From positions 1 through 51,157 of the IMG/VR virus record IMGVR_UViG_3300028920_000091: a stretch of DNA of 51,157 bases. One strand, written 5' to 3'. Below, piece after piece: positions 1 through 51,157 of the stretch. Each line of letters begins with the position of its first letter. The stretch's first letter is position 1. The notes beneath the pieces are model-generated. The model saw nothing but the letters and a program-made list of their open reading frames with translations. It ran no database searches and was not told the DNA's origin. Origin of the DNA: a virus. A program made the position numbers and the translations under genes.

Positions 1-193
1 GTCACCTAAATCACACACGGGCGAATAATACCACCTACCCCCCCTGCTCCACCCCCTTATAAAAATCCTCGCACGCCCGTATAATACCTCGCCGTTTCGG
101 ACTACTCGCTGAACGCAACGCTTGACAGGCGTGTTGCTTGTCAGGTGTGCGTTTAACCCATAACACGCACGGGATGTGCGAGGAGGAAGAACA
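1..193. promoter_or_regulatory. Non-coding leader upstream of the left operon, with repeated -10-like elements
   Basis: No gene lies here before the ATG at 194. A perfect TATAAT occurs at 80-85 without a good -35 element. It sits in a 17-base motif (72-88) that recurs with about 14 of 17 matches at 16-32. A tandem imperfect repeat begins at 122 and 138 (TTGACAGGCGTGT and TTGTCAGGTGTGC). The second copy also offers a weak promoter, TTGTCA (138-143), 17 bp, TAACAC (161-166). I read this as the control region of the plus-strand operon. If the genome is circular it would be the divergent promoter region facing the late promoter at the window's other end. Which -10 is used is not decidable. Confidence 0.45.
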
Positions 194-484
194 ATGGGTA
201 TCACTTACAGACAGATGGCAAGAGGAGCAGGTATGTTGGCGAACCTGAACCCCAAGATAACACTATGGGGCAAGGCGTTCAACAAGGTCTTTGACACCAA
301 AGACAAGTATGCCGAGGTTTTCGGTGGCTCAAGCGTCAATGAACAGGCGTTAGCCAAGTATCTCACGCACACGAAGTCAAAGTCAAAGGTCAATGTGTCG
401 CCGAAAGGCAATGGCGAGCTTATCACTATTGCGAATAACCTGTCGCAGGTCGCAACGCAACTCGCCAATTACGCATCAAGGTAA
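194..484 (+). CDS. Hypothetical protein, 96 aa, first gene of left operon
   Basis: I do not recognise this protein. It starts at the ATG at 194 behind AGGAGG (181-186), in preference to an in-frame upstream start at 176. The product is basic and soluble, with no membrane segment or cysteine pair. The middle (NEQALAKYL) and the end (LITIANNLSQVATQLANYA) look helical. It is the promoter-proximal gene of the plus-strand operon, a position often held by early host-takeover genes in phages, but nothing in the sequence shows its role. Confidence 0.7.
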   Translation: MGITYRQMARGAGMLANLNPKITLWGKAFNKVFDTKDKYAEVFGGSSVNEQALAKYLTHTKSKSKVNVSPKGNGELITIANNLSQVATQLANYASR

Positions 485-504
485 ACGCACACGCAAATAA
501 CATG

Positions 505-530
505 AGGGCATGGCAACACGGCTATGCCCT
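505..530 (+). other. Hairpin between the first two genes
   Basis: AGGGCAT (505-511) and ATGCCCT (524-530) form a 7-bp stem with a 12-nt loop just upstream of the SD of the next gene. No T-run follows, so it is not an intrinsic terminator. It may tune translation or mRNA stability of the following gene. Confidence 0.3.
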
Positions 531-549
531 CTGGGAGGAGGTGAGAACA

Positions 550-723
550 ATGAAACGCAAGGGAACAAATGTAGCCATATACTATCGCTACGGCACAGTA
601 TATAGCTACGCCAATGAGGCAGAACAGAAGGCAACACAGGATAGGTATCGCAACACCAAGGACGAACACAAGCTCAATGTGGTTGAGGACAGGACAATGA
701 TACGCCAGTTGTTCAAGGCATAA
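550..723 (+). CDS. Hypothetical protein, 57 aa
   Basis: Small basic protein starting at the ATG at 550 behind GGGAGGAGGTG. An in-frame ATG at 502 lies upstream but has no SD. It has several Tyr residues near the N-terminus (AIYYRYGTVYSY) followed by a charged helical tail. Unknown function. It lies between two other tiny genes of the left operon and has no recognisable domain. Confidence 0.6.
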   Translation: MKRKGTNVAIYYRYGTVYSYANEAEQKATQDRYRNTKDEHKLNVVEDRTMIRQLFKA

Positions 724-738
724 CCAACAGGAGGGACA

Positions 739-924
739 ATGCCGAAACCAATAGTTATCTCCATTGAGGATTACCATGGCAACACATTGATGGCGTTTGA
801 AATCAATGACCAGTTGGACATAGGTAAGACTCACCAGTGTGAGATGGCTGATGTGGACTATGACCACCACTTCGGCACAGCCAATAGCATGGTCAGGATA
901 CAATCAACAGTGAGGGAGGGATAA
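739..924 (+). CDS. Hypothetical acidic protein, 61 aa
   Basis: ATG at 739 follows AGGAGGGAC. The short acidic protein has a beta-like start (KPIVISIEDYHGN) and an Asp/His-rich segment (DVDYDHHF). No family recognised. Its stop codon overlaps the next ATG (TAATG at 922-926), so the two are probably translationally coupled. Confidence 0.6.
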   Translation: MPKPIVISIEDYHGNTLMAFEINDQLDIGKTHQCEMADVDYDHHFGTANSMVRIQSTVREG

Positions 925-1019
925 TGTGCGAACATTGTAAGCACAGGAACAAGTGCCGTTTCAAGGCATTGATTAAGGGCGTGGTTGTCCACTTTTGCCC
1001 TGACTTCTGTGCCTTCTGA
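924..1019 (+). CDS. Tiny Cys-rich protein, 31 aa
   Basis: This 31-codon gene overlaps its upstream neighbour by one base (TAATG). Its sequence begins MCEHCKHRNKCRF and ends HFCPDFCAF, giving CxxC, a CxxxxC spacing and a second cysteine pair, enough for one zinc site. The upstream AGGGAGGG serves as SD. It is too short to assign, but tiny zinc proteins of this kind are typical of phage early operons. Confidence 0.5.
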   Translation: MCEHCKHRNKCRFKALIKGVVVHFCPDFCAF

Positions 1020-1042
1020 TGGCTAACAGAGGGAGGTGTCCA

Positions 1043-1183
1043 ATGAAACCCACATTGGAACAGATGCGTGAACAGATGATACAACAGGTGAGACATGACA
1101 CACCTGAAGTTGTCAAGAAACGCAACCAAGTCGTCAGGTATTTTGATGACACAATGTATGAGGACAAGGAGGAACATGAGTAA
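1043..1183 (+). CDS. Hypothetical protein, 46 aa
   Basis: ATG at 1043 follows GAGGGAGGTGTC. The product is strongly charged and probably all helical (LEQMREQMIQQVRH at the start, an acidic end). The last 8 nt (ATGAGTAA) overlap the start of the following gene, an arrangement typical of coupled phage genes. No function can be given. Confidence 0.5.
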   Translation: MKPTLEQMREQMIQQVRHDTPEVVKKRNQVVRYFDDTMYEDKEEHE

Positions 1184-1379
1184 ACTGAACATGTATGGGC
1201 ATGACATTGTTGTGTCCAAGCAAACTCTCATTGACAAGGGTGTGATACAAGAGGCACCCAAGCCCAAGCCAAAGCCAACACCCAAGGTGAGACACCTGAA
1301 CAGCACATGGTATGATGACGCACTTCACAGACGCAATGAGCTGAACAAGAGGAAGCACAAGGGCATCAGAGTTTATTAA
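1176..1379 (+). CDS. Hypothetical basic protein with Pro-Lys linker, 67 aa
   Basis: Starts at the ATG at 1176 behind AAGGAGGAAC. Upstream in-frame starts lie inside the preceding gene and are unlikely. The N-terminal half (VSKQTLIDKGVIQ) is followed by a KPKPKPTPK linker and a basic tail (RRNELNKRKHKG). The composition suggests nucleic-acid binding, but there is no recognised fold. Confidence 0.55.
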   Translation: MSKLNMYGHDIVVSKQTLIDKGVIQEAPKPKPKPTPKVRHLNSTWYDDALHRRNELNKRKHKGIRVY

Positions 1380-1398
1380 CCAAAGGAGGACAAATGAA

Positions 1399-1689
1399 GT
1401 GAGCATATGTTCAGAGTGTGGCAAACATATCCATGAGTGTGCCTCATGCCCTGTTATAATGAGGAGCATGTCATGGAAGGTGGCGAAGGACTTGAACTCA
1501 CACCCACGCAAGGTGGAGCGATATAATCCCACGCCACAAGGAACACACAGGTTCAAGGCATACTGCCCTGTGTGTGGGCAATACCAGTATGCGTTGACAG
1601 ATGACGGCTCATTGGACATAGTGTTCGGTGAGCCATACTACTGTGGAAACCCAGCATGTAATGCGTTGCTTGATAATGGCGTAGAGTAG
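1399..1689 (+). CDS. Double zinc-ribbon-like protein, 96 aa
   Basis: Starts at GTG 1399, 8-9 nt after AAGGAGGA. The ATG at 1394 reads only Met-Lys-stop, so it cannot be used. The N-terminal cysteines (CSECG, then CASCP) could bind one zinc. A later CPVCG and CGNPAC make a second site of classic zinc-ribbon type. The family is unknown; it may bind nucleic acid or another protein. Confidence 0.6.
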   Translation: MSICSECGKHIHECASCPVIMRSMSWKVAKDLNSHPRKVERYNPTPQGTHRFKAYCPVCGQYQYALTDDGSLDIVFGEPYYCGNPACNALLDNGVE

Positions 1690-1697
1690 GAGGAACA

Positions 1698-1862
1698 ATG
1701 AAAGAGGACATCTGTAAACTGTGCGAATACTACAACAAGAGGACTGGCTACTGTGAGTCAGACTTGGATGACAGAGTTCCTATCCAAAATGTGTGTCAAT
1801 GTGGTGAGGCAGACAAGATAGTGGATAATCTCCACACCTTTGAAAACCTTGACCCAAAATAA
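1698..1862 (+). CDS. Small Cys-rich protein, 54 aa
   Basis: ATG at 1698 follows AGGAGGAAC. Cysteines are arranged CKLC, then a single Cys, then CQC (KLCEYYNKRTGYCE and NVCQCGEAD), giving five possible metal ligands. The C-terminus is acidic. It is one of a series of tiny cysteine-rich products in this operon. No known family is recognised. Confidence 0.5.
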   Translation: MKEDICKLCEYYNKRTGYCESDLDDRVPIQNVCQCGEADKIVDNLHTFENLDPK

Positions 1863-1882
1863 CAACCAAACAAGGAGGATAC

Positions 1883-2410
1883 ATGAACAACACAAAGGCA
1901 AATCTCAATGACCTTAAGGTAAACCCCAAGCTCAAGCTCACTGAAGCACGGAGAAAGGCTTTCGTTAAGATACTTGAGGACGAGTTCGTCAACCAGACCA
2001 CAGCCCTCAATGCCAACCTCAAGGAGGCACAGGAGAAGGTCATCATCCAATGGAAGAAGGACACCAACTGGCACAGGCTGGTCAAGGATTACAAGACAGC
2101 CCAAGCCAAACTGGATTTGGCTGCGAAAGCATTGGAAGAAACAGGGTTGGACTCAACAGGGAGCAAACTCAACTACTCAAGGCGTGATAAAGCACAGGAG
2201 AGCATCAACAAACTGGACGAGAAGATAGACAGGGCAACAACTGCCCTGCGTATACCCCACAACATCAAGAACAAGCTGATAACCAAGCTCAACATGTGTG
2301 AGTATATGGGTGAAGCACAGGTGATACTCACCCATGTGTTGGGTAATGGTATCCTGCCACAAGTGGAGAAGAAAGACCTGCTCATGTTGACAGATGAAAG
2401 GAAGGGCTAA
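1883..2410 (+). CDS. Coiled-coil protein, 175 aa
   Basis: ATG at 1883 behind AAGGAGGATAC. The protein is rich in Lys, Glu, Ala and Leu with long heptad-like stretches (EARRKAFVKILEDEFVNQ, and around residues 70-125). A coiled coil is likely, with no membrane segment or motif. The stop overlaps the next ATG by one base (TAATG). Function unknown; a structural or regulatory role cannot be told apart. Confidence 0.65.
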   Translation: MNNTKANLNDLKVNPKLKLTEARRKAFVKILEDEFVNQTTALNANLKEAQEKVIIQWKKDTNWHRLVKDYKTAQAKLDLAAKALEETGLDSTGSKLNYSRRDKAQESINKLDEKIDRATTALRIPHNIKNKLITKLNMCEYMGEAQVILTHVLGNGILPQVEKKDLLMLTDERKG

Positions 2411-2619
2411 TGATAGTCTACACAGTCTACCCAATGGAGATAACTGGAGCGTGTGAAGAAGGGTGTGAAGGCAAACTGGAAGGGCGAGTAGCATACACAA
2501 CAGGGACATACTTCAAGTCAATGGAAGATGCTGTTCAGTATATCAAGGACAACTGTGATGTTGAAGATGGTTGTGTTGATTACTGTATAACACTTGAGTG
2601 GTGTCCAGAGGAGGGATAA
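2410..2619 (+). CDS. Cys-rich acidic protein, 69 aa
   Basis: ATG at 2410 overlaps the upstream stop by one base and so is probably coupled to it. The protein is acidic with five cysteines: two close together (CEEGC, residues 14-18), a third near 49 (DNCDVEDGC) and two near the end (DYCITLEWC). The arrangement looks suited to a metal site or disulfides. The final TAATG links it to the following membrane protein gene. Unknown function. Confidence 0.55.
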   Translation: MIVYTVYPMEITGACEEGCEGKLEGRVAYTTGTYFKSMEDAVQYIKDNCDVEDGCVDYCITLEWCPEEG

Positions 2620-2765
2620 TGACACAGATACTGATAGTGTTGGGTCTTGTCCTATGTATAGGCGTGATGTGCTTCATCATAGGATACCAGGTAGGTTGGA
2701 ATAGCTCCGTGAAGTTCACGGAGCATTACATTGACAAACTGTGGAACCAATGGGAGGTAGAATGA
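2619..2765 (+). CDS. Small single-pass membrane protein, 48 aa
   Basis: This 48-codon gene is coupled to the gene before it (TAATG). Residues 3-25 are a continuous hydrophobic helix (ILIVLGLVLCIGVMCFIIGY) followed by a polar tail, so the product is probably a type III or signal-anchored inner-membrane peptide. A holin-like or superinfection-exclusion role is conceivable but unproven. The tail region contains the 21-bp palindrome at 2704-2724. Confidence 0.5.
   Translation: MTQILIVLGLVLCIGVMCFIIGYQVGWNSSVKFTEHYIDKLWNQWEVE
2704..2724. repeat. Perfect 10-bp inverted repeat (21-bp palindrome)
   Basis: GCTCCGTGAA, one central base, then TTCACGGAGC. The symmetry is perfect over 10 bp per arm and stops abruptly on both sides. 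It lies inside the coding region of the small membrane protein. The shape suits an operator for a dimeric protein better than an RNA hairpin, because the loop would be very tight. Confidence 0.55.
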
Positions 2766-2766
2766 T

Positions 2767-2937
2767 ATGCCAGAATTATTAAGAACACTGACGGACATCT
2801 ACGACACGCTATACAGGGTGGCCATGTTCCTTGCAAGGCTGACAAGATACCTTGATAGGCACGACATCTTCACACAAGAGGAGACGAAGAACCTGTATGA
2901 GTTGTTGGAAAAGATACCTGATGGGAAGGAGGGATAA
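2767..2937 (+). CDS. Hypothetical helical protein, 56 aa
   Basis: ATG at 2767 begins one base after the preceding stop, with GGGAGGTAG as SD. The charged amphipathic helical protein ([20 protein letters not shown]) shows no cysteines. Its stop overlaps the next start by one base. I recognise no family. Confidence 0.5.
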
Positions 2938-3191
2938 TGCCAAGGATACTGGACACAATAGGCAAATACAACATAGTTGAAGGCAACGATGGCGTTCTGT
3001 ATTGCACATGTCCAGCATGGAAGTTCAGCAAGGACAAACCCAAGACATGTAAGCACCTGACAAGCTACCTGCGTAGGCAACAGACCATGCTTGGTGATGA
3101 TGAGCATGTGCCAACACTGATAGTAAGCGATACCAAACTGGACAAGCTAATAGACAGGGCGATACATCAACTGAAAGGACGGGAACAATGA
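2937..3191 (+). CDS. SWIM zinc-finger protein, 84 aa
   Basis: The motif CTCPAWKF...KTCKHL (residues about 23-41) fits the SWIM consensus CxC-(n)-CxH, a zinc-binding module found in MuDR transposases, SWI2/SNF2 proteins and some prokaryotic DNA-processing proteins. Nothing else is attached, so this is a free-standing SWIM protein with a helical tail. It probably binds DNA or a protein partner. Its neighbours are a coupled upstream gene and a SpoVG-like gene downstream. Confidence 0.6.
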
Positions 3192-3250
3192 CAAGAACAG
3201 AAATGCTACGAGCAAAAGCAAAGGAGGAACATGCCAACACCTGTAGTTAG
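3188..3250 (+). CDS. Possible 20-aa peptide overlapping spoVG-like start
   Basis: An ATG overlapping the upstream stop (ATGA at 3188) opens 20 codons that end inside the next gene. The peptide is charged ([15 protein letters not shown]). It may serve only as a translational bridge to the gene starting at 3231, whose SD (AAGGAGGA) lies within it. Low certainty. Confidence 0.25.
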
Positions 3251-3575
3251 AGTGGAACACATGCACCTTGTCAATGGGACAGGTGTAACCAAAGCGTTCT
3301 GTGATTTGGTGATACTGGATACCTTCGTAGTCAAGGGACTACGCATAGTGAACGGCAAACACGGGCTGTTCCTGTCCATGCCAACACAGAAATCAAAGGA
3401 CGGCAAGTGGTATGAAACTTTCTATCCCACAAGCAAGGAGATGAGGAAGGGACTACAAAGCCTTGTCCTTGAGGCGTATGAGTTGGAGATGGAACAAGTG
3501 AAAGTGGTGCCGGAACAGGAACAAGTAGCATCAAAACAACTGAAGATACCCAACAACATGAATAATCTACATTGA
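3231..3575 (+). CDS. spoVG: SpoVG-family regulator
   Basis: Residues about 28-85 match the SpoVG fold: FVVKGLRIVNGKHGLFLSMP followed by K-DGKWYETFYPTSKEMRKGLQ, aligning with the conserved GLF(V/L)xMP and the D-G--(R/Y)-----P-----R/K segment. SpoVG proteins are small DNA- and RNA-binding regulators, best studied in Firmicutes and spirochaetes. The usual length is about 85-100 aa; here there is a Gln/Glu-rich tail of about 30 residues. Start at 3231 behind AAGGAGGAAC. It may regulate phage or host genes. Confidence 0.75.
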   Translation: MPTPVVRVEHMHLVNGTGVTKAFCDLVILDTFVVKGLRIVNGKHGLFLSMPTQKSKDGKWYETFYPTSKEMRKGLQSLVLEAYELEMEQVKVVPEQEQVASKQLKIPNNMNNLH

Positions 3576-3609
3576 AAGAGTGTTGAAACTAAAGAGAGGA
3601 GGTGATATA

Positions 3610-4476
3610 ATGAACATAGCTCCAAGACTGGAAATGAAAACCAAGGACAAGGATGTGCGGTTTCCTGCCGTAGTTGAGCCGAAGTATGACGGCGAGTTCA
3701 ATGTCTACTTCAACGGCAAGCTCATCAACAGACACGGAAGGGTGAGGGCCAACACTGCTATCACGGATACGCTCCTAAGTATATTCGGCAGTGACTGTGT
3801 GCTGTATGGCGAGCTTATCAAAGAGGGTGGTCAAGCAGGTGACATCTTCAAGCTCAACAGCGATAAGGATAATCCCACATGCTACATGGTCTTTGATGTG
3901 TTGCATTACCAAGGCGAGGACCTCACAAAGCATCCGCTGATGGAACGGAAAACACTGCTGTCTCAGATATGGGACACTCTGCCCGACGGGGCGGTCTGGA
4001 ACACATGCACGGGTGACTTCAATGTGGATATTGTCCTCGGAACCAAGGTGCATACACATCAAGAACTATGGCGTGAATATCAACAGGCTACCAAGTCAGG
4101 ATACGAGGGTGTGGTTGTAAAGCCACTCAATAGTGTGCTACCTGTGACATCATGGGTTAAGCTCAAGACTGAGTTCACCTCAGACCTCAGGGTCTATAAG
4201 GTGTGCCAAGACCAAGAGCGGATAGAGGTAGAGCATGATGTATACAATGAGGCAGGTGACTACCTGTTCAATGTGGTAACTGGCGTGAAGTGTGTTGATA
4301 AATACAAGAAGGACATCAAGGTGGGTGACATCGTTGAGGTTAAGTATAATCAGATACTGGGTAGTGGGTCATTGAGACACCCAGTGTATGTGCGTAAGCG
4401 TGATGACAAAACAAGAGGGGACAGCATAACTGTCCGCAGAGGAGGTGACGAGAGTGAAGACGAGCAAAGTGAGTGA
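3610..4476 (+). CDS. ATP-dependent DNA ligase, minimal type
   Basis: Seals nicks or ends in DNA by ATP-dependent adenylation. Motif I is EPKYDGEF with the nucleophilic lysine near residue 23. Motif III-like VFDVLHYQG, motif IV EGVVVKP and motif V WVKLKTE follow in order, then an OB-fold-like C-terminus (VGDIVEVKYNQ). At 288 residues it resembles the shortest viral ligases, which lack an added DNA-binding domain. Start is ATG 3610 behind GAGGAGGTG; an upstream TTG at 3580 is less likely. Its operon partner at 7547 resembles Ku, suggesting joint action in end joining. Confidence 0.88.
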   Translation: MNIAPRLEMKTKDKDVRFPAVVEPKYDGEFNVYFNGKLINRHGRVRANTAITDTLLSIFGSDCVLYGELIKEGGQAGDIFKLNSDKDNPTCYMVFDVLHYQGEDLTKHPLMERKTLLSQIWDTLPDGAVWNTCTGDFNVDIVLGTKVHTHQELWREYQQATKSGYEGVVVKPLNSVLPVTSWVKLKTEFTSDLRVYKVCQDQERIEVEHDVYNEAGDYLFNVVTGVKCVDKYKKDIKVGDIVEVKYNQILGSGSLRHPVYVRKRDDKTRGDSITVRRGGDESEDEQSE

Positions 4477-5806
4477 CCAGACACTGCGTGAAATGCGTGA
4501 TACCTTAAAGCCACACAGGCAGAACAGCAAGTGGATAGCACACCAGTTGCTATCACAGAGAGGGCAAAAGCTACATCACAGCACGATAAGGCAGAGGTTC
4601 ATTGACATGGGTGAACCACTGGGAGGCAAGAAGACGACACCAAAACCAACACCACAAGGAGGAGGAAACATGAGCAAAGGAACCTTCAAGTTCAAGAAGG
4701 GCGATAAGCTAATCATATCGCACACCTTGCCTGATGATGACACTGTATTACCCGGCATCAATGACGAGATGAGGCAGATGAAGGGCAGGTCAGTGACCAT
4801 ATCGGACATGGTAGATGACAGCAGAGGCAGGATATACTCTGTTGAGGAGTGTGAGTGGGCGTGGCTTGAGGACTGGCTTGAGGTGAAGAAGACCAAGACG
4901 AAGCGTGAGATAGAGGTGAACGCTGACCCGGTAAACCCAGAGTTGGAACAGTTCATACCCAAAGCTGAGGTGTTCGCACACTATGTGGAGAGGGGTGTAG
5001 ATGACAGGCTCGCTACTCACTTGGACCTTCAGGCATCAGGCAAGGGCAACAAGTATCCACTGTTGCAGGGTAAGCAGGGAACAGGGAAGACCATGGCACC
5101 GCAGTATTACGCACACAAGAGGGGGCTTCCTCACTTCCTGTTCTCCTGTTACGAGGACTTCAAGTTACCCAAACTGTTCGGTGATAAGACAATACGAGAG
5201 GGTAACATAGAGTTCATTGAGTCGCTGTTCGTCAAGGCGATACAGGGGCCGTGCGTTATAACCTTTGATGAAATCAATGCGATAAGTCAGCCCAATACCT
5301 ATGACTTCCATGCATTGACAGCCAACAGGGAGCTGTTCATCAAGGATGCTGACAACGGGAACGGCAAGGTGTATAAGTTGCACCCCGGCTGTCGCATATG
5401 CTTTGCTCAGAACCCAAAGAGCAAGAAGTATATCGGCGGTAATGTGAGAGCGAGCAACTTCCTTGGCCGTTGCACTTACATCAGCTACCCGGAGTTCACA
5501 ACCAAGGAGCTTGACAGCATACTTGAGAAGGCACACCCCGACATGACACCGGCAGAGAGGTCACTGTTCGTCAAGTATTACGAGGCTGTGAACAAGACGA
5601 TAGACAAGAGCGAGTTGCCTGTTGACATCAGCATAAGACAGCTCCACAACATGATAGACCTGTGGATGGCAGGCTTCTCACTGCACGAAGCGATAGAGGA
5701 CGGCATGGCTTCGGTTACTGAAGCGATAAGCCAGCCGTCAGCAAAGGAACCGTTGATGACACTGGCCAAGGGTGTGTGGTCAGACCTCAATGAAAGGAGA
5801 GTGTAA
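4454..5806 (+). CDS. MoxR/CobS-type AAA+ ATPase with N-terminal extension
   Basis: AAA+ ATPase of 450 residues. Walker A is GKQGTGKT (residues 206-213), Walker B is VITFDEI near 270, and the sensor-1 region is ICFAQNP. Order and spacing fit the MoxR/CobS group, which remodels proteins together with VWA-domain partners. GTG 4454 lies 8 nt after AGAGGAGG, but a second in-frame start, ATG 4670, has its own strong SD (AAGGAGGAGG) and would give 378 residues without the N-terminal 72. That extension is basic and helical, ending in a Lys/Pro/Gly linker. The VWA gene follows immediately (TAATG), supporting a two-component complex. Confidence 0.85.
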   Translation: MKTSKVSDQTLREMRDTLKPHRQNSKWIAHQLLSQRGQKLHHSTIRQRFIDMGEPLGGKKTTPKPTPQGGGNMSKGTFKFKKGDKLIISHTLPDDDTVLPGINDEMRQMKGRSVTISDMVDDSRGRIYSVEECEWAWLEDWLEVKKTKTKREIEVNADPVNPELEQFIPKAEVFAHYVERGVDDRLATHLDLQASGKGNKYPLLQGKQGTGKTMAPQYYAHKRGLPHFLFSCYEDFKLPKLFGDKTIREGNIEFIESLFVKAIQGPCVITFDEINAISQPNTYDFHALTANRELFIKDADNGNGKVYKLHPGCRICFAQNPKSKKYIGGNVRASNFLGRCTYISYPEFTTKELDSILEKAHPDMTPAERSLFVKYYEAVNKTIDKSELPVDISIRQLHNMIDLWMAGFSLHEAIEDGMASVTEAISQPSAKEPLMTLAKGVWSDLNERRV

Positions 5807-7530
5807 TGGACGCACAAGAAAGGCAAAGGCGTAGGACATTTGACATCATCTCAAAGTTCATGGCTGACAAGAGCAGGGTGAGCCTTGAGATGGTAGAAAA
5901 TGCGATACCTTCATGCAACCCAAAGACAGGACACATCACACTGCCGAGCAACATGAAGACCGAGAACCTTATGGCAGCGTTGGGTCTGCTCGCACATGAG
6001 GCAGGACATATCAGGTTTACCAAGTTTGATTTGTCCAAGGCTGTGCGTAAAGACAGTGACCGGCACATCATCAATGCATGTGAGGATGCACGCATTGACA
6101 AGCAGATGATGGACCTGTTGCCCAACATGCGTGGGTTCTACCAAGAAATGTATGACAGCTTCGCTGAGAAAAGGAAGAAGAAACCAAGCACGGCACCCAT
6201 TGAAGTCAAGATACTTCAGGCCCTCATCAAGAGGAACGAGGGGTTTATGGAGAGTGTGGAGCCTGATGTATACAAGGCCATATCCGGACACAACTTAGAC
6301 CAATACTTCCAAGAAGTGATATACAAACTGTATGACTTGGCCGGCAGCGACACGAAAACCCACAGGCAGGCACTATGGGGTGCCATAGATAACTTCGCCA
6401 AGAGGTTGTTCAAAGCAAAGGAGGAGCATGAACAAGAGCAACAAGCAAAGGGACAAAAAGGAAAATGCAATGGCGGAAATGGCGGTGATGGCAACACTGG
6501 ACAAGGCTCTAACTCCACAAAGGATGCTCAAGGCACTGGCAGCGGGACAGGTGCAGGTGATAAACAAGAGCCTGACAGCGAAGGAGACGATACAGATAGT
6601 GGAAGCGGAGACGGCGATGAGGGAGATGTTCCACAAGGCAATGACAGCGGAGACGGAGGACCCGGCCAGAGCAGGAAGGCAGTCCAAGTCTCGGGCGACG
6701 GCACCTTCAAGGAGAGGCCGAAAGCCAACACCGAACTCAACCTTGACGGCATGGATGAGTATGAAGACGAGAAGCGTGAGCTACTTGAAGCGGACGAAAG
6801 CGTGGCTTATGAGCCTATTACGGAGAACGAACAGATAGCACTGAGAGAGACAACCAAGGTGTGCTTCACGGAGCTGTTGAACATCAAGGAAACCAAGGTC
6901 GTTCCCGAAGGTGAGGTGTTGGATACGGACAACTTGGTAGCGTTCCCCGTAGGTGACATTGATGCTATCTACAAGGACGCAACGCATACCAAGAGGATGA
7001 AGTCAAAGGTGCTGTTGCTGTTGGACTGTTCGGGTAGCATGGAGGAAGAACTCTATGACAAGGTGAGCAGGGAGCAGACAGTGGCAAGCACAGCCAAGTC
7101 CATAATACACATACTTGAGGAGTGCAACCAAGCGTATGGACTGGATGTGACCTATGACCTGCGTGCATTTGGTAACCGATACCACATCTTGAGCAAGGAG
7201 AACTGGGAGCGTGAATACTTCAGGATACCTGACGGCGGCACATCGTTGGAGACGGCCTTCAATGCGTCACTGGAGGAGATGATGAAGGCATGGGATGTGG
7301 ATGGGAACAAGCTCATCCTCACTATCACTGACGGCGAGGTGAACCAGCGAGAGATAGAGGAAGTAAGAAAGAAAATCATAGACAATGCAAGCACAATTAA
7401 AGTCATGGTGGTGGGTGTCGGTGCTTGCCCGGTCGGCCACTTTACCAAGCTGATAACAAGGCACAACATTATCACTGGTGAGATGGCAGACAGGACCATC
7501 ATGGACGCAATAACAGAGATGTTAGACTAA
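5806..7530 (+). CDS. CobT-like protein: HExxH metallopeptidase-like domain plus VWA domain
   Basis: Three parts are visible. Residues about 1-200 carry HEAGH (64-68) followed by NACEDAR (90-96), the zincin-like pattern of DUF2201-type putative metallopeptidases. Residues about 210-300 are a Gly/Asp/Ser/Gln-rich flexible linker. Residues about 400-574 are a VWA domain with MIDAS motif DCSGS (from about 407), GGTS and TDGE. CobT-like proteins pair with CobS/MoxR ATPases, and here the ATPase gene is directly upstream with overlapping stop and start. Several phages carry CobS/CobT-like pairs of unclear function. Peptidase activity is inferred, not shown. Confidence 0.8.
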   Translation: MDAQERQRRRTFDIISKFMADKSRVSLEMVENAIPSCNPKTGHITLPSNMKTENLMAALGLLAHEAGHIRFTKFDLSKAVRKDSDRHIINACEDARIDKQMMDLLPNMRGFYQEMYDSFAEKRKKKPSTAPIEVKILQALIKRNEGFMESVEPDVYKAISGHNLDQYFQEVIYKLYDLAGSDTKTHRQALWGAIDNFAKRLFKAKEEHEQEQQAKGQKGKCNGGNGGDGNTGQGSNSTKDAQGTGSGTGAGDKQEPDSEGDDTDSGSGDGDEGDVPQGNDSGDGGPGQSRKAVQVSGDGTFKERPKANTELNLDGMDEYEDEKRELLEADESVAYEPITENEQIALRETTKVCFTELLNIKETKVVPEGEVLDTDNLVAFPVGDIDAIYKDATHTKRMKSKVLLLLDCSGSMEEELYDKVSREQTVASTAKSIIHILEECNQAYGLDVTYDLRAFGNRYHILSKENWEREYFRIPDGGTSLETAFNASLEEMMKAWDVDGNKLILTITDGEVNQREIEEVRKKIIDNASTIKVMVVGVGACPVGHFTKLITRHNIITGEMADRTIMDAITEMLD

Positions 7531-7546
7531 CCAAAGGAGGAAGAAG

Positions 7547-8266
7547 ATGGCAAGAGCAACTAACTTGAAGATTATCGCAACGGACGCAGGTGTGGTGTGT
7601 GATGTGAAGATGGAGAACTTGAGCGGGCGTAAGCCGAGGACAGTGGCAGGTGTGCCTATTGAAATCAAAGCGGATGGGTCACCGAAGCTCAAGTATAAGG
7701 ACCATGCCGGCAATGAGCTGTCCTTTACCAACATGCTGAACGGACAGCCCGTGATGACAGATGGCCGTGGCTATGTGGATGAGCATGGCCAGTTGCAGGA
7801 CCCGATACCATACATGGTGTTGGAGGACGGCACGGAACTGGTAGCAGAGCCGAGGCCAAAGACAGAGGTGTATGAGATAAAGGGTTGGATGCCCGAAGGA
7901 ACAGAGAACAGCTATCTGATAGAGAAAGTGTATCAGATAAGGCCATCACAAGGCACATCCAAGAAGGATGTCATCCGGAACCAGACCAAGCATGCCAACA
8001 CCGCAGCCATGAAGAAGTTGTATGACTACATGGTTGAGCATGGCGTGGTAGCCAAGGCAGTGTGCAATGTATCAAGCACAGGCAAGCTTGACTATGTTGG
8101 GTTCCTGAAGGCGGTGGACCTTGGGACACAGTGGACCATGGAGATGGTGATAGCCAAGCAGGAGAAAGAGTATGCTTGGATGGAGGAAAAGAACTTCCAA
8201 GCACAGGCACAGCAACAGCAACAGGCAACCATTAAGAACAACATAAATACAGTGGATGCACTGTAA
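7547..8266 (+). CDS. Putative Ku-like DNA end-binding protein, 239 aa
   Basis: ATG 7547 follows AAGGAGGAAG. The central part shows the order of a bacterial Ku core: KLKYKDHAGNEL, then a VLEDGTEL segment, then KTEVYEIKGWMPEG (compare K-x-(V/I)-x-I-x-x-F-V), then YLIEKVYQIRP (compare YFxKxYYLxP) and MKKLYDYMVEHGVVAKAV (compare Y-LLREAL--TGK-AIA). Mycobacteriophages Omega and Corndog are known to encode Ku. An insertion of about 15-20 residues precedes this core, and the C-terminus is Gln-rich. The operon also encodes an ATP-dependent ligase. The match is by eye only, so another phage family remains possible. Confidence 0.5.
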   Translation: MARATNLKIIATDAGVVCDVKMENLSGRKPRTVAGVPIEIKADGSPKLKYKDHAGNELSFTNMLNGQPVMTDGRGYVDEHGQLQDPIPYMVLEDGTELVAEPRPKTEVYEIKGWMPEGTENSYLIEKVYQIRPSQGTSKKDVIRNQTKHANTAAMKKLYDYMVEHGVVAKAVCNVSSTGKLDYVGFLKAVDLGTQWTMEMVIAKQEKEYAWMEEKNFQAQAQQQQQATIKNNINTVDAL

Positions 8267-8276
8267 GGAGGACACA

Positions 8277-8456
8277 ATGAAGAAGACCATATTCAGAAAG
8301 CACGACCCCCAACCACCCATACCTGCGGAGTGTGGGCCACATATGCCATGCTATGTGCGTGACATAGACAGTAAGGACAGGTCATGTGTGCAACCTGCTT
8401 GGAAATGCACAGAGTGTATGAACCGATACAGATTGGAGAAACAAAATGGAGCATGA
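8277..8456 (+). CDS. Small Cys-containing protein, 59 aa
   Basis: ATG at 8277 behind AAGGAGGACAC. A CGPHMPC segment, a lone Cys and a CTEC pair near the C-terminus could make one zinc site. It is basic with a Pro-rich N-terminus (KHDPQPPIPAE). It overlaps the following gene by 11 nt. Unknown function; it fits the series of small Cys-rich proteins of this operon. Confidence 0.55.
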   Translation: MKKTIFRKHDPQPPIPAECGPHMPCYVRDIDSKDRSCVQPAWKCTECMNRYRLEKQNGA

Positions 8457-8802
8457 CAAATATGAGTTCTATGACCAAGACTCACCGGAAGGAAAGGCCG
8501 CATACAAACAGGCCCTCGGCGATGCCTTCCTCACATTGAGTGAGATGCAGAGGGGGGACTCCTTCTATATCATAACCATCAAGAAGGGGTTGTTCTCCAA
8601 GTCGGGGAGGATAATCGGGAAGTGCATGAGCCAAGATGTAGACCAAATGAGGAAGTTGCTTACCCAGTTATCGGATGACCTTTCCAAATCCAACAGCACC
8701 AAGGAAGAATACGATGAGTTCAACAGAATAATGGAGAACTTCTATGACAACGATACCGAACAACCCGACGAGCAAGGACCTCCTGACACGGAAGGAGATT
8801 AA
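8446..8802 (+). CDS. Hypothetical acidic protein, 118 aa
   Basis: ATG 8446 lies in the end of the upstream gene. The N-terminus is charged, a beta-like central part follows (SFYIITIKKGLFSKSGRIIGK), and the C-terminus is highly acidic with many Asp, Glu and Pro. No domain recognised. The acidic tail could suggest DNA mimicry, or interaction with basic partners, but that is speculation. Confidence 0.6.
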   Translation: MEHDKYEFYDQDSPEGKAAYKQALGDAFLTLSEMQRGDSFYIITIKKGLFSKSGRIIGKCMSQDVDQMRKLLTQLSDDLSKSNSTKEEYDEFNRIMENFYDNDTEQPDEQGPPDTEGD

Positions 8803-9019
8803 GACTGAAGCTGACCTTGTAGTGTTCCTTAAGTATGCCTACCTCTCAGGCTACAAGGAAGCTTACAAGCTGAGTGTGGAAGGCAAGGTCTGCCCCCGCT
8901 GTGGGGAAACTATACGCAAGAGACTCGCCCCGGACGATAAGACACTATGGAAAAGGATAAGTGTTCACTTCCATAAGTGGCTCTTGTCCATATCTAAGCA
9001 GAACCCGCATCAAGAATAG
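8744..9019 (+). CDS. Hypothetical protein with CxxC, 91 aa
   Basis: ATG 8744 sits inside the upstream gene, preceded by GGAGAAC; the overlap is 59 nt. One CPRCG pair lies in the middle (near residue 50), and the C-terminal half is basic (IRKRLAPDDKTLWKRI). It is the last gene of the plus-strand operon, and its end overlaps the convergent minus-strand nuclease gene by 26 nt. Function unknown. Confidence 0.55.
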   Translation: MTTIPNNPTSKDLLTRKEIKTEADLVVFLKYAYLSGYKEAYKLSVEGKVCPRCGETIRKRLAPDDKTLWKRISVHFHKWLLSISKQNPHQE

Positions 9020-9419
9020 CCACGAACCCACGCTGATATGGCCTCTTAACGCACAGCAAGGGGATACCATTGCCCCCGTATCCCTTTGCTTGTGCAAGGC
9101 CACGCCTGATAAACTCTGCCTTCCGCTTGGACAGCAACCCAACGAACCCACGCATGCTGATGGCAAGTATATCGGAGACCTCTATCTCATGTGATGGTAT
9201 AAGCACATACAGCGTGTGGCTTTTCTTTGTCCCCACCACGAACCCGCAGGTGTAGTCAACCATAAGATACTTGGGAACCTGCTTACCATACTTGCACTCT
9301 ATTGAATAAATAGGATGGTCAATATCAGCAACCCTATCATGGTAACCAACACGGATGTTGCGTTTCCCACCAAGCACATGGGCTACCTCCTTCTCAAGTT
9401 CTTTCCACGCTTTCACCAC
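8994..9419 (-). CDS. Resolvase-like PD-(D/E)XK nuclease, 141 aa
   Basis: The segment DIDHPIYSIECKYGKQVP (about residues 32-49) is the D-(x)-ExK signature of small phage Holliday-junction-resolvase-like nucleases. In that family a conserved acidic residue, an E-x-K strand and a following helix (KYLMVDY) form the active site. A later segment (SHTLYVLIPSHEIEV) fits the next strand. It probably cleaves branched DNA during recombination or packaging. It starts at GTG 9419 (or GTG 9416) after AAAAGGGGGG. It is the last gene of the minus-strand block and converges on the plus operon. Confidence 0.6.
   Translation of the reverse strand: MVKAWKELEKEVAHVLGGKRNIRVGYHDRVADIDHPIYSIECKYGKQVPKYLMVDYTCGFVVGTKKSHTLYVLIPSHEIEVSDILAISMRGFVGLLSKRKAEFIRRGLAQAKGYGGNGIPLLCVKRPYQRGFVAILDAGSA
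9056..9089. other. Stem-loop in the convergent junction
   Basis: GCAAGGGGATAC (9056-9067) pairs with GTATCCCTTTGC (9078-9089): a 12-bp stem with one G-T wobble and a 10-nt loop. It lies 37 nt past the end of the plus-strand operon, within the minus-strand nuclease gene. No long T-run follows on either strand, so it is at best a weak terminator or an RNA end-stabiliser. Confidence 0.35.
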
Positions 9420-9645
9420 GCCCCCCTTTTACTATTTTCTTAGCCGCTTTTTCTATAAGGTCATCCAAGCTTTTGTCCTTCTTCTCGGTAAGCTTTTTCT
9501 TTTCGTTTGACTTGAGCTTCTGTGCCTGCTTAAAAGCACTGCGAATATACTCATTGTGGGTCGCATAAGAATAAGTCGCAGTGAACAGGTCACGCAAATC
9601 CGTATCAAGTAGCCCACCCCAATTTTCTGTTGCTACGATACCCAT
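9394..9645 (-). CDS. Short protein with a capsid-protein-like N-terminus, 83 aa
   Basis: The first 21 residues (MGIVATENWGGLLDTDLRDL, then F) match the start of this phage's major capsid protein (43922-44818) at about 14 positions. The DNA just upstream is also alike (GGGGGTGATAAC before ATG here, GAGGAGGTGATACACA before ATG there). After about residue 40 it diverges into a Lys-rich helical segment (NEKKKLTEKKDKSLDDLI). This looks like a partial duplication of the capsid gene start fused to a basic tail. It could bind capsid subunits, scaffold or host sensors. An in-frame start at 9690 exists but lacks an SD. Confidence 0.65.
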   Translation of the reverse strand: MGIVATENWGGLLDTDLRDLFTATYSYATHNEYIRSAFKQAQKLKSNEKKKLTEKKDKSLDDLIEKAAKKIVKGGRGESVERT

Positions 9646-10160
9646 GTTATCACCCCCAATAGTAACCCGTATAACCAACACGCCCACCACCAGCTATCAG
9701 CCGGACACCATACCTTGACCAAGCCTATCTTTTTGCATGGCCCCCAGCTCCACTCAAAACAATTAGAACTGATGGCGGCCCCGATAAAACCAACACCCGA
9801 CAGCACAAGGATACCAAGCATAGGCAACCAAGAGAACCCATGGCCCACCCAGTAATACCATGCCGGTATCGCACCGCACAGCAACCCGTTCAGGAACAAC
9901 CCGAAGAACCCCATGGCCTGCTCTATTATGTCCGTCCCGGCCCACACCATCTGTATGCACTCATCATAGAACAGGGCTTGGTATATGCCCCAGCTTAAGA
10001 ACACAAGGAACAGGTAGAAATACCAAGGGTATCCACCAAGCAACGCAAAGACAGCCGTCACCAAGCCGACCAACAGGCCACGCTTCCACTTGCCGAAGCC
10101 ATGCTCTCCCCCGATAGCCCACGCAAACCCCATCAGTATCGCCAGTATTATGCCCATCAT
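9633..10160 (-). CDS. Multi-pass membrane protein, 175 aa
   Basis: Very hydrophobic, with about five possible transmembrane helices (for example MGIILAILMGFAWAIGG, LLVGLVTAVFALLGG and YLFLVFLSWGIY). Two adjacent ATGs (10160 and 10157) follow AAGGGGGA. Unknown family; holin, exclusion or membrane-anchor functions are possible, but no diagnostic feature is visible. It overlaps the GroES-like gene upstream by 4 nt and the capsid-like gene downstream by 13 nt. Confidence 0.65.
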   Translation of the reverse strand: MMGIILAILMGFAWAIGGEHGFGKWKRGLLVGLVTAVFALLGGYPWYFYLFLVFLSWGIYQALFYDECIQMVWAGTDIIEQAMGFFGLFLNGLLCGAIPAWYYWVGHGFSWLPMLGILVLSGVGFIGAAISSNCFEWSWGPCKKIGLVKVWCPADSWWWACWLYGLLLGVITWVS

Positions 10161-10444
10161 TCCCCCTTTACAAATGTCGCCAACACATCCATCTCGTCCT
10201 GTAACAGCATCTCCTCCCCGTCAATGACAAGGCCAACCCCTACAAACTTGTCTATCAACACCCGGTCACCCACCTTAAGGTCTATGCACTCATTGGCCTC
10301 TACTACCTTGCCCGTCAGCAACCTGCTGTTTCCCCACAGGTCAGCATCCACCGATTCCGGAAGGTGTATACCGCCCTGAGAAACAAGCTTGGGTATCTCC
10401 AACTGCAACAACACATGTCCCCTCTTAGGCTTTAGTAACATCAT
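10157..10444 (-). CDS. groES: GroES-like co-chaperonin
   Basis: The 95-residue length and sequence fit Cpn10: an N-terminal strand (RGHVLLQLEIP), a mobile-loop region (VSQGGIHLPES), then GKVVEAN, LKVGDRVLIDKF and GVGLVIDGEEMLLQDEMDVLATF. Compare the GroES consensus GKVVAVG, VKVGDxVLF and the end (D)ILAIV. Phage GroES-like proteins (T4 gp31 type) replace host GroES to help fold capsid proteins through host GroEL. No GroEL gene is present in the window, so it would use the host chaperonin. SD is AAAGGAGAG. Confidence 0.85.
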   Translation of the reverse strand: MMLLKPKRGHVLLQLEIPKLVSQGGIHLPESVDADLWGNSRLLTGKVVEANECIDLKVGDRVLIDKFVGVGLVIDGEEMLLQDEMDVLATFVKGE

Positions 10445-10611
10445 ACTCTCCTTTTTTGTATAGTTTTTTTGCCTTTCGGTATGCCCTTCTTGGGTCTACC
10501 TTTTTTCTTATGCTTTCCGGCAGGTGTGCGTATTGCATCATCACTGCCTTGCGTATCGCCTTTGACTTCACCTTCCTCATGTTCCCCCAGTTCATATGGT
10601 TTCGTAGTCAT
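10441..10611 (-). CDS. Basic AT-hook-like protein, 56 aa
   Basis: The C-terminal half is dominated by Lys/Arg, with KKKGRPKKGIPKGKK containing the GRP core of an AT-hook. The N-terminal half is acidic (ELGEHEEGEVKGD). It probably binds DNA in the minor groove. I place the start at ATG 10611; an in-frame ATG at 10623 would add four residues. It overlaps both neighbours slightly. Confidence 0.55.
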   Translation of the reverse strand: MTTKPYELGEHEEGEVKGDTQGSDDAIRTPAGKHKKKGRPKKGIPKGKKTIQKRRV

Positions 10612-10825
10612 CACCCATGACATTCCTCAACGGCACAGCATAACAAGTTATTTTCCCGTTAGTTTCCAGCGGGTGCTTCACTATGTCCGCACCCGTCATC
10701 TGGTAACTTCTTCCCTTTAGCGTTCCCTTTGTGAACACTATGTCGTTTAGGTCTTTTACTTTGTATTTTGCTATCAGCACCGTCCTGTCGTGCCACCGTG
10801 GGTTCCATATTTCTATTCTGTTCAT
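10592..10825 (-). CDS. Hypothetical protein, 77 aa
   Basis: ATG 10825 is preceded immediately by GGAGGAGG. A small beta-rich protein (WHDRTVLIAKYKVK, DIVFTKGTLKGRSYQMTG) with no recognisable catalytic motif. Its first 167 nt overlap the C-terminal reading frame of the upstream HNH-like gene, which is unusual for this otherwise orderly map. Of the two overlapping stretches, this frame looks more protein-like. Confidence 0.6.
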   Translation of the reverse strand: MNRIEIWNPRWHDRTVLIAKYKVKDLNDIVFTKGTLKGRSYQMTGADIVKHPLETNGKITCYAVPLRNVMGDDYETI

Positions 10826-11099
10826 CCTCCTCCAATCGTCTTGTCAGCCACCCCTCATAGAGTATGCCTTCATCCAATGTTATACGATACTGTGCTATGA
10901 CACTATCATGGCACGCATGGCATAACCCAACGGCATTGAAGGGGCTATGCACGAAGTTAGGACACATTGAACGGGCCAGACTGCTGTTGTGCAACCTGTG
11001 ATGCACTTCTTCCATTGGTTTAAGACAGTGCTTACAATACCCGTGCTGTGCTTTAAACACAAGTGTCCTAACTTCATGCGAGAACCCCTCACAATTCAT
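10659..11099 (-). CDS. HNH-like endonuclease domain protein, 146 aa
   Basis: N-terminal part: a CKHC pair, then EEVHHRLHNSS and GLCHACHDSV, matching an HNH fold (HH...N...H) braced by two CxxC zinc pairs. HNH nucleases in phages act in packaging or homing. The ATG at 11099 overlaps the previous stop (ATGA). After about residue 90 the sequence is low-quality and overlaps the start of the next gene by 167 nt, so the functional domain probably ends there. A lost stop codon or a frameshift could explain the tail. Confidence 0.55.
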   Translation of the reverse strand: MNCEGFSHEVRTLVFKAQHGYCKHCLKPMEEVHHRLHNSSLARSMCPNFVHSPFNAVGLCHACHDSVIAQYRITLDEGILYEGWLTRRLEEDEQNRNMEPTVARQDGADSKIQSKRPKRHSVHKGNAKGKKLPDDGCGHSEAPAGN

Positions 11100-11251
11100 G
11101 CCCTACCTGCTGTCCTTGTTTTGGCACCTCTCGGTGGTTGCCTCTTGGTCCCACGGTTGCCAACACCACCGCCGGAACCATCACGCCTGCGGGTCCCACC
11201 GCAACTACCCCTGCCACCACGACCTGCGTTACCACGACCTGTTCTTGCCAT
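11096..11251 (-). CDS. Arg/Gly-rich (RGG-type) peptide, 51 aa
   Basis: A 51-codon gene fits exactly between neighbours: its ATG (11251) overlaps the preceding stop by one base (TGATG), its stop overlaps the next ATG (ATGA), and AAAGGAGAC is its SD. Of 51 residues, 12 are Arg and 16 Gly, with repeated GRG, RGG and GGT units and one Cys. Such RGG-type sequences usually bind RNA or DNA and are disordered. No phage homologue is known to me. Confidence 0.6.
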   Translation of the reverse strand: MARTGRGNAGRGGRGSCGGTRRRDGSGGGVGNRGTKRQPPRGAKTRTAGRA

Positions 11252-11574
11252 CACTTGTCTCCTTTCAGTTTACCTCTCGGGACTATGTATACCTTCCCGT
11301 CCTTGTATATGACATCCAGCCTGAACTTATACTTCGTCTTGGCCCGTGTCCTGATATAGGATTTGAACCCCGTATACTGTTTCATGTTCTCAATGCCAAG
11401 GCTACCCATGTCATTCCACATAACATCCTCAGTGTCCAAGGTGATAGCCCGCTCAATGATGTGGTCATACCTGCCCCTCACCTGCTTGCACCCCTGCTCC
11501 AGTATGTCCTCCACATTGCTCTTTGGTATCACCAGCCACCCGTTCCCCGTTGCTATCTTCTTCTTCCTTCCCAT
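11251..11574 (-). CDS. Hypothetical basic protein, 107 aa
   Basis: ATG 11574 (after a GTG at 11577) follows GGAGGGTGTG. Soluble and basic, with KKKIA near the start and a C-terminal beta-like part (FRLDVIYKDGKVYIVPRGK). No motif or family recognised. It is translationally coupled to the RGG peptide gene. Confidence 0.6.
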   Translation of the reverse strand: MGRKKKIATGNGWLVIPKSNVEDILEQGCKQVRGRYDHIIERAITLDTEDVMWNDMGSLGIENMKQYTGFKSYIRTRAKTKYKFRLDVIYKDGKVYIVPRGKLKGDK

Positions 11575-11689
11575 CACACCCTCCTTTGTTTAGATACGCT
11601 ACGATACATGGTATACAGAACATGCTACCCCACACCTTGATGTGCGGTGTATCGCCGCACTTATCACACCTGAGTATTACTTTCTCCAA
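11465..11689 (-). CDS. Zinc-ribbon-like protein, TTG start, 74 aa
   Basis: TTG 11689 lies in the last codons of the methyltransferase gene. CDKCGD and CIPC at a spacing of about 13 form a clear zinc-ribbon-like site in the first 30 residues. The Gly/Glu-rich remainder overlaps the next gene by 113 nt and may be non-essential tail. The SD is weak, so the start is uncertain, but the cysteine pattern argues that it is real. Confidence 0.45.
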   Translation of the reverse strand: MEKVILRCDKCGDTPHIKVWGSMFCIPCIVAYLNKGGCDGKEEEDSNGERVAGDTKEQCGGHTGAGVQAGEGQV

Positions 11690-12264
11690 TACACACCAGT
11701 CCAGTCTATGATATTAAGCGGCGTTGTTATCTTACGCTTCCACCGGAAGTCTGTCACCGCATATCGGCAGCCCTTGACTGCCCCGTAGTCATCTATGATA
11801 CAGAACCCACCGGGTGAGAGCTTATCATAGAGTATATCCAACACCTCAATGGTTGACCCATACATGTCCCCGTCCAGCCGGAGTATAGCAAGCTTGTCTA
11901 TCGGTGCCGTTGGCAGGGTGTCCTTGAACCAGCCCTCAAGGAAGACCACCTTGTCATCCAACAGGCCCTCCTTCCTGAAGTTATCTTCTACCTCCTGCCT
12001 GCTGACCGCCAACTCCTTACGCCTGTAATGCTTGTCACCATCGTCAGCCCTATACTTGGGGTCGGGGGGCGGTAGCCCACGAAAGGAGTCAGCCACGAAC
12101 ACTCGCCTGCCTGTGTGCATTGACTGCATGAGCATACACATGCCCCCCTTCCAGACACCAGTCTCTATGAAATCTCCCGGGATACCTTCCGCCACGACGG
12201 TATCAACACACCGCATAAGGTTATCCACACGACTGCCGGTAACCATAGTATAATCTTTATACAT
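11677..12264 (-). CDS. TylF-type SAM-dependent O-methyltransferase
   Basis: Strong match to the macrocin O-methyltransferase (TylF/NovP) family. Visible conserved stretches are RVDNLMRCVD (12-21), GIPGDFIETGVWKGG (27-41), VADSFRGLP (58-66), LRLDGDMYGST (129-138) and PGGFCIIDDYGAV (151-163) with metal-site aspartates, plus the terminal DWTGVYWRK. Family members methylate sugar hydroxyls. I take ATG 12264, which overlaps the preceding stop; an ATG at 12348 would overlap that gene by 92 nt. In a phage it may modify a virion or host glycan. Confidence 0.88.
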   Translation of the reverse strand: MYKDYTMVTGSRVDNLMRCVDTVVAEGIPGDFIETGVWKGGMCMLMQSMHTGRRVFVADSFRGLPPPDPKYRADDGDKHYRRKELAVSRQEVEDNFRKEGLLDDKVVFLEGWFKDTLPTAPIDKLAILRLDGDMYGSTIEVLDILYDKLSPGGFCIIDDYGAVKGCRYAVTDFRWKRKITTPLNIIDWTGVYWRK

Positions 12265-12475
12265 CTTTGTCACTCTTGTCTTCCCACGCTTTGCGTATAA
12301 CCGCCCATATATCTTGATACCATGTGCGGTCTGAATAGCCCAGCTCATGCCGTGCTATGTCCACCACCACTTGGATGTCCGAATCGTTATCAGAATTATA
12401 GGCGGTCTCTATCTCCTCATCCCACTCGGAACAGAAGTCCATCAAAGCCTTACGCCTTACTTTGTATTTGCTCAT
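12257..12475 (-). CDS. Hypothetical protein, 72 aa
   Basis: ATG 12475 follows AGGTGGGG. The protein has a basic start (KYKVRRKALMDF), an acidic middle (DEEIETAYNSDNDSD) and a Trp-containing C-terminus. No family recognised. It overlaps the zinc-finger gene before it and the methyltransferase gene after it. Confidence 0.5.
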   Translation of the reverse strand: MSKYKVRRKALMDFCSEWDEEIETAYNSDNDSDIQVVVDIARHELGYSDRTWYQDIWAVIRKAWEDKSDKDV

Positions 12476-12608
12476 CAAGTCCCCACCTTTCTTGCCAACA
12501 CCTCTTACTGCAATACCGTTGCTGCGGGTTCTTCTGGTTAAACCTCTTACCGCACATCTCGCACTTTACTTTTGTCTCTCTCCGAAACCCTTTCTTTTTT
12601 TCTGCCAT
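12450..12608 (-). CDS. Small zinc-finger protein, 52 aa
   Basis: ATG 12608 behind GGAGGAATAAT. A basic N-terminus (MAEKKKGFRRETKVK) precedes CEMCGKRF...RYCSKRCW, a single C-x2-C...C-x3-C zinc finger of the FCS/MYM-like type often seen in small phage regulators. It probably binds nucleic acid. The end overlaps the next gene. Confidence 0.6.
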   Translation of the reverse strand: MAEKKKGFRRETKVKCEMCGKRFNQKNPQQRYCSKRCWQERWGLDEQIQSKA

Positions 12609-13051
12609 ATTATTCCTCCGTTCTCATACAGCCGTATAGCATCGGGATACTCACGGTATAATTCCCAACACTTGGTAGCCTTGTCAGCCTCCTCCCACTC
12701 CAGCCATATGGACATGTATTCCTCCAATGCCTTGGCGTTGCTGTAGTTAGAGGAAGTAATCTTACCTACGGCATCCATATACTTAGACACCTCAGGGTCC
12801 TTGAACACACGCAAGAGTATCTCCTGCTTCGCCTCTTTCTTCTGTGTCTTCCAGTCCATAGTATCCATGTCAGCACGGAGGGACTCCAGCTTATGCGGCG
12901 TAGAAGGCAGAGGCTGGTAAGCAAACTTATCCAACATGCCATAAGCCACCTCGGCCATGTATACTTCAAGCTCCTCTTGCGGAAGGCCAGCCCTTAAGGC
13001 GGCCATACATACCGCACCTATCTCATCATTGGCGTTCCATACTATCTCCAC
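12566..13051 (-). CDS. Hypothetical helical protein, 161 aa
   Basis: GTG 13051 lies 7 nt after AAGGAG. Mainly helical and acidic (GLPQEELEVYMAEVAYGMLDK and ALEEYMSIWLEWEEADKA), ending in a basic tail (WQKKRKGFGERQK). No recognised motif. It overlaps the zinc-finger gene by 43 nt. Its neighbours are replication genes, so a DNA-metabolism role is possible but unproven. Confidence 0.6.
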   Translation of the reverse strand: MEIVWNANDEIGAVCMAALRAGLPQEELEVYMAEVAYGMLDKFAYQPLPSTPHKLESLRADMDTMDWKTQKKEAKQEILLRVFKDPEVSKYMDAVGKITSSNYSNAKALEEYMSIWLEWEEADKATKCWELYREYPDAIRLYENGGIIWQKKRKGFGERQK

Positions 13052-13192
13052 CGTCTGTCTCCTTATCCATTATCCTTTGGGTTGGTGGGGGCTGGTCTTC
13101 TATGTTGCCTTAGTGTAACTACCATTTGTCATTACTCGGCTCGTTCTGCAGAACTGCCTTTCATCAAGCAACAAACCCCCATAACTCCTCCT
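13052..13192 (-). other. Short gap with two tiny reading frames
   Basis: Behind a strong SD (AAAGGAGGAG, near 13190) an ATG at 13182 opens only 16 codons (to 13132), with a Cys-Cys pair. Another ATG at 13125 opens 20 codons (to 13063) with a basic start (VVTLRQHRRP). Either could be a micro-peptide or a leader for the GTG-start gene below. Neither can be assigned. Confidence 0.3.
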
Positions 13193-13471
13193 TTAAATTG
13201 GCTCCCCGAACAGGTCTGTTACCCTGTTCCATTTGTAATAAGCAAGCTCATAATCACCACGGCCATACTTATCCTTAAACTTCTGTGTTGATATGGGGAC
13301 ACCCAGCTTTACCACCGTCCCCTTGTAGTCCACATGGGTATAGCCACGACCTACCGGGACAGCAACCAGATGCTCTACCTCGGCGTCCTTACCCAACACC
13401 TTGACACCCGGTATCACCGTCTTAGCCTTATATACTTTTGTATTTTGCGAGTGGGTCGTATTTGTCTGCAT
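13193..13471 (-). CDS. Hypothetical protein, 92 aa
   Basis: ATG 13471 follows GGAGGATAAGT; it overlaps the end of the initiator gene by 44 nt. A beta-rich small protein (KVYKAKTVIPGVKVLGKD, HVDYKGTVVKLGVPIS) with a Gly/Lys-rich middle. No family recognised. Confidence 0.55.
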   Translation of the reverse strand: MQTNTTHSQNTKVYKAKTVIPGVKVLGKDAEVEHLVAVPVGRGYTHVDYKGTVVKLGVPISTQKFKDKYGRGDYELAYYKWNRVTDLFGEPI

Positions 13472-14117
13472 ACTTATCCTCCAATGCTTTGGCATAGTTA
13501 TGGTCGTTGGCTATGAACCAGTCTATAGTGGCCTTCCATCCCCTGTCATTATGACCCTTCATAAAGGAACTCTGTGCCATCTTGTCTATAGCCTCCTTCC
13601 AGTTGTCCTTGAAGTGTATGTTCTCAAACCTCTTGCCCAGCTTCTTTTCCCTCTCGGGAGTGAGAGTAACTATACGGGGTAGTCCTTTCTTACTATTCCA
13701 GTAGTCTACTATCTCCTTATAGATACTCTCTTGTATATCCTTATCCTTATCCTTCACCCTTATTATACTGTAATGGTTAGATAACCCTTTACTAACCCTT
13801 TCCATCTGTTTTATCACACCCCTATGTGTAGAGGATGCAGGATTAAGGGGTAAGCCATACTGGAACTCAATGAACTTGGGTATAAACCAGTATGTCCCAC
13901 CGTTAAGGATACGCACCTTCTCACCATAAGCCACAAGGATTTCCCTCTCGTCATATACTTGAGCAAGATGATGGCTGGCCAGTATAAGGTTGACTTTATA
14001 TATACCGGCACAGTCACACTTGTCTAAGATGTATACCCATAAGAACTTATACTTGGTTTCAAGATTATAGAACCAAGGGTCGTCCCATTTATCCGTATCT
14101 GTCAGTCTCTTAGCCAC
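13428..14117 (-). CDS. Replication initiator-like protein (phage DnaD/O-type), 229 aa
   Basis: The N-terminus AKRLTDTDKWDDPWFYNL followed by KFLWVYILDKCDCAGIYKVN is typical of winged-helix phage replication proteins. The C-terminal SSFMKGHNDRGWKATIDWF motif with a following KALEDKY is the conserved tail of phage replisome organisers. Such proteins bind the origin and load the host helicase. GTG 14117 is 8 nt after AAGGGG; the GTG at 14126 is too close to that SD. No helicase or primase is seen in the window, consistent with use of the host replisome. Confidence 0.7.
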   Translation of the reverse strand: MAKRLTDTDKWDDPWFYNLETKYKFLWVYILDKCDCAGIYKVNLILASHHLAQVYDEREILVAYGEKVRILNGGTYWFIPKFIEFQYGLPLNPASSTHRGVIKQMERVSKGLSNHYSIIRVKDKDKDIQESIYKEIVDYWNSKKGLPRIVTLTPEREKKLGKRFENIHFKDNWKEAIDKMAQSSFMKGHNDRGWKATIDWFIANDHNYAKALEDKYADKYDPLAKYKSI

Positions 14118-14142
14118 TTTAAACACCCCTTATTTTCAACAG

Positions 14143-14211
14143 AAAGGGGCCTCAGAGGGGCGAAAGGGGGGGAAGAAGATGAACCCCCCTTAAAAGTGGG
14201 AATGCCCCTCT
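14143..14211. other. G-rich repeats and nested inverted repeats beside the initiator gene
   Basis: Three related G-rich units (AAAGGGGC at 14143, AGAGGGGC at 14154, AAAGGGGG at 14163) stand in a row. AGAGGGGC (14154-14161) pairs with GCCCCTCT (14204-14211), and inside it AAGGGGGG (from 14164) pairs with CCCCCCTT (14184-14191). This is the only structured gap between replication genes. It could be a replication origin or a regulatory RNA structure ahead of the initiator gene. Confidence 0.4.
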
Positions 14212-14228
14212 AAGGACCTTATATCGCC

Positions 14229-14675
14229 TCAGAAGGGTGGTTCTTCTTCGCCCGCCACCATGACAGGTTGCTGTGATGCGTCCACGCTGTAGTTTGTCAC
14301 CTTATTATTGTTGTAGTCCTTGTCATAGCTGACAGTCCAGTAGGTAGTGCATCCCTTGCAGGCATCAAGAACCTTGGCAAAGGACTTGGACCCTACCTCC
14401 ATGGCTGACAGGTTTGACAGGTCTACATTACACGCCTGAACAAGGTTGGCTATGCGGAACAGGGATTTCTCTGTAAGGGGTGTGTAGTCCCTCATAGGCC
14501 CACCTGTGTCAGGACCCTCTATGATAGTGGATGTCCACAATACCTGAGGGGTCTTTGTGTTCTTGGCTTCAGTCTCCTCCCAGTCCTCAATACGCACACG
14601 ATAGGTGCCAGCCGCATACACCGGGAAGCTCTGGCTCGCTACCTTGCTCCAATCAATTACAGCTTTCTTGCCCAT
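14229..14675 (-). CDS. Single-stranded DNA-binding protein-like, 148 aa
   Basis: The product ends in GEEEPPF, the acidic tail ending in a phenylalanine that SSBs use to bind partner proteins (compare DDDIPF). The body (GTYRVRIEDWEETEAKNTKTPQVLWTSTI cut by a glycine turn) fits the beta-rich DUF669-like phage ssDNA-binding proteins. It would coat single-stranded DNA during replication and Sak4-driven recombination; the Sak4-like gene is directly upstream and its stop overlaps this start by one base. Assignment rests on context and tail. Confidence 0.65.
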   Translation of the reverse strand: MGKKAVIDWSKVASQSFPVYAAGTYRVRIEDWEETEAKNTKTPQVLWTSTIIEGPDTGGPMRDYTPLTEKSLFRIANLVQACNVDLSNLSAMEVGSKSFAKVLDACKGCTTYWTVSYDKDYNNNKVTNYSVDASQQPVMVAGEEEPPF

Positions 14676-15418
14676 TACTCCTCCTTTTTCTTGTAATCAT
14701 ACTCACGCAATTTTGTCAGCAAGGTAGGGAAGTCGGCTACCTCGGCATCGTCAAGGCCCTTGAATTGACACTTGGTAACACACTGGTCATCAGGTCCGAA
14801 CTTGACCCACCGTTTCCCTGACTTGTCTGACACTCGCAGATGTCCACACACATCTACGATACCCACTATCTCCGGAGCTATACGCTTTGCCATCTTCGGG
14901 AAGGTGGCTGTCAACACCTTGCCGTCCATGTTGCGTATATCCAGCGGGAACTCCCATGCGTTGAACACTACCGTGATACCCTTGAACACAAGGTCACGGA
15001 ACAACCGCAGGTATTCCCTCATCTTGAACGCACCATCACCGTATTCTTTTATCTCGGTGAACTCCTTGTCCCGCTTGCGTGTCAGATACAGCAGGATGAA
15101 CTGTTCCATCTCGCTGATGTTATCCAACACCACATACTTGAACGGGTGCTTCTCAGTGGCCAGATACTTATACATCTTCTCCAGCCTTTCAAGCTCGTCC
15201 TCACCTTTGATACTGAACACCATGTGGTCAGTTCCCATCAACGGCCCCACCCCCGCCTCAAAGCTGATGAACAATGTCTCACCAGCCGGGAGGGTGCTTG
15301 CCATTGTGGTCTTGCCTACACCGGGATTAGCGTATATCAGGAACGATATTCCCCGCTGTATCTTATCCGGCACCTTACTCGGATTAAGAGTGTTGTTCGG
15401 TATATTACCGTTGGACAT
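14675..15418 (-). CDS. Sak4-like RecA-fold ATPase (single-strand annealing recombinase)
   Basis: Walker A is ANPGVGKTT (residues 30-38) after FLIY, and Walker B is YVVLDNISE near 97-105. This is the RecA/RAD51-core layout of phage Sak4 and AAA_24-type nucleotide-binding proteins. Sak4 proteins promote annealing or strand exchange together with a phage SSB and an exonuclease, and both have candidates next door (14229-14675 and 15869-16837). Start is ATG 15418 after GGAGGAGGTCCAT, eleven codons inside the longest frame. Length is typical. Confidence 0.8.
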   Translation of the reverse strand: MSNGNIPNNTLNPSKVPDKIQRGISFLIYANPGVGKTTMASTLPAGETLFISFEAGVGPLMGTDHMVFSIKGEDELERLEKMYKYLATEKHPFKYVVLDNISEMEQFILLYLTRKRDKEFTEIKEYGDGAFKMREYLRLFRDLVFKGITVVFNAWEFPLDIRNMDGKVLTATFPKMAKRIAPEIVGIVDVCGHLRVSDKSGKRWVKFGPDDQCVTKCQFKGLDDAEVADFPTLLTKLREYDYKKKEE

Positions 15419-15617
15419 ATGGACCTCCTCCAAACTTACCTGCCCTCGCACGGAGGTCAGTCTCTGCTTTCCACCCTATCACCACTTCAGTTAGGGTCTT
15501 TACCGCTCCCGTCAGAGACAGGATATGCTCCTGCAAACTGTCCAAGGAAGCTGGAGCTTGCGGCCGTTCCTGTTGACTGGCATTTAGCGGTGATTTCTTG
15601 CTGTCTATGTCTGGCAT
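15405..15617 (-). CDS. Short coiled-coil protein, 70 aa
   Basis: ATG 15617 behind AAGGAGGTGAAAG. The middle is heptad-like (LDSLQEHILSLTGAVKTLTEVV) and the ends are basic. The gene overlaps the upstream gene by 131 nt in another frame. The strong SD supports expression. Function unknown, though its position in the recombination cluster hints at an accessory factor. Confidence 0.5.
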   Translation of the reverse strand: MPDIDSKKSPLNASQQERPQAPASLDSLQEHILSLTGAVKTLTEVVIGWKAETDLRARAGKFGGGPYVQR

Positions 15618-15957
15618 CTTTCACCTCCTTCTGTAATACTTCAAGTTCGTTTAATGGCACACACTTTGCTGTGCCTGTGCCTGAATCCCACATCGGTTGC
15701 ACGGGCGGATACTGTGGGGCCTGTATCTGCATAGTATCAAGCTTACTGAGTATCTTATCCAACAGGTCCTTGAGCATGTCCTGCCTCATAAGCAGGGCGT
15801 TGATACCGTCCTTCACCAAGTCAAGCTTGGTCTCCACACTGAGACTGGCCCACTCCACTGTCTTGTCGTTATTCAGTATCACAGGCTTGCCCATCTTGTC
15901 CAGCAAGCGTTTCTTCGGTGTGATTAACAGTGGCTTCTCTTTTTTTCCTTTCTGCAT
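15487..15957 (-). CDS. Hypothetical coiled-coil protein, 156 aa
   Basis: ATG 15957 behind GGGGGAGAGTT. The basic N-terminus (QKGKKEKPLLITPKKRLL) is followed by a helical region (KDGINALLMRQDMLKDLLDKILSKL cut at its middle) and a Pro/Gly-rich, partly overlapping C-terminus. No family recognised. It overlaps the nuclease gene by 89 nt and the next coiled-coil gene by 131 nt. Confidence 0.55.
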   Translation of the reverse strand: MQKGKKEKPLLITPKKRLLDKMGKPVILNNDKTVEWASLSVETKLDLVKDGINALLMRQDMLKDLLDKILSKLDTMQIQAPQYPPVQPMWDSGTGTAKCVPLNELEVLQKEVKDARHRQQEITAKCQSTGTAASSSFLGQFAGAYPVSDGSGKDPN

Positions 15958-16837
15958 AACTCTCCCCCTTTTCAAAACATAATTGAACAGTCAGCTCATC
16001 GGGCTTTTCATCCCAACATATCTTTGAATACGGACACTCTTGATTAAACTGCCAGCATGCTTCTGGGTTGCGGTAATACCTGCCCGTCTTCTTACGCATG
16101 CGTATATCCTGAATAAGTGTGGTCATGTCCTGTTGCCACAGGTTGATGTCTGTTTCGGTGCGGTAGGTATAGTAACGGCGATAGTAAAACTCAGGCCGGT
16201 CATGGTAGTCCTTCATTATACGCAGTCCGAACTGGTCCATGTTCTCGGTAAGACGCTTACGCAACATAGGCCGCTTGATGATGTCAAACATGATACCGGC
16301 TATCGGTAGCTCTGTTTTTTTGTTGGCACCATAAACATACCCAGTCCCCTGTGCTGACTTACTGGCCCTACCTTCAAACTGTCTCATGCTTAATCCGGTA
16401 GTCTTAAATTCCCTGACCCACCAGTTCCCGTTGGATAGGACGAGACCATCAAGTCGGCCTATGAAGCGTATGCCCCGTGAGGAAGGCAACGGAACTTCAA
16501 ACTCCATCTCCGGTATCACTTCAGTTATCTCTGCGTCATACTCTGCGAAAGGAAAGTTGCCAAACATGCCAAGGGTCTGGTAACGAGCGACCACCAGTTC
16601 TTCTTGGTCTATCAATTCTGCTTTTGATATTTCTTCTGCGAAACTTTTTCTGATGTAGTCAAGGCAGTCATCGTGCGAGACACCAAGGTAATGTTGCTCC
16701 ATGGCACCATGCAGTATACGGCCTGTAATCAGGGATGTAGAGTGTTTGCGTGGGACGAGGTGTTCAACTGAATCAAAGAAATATTTTTTCCAGCAACTGC
16801 GTGCTATTGCGGATGAACGGTATGAAATGTATTCCAC
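15869..16837 (-). CDS. Cas4/RecB-like PD-(D/E)XK exonuclease with probable Fe-S cluster
   Basis: FIGRLDGLV followed by WWVREFKTT gives the D...ExK core of RecB/Cas4-type nucleases (about residues 124-146). An N-terminal Cys (SCWKKYFF) and three later Cys (ACW, ECPYSKIC) match the four-cysteine Fe-S site of Cas4/AddB proteins. It probably resects DNA ends for the adjacent Sak4-like annealing protein. GTG 16837 follows CGAGGAG. It is the first gene behind the promoter at 16867-16894, at the head of the replication block. Confidence 0.78.
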   Translation of the reverse strand: MEYISYRSSAIARSCWKKYFFDSVEHLVPRKHSTSLITGRILHGAMEQHYLGVSHDDCLDYIRKSFAEEISKAELIDQEELVVARYQTLGMFGNFPFAEYDAEITEVIPEMEFEVPLPSSRGIRFIGRLDGLVLSNGNWWVREFKTTGLSMRQFEGRASKSAQGTGYVYGANKKTELPIAGIMFDIIKRPMLRKRLTENMDQFGLRIMKDYHDRPEFYYRRYYTYRTETDINLWQQDMTTLIQDIRMRKKTGRYYRNPEACWQFNQECPYSKICWDEKPDELTVQLCFEKGESYAERKKREATVNHTEETLAGQDGQACDTE

Positions 16838-16866
16838 TTTACTCCTCGGTTTTTAACTTCACCGAT

Positions 16867-16894
16867 AGTATAGCATGAAAAAATCTTTAGTCAA
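16867..16894 (-). promoter_or_regulatory. Sigma70-like promoter for the replication block
   Basis: On the minus strand TTGACT (16889-16894) and TATACT (16867-16872) are separated by 16 bp, with transcription expected from about 16860. The -35 overlaps the last codons and stop of the sulfotransferase gene. The nuclease gene starts at 16837, so the leader is about 25 nt and contains only the SD. The element has the same -10 and the same 16-bp spacing as the promoter at 51087-51114. Confidence 0.75.
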
Positions 16895-17645
16895 GAGGGT
16901 AGCCCAAAAAAAGCAGAGGTTTTTTCAGGAAATCATAGTCCCATTGTTTCCTCGGAAGGTTACGCCAGAGTTGCATCCTGTCTTTCCGGGGAGGGGGGAT
17001 GTTCTTTATCTCTATGCCCACGAAATCCCCGAGCCTTTTTACCTCCCGTTCAGGGTGTTCAAGGAAATCCTCATACCGTATCATCAGGAAGTTTTTGGGG
17101 GCAGGGGTCTGGAACATGATGTCAAACTGGAACTTCCATGACAAGGCCCGGTTCATATAGACATCATCCGTCAGGGGGCAGGGGACATCAAAGGCACCCA
17201 GTATATCCGTGATGTGCGGACCCTGTATGACATCCCGTGGGTCCCTTACCCAATAGACAAAGCTCATCTCGGGGAACATGCGGGCCAGCCACGGGTAGAT
17301 AAGGCCCGTCTCCGGTAGCTTCCACCCACGCTTACCCTCCCTGTTAATGATAGACGAAAGATACTTGCTGAGTTGCTTGTCAATGTTGGGTATAGTGCCG
17401 CTGATAAGGGTCTTCAGGTTCCACAGGCCACCGGTGATATGCCTCGCACGGTAACCGGCCATACGGCACACGCTATAATAGACATTATTTGTGCCTATCA
17501 GGTCCATGGATTTGTTGAGAGGGGTCCCCATAAACACGCCGTTATCTTGTAAAAGCTGTGTAGGAATCCTTGTCCCAGAGTGACCCCTCCCGAAAACGCA
17601 CACCACATCCTGCGAATTAAGCGAATTAAGCGGATTAACTTTCAC
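16887..17645 (-). CDS. Sulfotransferase, 252 aa
   Basis: Transfers sulfate from PAPS to an acceptor hydroxyl. The 5'-phosphosulfate loop is GRGHSGTR (19-26). The 3'-phosphate-binding site is VYWVRDPRDVI (130-140), with the Arg/Asp pattern typical of the family. A later YEDFLEHPEREV segment fits the conserved motif after it. Length is within range. GTG 17645 overlaps the upstream stop by 4 nt; a poor SD leaves the exact start open. Acceptors could be carbohydrates of the virion or host surface. It is the last gene of the late block. Confidence 0.8.
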   Translation of the reverse strand: MKVNPLNSLNSQDVVCVFGRGHSGTRIPTQLLQDNGVFMGTPLNKSMDLIGTNNVYYSVCRMAGYRARHITGGLWNLKTLISGTIPNIDKQLSKYLSSIINREGKRGWKLPETGLIYPWLARMFPEMSFVYWVRDPRDVIQGPHITDILGAFDVPCPLTDDVYMNRALSWKFQFDIMFQTPAPKNFLMIRYEDFLEHPEREVKRLGDFVGIEIKNIPPPRKDRMQLWRNLPRKQWDYDFLKKPLLFLGYPLD

Positions 17646-17893
17646 TTAACACTTACCCCCAACTTCAAGAACCAGAACTTGATACCGACAAACGCCTTGT
17701 CCTCACACGATGCCACATTGGTAATGGTCCCTGTCTGGTGAGTAACATTGGTAGGTGCCAGAAAGATTTTCCAGAACACAGCCAAGCATACGATAGTGAC
17801 GGCTATGTTCCAGAGTAGCTTACCCAACACCACCCCGTTGAAGATATTGAACCCGCCAAAGAGCTTGAGTAAACTGAAGCCTGAGAATATCAT
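17642..17893 (-). CDS. Small membrane protein, 83 aa
   Basis: ATG 17893 overlaps the upstream stop (TGATG). Residues about 20-46 form a hydrophobic segment (VVLGKLLWNIAVTIVCLAVF) followed by a polar periplasmic-looking part and a basic C-terminus. Such proteins near a phage tail operon's end are sometimes holins or injection-related, but no family is recognised. Confidence 0.55.
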   Translation of the reverse strand: MIFSGFSLLKLFGGFNIFNGVVLGKLLWNIAVTIVCLAVFWKIFLAPTNVTHQTGTITNVASCEDKAFVGIKFWFLKLGVSVK

Positions 17894-18051
17894 CAGCTTA
17901 TCCTGAAGAACTCTTTAATGACTTCAAGTATCTTGTTGTCCACATTGGTGGGTGTCACCTTGACTATGCACTCCACGACCCTTAGAAGCAATAGGCCGGC
18001 CGTTGCTATCTCGGCCCAGTTTGCTTTAACGAAGGCGATAATTTGTTCCAC
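17893..18051 (-). CDS. Small single-pass membrane protein, 52 aa
   Basis: GTG 18051 follows AAGGAGGATGACAA. The sequence NWAEIATAGLLLLRVVECIVKVTPT resembles a recurring short phage protein type with one helix, then a conserved-looking TPTNVDNK turn. Its role is uncertain, and a holin-like function is only a possibility. The stop overlaps the next ATG. Confidence 0.55.
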   Translation of the reverse strand: MEQIIAFVKANWAEIATAGLLLLRVVECIVKVTPTNVDNKILEVIKEFFRIS

Positions 18052-18173
18052 TTGTCATCCTCCTTGTTTAACAGCTTTTCTTTAGCGTCATTATACAACT
18101 TATCTAAAGCATCTGACAGCTCCCGCTGTGCTAAAGCGATGCGTTTCATGTCGTGGAGTATAAGGTTGTCCAT
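18006..18173 (-). CDS. Short helical protein, 55 aa
   Basis: ATG 18173 overlaps the stop of the giant gene (TAATG) and follows GGGGGTAATATA. It is highly charged and helical (HDMKRIALAQRELSDALDKL), soluble, without a membrane span. It overlaps the next gene by 46 nt. The stretch near the end contains that gene's SD. Function unknown. Confidence 0.5.
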   Translation of the reverse strand: MDNLILHDMKRIALAQRELSDALDKLYNDAKEKLLNKEDDKWNKLSPSLKQTGPR

Positions 18174-21100
18174 TATATTACCCCCAAGTGTTGCCTTCTT
18201 ACCCTCTTGGTAGAGGTCTGGAACTTATAGGCGTAGGGATTTGTCATGCGTAACATGAAGTTTTCCAAGATGGTGTTTATATCCTCGCCCTTATCCATAG
18301 CCAACATCATCAACTCCTCATAGTCACCGGCCATCCATGCCTGCTTCATCTTCTGGTCTATGCGGCCCTTCTCGTATTTCTCCGTTGCCCTTAACCTCAT
18401 CAAGTCCTGATAGTCCAAGTAATCTTGGCCAACACCGCCGGTTGACCTGCCGGTGCGGACACCTACAAAGCCAAGCATGTCCTCCTTGCTTGACCTCATC
18501 TTCTCATAGTCCGTCAGCTTGACAAAGCCCGGGTCAAAGCTGTTGATGAACCTCATTATCCCATGCTTAAGCCTCTCCTGCGGGGGTGCCCCCTCGTCAT
18601 AGTCTATGGTGTTGTCGCCCCACCACTCCTCACCCAGTGCCGTGTTGACTATGAGGCCAAGCGTCGGGTCCTTCTTGTTGCCGAAGTATCTCATGGCCTT
18701 GCCTTGGGATACATCCCACGGTGTCCCTAAGAGCATAGCAAGGTCCCTGACATCCTTAAAGAGCGGAGGTGTCCATGTGATGCCGTTGCCCATCTCGTCT
18801 ACCATGCCCGTATCCACCTCAAACCACTCGTCACGGGGCTTCTCCCACGGGAATACGCCGCCCACAAGGTAGCTGTATATGCCTGCCATGGTAGCAAAGC
18901 CCAACACCTGTGACATTATCTGCCTCCTAAAGAACTGGGCGTTAGCCTTCAGCTCCTTCTCTGTCCATCCGTGATGGCCCAGTGTAAGCGTCTGCCTCGT
19001 ATCCAACGGCCCAAGAACAGGACCACGCCCGAACATGCCGGATGCCTGTTTCCAGAGCGAGAGCTGTGCGTTACGGGCAAGCAGGACATACCTCCAGAAG
19101 TTGGCAGAACTGCGGGAGAAGGCATAGTTGGACGGGAACCCGAAGGCCGTGTTGATATTGTCTGCCGCCATAATGCCGGCTTGACGCTCGGCAAAGCCCT
19201 CCTTCATAAGCTGCCGCCTACGCATATCCCACGCCTGCACTGACGCTCCCTCTGCCGCCTTCCATAGCCAACGGGTAAGACCGGCCTTATCATAGACCAT
19301 ATCTTCCAGCATACGCTGCTTACTCTTGCCGGGGCCGAACTCTACCATCCCCAGAAAGTCATCGGTGAAAGCTGACAGTGCGTTCCTGTGCGTAGTGGTA
19401 TTCAGGCCATGCCTTGTAGCCGCATCCAGCAATTCCTTGGGCGATTGCCACTTACGCAGGCTCTGTATGCCCGGTATCTTATTGATACCCAACAGCGACA
19501 CCTCGGGTAGCCCAGCCATAGCGTGCTTAAGCATGCTCCCGCCTGCCTGCAATGCGGCCAGTGACCAGCGTGGCACATTATACCAAGCGGCCCCGTTCAT
19601 GCAGGTAGGTATAAGCGAATTGTATACCTGCCATGCCTGATATGTGGGGTTCATAAGGACAGCCAGCTTGTGGAGACCACGCACCTTGTTGTAAGCACGG
19701 CCAAACTTGTTGCCCTGACCGGCCCCTATCTTGGGAGCCTTCCCGCCATAGAACTCCTCAAGTAGCTTGTAAGACTCCATCGCATCCTTGTGGACCCACA
19801 ACGGCTTGAAGTCCCCGCCCGCATAGCTCCCGAACTTACGCCGCTGGTAATCACCGTCCATGGCCCTGTAATTATTCCAGTTAAGACCCTCAGGAGCGGA
19901 CGCTTTATACATCACCATAGGCTCACCCGTGGTAGCGGTGTTGGTATGCATCAGGTCGTTGATTACCCCGAACAGGTCAACAGACTTGCTCTGCTCCAGT
20001 ATCTGATGGAGTATCATCTTCTGCGGGTCCATCACAAAGTAGTCTTCCATTTCATGTCCGGCCGCCCTGATGTCACGCTCAACTTCCTCTATGCCCTTGC
20101 GGGCATCCCCTTCACCCTTGCTTCTCTTACGCTGTGAGGAAGTGTAGGCTTTATCAGCCAGCACGCCACGGGACAGAAGCTCGCCCTTCTCGTTCAGTGC
20201 TATCCTCGGCATATACCCTACCTCAGCCTCCGCCTCGGCCGCCTTGGGGCTGAAGAACCCCTTGTCCACGCCGTCCTTGAGCATCTGCTTGTATTCGGCT
20301 TTGAGCTTTAATAGTATTTCCCTATATTCAGGCCGGAGATTGTCCCAGTAGTGCCGGGTCTGGCCGAGCTTGGTCTTGGAATACATCCATGGCCTTGCCG
20401 GGTCAGGTATCATAATGTCCTCACCGGCCAGATACATCTGCCGCCATATCATCTTGAGCTGTTGCTTGTTCTTTGTATCAACACCAGTCAGCTTGTATGC
20501 CTCTGTCATGGCATCACCGATACGCTTGTTTACCTCGGCCGCCCTGAGCATAAGCTCCCTGCCGGCAGGCACACCGCTGAACCTCATAGCCCTGTATACG
20601 GCATCCTTCTCATGGAACGCAGAGAAGTTCATATGCCCGCTGGTCTTAAGTATATCGTCAAAGTATTTACGCTGTTCCTTAAGCTGTTCCTGTGACAGCC
20701 CTATCCTGCCCCCGGGTGTATCAGCGGCCGGGTTGGTAAAGCGTGTCCATGACCTGTTGGCAAAGAAGTTAAACAGTGAACCCATCCCGAAGAAATCCAC
20801 ATAGAACATACCACCGCCCTTATCGGAGCGTGTGGTCATGGGACCGAAATGTCCCAGCCCTTCGCCTACCTCGCCGACACCCATCTCCTCCTGCATGGTG
20901 TTGGCTTCAATAACATCCCTGAGGCCGGTAAGATATATGGGTGCCATGCGTCCCTTCTTAAGCCTCTCAGCCAACACGCTCTCCATCTCGGCTTTCTTCT
21001 CGGGCGTGATGATACGCATATCTACATCAAGACCCTGTTGCTTAAACCAGTTCTGCCAGAAGCCCTGCATATCCTCCATGTATTTCTCACGCTGGACTCT

Positions 21101-24100
21101 CTGCTCTGATACGGGTGCGTTGGGGTCTGGCCTGAAGGTCTTACCCAGGCTGGTATGCTCGGATGACTTCCATTGTAAAGGATACTTTCTCCTCAAAGAC
21201 AACGCCTGCCTGAATATGGAGGTGGCCGCCGGTGTCAGAGACTCCGTATCGGGGCGGGAGAGAGGCTCTACAAGGCGTTTCATTGTATGTAGCCCTTGGC
21301 TCAACCTCTCCATGGCCAACCCTAAGGTCTCCAGCTCGGATGTGTAGGTCTCCCACCTGCCCTGTAAGTCCCTGCTGGTTATGGTCTCATACTCAAACAT
21401 CTTGGTTTTCTTATCCCACTTGGGTATTATCCTTATACCACGGATGTCCTTGGCCTCCCTGACTATACCTACTTTATCCTCCCATATCCAGCCCTTGGCT
21501 CCCTTTGGACCCCGACCTTCAAAGCCTATGATTATGGGTGTAGCCCCCTTGATACCCTTAACCCTCTGCCCCCTGTTTATAATGTCATTGTATGTAAGGC
21601 TCTGTGTTTCCATCTGCTTCTTGAACCTTGCTACAGTTTCCCAATACTCAAGCTGCCCCTTCAGCGTCACACCCTCAGCAGGTCTCCCTTCCCGCATGTC
21701 CTTGACTATGCGGGCCATGTTGGTTTTATGTTTCTTGGCAAACTTAAAGATGTCCTTGCGTAAGGTCTCCGCCGCAGCCAACTGCTCCTTGCCACGCTCC
21801 GTTCCCGTAGCCCTGAGCTTCTCTTTTATCGTGGCGTTGAACACACGGTTTAATACATTGCCTATAGTGGCACCCTCTACAGTCACATAGGTCCCGTTAA
21901 TATCCTCATGGTTCTGTGCTATGTTGCCGGATATGACACGGGACTTATCCTTGCCCATGAAGCTGTCCTTAAGGGAAGGTTGTTTCGTGAAGGCAAGCTC
22001 TACCATCTCGTCAATAAAGGCATTGACACCGCCTTTACCAACAAAGACATCGGTGCCTTTCTCCATACCATCCAGCACATAGTCATAGATATACGATGTC
22101 CTCTCCGCAGTGGCATTAATGTCGTTGATTAACTTGGCCGCCTTATCCAAAGCGTCTTGGCTGGCACCTTGCCTGCCTATGTAATCTGTAATAGCATTAC
22201 GCAGTGTGCGGGCCTCCTTGGTGCCTCCGCCTATGGAGTCCAAGAGACCCTGATACTCGTTAAGCTCGGCGGGTAGCCCCCATTTCTCATACCACTTCAC
22301 TACCTCACGGGCCTGTTTGGCTGTAACGCCGGCCTTCTTAACCAACACCTCGGCCGGGTTCTCCAAGGTGTATATGGCTTCTCTTAAACCCTGTATGCCC
22401 TTGAAAGCCTTGAGCAGTTTCCTTTCTACATTGGGAGTAACGCCCCGTGCGTTGGCTACCTCTGTCCTCATATCACCAGCACGCACCCTGTTCACCGTAT
22501 ATTCAAATAGCTGGTCTTTAATGTCCAACATGGAGAAGTCTGTCCCGATAAGCTTCTCAATATCCTTGATGCTGTTGGCCGGGTTCTTAGCTTTGGTATT
22601 ACGCACAGCCTTCAGGAAGGCCGGGGCCTTTGACTTCTTGGCCAAGTTATCAATGGCTGACATTACTGCCGTCTCGGCACGCACGGCACTCATATCCGAA
22701 GACTGCCTGAATATGTCGGGAGTTATCTTAGTGTCGGGGGTAAGCTCAACATTGCTCTTAAAGTATTCCCCAAAATATTTCTGGAGAGTTCCAATGGTCT
22801 TGGACTGTTCCTCGTATGCCTTAGGGCCAGTGTATTTGTTAAGTAACTTCTGCTCCCTTTCGTTCCAGCCTGCCGGCTTTATCCTCCTGCCAGCTCCCTC
22901 GCCTGTCTCTATCTGTGGTATATCACCCTTGATAAAATGTTCCAGCAGAATATCACCCAAGCGGGCCGCTTTATCCCCCAGCTTGTAACCTTCTACAGCC
23001 TTATGGATACCCTGCATGACATTTTGAAGTCGGCTAAGAACATCACCTGTCTCCTCAAACTTGAAGGGAGACTTCCTGCCACCTACATACTGCCTTCTTG
23101 CAACATCCTGTGAGAGTGAAAGCAAGTCACTCTTGGAAGCAAGTTGCGTCTCCCTTACGCTATCCTTAAGGACTGACTCCGGAACGCACACCTCAATCAC
23201 AGGTATGCCTGCCTTCCTTGCGAAGGCCGCTTCACGGGGTGACTTACCCCTGCGATATACCAACAGTGATACATCCTCCCGGTATTTAAGAGCATCCTTT
23301 GGGTTAAGGAAATCCATAGTCATGCCCGTAACAGCATCCGCCTTCCAGTCAAACTGTTCGTGCATGGCTACACGGCGGTCACTGACCCACTTCCTAAGGT
23401 TGGCCTTGCTGACTACCCTCATCACACCGGTAGACTCGGGAGAATACAGGAACTGTAAAGCCTCGTCTATGCTTGAAAAGGTAAGCTGTTGGCCAAAGCG
23501 GTAGTCTATGCCCTGCCCAGTATGGCCCGTAACGAATACGGCCTTACCCTCAAGGCCACGGAAATCGTTAGCACTATCCGACTGGGGTATGTCGCCTATA
23601 GCCTTGCGGCGTGCCAACGCCTCCTGTGCCAACTTATGTGAAGCCATCTTACGCCCGAATACATTGGTTCTTATCAACGCTTCTCTCTGCTTAAGCATCT
23701 CAGGTGTTGGCTCTAATCCTTCAGACGGGTCTATTATGGCCTGCATGGTTTCCTTGTTGACACCCGTCTCCCTGCACAATACATCCATGGATATACCATC
23801 AGCAGCAAGCTGGCTTAAAGCGGCCGCTTCACGGGCCAGTAGCTTATTAGCCATCCTGCTGAAATCCTCGGCCAGAGGAGCAAGAGCCTCATGCTCGGCA
23901 AGCTTCATGGATTCCATGGCAAGCTTCTTGGCTAATTGTATATTTCTATCAGCAAGCAGGAACTCTATACGCTTGGCAGGTTTGTCTAACCGTTCAGGTG
24001 CCTTCTCGCCTATGGTCTGCCTGACCTTATTCAGTATACTTTGGAACTCATCCTGCTCAGTGGGTGTGCGTTTTGCTTTTCTGTTCAGTGCCTGTAGCCG

Positions 24101-25912
24101 GTTGGCCAGTTGGTGCAACGCCTTCTTGTTGGGAGAGTCCTTCACTACCTTCTTGAAATCACCCAACAATGTGTTAAGGTCAAGGAGAGGTTGCTCCTTC
24201 TGCTCCCGTGCCAACGCCTCCAGCTTCTTAACATCCTTGTTTTTGACGGCATCCTGCACCGCCTCAAGGTTGGATGTATCAACATAGAAGCCCTTGGCCT
24301 TTTCGCCCAGCATATTGTGTGCCTCTACCTGTGCGTTAAAGGCACTGCTGGCCATGACAAAGTTATAAAAACCGCCCTTGCCGGTATCCATCTGCCTTAT
24401 AATATCAGCTACAAGGGCCGGGTTTATCTTCCATCCATCCTTGTAGTCTTTACCCCACAATGTCTTGGCTGATTCTACGGCCGTTGGGTATGTATTAAGC
24501 AGGGCGTTCCACTTCATGCGGAGAGGATTGGCATTGTCTACCTTCTCCTGTTGGATTTCAACCTGCTTCTGGCGGGAGATGATAACTTCTTCTTTGCCCT
24601 TAGCCTGCTGGGTCTTTTCTTCTTCAAGCGGGACCTCTGTAGGTTTCTCCTCAAGCGGCTTCTCTATGCCGGTAGCTGCTTTCTCGGCCTTCTCCTGTGC
24701 TTCAGCTACCTGCTTAAGAAATTTCCTACGCTCTACAAAATCGTTCTTGACCTTGAGCATGGCCTCTTGGTAATTCCTGTATTGGCCCGGGTCCCTCTTT
24801 TTGAGGTCTTCCAGATACCGGTTATACGCCATGCCCGTAGCGTCGGTGTTCTCTATGAGGTTACCGTGCTTATCCTGTGTGTATACCCGTGAGATTTCCC
24901 CCCTCTTGAACTGCTCTTGAAGCTTGAGGTCTGTAAAGGACTGGTTCCTTTCAGTCTGAAGGACATCCTCTACCATGACACCGGGATACTTGCCGGCTGT
25001 GACACCCTGTTCTTCCGTCAGCACTCTCTCAACGGTGAACTTCTTGCCCTTCTCTGAAGACTTGATAAGGTCGGATAGGGTCATAGGCTCCGTGCGATAC
25101 TTGGGGCCGAACATCTCAGCCCAGTGCTGGGCCTTCCTTACATCCTTCGGGAGCTTCCATCCCTGCTTCGTCTTGCTCGGGATACCCTCACCCACAAGAC
25201 CGCCCAATGTAAAGCCGAGACCACCTACGGCCATGTTCCTGAGCCGTTCATCCAAAGACTCAGCCGGGTCCATAGCCCCGAAACCTGAACCTATGACCAT
25301 GTTGGATATGGCGTGAGCCAACACTCCCCTGACATTGGGGTCCATTATCTTGCTGCCGGTAATAGCATCAAAAGCCTTCATGGTCTTGGGTGTTACGGCC
25401 TTACCAAGCCCCCCGAAGATGGCAAACCACATGGCCGTGTCAGCACCTTGGCCTATGCGTGTGGCTATATCTTCAGCAGAACCGGCATCATACCCAGTTT
25501 CTCCCATGGCACCATAAAGAAACCCGGCAACGGTAGGATTACGCACAGCGGCAGTAACGGCAGCGATGTTGGTTCCAAGACCAGCAAGCTTGAAACCCTC
25601 ATGGATTACTTTCTCTGCTGTTTGGTCAGGCTGTTCTACCCACGGCTTGATATTGCCAGCCGTAAGGCCCTCTACATAGCCCCTGTAAGCCTGTGCGGGC
25701 ATACTCGCAGGGTCCATACCAAAGGGTAAAGTCTCAAGGATGGGCCTTATCTGAGTTCGCCATGCGTGGCGGACAGGGAAAGCCTGCTTGAACTCAGCAT
25801 CCTGCCGCTGGACAGCATCAAGGAGGCTATCTGTCTGTTGGAGACCAGCTACCTGAGATATATCCTGCGTGGTCTGCTGTTCCTGTAGAACTTCCAGTAA
25901 ATCTCTGCCCAT
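18173..25912 (-). CDS. Giant virion/ejection-type protein, 2579 aa
   Basis: A single 2579-codon frame. Residues about 110-240 hold several Ala/Gly-rich hydrophobic stretches (AGFLYGAMGETGY, MWFAIFGGLGKAV) that could contact membranes. About 395-460 is a Lys/Glu-rich linker. About 790-900 includes VFVTGHTGQG and LLVYRRGKSPREAAFARK. The C-terminal 500 residues carry PTYQAWQVYN and a hydrophobic LGFATMAGIYSYLVGG. Size and position after two smaller ejection-type genes suit an internal virion protein injected with the DNA. I see no RNA polymerase motifs or lysozyme motif. Domain functions are unknown. Confidence 0.75.
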   Translation of the reverse strand: MGRDLLEVLQEQQTTQDISQVAGLQQTDSLLDAVQRQDAEFKQAFPVRHAWRTQIRPILETLPFGMDPASMPAQAYRGYVEGLTAGNIKPWVEQPDQTAEKVIHEGFKLAGLGTNIAAVTAAVRNPTVAGFLYGAMGETGYDAGSAEDIATRIGQGADTAMWFAIFGGLGKAVTPKTMKAFDAITGSKIMDPNVRGVLAHAISNMVIGSGFGAMDPAESLDERLRNMAVGGLGFTLGGLVGEGIPSKTKQGWKLPKDVRKAQHWAEMFGPKYRTEPMTLSDLIKSSEKGKKFTVERVLTEEQGVTAGKYPGVMVEDVLQTERNQSFTDLKLQEQFKRGEISRVYTQDKHGNLIENTDATGMAYNRYLEDLKKRDPGQYRNYQEAMLKVKNDFVERRKFLKQVAEAQEKAEKAATGIEKPLEEKPTEVPLEEEKTQQAKGKEEVIISRQKQVEIQQEKVDNANPLRMKWNALLNTYPTAVESAKTLWGKDYKDGWKINPALVADIIRQMDTGKGGFYNFVMASSAFNAQVEAHNMLGEKAKGFYVDTSNLEAVQDAVKNKDVKKLEALAREQKEQPLLDLNTLLGDFKKVVKDSPNKKALHQLANRLQALNRKAKRTPTEQDEFQSILNKVRQTIGEKAPERLDKPAKRIEFLLADRNIQLAKKLAMESMKLAEHEALAPLAEDFSRMANKLLAREAAALSQLAADGISMDVLCRETGVNKETMQAIIDPSEGLEPTPEMLKQREALIRTNVFGRKMASHKLAQEALARRKAIGDIPQSDSANDFRGLEGKAVFVTGHTGQGIDYRFGQQLTFSSIDEALQFLYSPESTGVMRVVSKANLRKWVSDRRVAMHEQFDWKADAVTGMTMDFLNPKDALKYREDVSLLVYRRGKSPREAAFARKAGIPVIEVCVPESVLKDSVRETQLASKSDLLSLSQDVARRQYVGGRKSPFKFEETGDVLSRLQNVMQGIHKAVEGYKLGDKAARLGDILLEHFIKGDIPQIETGEGAGRRIKPAGWNEREQKLLNKYTGPKAYEEQSKTIGTLQKYFGEYFKSNVELTPDTKITPDIFRQSSDMSAVRAETAVMSAIDNLAKKSKAPAFLKAVRNTKAKNPANSIKDIEKLIGTDFSMLDIKDQLFEYTVNRVRAGDMRTEVANARGVTPNVERKLLKAFKGIQGLREAIYTLENPAEVLVKKAGVTAKQAREVVKWYEKWGLPAELNEYQGLLDSIGGGTKEARTLRNAITDYIGRQGASQDALDKAAKLINDINATAERTSYIYDYVLDGMEKGTDVFVGKGGVNAFIDEMVELAFTKQPSLKDSFMGKDKSRVISGNIAQNHEDINGTYVTVEGATIGNVLNRVFNATIKEKLRATGTERGKEQLAAAETLRKDIFKFAKKHKTNMARIVKDMREGRPAEGVTLKGQLEYWETVARFKKQMETQSLTYNDIINRGQRVKGIKGATPIIIGFEGRGPKGAKGWIWEDKVGIVREAKDIRGIRIIPKWDKKTKMFEYETITSRDLQGRWETYTSELETLGLAMERLSQGLHTMKRLVEPLSRPDTESLTPAATSIFRQALSLRRKYPLQWKSSEHTSLGKTFRPDPNAPVSEQRVQREKYMEDMQGFWQNWFKQQGLDVDMRIITPEKKAEMESVLAERLKKGRMAPIYLTGLRDVIEANTMQEEMGVGEVGEGLGHFGPMTTRSDKGGGMFYVDFFGMGSLFNFFANRSWTRFTNPAADTPGGRIGLSQEQLKEQRKYFDDILKTSGHMNFSAFHEKDAVYRAMRFSGVPAGRELMLRAAEVNKRIGDAMTEAYKLTGVDTKNKQQLKMIWRQMYLAGEDIMIPDPARPWMYSKTKLGQTRHYWDNLRPEYREILLKLKAEYKQMLKDGVDKGFFSPKAAEAEAEVGYMPRIALNEKGELLSRGVLADKAYTSSQRKRSKGEGDARKGIEEVERDIRAAGHEMEDYFVMDPQKMILHQILEQSKSVDLFGVINDLMHTNTATTGEPMVMYKASAPEGLNWNNYRAMDGDYQRRKFGSYAGGDFKPLWVHKDAMESYKLLEEFYGGKAPKIGAGQGNKFGRAYNKVRGLHKLAVLMNPTYQAWQVYNSLIPTCMNGAAWYNVPRWSLAALQAGGSMLKHAMAGLPEVSLLGINKIPGIQSLRKWQSPKELLDAATRHGLNTTTHRNALSAFTDDFLGMVEFGPGKSKQRMLEDMVYDKAGLTRWLWKAAEGASVQAWDMRRRQLMKEGFAERQAGIMAADNINTAFGFPSNYAFSRSSANFWRYVLLARNAQLSLWKQASGMFGRGPVLGPLDTRQTLTLGHHGWTEKELKANAQFFRRQIMSQVLGFATMAGIYSYLVGGVFPWEKPRDEWFEVDTGMVDEMGNGITWTPPLFKDVRDLAMLLGTPWDVSQGKAMRYFGNKKDPTLGLIVNTALGEEWWGDNTIDYDEGAPPQERLKHGIMRFINSFDPGFVKLTDYEKMRSSKEDMLGFVGVRTGRSTGGVGQDYLDYQDLMRLRATEKYEKGRIDQKMKQAWMAGDYEELMMLAMDKGEDINTILENFMLRMTNPYAYKFQTSTKRVRRQHLGVI

Positions 25913-26602
25913 TTAAGCTCCCGGTTTTACTTGGTTAAGGGCGGCTATGGCGGCAGCCCTTTGCTCATCCGTTGTAGGTGTCTGGCCCGTAGCCGGCGTG
26001 ACATAGTTGGTGCGTTGCACGCCAAGCCTGTTAAGTGCGGCATCAACAGCACGCTTTGCCGCCGGGTCCAAGATAGCCCCGGTCGCAGGGTTTACCCCCG
26101 TCCTTTGCATGGTAACAAGCTTCTCGTATACGGCGTTAGCATCCTCGCCTGTCATCTGTGCCAACTGGTCAAGGTATTGCTGGGGCGGAGCAGGTTGTAT
26201 ACCTGCCATCTGACCCGGAGTAGTAGCGGCCACAGCATTACGGACAAACCCACTGAACCCACCGCCACGCTGGCCGGCACCCCTCTGCCGCATCATCAGG
26301 TCTTGCAGGTTCATGTTCTGTGCCTGTGTGTTGTAGTAGTTGGCTTGGGCCTGATACAATGGCCTGATAGCCTCAAGCCTGCCTTCATCGGCAGCTACAG
26401 CCCTCTCCTCATACCCTGACTTTGCCTGCTCCAGACCAAGCTTCTCCTCATACCTCTGCCTTTCCTCCCGGCCCCGCATGTATTGCGTCATAGGGACAGC
26501 AAAGTTACGGAACATGGAAGCCATGGGGTTGGACTGGACACTCGGATATTCATAAAACCGGCTTGCCTGTTCTACTGGTTGATATTGTGCTGGTAATGCC
26601 AT
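25913..26602 (-). CDS. Putative internal virion protein, 229 aa
   Basis: ATG 26602 behind AAGGAGGAGAA. The protein is rich in Ala, Gln, Arg and Gly. It has a long helical middle (REERQRYEEKLGLEQAKSGY) and a flexible C-terminus (TPATGQTPTTDEQ). Its position, directly before the giant gene and after a glycine-zipper protein, matches ejection-protein clusters in podoviruses. No enzymatic motif. Confidence 0.6.
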   Translation of the reverse strand: MALPAQYQPVEQASRFYEYPSVQSNPMASMFRNFAVPMTQYMRGREERQRYEEKLGLEQAKSGYEERAVAADEGRLEAIRPLYQAQANYYNTQAQNMNLQDLMMRQRGAGQRGGGFSGFVRNAVAATTPGQMAGIQPAPPQQYLDQLAQMTGEDANAVYEKLVTMQRTGVNPATGAILDPAAKRAVDAALNRLGVQRTNYVTPATGQTPTTDEQRAAAIAALNQVKPGA

Positions 26603-26611
26603 TTCTCCTCC

Positions 26612-27670
26612 TTATCCGTATGGTCCTGATACACCATAGTTTACTGGAACCCCCATCAGTTGTGGTGCTGTCTGTGTCTGGGGCTGTTGTGTTGTAGATG
26701 TCCACCAATCCAAAGCAGGCTGTGCAGCTTGACCTGCCCACCCAGCCACTGTGCGTGGAAGCCATGTCAAGGTATTGCCAACACCTTGCGGGACCCATGC
26801 AGATGCCGGTATCCTGCTGTTGGGACCATATGCCGGTTCTACGGCCTGAAACCCTGAACTCGTAGGCGTAGTCACCTGACCGCTACCCAAGCTATCTATG
26901 TATCCCGGGGGAAGCGTAGTATATTGCCCGGTCATCGGGTCAACCTGTTGCTGTTGCTGTTGCTGTGGCATCCTGAAGTTGCCCAACGCCCCCATAAGGT
27001 CAGCAAATGGAGAGCCACCACCGCCAGCTCCCGGTATCTGTATACCAAAAGGACTGGATATAGCAACATCCGGACCCTTAGGCATCTGGCTTGAAATCAT
27101 CGGGAACCTGTATGCGTCCTCCTGCATGATGTCAACACCCATCTTGGTTATAAACTCGTCTATGGAACGCATCTTGTCTTCATAGCGTGAAAGAGCCTTG
27201 TTGGTATAAGCCATGGTAGGCTTAGGTCCTATCCCTGTTGCTGCCCCCGCTTCCCTGACAGCATCCATAACGCTCGGACCATAAGGTCTCGCTGCCCCGC
27301 CCCCAAAGTAAGCCTGCTGGAGCGGCCTCTGCTGCATCTCCCGGAGCTGTGGGATAGCCTCCTCGTAGTAGGCAGGGAACTTGCCCTGCATCATACGCTC
27401 TATGTTCTGTGAGATAAAGTCCGATGTAAGGCCAAGCCTCGGCTCGGTGAAGGAATACTGTGGCAATGTGATAACCTCAGGGGGCATGTATTCATATCCG
27501 CCCGGATACCCTTCTTCCCCAAATCCAGATAAGCCGCCGGCTATGGCACCTAAAAGACCACCTGCTGCGGCACCCCACGGGCCTCCTATTTGAAAGCCGG
27601 TTCCGGCCCCACCGACAGCACCAGAGGCAGCTCCGCCTATTCCAGCACCCCAGTCGTATCCGTAAGCCAT
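26612..27670 (-). CDS. Glycine-zipper ejection-type protein, 352 aa
   Basis: Residues about 8-50 are Gly/Ala-rich with GxxxG repeats (GAGIGGAASGAVGGAG, AAAGGLLGAIAGGLSG), a glycine-zipper pattern able to pack in membranes. A helical middle follows (LREMQQRPLQQAYFGG), then a poly-Gln run near residue 240 and a Pro/Thr/Gln-rich end. Glycine-zipper proteins of this layout are common among podovirus DNA-ejection proteins. The SD for ATG 27670 is AGGAGG. Confidence 0.6.
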   Translation of the reverse strand: MAYGYDWGAGIGGAASGAVGGAGTGFQIGGPWGAAAGGLLGAIAGGLSGFGEEGYPGGYEYMPPEVITLPQYSFTEPRLGLTSDFISQNIERMMQGKFPAYYEEAIPQLREMQQRPLQQAYFGGGAARPYGPSVMDAVREAGAATGIGPKPTMAYTNKALSRYEDKMRSIDEFITKMGVDIMQEDAYRFPMISSQMPKGPDVAISSPFGIQIPGAGGGGSPFADLMGALGNFRMPQQQQQQQVDPMTGQYTTLPPGYIDSLGSGQVTTPTSSGFQAVEPAYGPNSRIPASAWVPQGVGNTLTWLPRTVAGWAGQAAQPALDWWTSTTQQPQTQTAPQLMGVPVNYGVSGPYG

Positions 27671-27678
27671 GATTCCTC

Positions 27679-27915
27679 CTAACTTAATTCTATATAGCCG
27701 AGGTTACCCTTGGCTGTTTTCCAGTATATTCTCTTTGTCCCAGCCCCATCATCATATATGACCTTCTTGCCAAGCGGCACCGTGTTGGCTGTGGGTAGCG
27801 TCTCGGTGTAGATAGTGCCTTCCGTTTTCTGGGCATTGTCATCCAGTATCTTCTGGAGTATCGGAAGATGCTCGTCCTTCATGCCCGGTAATTTATCTAC
27901 TTGTTCTATACCCAT
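27679..27915 (-). CDS. Small structural-like protein, 78 aa
   Basis: Starts at ATG 27915 (or ATG 27918) after GGAGGA, overlapping the previous stop. N-terminal helix (KDEHLPILQKILDDNAQ), then a strand-rich end (GKKVIYDDGAGTKRIYWKT). This resembles the short conserved proteins seen between tail genes in metagenomic podoviruses. Exact role unknown. Confidence 0.55.
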   Translation of the reverse strand: MGIEQVDKLPGMKDEHLPILQKILDDNAQKTEGTIYTETLPTANTVPLGKKVIYDDGAGTKRIYWKTAKGNLGYIELS

Positions 27916-28799
27916 CATTCCTCCACTACCAGTATCCTCTTGTATGTGCTACCGTTCTGTTCTATCTGGTTGGCATACACACACTTCCATTGGACAGTTA
28001 TAACACGGGACCCAGCGGGTAATACTTCTACCCACTCCAAAGACATAGGCCACGCTCCGGCATCGTTTGTCCCGGAAGCATTGTTGTAGCCATAAGTTGC
28101 TATCTTCTGGACACTATCCACGCAGATATTAACAGCAGGATAAGGGTCAGTGCCACCTTCTATGCACGCATGGAACCGTATGCTTACGGGCTTTATTCCG
28201 GATGCCACAAAGTATATACTCATATCGTCCATGTCAGCATAAGCAGTAGAGTTCCTCGTTATATCGGTTATGCCTATAGCACTTACCCTATTCTTAACAT
28301 TATTTACACCCGTATTACCAACAGCCGTGACGGCCCCCGTGCCATCACCGGCAGAGTAATAGAAAAAGCCTATCAGCTTTGCATATGTCACACCCGTAGG
28401 GTAGGTGCTGTTGCTTAAGGACAGAATACCCGTAAAGTTAGTATCATCCGCATCCGCTACGGCCCACACATAATACTGGGCGACTGCCGCATTACCCGTA
28501 TCAAGGTCATCTCCCGATGCGGCTATGTCAGGCATGGTAAGTGTAATCTCAGCCGTATTGGCACGCATCCTGTGCTGGTCCTCCGAAAAGTTTTCCAACA
28601 TAAGTTCACCTATGCCTACAATAACAGTTTTAGCAGAACCATAACGCACATAGCAACCGTTCCTGTAGTTATCCAAAAGCCTGTCCAGCGGGTTCTGTAG
28701 ATAGTTCGTGGTATTGTCATCTATAAGCGATGCGTTTGTGTCACCTTCTAAAGCAGCAGTCCCATTACCTCGCATCCAGTCATTAATGTCTCCAGCCAT
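27915..28799 (-). CDS. Tail/fibre-associated structural protein, 294 aa
   Basis: ATG 28799 behind AAGGAGGAGAG. Beta-rich with many Thr, Asn, Gly and Ala. An N-terminal helical section (YLQNPLDRLLDNYRNG) precedes strand-like parts, and the end resembles conserved phage tail C-termini (GSRVITVQWKCVY...YKRILVVEE). Probably part of the tail tip or fibre base. No enzymatic motif recognised. Confidence 0.55.
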   Translation of the reverse strand: MAGDINDWMRGNGTAALEGDTNASLIDDNTTNYLQNPLDRLLDNYRNGCYVRYGSAKTVIVGIGELMLENFSEDQHRMRANTAEITLTMPDIAASGDDLDTGNAAVAQYYVWAVADADDTNFTGILSLSNSTYPTGVTYAKLIGFFYYSAGDGTGAVTAVGNTGVNNVKNRVSAIGITDITRNSTAYADMDDMSIYFVASGIKPVSIRFHACIEGGTDPYPAVNICVDSVQKIATYGYNNASGTNDAGAWPMSLEWVEVLPAGSRVITVQWKCVYANQIEQNGSTYKRILVVEE

Positions 28800-28808
28800 C
28801 TCTCCTCC

Positions 28809-31307
28809 TTATACGATTATCGGTTCGGGCGTATACAAGCCCTTGAACTCTTTGACCATTAAATCCTCTACATCGTTCTTATAGAGCCGTAGCTTCAGCT
28901 CCCTGCCCATGGCAGTTGAAGGCAGGAAACTTTCCCACCGTGAAGTATAGGTCGTAAGGTCTATAGTAAAAGAGCCGTTACTGTTCTCTGTCCACCAGTC
29001 CACCTCCAAAGTCCCAGCCGTAGCCTCAAGCCACACCCCTATCTTCTTCCATATCTTGTCTACAAAAGGCTCATTGAAATTACGCCAACCCGTATCGTAA
29101 ATGAACTCAACGGCGTTCTCAGCCACGGAACCCCCTACCCTGTAGTTGAACTTGATAACATACCCATCAGAAAAATATACCCTCGGTGAACCTGCCGTAG
29201 AAACACACTCCATAACTACCCTCATCTGGAACCATATGTCGGCAGTAGCATCGGCCATATCGGCGGGTGTGTTCTTCCACTCGTTTGGCGTAGCCGGATA
29301 CCAAGCCGCCGCTTCACAGTCTACCTGTGTGGCACCTGTGCGTATCTGGAACTTGACCTCATCATCATCATCATGCTTACGCATATTCCAGTATAAGTTT
29401 ATAAGAGACCCTGCGTTTATTTGCATGGAGTTAAAGGTTATGGTGCCGTCCGTATCGGACCGGTCTATCACGCCGGGGAGCTTATCTATACTCACAGCAT
29501 CTGCCGTAAGGGTCCAGTATGTAACATCCGTTGGAAGGTTGCCTGTAGACTCAAGTATACACACATACTTTGAGCCAAGATACAGCACTACATCTCCATC
29601 GTGGTATGTTGTGCCGGCATCATAAGCGTCCTCCGCTGCCGTAGGGGTAAGATTTGTGGACAACAGCTCGTCTATGGTTAAGTCCCACCCGACCTCAAAC
29701 CACGGGCTATCTTGAGTGCCGCCTATATAGATGTCATCCAAGGTGCTGTCTTGGAGCTGTGACTTCTTGTTCCAGCGTATCCACAGGGGTGTATCCTCAG
29801 CACGGTAAACAAACCCGTCCCTGCTGTCACCATAATACACATCCCCCATTTCATCATCCCCATCATAAGAAGCAAAGCAGTTTATGCCGGTGTTCTTTGT
29901 CACACCAGTAGCGGCGGTATATCTGGTAAATGTGTCTATGGAAAGCTTCTGCCTGAAGAAATTATAGCGAGCTACCCTGTCGTGGTAATCGTTGCCATCC
30001 GTAGCGTTGGCATAAGAGAACATCAACACGCCCTTTGAGTAATGTGCCACCACATCCGTGTATGAGCTGGACAGTATCTCGCTGACATCAAACTCATCCA
30101 CAATGGGAGTAAGGGTAGCCCCATCAAACTGATACCAGTGGTTCCAGCCAAGGAACAAGACCCCCACCTGCGTCTGCAAGACTGACCACGGAGCCACGGG
30201 GCCTGTAAAAACAAGAGGGTCATCCACATACCATGACTCGGGACCACCCGACTGGAGATTAAACCCACCGCCGGAATCCCAGTTGCCGGAAGCAAAGCTG
30301 ATATGTGCCTTGCGGATAGTGTTCCTTTTCATTATGCTCATAGTCCCCATGGCTATAGGGATACCTATAATCTCATCGCCGTCATCCGGGTCTATCTCCA
30401 TATAATCAAGGTTGGTAGTCTGCTGTATGTAACCCGGTATATATGGATTGGAATAATAGACCTTGTTGGGATTATCCGGGTCCCCCGATAAAAAGAACCG
30501 CTCCCTGTTTATCTGTAGAAGGTTGCCCTTAGGCATATCATCAGTCACGGCCCCTATAGCCCCAGCTCCGCTTACATCATTGTTGGTGTCAGTATAAGTC
30601 GTAGCATAATTGTTGGCTATCGTTGTTACCAGCCGGTATACTCCCCCAGTTTCAGAGGATTTCCTGTATATCTTCCTGTTGGCTGTGCCTGCCGGACCTA
30701 AGGGGATGTTGGATAACTCTATATCCTTGGCCGTAACGGAAGCTATCTCATTGCTTACAGCCCCGCAGATATACGCATCGTTGTCCATTGTTACCTGATA
30801 AGAAATGTTGGTTCTGGTTATAGCCCCGGCCCCCGTGCCTGCTATGCACTTACAGGACCCCAGCTCCCACACTACCTTATCGGAAGATGACCCGTCGTAG
30901 ACCATCATGTTATCAAAAGCGTTGCCCATTATAAGCAACCCTTGGTATGTCCTGAAGGCCATGCGTTTATTCTCTGTCAGCGACATCCCGGCTGGTAATG
31001 TAAGTGCGGCCCATGTGCCGGCAGCGTCGTTCCCAACATAGATATTCGTCCCGTGGACCTTTACGCTGACTATCGTCCCATCCGCCCTGTAAAACCTATA
31101 AAGCCCCATGACCGCCCCGGTTCCTGAGCTGGTGGTATTATAAAAAGATATAGGGTCACGCTTCACCACTGCACCCGGCTCTACTTCATATCGCAGGTTC
31201 CGGGCAAGCTCGCAGTAATTACCTTCAAGCTCAAGGGTCTCCATCTTGCTGTTCATACCCGGCATGGGCTTGATATAAAACTGTTTTAAGGGTGATGTCA
31301 GTGCCAT
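28809..31307 (-). CDS. Tail nozzle / stabilisation-like beta-propeller protein, 832 aa
   Basis: Residues about 1-450 have the look of podovirus nozzle or stabilisation proteins: repeated strands with PNKVYYSNPYIPGYIQ and DDGDEIIGIPIAMGTMSIM, typical of tail-tube distal proteins. Residues about 565-600 hold a carbohydrate-binding-like module (TTYHDGDVVLYLGSKYVC, then YW), similar to modules in the collagen-like fibre. It starts at ATG 31307, overlapping the adaptor stop (TAATG). It would close the tail and contact the host surface. Confidence 0.65.
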   Translation of the reverse strand: MALTSPLKQFYIKPMPGMNSKMETLELEGNYCELARNLRYEVEPGAVVKRDPISFYNTTSSGTGAVMGLYRFYRADGTIVSVKVHGTNIYVGNDAAGTWAALTLPAGMSLTENKRMAFRTYQGLLIMGNAFDNMMVYDGSSSDKVVWELGSCKCIAGTGAGAITRTNISYQVTMDNDAYICGAVSNEIASVTAKDIELSNIPLGPAGTANRKIYRKSSETGGVYRLVTTIANNYATTYTDTNNDVSGAGAIGAVTDDMPKGNLLQINRERFFLSGDPDNPNKVYYSNPYIPGYIQQTTNLDYMEIDPDDGDEIIGIPIAMGTMSIMKRNTIRKAHISFASGNWDSGGGFNLQSGGPESWYVDDPLVFTGPVAPWSVLQTQVGVLFLGWNHWYQFDGATLTPIVDEFDVSEILSSSYTDVVAHYSKGVLMFSYANATDGNDYHDRVARYNFFRQKLSIDTFTRYTAATGVTKNTGINCFASYDGDDEMGDVYYGDSRDGFVYRAEDTPLWIRWNKKSQLQDSTLDDIYIGGTQDSPWFEVGWDLTIDELLSTNLTPTAAEDAYDAGTTYHDGDVVLYLGSKYVCILESTGNLPTDVTYWTLTADAVSIDKLPGVIDRSDTDGTITFNSMQINAGSLINLYWNMRKHDDDDEVKFQIRTGATQVDCEAAAWYPATPNEWKNTPADMADATADIWFQMRVVMECVSTAGSPRVYFSDGYVIKFNYRVGGSVAENAVEFIYDTGWRNFNEPFVDKIWKKIGVWLEATAGTLEVDWWTENSNGSFTIDLTTYTSRWESFLPSTAMGRELKLRLYKNDVEDLMVKEFKGLYTPEPIIV

Positions 31308-31984
31308 TAGTGTATGTTCCTATAGTTTTTCATCAACAACGCTTCCTCATCCACCTGCTTCTCCGTATCCCTTTCGGTCACATAGTGCTGGAGCTTGCTT
31401 GCATATTTGCTCCAAGCATCATTAGCCTTCTCGCCCCAGCCCCTCGTCTCATATCCAGTAGCTACTACCCAGTCCCCCATAGCTGTCTGTAACTCAAACG
31501 GTATCTTATGTATCGTAAGCAGGTCATCCTCGTCGCTTGTAATATCAGTGAAATCATTGGCGTAATAGACCTGAAGATAATCCGTCCCTTGGTTTGTGCT
31601 GTTGGGTGTTGGGAAAAGGCCAAGCAAATCCCTCTCCCTGTCCTCGTAATACTTGTAAGGAGTAGAAGCATCAGCGTTCTTCCAGCCGGGAACTTCCTCA
31701 TCCAACCTGTTCTCATCAGTCTGGATAAGCTTTATCCAATTCTGAGCATCCGAATACATGTATACCCTCAGAACGGACAGCCAGTTAGGAAAACTGTTGC
31801 TTAATGTATACTCACCATCAGAAGTAGTGGTGATATACCCGTTGGCCTTGATACACTTGGTCTTATAAGCAACATCATGGCCGGCATTGTTTATCCACTG
31901 GTTAAGCTCGGTATCATCCCAGAACGCCGCCGTGGTCTCGCCAAGTCTCTTGCGTATAAGGTTTCTTAATTGTAATCTTGTCAT
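31307..31984 (-). CDS. Head-tail adaptor (gp11-like), 225 aa
   Basis: The start MTRLQLRNLIRKRLGETTAA followed by FWDDTELNQWINNAGHD is the signature of phage head-tail adaptor proteins of the Tail-tubular-A/DUF6682 type: RLGE-T-A-FW-D-ELN-WIN. The rest is a beta-alpha body with a C-terminal helix (KYASKLQHYVTERD). It would connect the portal ring to the tail nozzle, encoded next. The ATG at 31984 overlaps the lectin stop (ATGA). Confidence 0.7.
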   Translation of the reverse strand: MTRLQLRNLIRKRLGETTAAFWDDTELNQWINNAGHDVAYKTKCIKANGYITTTSDGEYTLSNSFPNWLSVLRVYMYSDAQNWIKLIQTDENRLDEEVPGWKNADASTPYKYYEDRERDLLGLFPTPNSTNQGTDYLQVYYANDFTDITSDEDDLLTIHKIPFELQTAMGDWVVATGYETRGWGEKANDAWSKYASKLQHYVTERDTEKQVDEEALLMKNYRNIH

Positions 31985-32715
31985 GGATGGCTCCTTGCAT
32001 GGTTACAGGGCATCGGTGCCCAATATCCGGGAATAGTTATATGGTCCGTTAGCCCTTCGTTAGGCAGAGCGTGAAACACATTGGCCGCGTTTATATGGAG
32101 TTCGTCTATATTGCCCCAATAAAAATTTTGGTAGCTATTAAATGTGCCTATACGAAGTGCCTCGTTCATATCGCTTAAAGCATTATCACTTGCAAGATAA
32201 CCGGTCTGCTTACCATTCACATAAACGCCCCAATAATAATGGCCTCCGCTATAAACCCTTACTCCACAAATATGTGTCCACTCATCTTCAGATATATTCA
32301 CATTACTTGTAATTGCACCTGCACTTGTATGGTAAAATTTGGGGGCATTAGCTGCTATACATAACTGCCAAAACTTGTCCTGTGAGCCACCCCTTTGAGC
32401 AACAATATCTTGCTCGTTCCCATACAGGTTGGTAGGATATACCCAACAATCTATCGTAAAATTGGCTGTTATATTCCAATCGGCGTGGTCGGCATAATAT
32501 ATAAAATCTCCATCGTTATCATCCTCGCCACCGCCCAATAACAGGGAGCCTGTCCCCACCTTCTTGACAGATGTATCAACTATAGGGCCATTCACCGTAA
32601 ACTTGTTTACTGTAGCGTTCCCGTGGTCCCCGCCTACTGAAGTATCAGTAAAAGTAGTGCTACCCTGACTTCCATCAAAGGTCATATACAGTTTCGTATT
32701 TGCGTTATTTACCAT
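31981..32715 (-). CDS. LamG/concanavalin-like lectin, 244 aa
   Basis: Features of a LamG-type jelly-roll: TKLYMTFDG at the start, a FTIDCWVYP strand, WTHICGVR and a VYVNGKQTGY turn, then LRIGTF...WGNIDELHI. Such domains bind glycans in phage tail proteins. ATG 32715 behind AAGGAGATAAG. Nearby genes include a glycine-rich adhesin and the collagen-like fibre, so a receptor-binding role is likely. A second LamG protein is at 39910-40680. Confidence 0.75.
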   Translation of the reverse strand: MVNNANTKLYMTFDGSQGSTTFTDTSVGGDHGNATVNKFTVNGPIVDTSVKKVGTGSLLLGGGEDDNDGDFIYYADHADWNITANFTIDCWVYPTNLYGNEQDIVAQRGGSQDKFWQLCIAANAPKFYHTSAGAITSNVNISEDEWTHICGVRVYSGGHYYWGVYVNGKQTGYLASDNALSDMNEALRIGTFNSYQNFYWGNIDELHINAANVFHALPNEGLTDHITIPGYWAPMPCNHARSHP

Positions 32716-32724
32716 CTTATCTCC

Positions 32725-33630
32725 TTACGATATTACTATCGCCCTTGCTATCGGGGTGTCATATACCACAAGCACTATGCCCGAACCACCGGCTCCACCA
32801 GTCCCATTATATCCAGAACCACCACCGCCACCTGTGTTGGCCTGACCGGCATCGCCATTACCGGTTTCTCCAGTATTCGTTTTACCGTTTCCGCCGCCAC
32901 CGTCACCGCCTACCCCATAATTGTCTGCGTAATAGCCAGTTCCGCCACCACCACCGGCAAAAACGCCACTATCCCCAAGAGCCGTTCCTATCAAGGCGGA
33001 GTAATCTTTGCCATCGCCTCCATCACCGGCAACAGAATTGCCAACAGCATCTTCCCCTACTTCTGTGGCACCGCCTCCGCCCCCTCCCGCATCGCCACTA
33101 CCGGGAGAAACAGCCGCACCGCCATCCTCGCCATAACCAGTCCCTCCGGCAGAAGCACCTTGCGTGGACGCTCCGCCCGCTCCGGATTGCGAACCACCTC
33201 CACCACCGCATCCACCGTCATTTCCATCCAGTCCATTACCCGAACCTGATACATATGCTCCGCCTGAACCTCCACCTATCGCCGTCATTGGAGTATCTTG
33301 GACATCCCATACGCTATTATTTCCGTTAGAACCTTCACTATCCACGCCATGACCGCTGTTCGGCCCTCCGGCTCCGCCCGCCCCAACAACTACTTCATAA
33401 ACTCCATCGCCATCGTGGTCAGAAGTAACGGCAAGGACCTCATCATCAACCACACCGCCCGCACCGCCTCCACCGAACCACACATCTCCGCCGCCGCCTC
33501 CTCCACCAGCCACGACAATAACCCGGACATCGCCGCCCTTTATAACGGTAAAGTTTCCACTTGAAGTAAAAGCGTGTATGGTCTTGTTACCATAATAAGA
33601 TATAGTCCCACCGGTTGCTACGACACCCAT
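32725..33630 (-). CDS. Glycine-rich adhesin, 301 aa
   Basis: About half of the residues beyond residue 45 are Gly, in runs such as GGGGGGGDVWFGGGGAGG and GGCGGGGGSQSGAGG. The N-terminus (TGGTISYYGNKTIHAF) and the end (GGAGGSGIVLVVYDTP) match the phage glycine-rich tail-fibre domain that packs polyglycine-II helices, as in distal adhesins. It probably recognises the host receptor. ATG 33630 behind GGAGGAAAGTA. The DNA is GC-rich and repetitive, so the length may vary between strains. Confidence 0.7.
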   Translation of the reverse strand: MGVVATGGTISYYGNKTIHAFTSSGNFTVIKGGDVRVIVVAGGGGGGGDVWFGGGGAGGVVDDEVLAVTSDHDGDGVYEVVVGAGGAGGPNSGHGVDSEGSNGNNSVWDVQDTPMTAIGGGSGGAYVSGSGNGLDGNDGGCGGGGGSQSGAGGASTQGASAGGTGYGEDGGAAVSPGSGDAGGGGGGATEVGEDAVGNSVAGDGGDGKDYSALIGTALGDSGVFAGGGGGTGYYADNYGVGGDGGGGNGKTNTGETGNGDAGQANTGGGGGSGYNGTGGAGGSGIVLVVYDTPIARAIVIS

Positions 33631-33636
33631 TACTTT

Positions 33637-33654
33637 CCTCCTGTCTTATGGAGG
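33637..33654 (-). promoter_or_regulatory. Small hairpin covering the adhesin SD
   Basis: CCTCC upstream can pair with the GGAGG SD of the adhesin gene (stem 5 bp, loop 8 nt). It may lower translation until unfolded. The stem is short and could be chance. Confidence 0.25.
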
Positions 33655-33669
33655 TGATAAAATATTGAT

Positions 33670-34007
33670 TTACTCAGTCCTAACATCCTTCTCCCACTTC
33701 AGTTCTGGCTCGTTCCAGTAATACATTTCCGGCCTGCCGTCCGGTGCGAAGGTCGGCTCGGGTTCTGGCACCGGAGGCTCCCAATCCAACTTCTCGTTCA
33801 GCGTCCAAGAAGGATAAGGTCTTGGGCGAGCAAAGTTTGTCTTGTCCGGATGGTAGGTATATCCCTTACCGGCGTAGTGTTTATCTTTGCTGTTCATAAA
33901 GGTCTCAACCCACTCGCCACCCAACCGTTCCTCAAGCCATTCCTTGCTCTCGCAAACAACGACCCGCTGAACTATACCGTCCTTGATTTCCGCAAAGTAT
34001 CTTGCCA

Positions 34008-34008
<1 letters not shown>
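33670..34008 (-). CDS. Fibre-associated small protein, 112 aa
   Basis: ATG 34008 overlaps the stop of the collagen-like gene (TAATG). Recognisable pattern of a common phage protein: MARYFAEIKDGIVQRVVV, then GGEWVETF, YAGKGYTYHPDKTNFA, PYPSWTLNE and a Pro/Glu-rich end. It is usually encoded next to tail-fibre genes and has no known enzymatic activity. It may be a fibre cap or an assembly factor. Confidence 0.6.
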
Positions 34009-38735
<4,727 letters not shown>

Positions 38736-38746
<11 letters not shown>

Positions 38747-39221
38747 CTCTCACCGCCAATAACATGTTTGTCTTTTTTGTATGAAACCTCGCATCCACCT
38801 TGTATCCCCTGTCCTCCCAGAACTTAACAGGCCAGAAACTCTTATGCCTCTGTAGCTCAGGCAATGTCATCTCAAAGTTCATCTTCTCGTTGGGCGTGAA
38901 TATGACTATCCTTTTCTTGGCTATGCCCTCCAGAGCTTCCAGTGCATACAGGGCGGCCGCCTGTTCCAGATGCTCTATCCCGTCCAGCCACATCACCACA
39001 TCAAAGCTCCTCGGAATAAACAGGCTTCCTATCTCAGCCACATTGTATACAATGGGTATGTGTGTTTTACCTATCTTTGCAAGCCGGGTCAAATCTAAAT
39101 CAACACCTATCTTTATCTTTGCGGGAAGCTCCCGTGTTGGGTTACACTCACCGCAACACACATCCAGCATGGTGTCTTGCTCGTTTATCAGCGGCCTTAA
39201 ATGATAAGTAAGATATGTCAT
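38736..39221 (-). CDS. Class I SAM-dependent methyltransferase, 161 aa
   Basis: MLDVCCGECNPT is the SAM-binding motif I. IGVDLDL fits motif II, and FDVVMWLDGIEHLEQ is the usual post-II strand with an acidic residue and EHL. ATG 39221 overlaps the preceding stop (ATGA). It is short for the family but includes the Rossmann core. It belongs to the sugar-modification cluster and may methylate a sugar or protein side chain of the virion. Confidence 0.7.
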
Positions 39222-39913
39222 ACCAACAGTGTCCTCCAATCCTGTGCCGGACCTGTCCCCCATTTTCTCCTGAACCTCTTTTTGTTATATTGAAACAGGG
39301 GCTTCTTGTTCATTTCCTTATAGGTCGTGGTGCAATTATGCTTCACAAACGCAGGGGCTACCCGCATCTTACCCCCGGCCTTAAGGTAGCATATACAAAA
39401 ATCATCGTCCTCGCAGCCATACCCGGAGAACTGCTTATCCAGATAGCCTATCTTGTTGAACACCTCGTTGTGGATAAGCACACAAAAGAAGTTCATGGTC
39501 CTGTATGTATCCTTGGCTACGCCTGCGGACTGGGCCTTCTGGTCAGGGTTCATCACCCCGTTGGAATACGGCCCAACCATACCGATATTCACCGGGATAT
39601 GCGGCCGTGCCGGCCCCGGGAGCTGTTGCACCATGGCATCTATAGCTCCGGGTGTAAACTCTATGTCGTTATTACATATGAGCTTAAGTGGATTTTTACC
39701 GAACTTAACCCCTATGTTGACATTGCGGGCAAAGACAAACTTACCCTTTGTCGGGATGACCATGGCTCCCTTACGCTCGCAGTATTCCTGCGTCCCATCC
39801 GTAGAGCCGCTATCCACAACTATAAGCTGATAAGGATACTTAGTATTGATACTCTCAATACACTTCTTCGTGTCCTCAATGTGGTCCTTTGTGAGTATTA
39901 TAATATCTATCAT
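39218..39913 (-). CDS. Family 2 (GT-A) glycosyltransferase, 231 aa
   Basis: Starts MIDIIILTKDH and has VVDSGSTDGTQEY (nucleotide-sugar loop), a CNNDIEF acidic motif in the DxD position, and GCEDDDFCI for the catalytic base region. This is the usual order of GT2 enzymes. It probably transfers a sugar in the cytoplasm to a fibre or capsid protein. ATG 39913 overlaps the LamG gene stop (ATGA). Length fits a compact GT2. Confidence 0.82.
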   Translation of the reverse strand: MIDIIILTKDHIEDTKKCIESINTKYPYQLIVVDSGSTDGTQEYCERKGAMVIPTKGKFVFARNVNIGVKFGKNPLKLICNNDIEFTPGAIDAMVQQLPGPARPHIPVNIGMVGPYSNGVMNPDQKAQSAGVAKDTYRTMNFFCVLIHNEVFNKIGYLDKQFSGYGCEDDDFCICYLKAGGKMRVAPAFVKHNCTTTYKEMNKKPLFQYNKKRFRRKWGTGPAQDWRTLLV

Positions 39914-40680
39914 GCTGGCACCTTCGCTTTACTACATATGAACGGTGGGTTGGGATAGGAGACCCTCTCCGTCCCGTCCCCGTAATTATATAGCCAACTC
40001 ACCTCACTTGCCGTCAACGCCTTATTGAATATCACCAGAGCGTCTATCCCCCCGTAATAATCGTAATTGGAACTCCCATTATACCGGGCCACATACAACT
40101 CCTTGGCCGTGGTAAAGTCCCCGAAGGTCACTCCGCTGGTGGACCCATCGTAGGTTCCATCAAGAGCGACCTCCTCCCCATCAAAATATATCTTCTTGCC
40201 ACCTACCCCGCCCACCGTGCTGTCCAATACGGCTACGATATGGTGCCAGTCCGCTACCGCACCATTCCCCCACACCGCACTGTTGGTCTGGGCTATATTG
40301 CCCCTATTCCCCTCGCTCATATAGTCTACCCGCAACTGGCCGGTATTCTTATACTGCGATACATTGAACAGGCTGTCTGCCCCGGTTGTGTCCTGCGACC
40401 CCACAAATATCCTGTGGTCTGAAGGCACTCCGTCAGCCGGCTTGGCCCATAAAGACACCGAGAAACTGCCCCTTAGAGTAGCCTGAAAAGTCTGGTTCAG
40501 GTTGACATAATCACTGCTGTCCTCAAAGTTGAAAGCCTTGTCTATCTTTCCGGCAATACTCTGGTCCTCGGTATTGGCATCTACCATCATAGCGTCCGTG
40601 CCTACCTCATTGGTCACAGTAGTATTAGCCGCATCGTCGTTACACTTGTAAAAAGCTACTACATTACCGCTTAAATCCAT
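39910..40680 (-). CDS. LamG/concanavalin-like lectin, 256 aa
   Basis: LamG fold hints: VVAFYKCNDDA at the start, FSVSLWAKP, ADWHHIVAVLD, KIYFDGEEVAL, and a Y(Y)GGIDALVIFNKALTASEV end, the classic signature of this jelly-roll. It starts at ATG 40680, overlapping the glycosyltransferase stop (TAATG). It may bind a sugar and attach to the virion. It lies between two glycosyltransferase genes, so it could also be a structural target of their products. Confidence 0.75.
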   Translation of the reverse strand: MDLSGNVVAFYKCNDDAANTTVTNEVGTDAMMVDANTEDQSIAGKIDKAFNFEDSSDYVNLNQTFQATLRGSFSVSLWAKPADGVPSDHRIFVGSQDTTGADSLFNVSQYKNTGQLRVDYMSEGNRGNIAQTNSAVWGNGAVADWHHIVAVLDSTVGGVGGKKIYFDGEEVALDGTYDGSTSGVTFGDFTTAKELYVARYNGSSNYDYYGGIDALVIFNKALTASEVSWLYNYGDGTERVSYPNPPFICSKAKVPA

Positions 40681-41735
40681 TATGCCACCGCCCAATCAAG
40701 AAACATATCCATAAACTGTGTCCTTAGTCTTGTCAGCGAAGCGTTCCTCATGCACCAACGCTTACCTAACTCTCCAATGGTCTTACAACTCTCAGGCGTA
40801 TCTATCAGATACTGCACCTTCTCCACGAACTCATCCTCAGACTGCACCAGAAAACCCCCTCCAGAGGCCCTCAGTTGCTCTGAGAGGCCATCTTTATGGT
40901 CCCGGGCTACCACGGGTATACCCGACAGGTTCGCCTCTGTAACGACCTTAGACCAGCTCTCAGTGGTATCTCCCCAGATGGCAAAGATGTCTATCCCTTC
41001 CAGAAAAGAAGCCATGCCTCCCGCCTTGGTGGGTCGGACCTTGAACCTGTCATCTCCCGAAGGGGACGCTCCGACGAGGGAGAAATCACATCCCCTGAGC
41101 CTCTTTAAGAGGGTATAGAAGGAGGGTGGAACCTTGCCCCGTGAGACCCAAGTCCCACTTTGGACACGGCCCACGACAGGTCTCCGCACAGGTCTTTTGA
41201 TATTTATATACGGAGCGACATCCACACAGGGAGGCATGGTAACAGCGTTGGTTTTCATCCTGCGTTCACAATTACTGTATGCCCTACGCACCCACTCCGA
41301 GACAAACCAGTCATAGTCTGCCGGTATAAGCGGGCGTGTTACCATGTGATGAACACCGATTACCCTGTAACGACGCAGCCACTCAAAAGGCCAGCCGCCT
41401 TCAAGGCTGGACCCCTTAGTGTTATGAAGCATGATGACAAAAGGGTCTATATCCTTGACCATCTCCTTGGTCACCATATCTCCTGCGTTCATGTATTTGA
41501 CATGCTGGTTCTGAAGGTAGCGGATAAAGCCCAAGTCCTCGCCACCAGAATTAACTGTCAGCAGGACATGGAATAGCTGGGGGAACGCTTTGACAAAATC
41601 AATTACCGTTGTCTCAATACCGCCCAGACGGGCGTAGTTATTGATGTGAAGAACGGTATTCTTCTTTGTCATAAGTGTAGGCCCCACAGAAGGGGCAACC
41701 CCCAACGACATTAAAGTCTGTTCTATATCCGTCAT
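40680..41735 (-). CDS. GT-B (family 4-like) glycosyltransferase, 351 aa
   Basis: NNYARLGGIETTVIDFVKAF is the typical N-terminal donor/acceptor region. The C-terminal half has DIFAIWGDTTESWSKVVTEANLSGIPVVA, fitting the E-x7-E nucleotide-sugar motif (about residues 252-280). It is probably a retaining GT-B enzyme. Start ATG 41735 has AGGAGAGG 10 nt upstream; ATG 41672 (330 aa, starting TKKNTVLHINNYARLGG) is also plausible. It is first of the modification cassette. The acceptor is unknown. Confidence 0.82.
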   Translation of the reverse strand: MTDIEQTLMSLGVAPSVGPTLMTKKNTVLHINNYARLGGIETTVIDFVKAFPQLFHVLLTVNSGGEDLGFIRYLQNQHVKYMNAGDMVTKEMVKDIDPFVIMLHNTKGSSLEGGWPFEWLRRYRVIGVHHMVTRPLIPADYDWFVSEWVRRAYSNCERRMKTNAVTMPPCVDVAPYINIKRPVRRPVVGRVQSGTWVSRGKVPPSFYTLLKRLRGCDFSLVGASPSGDDRFKVRPTKAGGMASFLEGIDIFAIWGDTTESWSKVVTEANLSGIPVVARDHKDGLSEQLRASGGGFLVQSEDEFVEKVQYLIDTPESCKTIGELGKRWCMRNASLTRLRTQFMDMFLDWAVA

Positions 41736-41988
41736 AAGATACTAACCTCTCCTCAGAATCCGCACCGTCATACTCTACTGGCGTGGAGTCGGGACCACCG
41801 TCATAAGCCACTATCTCAGGGTGAGTTATGCCCATGCCGAGGCGTGAACCCCATGGGGCACGGACATCCCTGTCGGTGTTGCACATAAAACCGCATCTGC
41901 CACACCTGACATAGTGAGAGTCCTGCGGGAACGCATTGTCTGCGTTCCTTCCATACCTGACTTCCTTAGACTCCAAGAACCGTCCCAT
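41638..41988 (-). CDS. Zinc-ribbon protein, 116 aa
   Basis: ATG 41988 behind GGAGGCAGTA. CGRCGFMC near residue 28 and GGCPFCGA near 95 form a rubredoxin-like zinc-ribbon pair with a conserved-looking segment between (DRDVRAPWGSRLGMGI). Proteins of this pattern occur next to capsid genes in several metagenomic phages, with no known function. It overlaps the upstream gene by one base. Confidence 0.6.
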   Translation of the reverse strand: MGRFLESKEVRYGRNADNAFPQDSHYVRCGRCGFMCNTDRDVRAPWGSRLGMGITHPEIVAYDGGPDSTPVEYDGADSEERLVSYDGYRTDFNVVGGCPFCGAYTYDKEEYRSSHQ

Positions 41989-42263
41989 TACTGCCTCCAG
42001 TAAGTATGAACTCCTATAGCTGTAAGGGCTGCCGTCAGGATTATCAAAATAATGGCCCATATCTTGCCGGTATGCGACTGAAGTTTCTCTACCTCCGCAC
42101 GCAAACCCGGCTTGCCGTTCCCAAATATGATGTCATGTATCATATCCTTAAAGGCTATGATGGCATCCATCTTTATTGAAATGCCCTCCTGCTTGACTTT
42201 TATATCGGATATTTCGTCAAACAGCCTACCCATCACTTCATCATGTTTGGAACACTTGTCCAT
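41988..42263 (-). CDS. XhlA-like coiled-coil membrane protein, 91 aa
   Basis: A coiled-coil-like N-terminal part (MGRLFDEISDIKVKQEGISI) and a single hydrophobic C-terminal helix (IWAIILIILTAALTAIGV), as in XhlA/hemolysin-like proteins that work with holins. It may belong to the lysis system or anchor a complex. ATG 42263 overlaps the preceding stop (TAATG). No endolysin was found nearby, so the lysis role is open. Confidence 0.5.
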   Translation of the reverse strand: MDKCSKHDEVMGRLFDEISDIKVKQEGISIKMDAIIAFKDMIHDIIFGNGKPGLRAEVEKLQSHTGKIWAIILIILTAALTAIGVHTYWRQ

Positions 42264-42718
42264 TATTTTGGGTCCCTAAGCATCTCCACATTGGAAGCGG
42301 TAGGGTTCTGAGGCTCAAGTATCCTCTGTATCTGTTTCCACTTGAGGACATTTGCCTGCTGTGCCTTTTCCCACATGATGTTCTTCTGGATAGCTCCCGG
42401 ATACCTTGCCGGGTCACGCATCTCCGAGAAGCTGGGCATGTTCTTCCTTATTTCTTCAGCAAGCTTGTCAGCCTCTTTCTTCAGCTCGTCCTTCTTCTGG
42501 CCGGTAATCCTCGGAGGTGTTCCGTCCTTAATGGCCTGCTCCAGAAACCGGACTTCCCTTCTCATCCTACCAATGTCAATAGCGGCCTTGCCACGGGTTC
42601 CTTCACCCGCATTTTCCTCCTCAAGAATCTTGATATGGCTCTCTATCTCTGCCTTTTCTCCCATCAAGTCCCTGATTTGTGCCGCCGACAACACTTCCTT
42701 TTTCTTTGACCTTACCAT
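42263..42718 (-). CDS. Hypothetical helical protein, 151 aa
   Basis: ATG 42718 behind AAGGAGGAGTATC. Highly charged and helical (EKAEIESHIKILEEENAGEG, QKKDELKKEADKLAEEIRKN) and Pro-rich at the end. No enzyme motif. It is placed between a decoration-like gene and the XhlA-like gene; probably structural or accessory. Confidence 0.55.
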   Translation of the reverse strand: MVRSKKKEVLSAAQIRDLMGEKAEIESHIKILEEENAGEGTRGKAAIDIGRMRREVRFLEQAIKDGTPPRITGQKKDELKKEADKLAEEIRKNMPSFSEMRDPARYPGAIQKNIMWEKAQQANVLKWKQIQRILEPQNPTASNVEMLRDPK

Positions 42719-42736
42719 GATACTCCTCCTTAAATG

Positions 42737-42758
42737 GGGGTGAAGTATCAGCCACCCC
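42737..42758. other. Short hairpin between late genes
   Basis: GGGGTG and CACCCC can pair with a loop of about 10 nt just after the end of the 96-aa gene. No T-run follows on the transcribed strand, so it is more likely an mRNA stabiliser than a terminator. Confidence 0.3.
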
Positions 42759-42767
42759 TATTGGTTG

Positions 42768-43058
42768 TTATACATAGAGATAAAGGTTGCCACCATCAAT
42801 GGTAGTAGCCACAAGCCCACGGTTGCCGTTGTATTCCAACGCCTGCGTGGTAGTCCACGGTGCCCCCTCAGTGGAAGCATCCCCAGCCTTACATCTCCAT
42901 ACCTCGTTTCCCAGACTGTCCGATAACACGACATCTTGGTCATCTGCACCCGCCGTGTAGGATATTTTCCTAAGCACATAAGGTTTGCCATGCTCAAAGA
43001 TGGTGTCACCCTCATCAGAATTGGTCAGGTGTATCGGATTTGTAGTTGTATCAGCCAT
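42768..43058 (-). CDS. Small decoration-like structural protein, 96 aa
   Basis: ATG 43058 behind GGGAGGAAAG. It is beta-rich (KISYTAGADDQDVVLSDSLG, NRGLVATTIDGGNLYLYV), which suggests a small immunoglobulin-like or beta-sandwich virion protein. Its place beside the head fibre and major capsid genes suits a capsid decoration protein. No direct family match. Confidence 0.5.
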   Translation of the reverse strand: MADTTTNPIHLTNSDEGDTIFEHGKPYVLRKISYTAGADDQDVVLSDSLGNEVWRCKAGDASTEGAPWTTTQALEYNGNRGLVATTIDGGNLYLYV

Positions 43059-43077
43059 CTTTCCTCCCGTTAGGTAG

Positions 43078-43853
<776 letters not shown>

Positions 43854-43884
43854 CGTTCTCTCCTTGTTTTCAGAGTCGCCTCCA

Positions 43885-43907
43885 GCGGGGGGCAACACAC
43901 CCCCCGC
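43885..43907. other. GC-rich stem-loop between capsid and head-fibre genes
   Basis: GCGGGGGG (43885-43892) pairs with CCCCCCGC (43900-43907): 8 bp with a 7-nt loop, in the gap between the major capsid gene and the next gene. No U-tract follows on the minus strand. It could stabilise the capsid mRNA 3' end or partly terminate transcription. Confidence 0.5.
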
Positions 43908-43921
43908 CAAAAACAAGCAAT

Positions 43922-44818
43922 TTACGAAACATTGGCACCGTAAACCCATGTCCAGCTTGAGAAACCATAGCTGTAACGGGTGTATACGGACCACTTGCTG
44001 ACATAGGTATCAAAGTCCTTGTCCTTGTTGAACTCGGTCGGTATCCTGTCAAACCACTTCAGGAACATCTTTGAATACCTGCTGTCTATGAGGAACCAGT
44101 TGTTGGTATCGCTCAGGTAATCCCAAACGATAACATTATAGCGGCCCTTCCAGAAGTTGGCAGTGTTGTCCGAACTGTCAACGACCTTATCGGAAGCCAT
44201 AAGTTCCCATGCCGTCTGTTCCAGTTCCGGCGGGACCAGCAATGTGTCGCCCATCGCAGTGCAGAGGTTATCCGTCTCGTCAAGATAATCCCTCATGGCC
44301 AGCCTTGCGGTAGCCAGAGAGGTCTTGGACAGGGCCGTAGTCCCTATGTTGCTCTGGGTTGTGGCAGTGCCGACCCAAGTGTGGCCCGAGGCACACAGAG
44401 CTTGGGAGTCACCACCAGCGAACACACTGGTATTAAACGCACTGTTGAACACAGACGCAGCATGCTTTTCCCGTGTGCGTTTTGCCGAGACAGCAAGCTG
44501 CTGAGGTCTGCGGTTTATGATGCTGTAAAGGTCATCATCCACCAGCTTCCTCTCTATTTTCATACCCTTCACCCACTCCTTGTGGGTATAGGATATGCGA
44601 TACTGACCTTCAAAGTCCGTGTAGGGAATTGTCCCCGTGAACTCCTCAAGGTCACCTATTCCGCCTATGGCATAGTCGTATTCAACGGCTTTACCAGAGG
44701 TTTCCACGCCGTAGAGTTTCTCTGACTGCGTGTCGGGTAGGCTGTATTCGTCAAGGAATATCTTTCTCAGACCGGGGTCTAAGAGATACCCAAAGTTTTC
44801 TGACGCTACAATACCCAT
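43922..44818 (-). CDS. Major capsid protein, Mu gpT-like (HK97 fold)
   Basis: The opening [21 protein letters not shown] matches the LLEPGLRKIF pattern of Mu gpT-type major head proteins. Other matches are [37 protein letters not shown] and an ending rich in aromatic residues ([14 protein letters not shown]). The 298 residues are in the family range. It builds the icosahedral shell. ATG 44818 behind GAGGAGGTGATACACA. A truncated copy of its N-terminus is encoded at 9394-9645. Confidence 0.85.
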
Positions 44819-44840
44819 TGTGTATCACCTCCTCGGATGT

Positions 44841-45623
44841 TTACGATTCCTGCACGCCGAACACATGGTCCTTAAGCATTATCTTGTAATAAAACTTAGG
44901 ACCGTTTCCACCCTTCACCTTATCAAGGTTGTTAAGCCCCTTGTGGATACCGGGTTTCATCGGCTCCAGACCTTGGTCCCTGTCTATAAAGGTCTCCAAG
45001 ATGCGGATGTTCGTGGCAGCTTTGAGCTGAGTCTGACAGTCCCCGGATGCTACAACCTTTGCAGCAGCGGTAAGCGGCAGTGAATACTGCCCGGGAGCCG
45101 CAATAACAACCACGGTATCAGACCCGCCGCCGGTTGTCACTAAGGCACTGTCCATGGTGCAAGAACCACTCGCTGAGGCCGTTATAAGCCTCAAACTACC
45201 CTTGACACCGACCTGAGTGAGCGGGAAATAGACCCAGTTGAAGTCTATGTTGTCCTGCAAGCTCGGAACGGTCAGCGTCGTGGTAGATGTGCTGGTTATC
45301 GCAACATCGTCAGCCGCAGCCAGAGAGTGTTCTACCTTGTATATGGCAAACGGGTTGATGATTATCTTCCCATACTGCCCGCCGGAACCCGTAGCCGTAT
45401 CCGGGGTAGTCCCACCCGACTCGTATGTCTTCTCGTTCAGGATACCTATGGCATTTATGGCCTGATTGGCCGCCGTGGCGTTATACGCCGTGACGAACCT
45501 GCCCGGTTCCGTGGCCGTGGTATCCAGCATGAGAAGCTCACCGTAGTCAAGGTTAGCCGCATCATATACCAGATAGTCTCTGACTATCGCTTCGTGTGAA
45601 TAGAAGTCATAACTATACTTCAT
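44841..45623 (-). CDS. Virion structural/decoration-like protein, 260 aa
   Basis: ATG 45623 behind AAGGAGGAAACA. Beta-rich with many Thr, Ala and Gly (GELLMLDTTATEPGRFVTAYN, AADDVAITSTSTTTLTVP), like phage capsid decoration proteins of the DUF2190 or lambda gpD type. It is placed immediately upstream of the major capsid gene. No protease catalytic residues are evident. Structural role inferred from position. Confidence 0.55.
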   Translation of the reverse strand: MKYSYDFYSHEAIVRDYLVYDAANLDYGELLMLDTTATEPGRFVTAYNATAANQAINAIGILNEKTYESGGTTPDTATGSGGQYGKIIINPFAIYKVEHSLAAADDVAITSTSTTTLTVPSLQDNIDFNWVYFPLTQVGVKGSLRLITASASGSCTMDSALVTTGGGSDTVVVIAAPGQYSLPLTAAAKVVASGDCQTQLKAATNIRILETFIDRDQGLEPMKPGIHKGLNNLDKVKGGNGPKFYYKIMLKDHVFGVQES

Positions 45624-45633
45624 TGTTTCCTCC

Positions 45634-45918
45634 TTATCGTTTACTCCCCCCGGTTTGTTCTATAATGTCCCTGAACTTACCGGCATGCTTGCCACCATTG
45701 GCAAGTGGAGCATACGGATGCATGTCAGGCCGGCCTGATATGTCGTATTGAAAAGGCACACCGCATTTCCTGCAACGATACCGCAGTCGTGTGGGGCCTA
45801 TGTTCTCCACGAACCTTATGGCCTTGCTCTGGCATGTAGGGCAAATCAGTTCGCCCCTATATGCTCCCGGATTTATCCCCTTCTTGAGGATATTTCCATT
45901 GGTTATTATCTCGGTCAT
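45634..45918 (-). CDS. Zinc-ribbon protein, 94 aa
   Basis: ATG 45918 behind AAGGAGGCAGAA. CPTCQSK and YRCRKCGVPF form a zinc ribbon, followed by a Gly/His-rich tail. It lies between the scaffold-like gene and the decoration-like gene. It may be an accessory head factor. No family assigned. Confidence 0.55.
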   Translation of the reverse strand: MTEIITNGNILKKGINPGAYRGELICPTCQSKAIRFVENIGPTRLRYRCRKCGVPFQYDISGRPDMHPYAPLANGGKHAGKFRDIIEQTGGSKR

Positions 45919-46715
45919 TTCTGCCTCCTTGACTTATGCTTCTTGTAGTCCTCCGGCTTTACACCCATGACCATAGCCGCAGCCTGCTCCTGCTGGCTGA
46001 GTGGCTCGTCATCGGATGTTGCCTGTGCGGATGGCGTATAAGTCCCTTGGAGACCCTGCACTTGTTCACCCTTCTGGATTTTAGACAACACTTCCTGCTG
46101 TGCCTGCTGGGTAAGAGCCTCAACCTTCTGACCTTTGACAAGGTAGTAAGCCATGTCAACGATACCCGGCTGTGTCCTCTGTGCCGGCGGCAACGCCCGG
46201 ACATAGTTGTCTATCTCGGTAGCATAAGTAGGATAGTCCTTGTATTTACCCATGGCCTGTGCCTTTTGCCCGTCCACAGCACGCTGCATACCATCGTAGT
46301 GCTGTATCCCGTTCTCTATCATCCATGCCGTAGCCTGCATTGGGTCTTGCTCCCATAGCTGTGCAGCCTGTTGCATAAGGTTCTGCTGAGGCTGCTGAAA
46401 GCTCTGTGCCGGATAATAGTTCTGGGCTGGCGGTATCTGCATAGGCGGTTGGCCATATACCTGCTGTTGTCCCATCCTACTCTGCACCTCCTGCACCAAC
46501 TGGGTGAGGTTCTGCACTTGGTCTCTAAGTTCCTTAGCTTTTGCCCTTTCTTCCTGCAAAGCGGTCAAAGGAACCATTTGCCCCTGTTGTTGCCCAGCTT
46601 GGGCCTGCTGGGAAGCAGCCTGTTGCTGACCCTCTTGGGCCTGCTGGCCGGCTGCGGCCTGTTCGTTTGCAGGGGCTGCCGAACCCTGCTGATTATTTAC
46701 GGCGGCTTGTGTCAT
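45915..46715 (-). CDS. Scaffold-like protein, 266 aa
   Basis: Very rich in Gln and Ala, with a low-complexity N-terminus (GQQAQEGQQQAASQQAQAGQ), a coiled-coil part (LQEERAKAKELRDQVQNL) and a basic C-terminal peptide (YKKHKSRRQK). This layout is typical of phage scaffolding proteins, whose C-terminal basic region binds the coat protein. It is placed between portal and capsid genes, as expected. Start ATG 46715 behind GGAGGTCATAAC rather than the longer frame at 46751. Confidence 0.65.
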   Translation of the reverse strand: MTQAAVNNQQGSAAPANEQAAAGQQAQEGQQQAASQQAQAGQQQGQMVPLTALQEERAKAKELRDQVQNLTQLVQEVQSRMGQQQVYGQPPMQIPPAQNYYPAQSFQQPQQNLMQQAAQLWEQDPMQATAWMIENGIQHYDGMQRAVDGQKAQAMGKYKDYPTYATEIDNYVRALPPAQRTQPGIVDMAYYLVKGQKVEALTQQAQQEVLSKIQKGEQVQGLQGTYTPSAQATSDDEPLSQQEQAAAMVMGVKPEDYKKHKSRRQK

Positions 46716-46770
46716 GTTATGACCTCCATTTACCATGGCTGTTACGGACAACCACGAAACCGATGCAGCG

Positions 46771-46986
46771 TTATGCTGCCTCCCTGTCCATTACATCCTG
46801 AGGGAGATGTTTTAAAGCTTCAAGGGCCTGTATCTCTGCCTGTTTGACCTCAAGGTCCTCTTTCTTGACATATCTCAATGTCTTTTCCATCTGTGTGATA
46901 CGGAAGTCTATCTCACCGCACACATCCTCCCACATTGAGCTGGCTGCTATTTCTTCTGCCCTGTCAGGTTTCAAAGGTTTGCTCAT
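46771..46986 (-). CDS. Hypothetical helical protein, 71 aa
   Basis: ATG 46986 overlaps the portal stop (ATGA). It is acidic and helical (RAEEIAASSMWEDVCGEIDF, EVKQAEIQALEALKHL). No motif; perhaps a head-assembly accessory, given its place between portal and scaffold. Confidence 0.55.
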   Translation of the reverse strand: MSKPLKPDRAEEIAASSMWEDVCGEIDFRITQMEKTLRYVKKEDLEVKQAEIQALEALKHLPQDVMDREAA

Positions 46987-48728
46987 CTTGGCATCGGCCC
47001 CATTATTTCCTGTTTAATCTGTGTCGGGTTGGCCCCTTCGGCCATCCTCTGTCTTATCGCCTGCTGCTCCTGTGGGCTTAACTGGCCCGGTTGGACCATG
47101 GGCTGTGCCACAGTAAGCTTCGGTATATCCTTGAACCCGAACAGTTCGGCTATACGCCTGTTGATTTCCTGCCTGTTCACTGTCGGGTCATTTGCTGTAA
47201 CCTCTTTGTATCTAAGGAGTTGCCCCACCTGAACCTCCTTGGCCATGGTCTCAGAGATACCTGTTGGTATAAAGTAGACCTTAGCGTCTATATCCTGCGG
47301 CGTGAGAAGCACGGGAACCTGAACCCCGTCGTCCCCGACTATGGTTATCCACTCCTCTACCGTCATAAACTGTTTCATGTTCTGGAAATAGAACATCGCA
47401 AGCTGTTGGATAAAGTCTGTCTCCAGCTTACGCAACACCGGACGGAACCGTGTGCCGGCCGCACCCTGCAATAGCTGGATACCCATGGCCGTCCTGTGTT
47501 CGGCACCCTGCTCCGGCATGAGGTGTGCGGTTGCACCCGTCGCTTCCCGGAAGTCCTGCTTTGCCAACGCTTCTTCCTCGTAGGCACTCTTGGTCACATC
47601 GGGCGTATCCATCCACCGGATGCTCTGCGTAGTGTCAGACACCTTATGCCATTGACCCGGGCGTGATACCTGAAGCTTCCGGATGTTGATTAAGGGGTCG
47701 TTGCCGTTATAAAAACCCTGCTTGTTAAGCACAAGGTCTACATTGTCAAGCCGTTGGTTTACGGTCTTGTTAAGCCTGTCGTTAGTAGAAGCCCCGACTT
47801 TGCCAACACCTATCCCAAACCAGTTCGGTTTCTTGTCTTCAAAGAGTTTTAACCGGCAAAAAGGCTCCATCTGATGGTTAAACGGGTTCGGAACGCCTCT
47901 TATCTTAATAGACCTGTTGACTATGATAATCCAGTAAGGAACGCCCATATTCTGCTTTGTCCGGCCGTTTTCGTCCTTATAGTCCTCGTTCCACGGCCCC
48001 CAATACTCCAGAAGCTCATACTGCTCACCCTGCTTCAGGTCAGCTTCCAGCAGGTCAGCCGGCAACGGAGAGTCCAAGGCGGCCTGCAGGTCCTTGGTCT
48101 CAAAGAAAGGGTTATCCTTAAGACGCTTAAGATACTCGGAATCCACCAGACGCTGCCTTATGATAGGCAGGCCGTCCCCTATCTCCAGCTTGGCAGGATG
48201 CGGATACATCTCAAAGAAGTCCACATACTGGCATCCGGGCCTGTTCTCCAGTATGGTCTGATACCGGTTGCCGTCATTGTCCAGTTGCCATGCCTTCTTG
48301 ACATACCATGTGGCCTCAAGGTATCCCGTCCCGAACAGCGTAGTCTGGCCCAAGGCCGGTATAGCCTGACCCTGCACATCAGATACCCTGAAATAATGCT
48401 GTATTGACCCCTTGATGACGATACCCTGCTGGGGGGTAGCCTGACCCTCCACATGGCAGTCTATGGGTGCATCGTTGGGGAAAAGGGCCGTAAAGAGCCT
48501 CGGCGAAATGGTCTGCTCCGCCTCTACCATGACAGGCACGGCAACTTGGTTCTGCCAGTCCTGCTCCCGGGAGGGGGGCTTACAGCTCCAAAGGTCATAC
48601 GCCTTCTTGGCCTCCTCAAACTCCTTATGCCAATGCTTCTTATAACGCTCAAACTCAGCGGCCACATACTTGGTCATAGGGTCTTGAATATTGTTCTTTA
48701 TGGTCTTGGTCGTCTTTTTTGTAGCCAT
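46983..48728 (-). CDS. Portal protein, 581 aa
   Basis: Podovirus-type portal: an N-terminal helical region (YVAAEFERYKKHWHKEFEEA), VAVPVMVEAEQTISPRLFTALF, a beta-rich wing, and a conserved-looking central part (GFYNGNDPLINIRKLQVSRPGQ) followed by long C-terminal helices ending in Gln/Pro-rich sequence. Position between terminase and scaffold fits. It forms the dodecameric ring through which DNA enters the head. ATG 48728 overlaps the upstream stop (TAATG). The usual length is 500-700. Confidence 0.75.
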   Translation of the reverse strand: MATKKTTKTIKNNIQDPMTKYVAAEFERYKKHWHKEFEEAKKAYDLWSCKPPSREQDWQNQVAVPVMVEAEQTISPRLFTALFPNDAPIDCHVEGQATPQQGIVIKGSIQHYFRVSDVQGQAIPALGQTTLFGTGYLEATWYVKKAWQLDNDGNRYQTILENRPGCQYVDFFEMYPHPAKLEIGDGLPIIRQRLVDSEYLKRLKDNPFFETKDLQAALDSPLPADLLEADLKQGEQYELLEYWGPWNEDYKDENGRTKQNMGVPYWIIIVNRSIKIRGVPNPFNHQMEPFCRLKLFEDKKPNWFGIGVGKVGASTNDRLNKTVNQRLDNVDLVLNKQGFYNGNDPLINIRKLQVSRPGQWHKVSDTTQSIRWMDTPDVTKSAYEEEALAKQDFREATGATAHLMPEQGAEHRTAMGIQLLQGAAGTRFRPVLRKLETDFIQQLAMFYFQNMKQFMTVEEWITIVGDDGVQVPVLLTPQDIDAKVYFIPTGISETMAKEVQVGQLLRYKEVTANDPTVNRQEINRRIAELFGFKDIPKLTVAQPMVQPGQLSPQEQQAIRQRMAEGANPTQIKQEIMGPMPR

Positions 48729-48913
48729 TATGCCTTCCTCTTACGATAGGACCGCTTAGGGCCATCATACATGCCGGACGGATGTTTAGGGGGCTGACCT
48801 GTCTTTAAAGCAAGTCCTGTTTTTGATTGAGCTATCTTGGCCGCATCCGCAGGAGTCTTACCTTCCCGCAAAAGGGCGTGATACATCTTATCAACTCTTG
48901 TTCCAGTAGGCAT
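48728..48913 (-). CDS. Small basic protein between TerL and portal, 61 aa
   Basis: ATG 48913 behind AGGGGGG. A basic sequence with a repeated motif type (VDKMYHALLREGKTPADAAK IAQSKTG, then a Lys/Arg-rich end). It resembles short conserved proteins encoded next to phage terminases. Function unknown; it may bind DNA. Confidence 0.55.
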   Translation of the reverse strand: MPTGTRVDKMYHALLREGKTPADAAKIAQSKTGLALKTGQPPKHPSGMYDGPKRSYRKRKA

Positions 48914-48924
48914 AGCCAGCCCCC

Positions 48925-50463
48925 CTAAAAGTTTCCAGCCTTCCGCTCCACAAGGTCATGGTAGTTCGTGCCGCCTTGGCCCTTATAGACCGTGGTGGGA
49001 TGCTTGGTATACTCCCCCTTGTATACCAGCTCACCCTCCTCGTTCTCCTTGGGATTGTGGAAATGCGGGTCAGCGTTCATAATATACTTCAAACAGTCCA
49101 TAAAGTGGTCGTTCTTCTTCTTGGGCCGCTGTTTCGGGTCCAAGTCGTCACTCCCACGCCTGTATTCGTCCCAGATATAATGTGTAAACTCATAAATAGT
49201 CTGTTCACAGTTCCTCATCACCCTCAGAAGCGGGATTTCCATGCCGGCCGTGGTCTCAAACTTGGGTAACAGGGCTTGTTTGATGCGGTTACGGCCCAAA
49301 TCCGGGTCCGTGTTGGCCCGGGAGGTGAATATCCCATACCTCATAAGCTCTTTACGGGTATTAAACCCGCCCGCCAACTCATTATCCTTGTCCATCGCAG
49401 GGTCTATGAAGCGTATCAGAGGCACTCCAGACTGTTCTTGTGCGTGAATTGCATGTGCGATTTGCTCCAGATTCATGCTATCAAGCCAAAGCTCGTCATA
49501 AATCCAGAGTTTACCATGCGGGTCCGCTGCGAGCCAAAGACATGCGGTTGGCGTGCGGGGGTGAGGGTCAATACAAAAATACTTCGTCCAGTGCTTGGGT
49601 ATCTGGAAAGGCTCTATTATGTGCATGGACGGGTTGAACTCTTTATATATCAAACCTGTAAGGTGTAGAAATCTACCGTGGATACGGGCTTCTTTTTCCT
49701 CGGGTGTGAGTGAGGCTTCAAAGTCCTTGATGGCATCTTCCGAGAGGTGTGGGTTATCTCGGATGTCAGTTGTGACCACGAATACATTTGGGTCGTTGGA
49801 GTTATAGATGTCATCGTATATCCACGGCTGCGTGAGAGGAGTGAGCGTAAGCCAAGCTCTCCCTCGGAAATCAACAAGGCCACGGAGCGTGGCTATCCAC
49901 TTATCACGGGGTATAGGCTCATCAGCCCAGAATATGTGGCCCCTCCAGCCCTCGTATTGCTCCGTAGACTGCTCGTAAGTCAATATATCAAAAGAACTAC
50001 CGTTCTTTAACTCGTATTTTACCGGCACCCCTATGGGGTTGCGGGTTATTTTCTTGATAAGGGCCGGGTCCAGCCACTCGTTGAGGAAGGGTATGATGAC
50101 ACCACCGGCCGCCTTTTGAAAGTCTTTACAGGCTATTCTCCCTATGACGGGGCCTTGGAACCGCATATCCTCCGGATACCACTCAGGATACATGCCGGTC
50201 ACATGGAAAAGGAACTCCTCGCCCCCGCAGGTAGTCTTACCCGACCTGTTCCCGCCAAATATGGCCCGGATGTTGGCTTTGGACAGATGGAACTCAAGTT
50301 GCTTGGGATGTGGCTCGTAATACAGAAGACGCTTAGTCTTTCGCCAGCGGACCTCCAAGTCCATCAGCGTCAGGTAGTTCTCCTGTTCCACTCGTCCCAG
50401 TGCCTTGAACTCCTCCTCCGTCAAGTGCATGTCTTGCAATGGCACTAAGTCGTCTAAACTCAT
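48925..50463 (-). CDS. terL: Terminase large subunit
   Basis: DNA-packaging motor. Walker A is GGNRSGKT (70-77), Walker B HIFWADEP (177-184, with the catalytic Glu), and the nuclease domain begins KYFCIDPHPRTPTACLW with Asp near 298, followed by RFIDPAMDKDNE. Length of 512 residues is typical. Start: ATG 50463, 7 nt after GAGGAG; a TTG at 50469 is less likely. It overlaps the small subunit gene by 131 nt. Confidence 0.92.
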   Translation of the reverse strand: MSLDDLVPLQDMHLTEEEFKALGRVEQENYLTLMDLEVRWRKTKRLLYYEPHPKQLEFHLSKANIRAIFGGNRSGKTTCGGEEFLFHVTGMYPEWYPEDMRFQGPVIGRIACKDFQKAAGGVIIPFLNEWLDPALIKKITRNPIGVPVKYELKNGSSFDILTYEQSTEQYEGWRGHIFWADEPIPRDKWIATLRGLVDFRGRAWLTLTPLTQPWIYDDIYNSNDPNVFVVTTDIRDNPHLSEDAIKDFEASLTPEEKEARIHGRFLHLTGLIYKEFNPSMHIIEPFQIPKHWTKYFCIDPHPRTPTACLWLAADPHGKLWIYDELWLDSMNLEQIAHAIHAQEQSGVPLIRFIDPAMDKDNELAGGFNTRKELMRYGIFTSRANTDPDLGRNRIKQALLPKFETTAGMEIPLLRVMRNCEQTIYEFTHYIWDEYRRGSDDLDPKQRPKKKNDHFMDCLKYIMNADPHFHNPKENEEGELVYKGEYTKHPTTVYKGQGGTNYHDLVERKAGNF

Positions 50464-50887
50464 ATACAAGCTCCTCGGGAGTGTGACTTTTATATATGGA
50501 CACCTGTTGGTTAAACTCCACTGTTGGCGAAGATTTAGCCAGTGTGTTCATTATCCGGGTAACCTCACGGCTACCTTCAGCATCTAACTTTCCATTACTT
50601 TTAAGGTAAGCCAGACGCTCATTTATCATTTTCAGGGCTTTTGCTTTGGAATCCTTGGTAAGGTGCCGTATCTTCTCGGTATTCTTGAGGGTTATCTTTT
50701 CCAGCTCACTATGGAATATGGCGGCTATTTCACCCATTTTCTGGGTGTTGCCTTCGTAAAGGTCATACATAGCATCTACGGAGATGTCGCATGCCTTGGC
50801 TACTTCCTTGATAGAGAGGCTACCTTCGGAGAGTAACTCTAACGCTTTCCAGTGTTTTGGCTGGAGACCTGCTGATTTTCTTCCCAA
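50333..50887 (-). CDS. terS: Terminase small subunit
   Basis: Residues about 16-46 form a helix-turn-helix (LELLSEGSLSIKEVAKACDI, then VDAMYDLYEG), the DNA-recognition fold of TerS proteins. A long coiled-coil part (LEKITLKNTEKIRHLTKD) would form the oligomeric ring, and the C-terminus is Gly/Asp-rich. It starts at TTG 50887, 6-7 nt after GGAGGG. It overlaps both neighbours. It recognises the packaging site and stimulates the large subunit. Confidence 0.75.
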   Translation of the reverse strand: MGRKSAGLQPKHWKALELLSEGSLSIKEVAKACDISVDAMYDLYEGNTQKMGEIAAIFHSELEKITLKNTEKIRHLTKDSKAKALKMINERLAYLKSNGKLDAEGSREVTRIMNTLAKSSPTVEFNQQVSIYKSHTPEELVYEFRRLSAIARHALDGGGVQGTGTSGTGELPDADGLGGPLAKD

Positions 50888-51018
50888 CCGCTCGCCCTCC
50901 TGTCTTCAAAATGCACACCACAGCCCTTGCATATCCAATAAAAAGGGGTCATCATGCCCTCCCGCTTACAGCGTGGTGCCTTATAGAACTCCTTGCTATA
51001 GCATACGGGACACTCCAT
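50839..51018 (-). CDS. Zinc-ribbon protein, 59 aa, first late gene
   Basis: ATG 51018 behind AAAAGGAGGGGTC. CPVCYSKEFYKAPRC and WICKGCGVHF give two CxxC pairs of a zinc ribbon, and the tail is basic. It is the promoter-proximal gene of the late operon, immediately before terS, and overlaps terS by 49 nt. It could be a regulator or packaging accessory. No family assigned. Confidence 0.65.
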   Translation of the reverse strand: MECPVCYSKEFYKAPRCKREGMMTPFYWICKGCGVHFEDRRASGWEENQQVSSQNTGKR

Positions 51019-51035
51019 GACCCCTCCTTTTATAT

Positions 51036-51070
51036 AAAAAAAGAGACGACGCTCCCTAAGCACCGTCTCT
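51036..51070 (-). terminator. Intrinsic-terminator-like hairpin in the late leader
   Basis: AGAGACG (from 51070) and CGTCTCT (51048-51042) form a stem whose inside can be extended by GCT/AGC, followed on the minus strand by seven T residues (51042-51036). It lies only about 10 nt downstream of the expected start of the promoter at 51087-51114 and before the first late gene (ATG 51018). It should stop most late transcripts unless an antiterminator acts. Confidence 0.75.
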
Positions 51071-51086
51071 ATTGTATTCCGCTTAA

Positions 51087-51114
51087 AGTATAACACAATA
51101 TATACCATTGTCAA
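51087..51114 (-). promoter_or_regulatory. Late-operon sigma70 promoter
   Basis: On the minus strand TTGACA (51109-51114) and TATACT (51087-51092) are 16 bp apart, close to consensus. Transcription would start near 51080 and run through the structural genes. It is the only strong promoter found upstream of the terminase genes. A terminator-like hairpin follows directly. Confidence 0.85.
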
Positions 51115-51157
51115 GCTGTTAAGAAAAGAAATTGGGGGGCTACACACATGCCAAGGG
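51115..51157. other. Non-coding end of the window
   Basis: No gene or clear motif is seen here, apart from the upstream flank of the late promoter. No terminal repeat shared with bases 1-60 could be recognised, so circularity or genome ends cannot be judged. Confidence 0.5.

Follow-up and report, generated by a model that had tools for sequence, protein, structure and literature searches.

We have found, in a virus genome of 51,157 bases, a protein of 239 amino acids (7547–8266, plus strand) which is likely to be related, very distantly, to Ku, the repair protein that binds DNA ends, as judged from profile comparisons with Ku. The whole of this viral record was analysed and will be called the window. 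The gene of the Ku-like protein is found close to the gene of a minimal ATP-dependent DNA ligase, and the two proteins may form a pair which circularises the viral genome.

These genes belong to an early cluster, which runs rightward from position 1883, all on the plus strand. It starts with a conserved early protein of 175 aa (1883–2410), with relatives in contigs L039, L040, L041 and L042. It is followed by a SWIM-like zinc-finger protein (2937–3191; PF04434 E=0.01, below the cut-off), which is also found near the module in several relatives, and by a SpoVG-like protein (3231–3575; PF04026 71.1 bits, cut-off 29.6). In four genomes, the window, L039, L041 and L042, the SpoVG gene directly precedes that of the ligase. 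Then come the ligase, with 288 aa (3610–4476), a CobS/MoxR-like AAA+ ATPase (4445–5806; PF07728 35.5 bits, cut-off 22; phrog_249 E=2.9e-17), a CobT-like protein (5806–7530; phrog_459 E=1.6e-8) with a HExxH motif near the N terminus and a DxSGS VWA motif near the C terminus, and finally the Ku-like protein. The four ORFs of the module share one strand and either overlap or leave a gap of 16 bases; they are all present as an earlier sequence-only reading of this DNA had described them. That reading had also named a resolvase-like nuclease. Its ORF is real (8994–9419), but it is on the opposite strand, hence outside this operon, and has no Pfam match. Elsewhere in the window the minus strand codes for a protein of 2579 aa without Pfam match (18173–25912), which is presumably virion-associated. 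The same strand has genes for a collagen-like repeat protein (34008–37961), a TylF-type O-methyltransferase (11677–12348) and a sulfotransferase (16887–17645), which hint at surface-glycan or fibre modification.

When it is searched alone, the 239-aa protein has no informative match in Pfam, PHROGs or NCBIfam, and it has no relatives in the phage collection or in the IMG/VR viral contigs. Its relatives have been gathered solely through the neighbour genes, mostly CobS. Thus the AAA+ neighbour leads to contig L001, where it is 63% identical, and L001 codes for a protein 26% identical to the window 239-aa protein (E=1.5e-19). In total there are 13 related contigs, nine viral and four from metagenome-assembled bacteria; all except L039, a short fragment, have a Ku-like gene. 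Together with the window protein they form a family of 13 members with lengths of 218–252 aa. The ligase, CobS and CobT are close by in each of the 12 contigs which carry the Ku-like gene. However its position is variable: after CobT, between CobS and CobT, between the ligase and CobS, or before the ligase. The co-occurrence of the four genes supports their co-retention, but it is not a proof of shared function: in part it mirrors a common virus lineage, as CobS was the route to most of the contigs.

Contig L041 belongs to an assembly of Candidatus Omnitrophota (G001). In it an ORF resembling a tyrosine integrase (10310–11305) comes after the module, and then rpoD-like and dnaG-like ORFs; the flanking ORFs probably correspond to rpoD and dnaG themselves. 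The prophage spans positions 2751–15002 and supplies a host for an otherwise uncultured lineage of tailed viruses. Its presence indicates that relatives of the window virus infect Omnitrophota and would need circular DNA for integration. Ku proper is above the Pfam cut-off in four of the 285 Omnitrophota genomes scanned and is not found in G001, so that host NHEJ would rarely be available; it appears to be rare across Omnitrophota. The profile of the Ku-like family, applied to 384 Omnitrophota genomes, gives only two prophage loci, both already known.

The relationship with Ku is found at the level of profiles. The Pfam search for Ku (PF02735, curated cut-off 25 bits), which the sequence-only reading had proposed as a check, is negative for the window protein, and none of the 13 family members passes the cut-off. 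The best relatives are below it, L010 with 16.5 bits (E=0.0079) and L014 with 16.1 bits (E=0.011); both matches cover the corresponding stretch of the profile alignment. According to the E-values the chance of such a match is about 4e-7 per protein and about 5e-6 over the 13 members, assuming a single family named in advance (Ku, as named in the sequence-only reading) among 24,736. A comparison of the family profile with 12 Ku sequences gives a score of 32.1 (P=8.8e-4) over 104 columns. The controls are lower: 25.5 for the best of 999 column shuffles, 14.0 for reversed Ku, 14.6 for the reversed family and 12.8–15.4 for other families of the window. When the number of Ku sequences is raised to 22, the family scores 34.8, and none of 397 shuffles goes above 23.5. 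Out of 22 families from the same genomes compared with Ku, the Ku-like family stands out with 35.5, followed by a runner-up with 20.4. Even alone, the window protein scores 32.7 against the 22-member Ku profile; 397 shuffled Ku profiles give at most 25.9.

Individual sequences have also been ranked, using 748 six-frame ORFs from the 14 related loci. The window protein is first and that of L016 second; seven family members are within the top 13, while the L040 member is found in position 520. With a Ku HMM the top five ORFs all belong to the Ku-like family, none of them significant alone (best E=0.21). Separate parts of the family also match Ku: P=6e-4 for the window protein alone and P=5e-3 for the three members from metagenome assemblies. 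The aligned stretch is R.WVDD.G..Y.K.EL.F...E.V.E...TKVFEI.G.QP..NYTD.YVI..YYE..PDDNG.KKD...........M.KLW.YL.....VARGEF in the viral proteins and VD..TGkeV....ivKGYe....yV.l.dEEle.....KTIEI..FVP..EIDP.Y...PYYL.P.D..G..AY.LLR.AL....KVAIA in Ku. The order of conserved Ku segments noticed in the sequence-only reading is found again as a colinear similarity to the Ku core which exceeds the controls, but it stays below every curated threshold. We consider homology of the 239-aa family with Ku to be likely, with fairly good confidence, though it is not proven.

The case of the ligase is simpler. As the sequence-only reading had claimed, it is a minimal ATP-dependent enzyme: motifs I (EPKYDG), IV (EGVVVK) and V (WVKLK) are found, PF01068 gives 54.4 bits (cut-off 26.2) and the KxDG motif is present in all 14 loci. 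Models of the OB domain match at the expected position, below their cut-offs (PF04679 23.7 and PF14743 22.6 bits, cut-offs 27.5 and 28). A LigD-type partner is absent: the ligase has only 288 aa, and TIGR02776 and TIGR02779 are far under their cut-offs. An assignment as NHEJ-type ligase was set aside: the single sequence is closest to DNA ligase IV, but the family profile ranks archaeal ligases, ligase III and ligase IV together. Judging from these matches, the viral enzyme is a general ATP-dependent ligase, not LigD. In L002 a second nucleotidyltransferase-like ORF (1971–2510) is found near the module; it has an EKIDGTNG motif and resembles RNA ligase.

The ends of the genome are conserved. 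On the module side (1–45) the window begins with GTCACC, the reverse complement of a conserved terminus ...GTGAC, as is also the case in G391 and G393. On the other side (51113–51157) the reverse complement begins with CCCTTGGCATGTGTGTA, which matches the starts CACC..(C/G)AT of G389, G391 and G393 at the same base. Beside this end lies the gene of the small terminase subunit (terS, 50333–50887, minus strand), annotated from its position before the large terminase; its homologues are 140–270 bp from the conserved end in G389, G391 and G393. The linear genomes of the window, G391 and G393 thus have an identical end site, 140–270 bases upstream of terS, and none of the three has a terminal repeat. 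In linear ends one side is ...GTGAC and the other one starts with CACC or CCCT, seven bases before CAT or GAT. In G387, G390 and G395, which are joined contigs, the sequence continues across the site as GTGAC/C[AC]CC, and no base is gained or lost at the joint; the spacing to CAT is the same in G387 and two bases longer in G395. G389 is exact on the terS side and different on the module side, and G394 is ragged. Hairpin telomeres were also considered, but the joined ends form no extended palindrome and the idea was set aside.

If a 5' overhang had been filled in, its bases would appear twice, and if a 3' overhang had been trimmed, bases would be lost. Neither is found in the linear contigs, so the ends should be fixed, with an overhang not exceeding one or two bases or so. 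This suggests that the viral termini are blunt or near-blunt and non-redundant, judging from six metagenome contigs whose library type is not on record. The idea of genome circularisation, also put forward in the sequence-only reading, thus gains unexpected support from conserved, non-redundant ends.

We can now propose how the module might work. The 239-aa protein would be a very distant homologue with a minimal Ku domain of about 220 aa, lacking the C-terminal extension that bacterial Ku has. We infer that it has the Ku fold and forms dimers, which after injection would bind the linear genome at both of its non-redundant, near-blunt termini, keep exonucleases away from these and hold the two together. 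The viral ligase would then seal the ends held by the Ku-like protein, and the circular genome would serve for replication and, in temperate relatives, for integration. With near-blunt ends neither the annealing of cohesive ends nor recombination between terminal repeats would be available, so that an end-bridging protein plus a ligase would be an economical solution. The same end-bridging logic has been proposed for the Ku of phage Corndog (PMC4351075); here the virus would also bring its ligase. In our judgement a LigD-free viral pair, in which a minimal Ku-domain homologue and its own ligase circularise the genome, has an even chance of being correct.

The chief alternative is end protection as in phage Mu, combined with an unrelated replication ligase. 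The Ku-like protein would shield the linear ends and the ligase would be an ordinary enzyme for sealing nicks during replication, with no dedicated end joining. Many phages which lack Ku have minimal ligases. Furthermore the profile of the ligase gives no preference to NHEJ ligases, and the C-terminal extension of bacterial Ku is missing in the viral protein. Gam of phage Mu is also a phage protein with a proposed relationship to Ku: it binds DNA ends (PMC1378119) and acts as a Ku-like dimer which blocks RecBCD at them (PMC1378119, PMC12407980). However, Pfam scans give no Gam match in any member of the Ku-like family, and in the window lineage, unlike in Mu Gam, a ligase is nearby. Wherever the Ku-like gene occurs, the ligase gene is kept close to it, maybe through shared ancestry, and near-blunt, non-redundant ends would still need to be joined. 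We consider end protection without joining rather unlikely.

A second rival is that the protein is not Ku at all: an unrelated early protein, for example a partner of the CobS-CobT AAA/VWA pair or a nucleic-acid binder, which resembles Ku by chance over some 90 columns. The negative result of the window protein in every curated library would agree with it. So would an hhalign probability of 23–31% for the match of the family with Ku, and the weak signal of the nine closest relatives when taken alone (score 18.9, P=0.096), in the same register. A PDB sequence search with the family gave nothing meaningful, and a search of 12 Ku-bearing records with its profile gave no first-look candidates, an outcome which is uninformative. 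Chance matches do occur: in the genome scan a glycosyltransferase-like ORF (L050) reached E=0.0058 with Pfam Ku, so that single matches near E=0.01 are unsafe. Nevertheless the controls by shuffling, reversal, other families and ORF rank all single out the Ku-like family, and independent subsets of it give compatible registers. Thus we regard a chance resemblance as unlikely and prefer a distant homology with Ku.

The CobS/CobT pair deserves a separate comment. The CobT-like protein has the DxSGS motif, with VWA models below their cut-offs (PF13519 20.4 bits, cut-off 27; PF00092 19.5, cut-off 23.8). This protein and its relatives have, in addition to the VWA domain, a conserved HExxH near the N terminus which recalls a metallopeptidase. 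PADLOC gives only weak AAA/VWA matches. Many tailed viruses have CobST pairs, which have been read as cobaltochelatase subunits and proposed to use the host CobN (PMC8651126). These pairs also have a PF07728 AAA+ protein and a DxSGS VWA protein in adjacent genes. In the window lineage, however, they are accompanied by the ligase, the Ku-like protein and often SpoVG, and the N terminus of the CobT-like protein has HExxH. A link of the pair with end joining, as suggested in the sequence-only reading, is unsupported: the pair is frequent among tailed viruses, another role has been proposed for it, and it can not be taken as evidence for end joining. That the whole cluster is a cobalamin chelatase, a view favoured by this wide distribution and by the proposed use of host CobN, with the ligase and the 239-aa gene as neighbours without functional link, is improbable, as the Ku-like gene stays nearby in spite of its four different placements and the identity of its product would be left unexplained. 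From the NHEJ module originally proposed we therefore keep a real ligase, a likely distant Ku homologue and the support of the genome ends, without the CobS/CobT link and without a resolvase in the operon.

It is of interest to compare the viral family with known Ku systems. Bacterial Ku (PF02735; B. subtilis YkoV, M. tuberculosis Ku) shares with it the colinear core V/I-E-I..F.P, Y...YY..P, L..L....V, and an ATP-dependent ligase is nearby in both cases. The viral proteins differ in lacking the long C-terminal extension and in having an insertion of about 15–20 residues before the helix; their neighbour is a stand-alone minimal ligase, whereas the partner of bacterial Ku is LigD. Actinobacteriophage Ku relies on the host LigD, while the window virus carries its own ligase. 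The actinobacteriophage proteins (Omega, Corndog and relatives) are likewise encoded by viruses, and a role has been proposed for them in recircularising genomes whose cohesive ends are very short or absent (PMC4351075). In Corndog the 3' extension is 4 bases long, and the phage Ku appears to be used for recircularisation (PMC4351075). However the actinobacteriophage proteins are close homologues, 37–40% identical to B. subtilis Ku, and cluster with the host Ku (PMC11936186), whereas the window protein is beyond ordinary detection.

In the papers cited here the recognised viral Ku proteins come from actinobacteriophages, with 11 viral sequences in PMC11936186. It is possible, although somewhat doubtful, that viruses of a candidate phylum contain an unseen branch of the Ku superfamily which, with a minimal ligase, gives host-independent end joining for blunt or near-blunt, non-redundant ends. 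End-binding proteins are also relevant to defence systems which act on phage DNA ends, such as Gabija (PMC12407980). If it is true, a pair of Ku-like protein and ligase in Omnitrophota viruses would extend Ku into a deep and undetected sequence space. End joining would then be a self-sufficient way of viral circularisation, besides cohesive ends and recombination of terminal repeats, and it would be tied to an unusual type of genome end, which can be checked directly.

Follow-up and report, generated by a model that had tools for sequence, protein, structure and literature searches.

The virus genome analysed here (the window, which is the full 51,157-base virus record) contains a mini-gene whose product begins with a copy of the N-terminal arm (N-arm) of the virus's own major capsid protein (MCP) and continues as a Lys-rich segment (Table 1). 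Small proteins that likewise begin with the arm of their own MCP occur in a distant relative and in marine phages, and this recurrent pairing suggests that small proteins are docked onto the head during assembly by a reusable tag. Judging from the genes, the copied arm could well be a tag for docking or targeting, by which a payload that varies and is usually basic reaches the procapsid, an interpretation held here with moderate confidence. The payloads differ from phage to phage (a Lys-rich helix in the window, a zinc ribbon in the distant relative L037, polylysine in the CRP-901 type, a basic tail in the HTVC023P type), so that the tag is the element common to them.

Table 1. Features of the window that bear on the mini-gene and the major capsid protein.
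Feature	Position	Strand	Remarks
Mini-gene, 83 aa, starts MGIVATENWGGLLDTDLRDLFTATYS	9394..9645	-	ATG at 9645, stop at 9394-9396
N-arm copy, codons 1-26 of mini-gene	9568..9645	-	16/26 identical to MCP
Lys-rich helix, codons 27-83 of mini-gene	9397..9567	-	Net charge +7; no family match
GGTGATA, ribosome-binding-type element before mini-gene ATG	9648..9654	-	Motif as before MCP
Co-chaperonin GroES (Cpn10)	10157..10444	-	One gene upstream of mini-gene
175-aa hydrophobic protein, probably membrane	9633..10160	-	Between GroES and mini-gene; no relatives found
141-aa protein overlapping mini-gene end	8994..9419	-	Nuclease-like by eye; no family match
Major capsid protein, 298 aa	43922..44818	-	Phage_capsid_4 / Mu-like gpT family, HK97 fold
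MCP N-arm, residues 1-26	44741..44818	-	Residues 1-8 loose, helix 9-25 (model)
GGTGATA element before MCP ATG	44823..44829	-	
Gln-rich 278-aa protein between portal and MCP	45915..46751	-	Candidate scaffold, by position and composition only

The likeness between the two N-termini was first seen as about 14 matches in the first 21 residues. It is real and slightly longer, running without gaps from residue 1 to residue 26 of both proteins with 16 identities (E 1e-7). A search of the entire record gave no match other than the mini-gene itself and the MCP start. When MCP residues 1–30 were compared with the 611 other ORFs, the mini-gene scored 74 (Gumbel P 1.9e-8, or about 2e-8 genome-wide), against a maximum of 46 in 500 shuffles. 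In structural terms the copied stretch is the modelled N-arm and nothing beyond it. The MCP model, built from 38 sequences (pLDDT 85, pTM 0.80), has a loose start and a helix (Table 1) followed by an HK97-type core, with which the Foldseek fold matches agree; the MCP similarity of the mini-protein ends at residue 26, and the HK97-fold core is absent from it. Residues P15 and G16 are invariant across 45 MCPs, and the mini-protein has T15 and D16 instead, so any docking need not be exactly like that of the MCP. The remainder of the mini-protein is Lys-rich, as the earlier note had it, with 13 Lys residues in the whole protein; the helix of that note agrees with a model from one sequence in which, at low confidence, residues 27–83 form a single long helix. 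No Pfam or PHROGs match to the mini-protein rose above chance level.

The MCP falls in the Mu-gpT family by Pfam (Mu-like_gpT, Phage_capsid_4) and by profile search. Searching the PDB with the single MCP sequence gave no match, while a profile search reached Mu-gpT-type capsids including those of JBD30 and Mu. The N-arm of the JBD30 MCP extends to the adjacent capsomer, where it hooks above the spine helix; at the portal, residues 2–14 of the arm refold into a helix (PMC11445458). Just 3' of the MCP gene in the window is an ORF with a long collagen-like repeat (43116–43994, minus strand), possibly encoding a head decoration protein.

To look for the same pairing elsewhere, the MCP N-terminus of each genome was run against the ORFs of that genome. 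In L037, an IMG/VR record, a 68-aa zinc-ribbon-like protein starts MEGDMFTKLMEPGLRSIF and the MCP starts MAISEQWAELLEPGLRSIF (score 58, P 9e-6); this payload is not basic. Roseobacter phage CRP-901 gp63 starts MNRASFGKLM and continues as a lysine tail, with MAMNRANFAKML at the start of its own MCP (P 0.003); matches of this type span only about nine residues. In Pelagibacter phage HTVC023P, gp50 has MAITRGQISKQVEGKL followed by a basic tail, and its MCP has MAISRSQLVKELEPGL, a marginal match at P 0.05. With motif patterns that were written after examples had been seen, and among loci that are related within each marine clade and hence not independent, a Lys-rich ORF with the arm motif was found in 50 of 50 CRP-901-type IMG/VR loci with enough upstream room, and an arm-bearing basic ORF in 6 of the 11 HTVC023P-type loci with room (12 loci overall), where it is thus frequent but not universal. 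The CRP-901-type ORF keeps a fixed place in the head block, about 2.8 kb upstream of the MCP gene and two genes before GroES; its 33 distinct products are 31–49 aa long, with net charges of +12 to +20. As members of a proposed class of small ORFs whose N-terminus fits their own MCP better than it fits shuffled controls or the MCPs of other clades, those of the window and L037 qualify clearly, the CRP-901-type ones by conservation, and HTVC023P gp50 marginally; for CRP-901 and HTVC023P the weight of evidence lies in conservation within the clade, the single-genome P values being modest and marginal. No N-arm mimic was found in the stretches read from HTVC027P, 023Pt_psg01, DSL-LC04, Pag-Yong1, MW202675, MW202785, MW202796, and QDWS535. 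Upstream of GroES, HTVC027P (L274) and 023Pt_psg01 (L275) encode very Lys/Arg-rich small proteins, for example MVKGLKKVFKGLKKASKTHAKQAKIVKKHIKKMQKK, which do not have an MCP-like N-terminus.

In the marine clades the pairing is largely specific to the MCP. In a control that covers these two clades only, as an overlap rule removed the window mini-gene and the L037 MCP was not recognised, a small-ORF partner scoring at least 35 was found for 66% of MCP N-termini in the CRP group, as against 1.7% of other long ORFs, and for 15% as against 1.2% in the HTVC group. Among ORFs of at least 100 aa in the marine loci, the MCP N-terminus was shared by a single basic ORF of 107 aa, which is of the same kind. 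When six small proteins were scored against seven MCPs, those of the window (74), L037 (58), and CRP-901 (gp63, 45) scored best with their own MCP, and two from the HTVC clade (L125, 61; L139, 36) with the HTVC023P MCP type. The exception was HTVC023P gp50, with a score of 37 for its own MCP but 41 for the nearly identical N-arm of DSL-LC04.

If the arm is a docking tag, it would bind at the site normally taken by the MCP N-arm, or on an N-arm reader in the assembly such as the scaffold or portal, and so bring the Lys-rich segment joined to it into the procapsid or onto it. Basic payloads would most likely touch the packaged DNA or leave the head with it, as the T4 internal proteins do. A wider version of this idea, more tentative and on balance doubtful, is that the MCP N-arm is a modular address tag across the Mu-gpT-type superfamily: unrelated payloads would each have acquired the arm of their own MCP, to be placed at procapsid N-arm sites (for example partnerless ones at the portal vertex) and delivered with the DNA or condense it. 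Counting against a tag are the position of the window gene in a DNA-metabolism block, the relatives in its own clade that do not have it, the loss of P15-G16, and the L037 payload that is not basic. Only a few phages are known to have capsid-targeting signals, with receptors that are mostly unclear; one copied from the MCP N-arm would reveal its receptor, either the N-arm site or a reader of the arm. Internal head proteins would then be findable from sequence alone, by scanning each genome with the N-arm of its own MCP, and a hypothetical gene present in every tested CRP-901-type locus would gain a likely function. Small proteins sharing an MCP N-arm were not found described in the open PubMed Central papers searched, although such descriptions may exist elsewhere.

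The mini-gene is in the replication block, as first reported, and not in the head block: genes upstream of it include those for AAA_24, DUF669, and PD-(D/E)XK proteins. The last 13 bases of the upstream gene lie within the mini-gene, as do the first 26 of the downstream gene, a close packing of the kind seen in compact operons. The nearby GroES probably acts in folding of the MCP. Other genes of note in this part of the window are a TylF-type O-methyltransferase amid the DNA-metabolism genes (11677–12348, minus strand; a strong match, E 1e-85) and an AAA ATPase (AAA_5) adjoining a von Willebrand A-like gene (4445–7530, plus strand), a MoxR/VWA-like pair kept by at least four relatives.

This neighbourhood bears on the main rival explanation, that the mini-protein is an assembly modulator: a mimic of the N-arm that fills a partner site (on the MCP, scaffold, portal, or GroEL/GroES) and delays, caps, or chaperones assembly, without being part of the virion. 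The earlier note had proposed control of capsid assembly, and a role linked to assembly is still the best reading, but as a modulator in this form it is regarded as unlikely. GroES lies one gene from the mimic in the window and two in CRP-901; a gene placed among those for DNA metabolism may be expressed before the shell is made; the loss of P15-G16 would suit a competitor that builds no shell; and the refolding of the arm at the JBD30 portal (PMC11445458) also fits. Against this, GroES occurs without an N-arm mimic in G008, HTVC027P, DSL-LC04, Pag-Yong1, and others, often enough to rule it out as an obligate partner, the HTVC023P mimic is far from GroES, and a polylysine tail is unnecessary for a modulator.

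Within the window's own clade the mini-gene is known from one genome. Homologues of the MCP were found in 48 IMG/VR records, and the mini-gene is absent from all 48, many of which are fragments and several of near-genome size (G005, G008, G012). The N-arm pattern, run over all IMG/VR contigs, picked up, besides chance matches, MCPs (some split by introns) and a single divergent MCP-like ORF, but no mini-gene; direct searches of IMG/VR and a phage collection with the mini-protein gave no relative, nor did searches with its two neighbouring genes. G012 has a homologue of the 141-aa downstream protein (L084:1541–1984), but the suggestion that the small gene in the same place as the mini-gene there (L084:1335–1544) is an orthologue of the Lys-rich tail was not supported (P 0.22). 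Next to that homologue, L084:721–1544 holds three consecutive small genes with a similar end motif (DPLREAIEKAVEE, DELQRTIDEEVKKL, DPVREAIEREVKLL). In several relatives, Group I introns (Rfam RF00028) split the MCP gene at or near the N-arm codons, at L036:6980–7201, L023:5758–6005 and 6070–6268 (two in tandem), and L018:9768–9992, and near the MCP start in L291. The L036 intron is directly before GLRKIF, apparently as in L291/L027, and L036 also has an HNH ORF and two LAGLIDADG-like ORFs in or around the MCP gene.

Relatives with the same capsid protein but no such gene had been named beforehand as grounds for rejecting the idea, and such relatives are what this clade contains. The pair is therefore not conserved close to home, yet similar pairs exist in L037, the CRP-901 type, and part of the HTVC023P type. 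Because further clades of the MCP superfamily have this arrangement too, patchy presence in this one does not refute a function.

A single carrier genome and a tail without relatives might also be expected of evolutionary scrap, in which an old recombination fused the start of the MCP gene to a small Lys-rich frame that has no function related to the head. The pattern of DNA changes makes this improbable. Over the 26 codons, 43 of 78 bases are identical between the mini-gene and the MCP gene, and 11 of the 16 identical residues have different codons (e.g., CGT/AGA for Arg and TCT/AGC for Ser). With the start codon excluded, 35 of 75 bases have changed and yet 15 of 25 residues are the same; in 20,000 neutral simulations with this many changes, a mean of 6.6 and a maximum of 13 residues stayed identical. 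Selection must therefore have preserved these residues, or moved them closer to the MCP, over a long time. The copy is old, with saturated synonymous sites and conservation at the protein level, and the mini-gene is not a recent scrap of the MCP gene. The partial gene duplication proposed previously thus stands in that the MCP start is present as a separate gene, with the qualification that the copy is old and under constraint as protein. That comparable pairs are also found in three other clades argues against scrap as well.

The DNA around the two starts is similar, as had been noticed, mainly through the GGTGATA before each ATG, and identity in the coding sequence is best in codons 1–8. This raises the question of a shared translation-start element, meaning one type of ribosome-binding site and early coding sequence through which translation of the two genes is coordinated, for which a peak of DNA identity from GGTGATA to codon 8 would be expected. 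GGTGATA is near the general 16S-pairing (ribosome-binding) sequence. Such an element is nevertheless very improbable: protein identity reaches codon 26 through mostly different codons, the spaced GGTGATA pattern is found at four places in the window, these two included, GGTGATA precedes other ATGs as well, and the upstream sequences of the paired genes differ in the marine pairs. Least credible is the earlier proposal of a decoy against host sensors of capsid proteins. Although capsid-sensing immunity exists (CapRel), a sensor for the arm alone was not found, such an arm could equally activate a sensor as block it, no other sign of counter-defence was seen, and 26 residues that lack the shell fold would hardly pass for a folded capsid protein.

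Proteins brought into phage heads by a signal are known from T4, whose internal proteins reach the head via a conserved capsid targeting sequence and have diverse bodies with lysines that contact DNA (PMC3012670). The arrangement proposed here, in which variable and often Lys-rich bodies follow a common targeting stretch, resembles that of IPI, IPII, and IPIII, although here it is read from genes only. The T4 signal targets the scaffolding core and is not described as common to the MCP (PMC3012670), whereas here it is the N-arm of the MCP itself that is shared. In P1, the first 30 residues of DarB are enough to get a reporter into the head (PMC9024508); the mini-protein would be similar in using an N-terminal stretch as a head signal, for which its likeness to the MCP N-arm is the proxy. 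The P1 system differs in that its authors saw no consensus across the Dar N-termini, that 120 residues are removed from the front of the MCP precursor, and that a resemblance to the MCP is not mentioned (PMC9024508). By sequence the mini-protein belongs to neither family, and Pfam and PHROGs gave no match to the T4 internal proteins. The copied arm comes from the Mu-gpT/JBD30-type MCPs, which have the HK97 fold, and the mini-protein is the arm without that fold. Also alike in design are the small Lys-rich ORFs of the CRP-901 and HTVC023P types, annotated as hypothetical, which as in the window combine an own-MCP-like N-terminus with a basic tail; they differ from the mini-gene in that the copied stretch is shorter (about 9–16 residues), the proteins are far more basic, and the genes are in the structural rather than the replication region.
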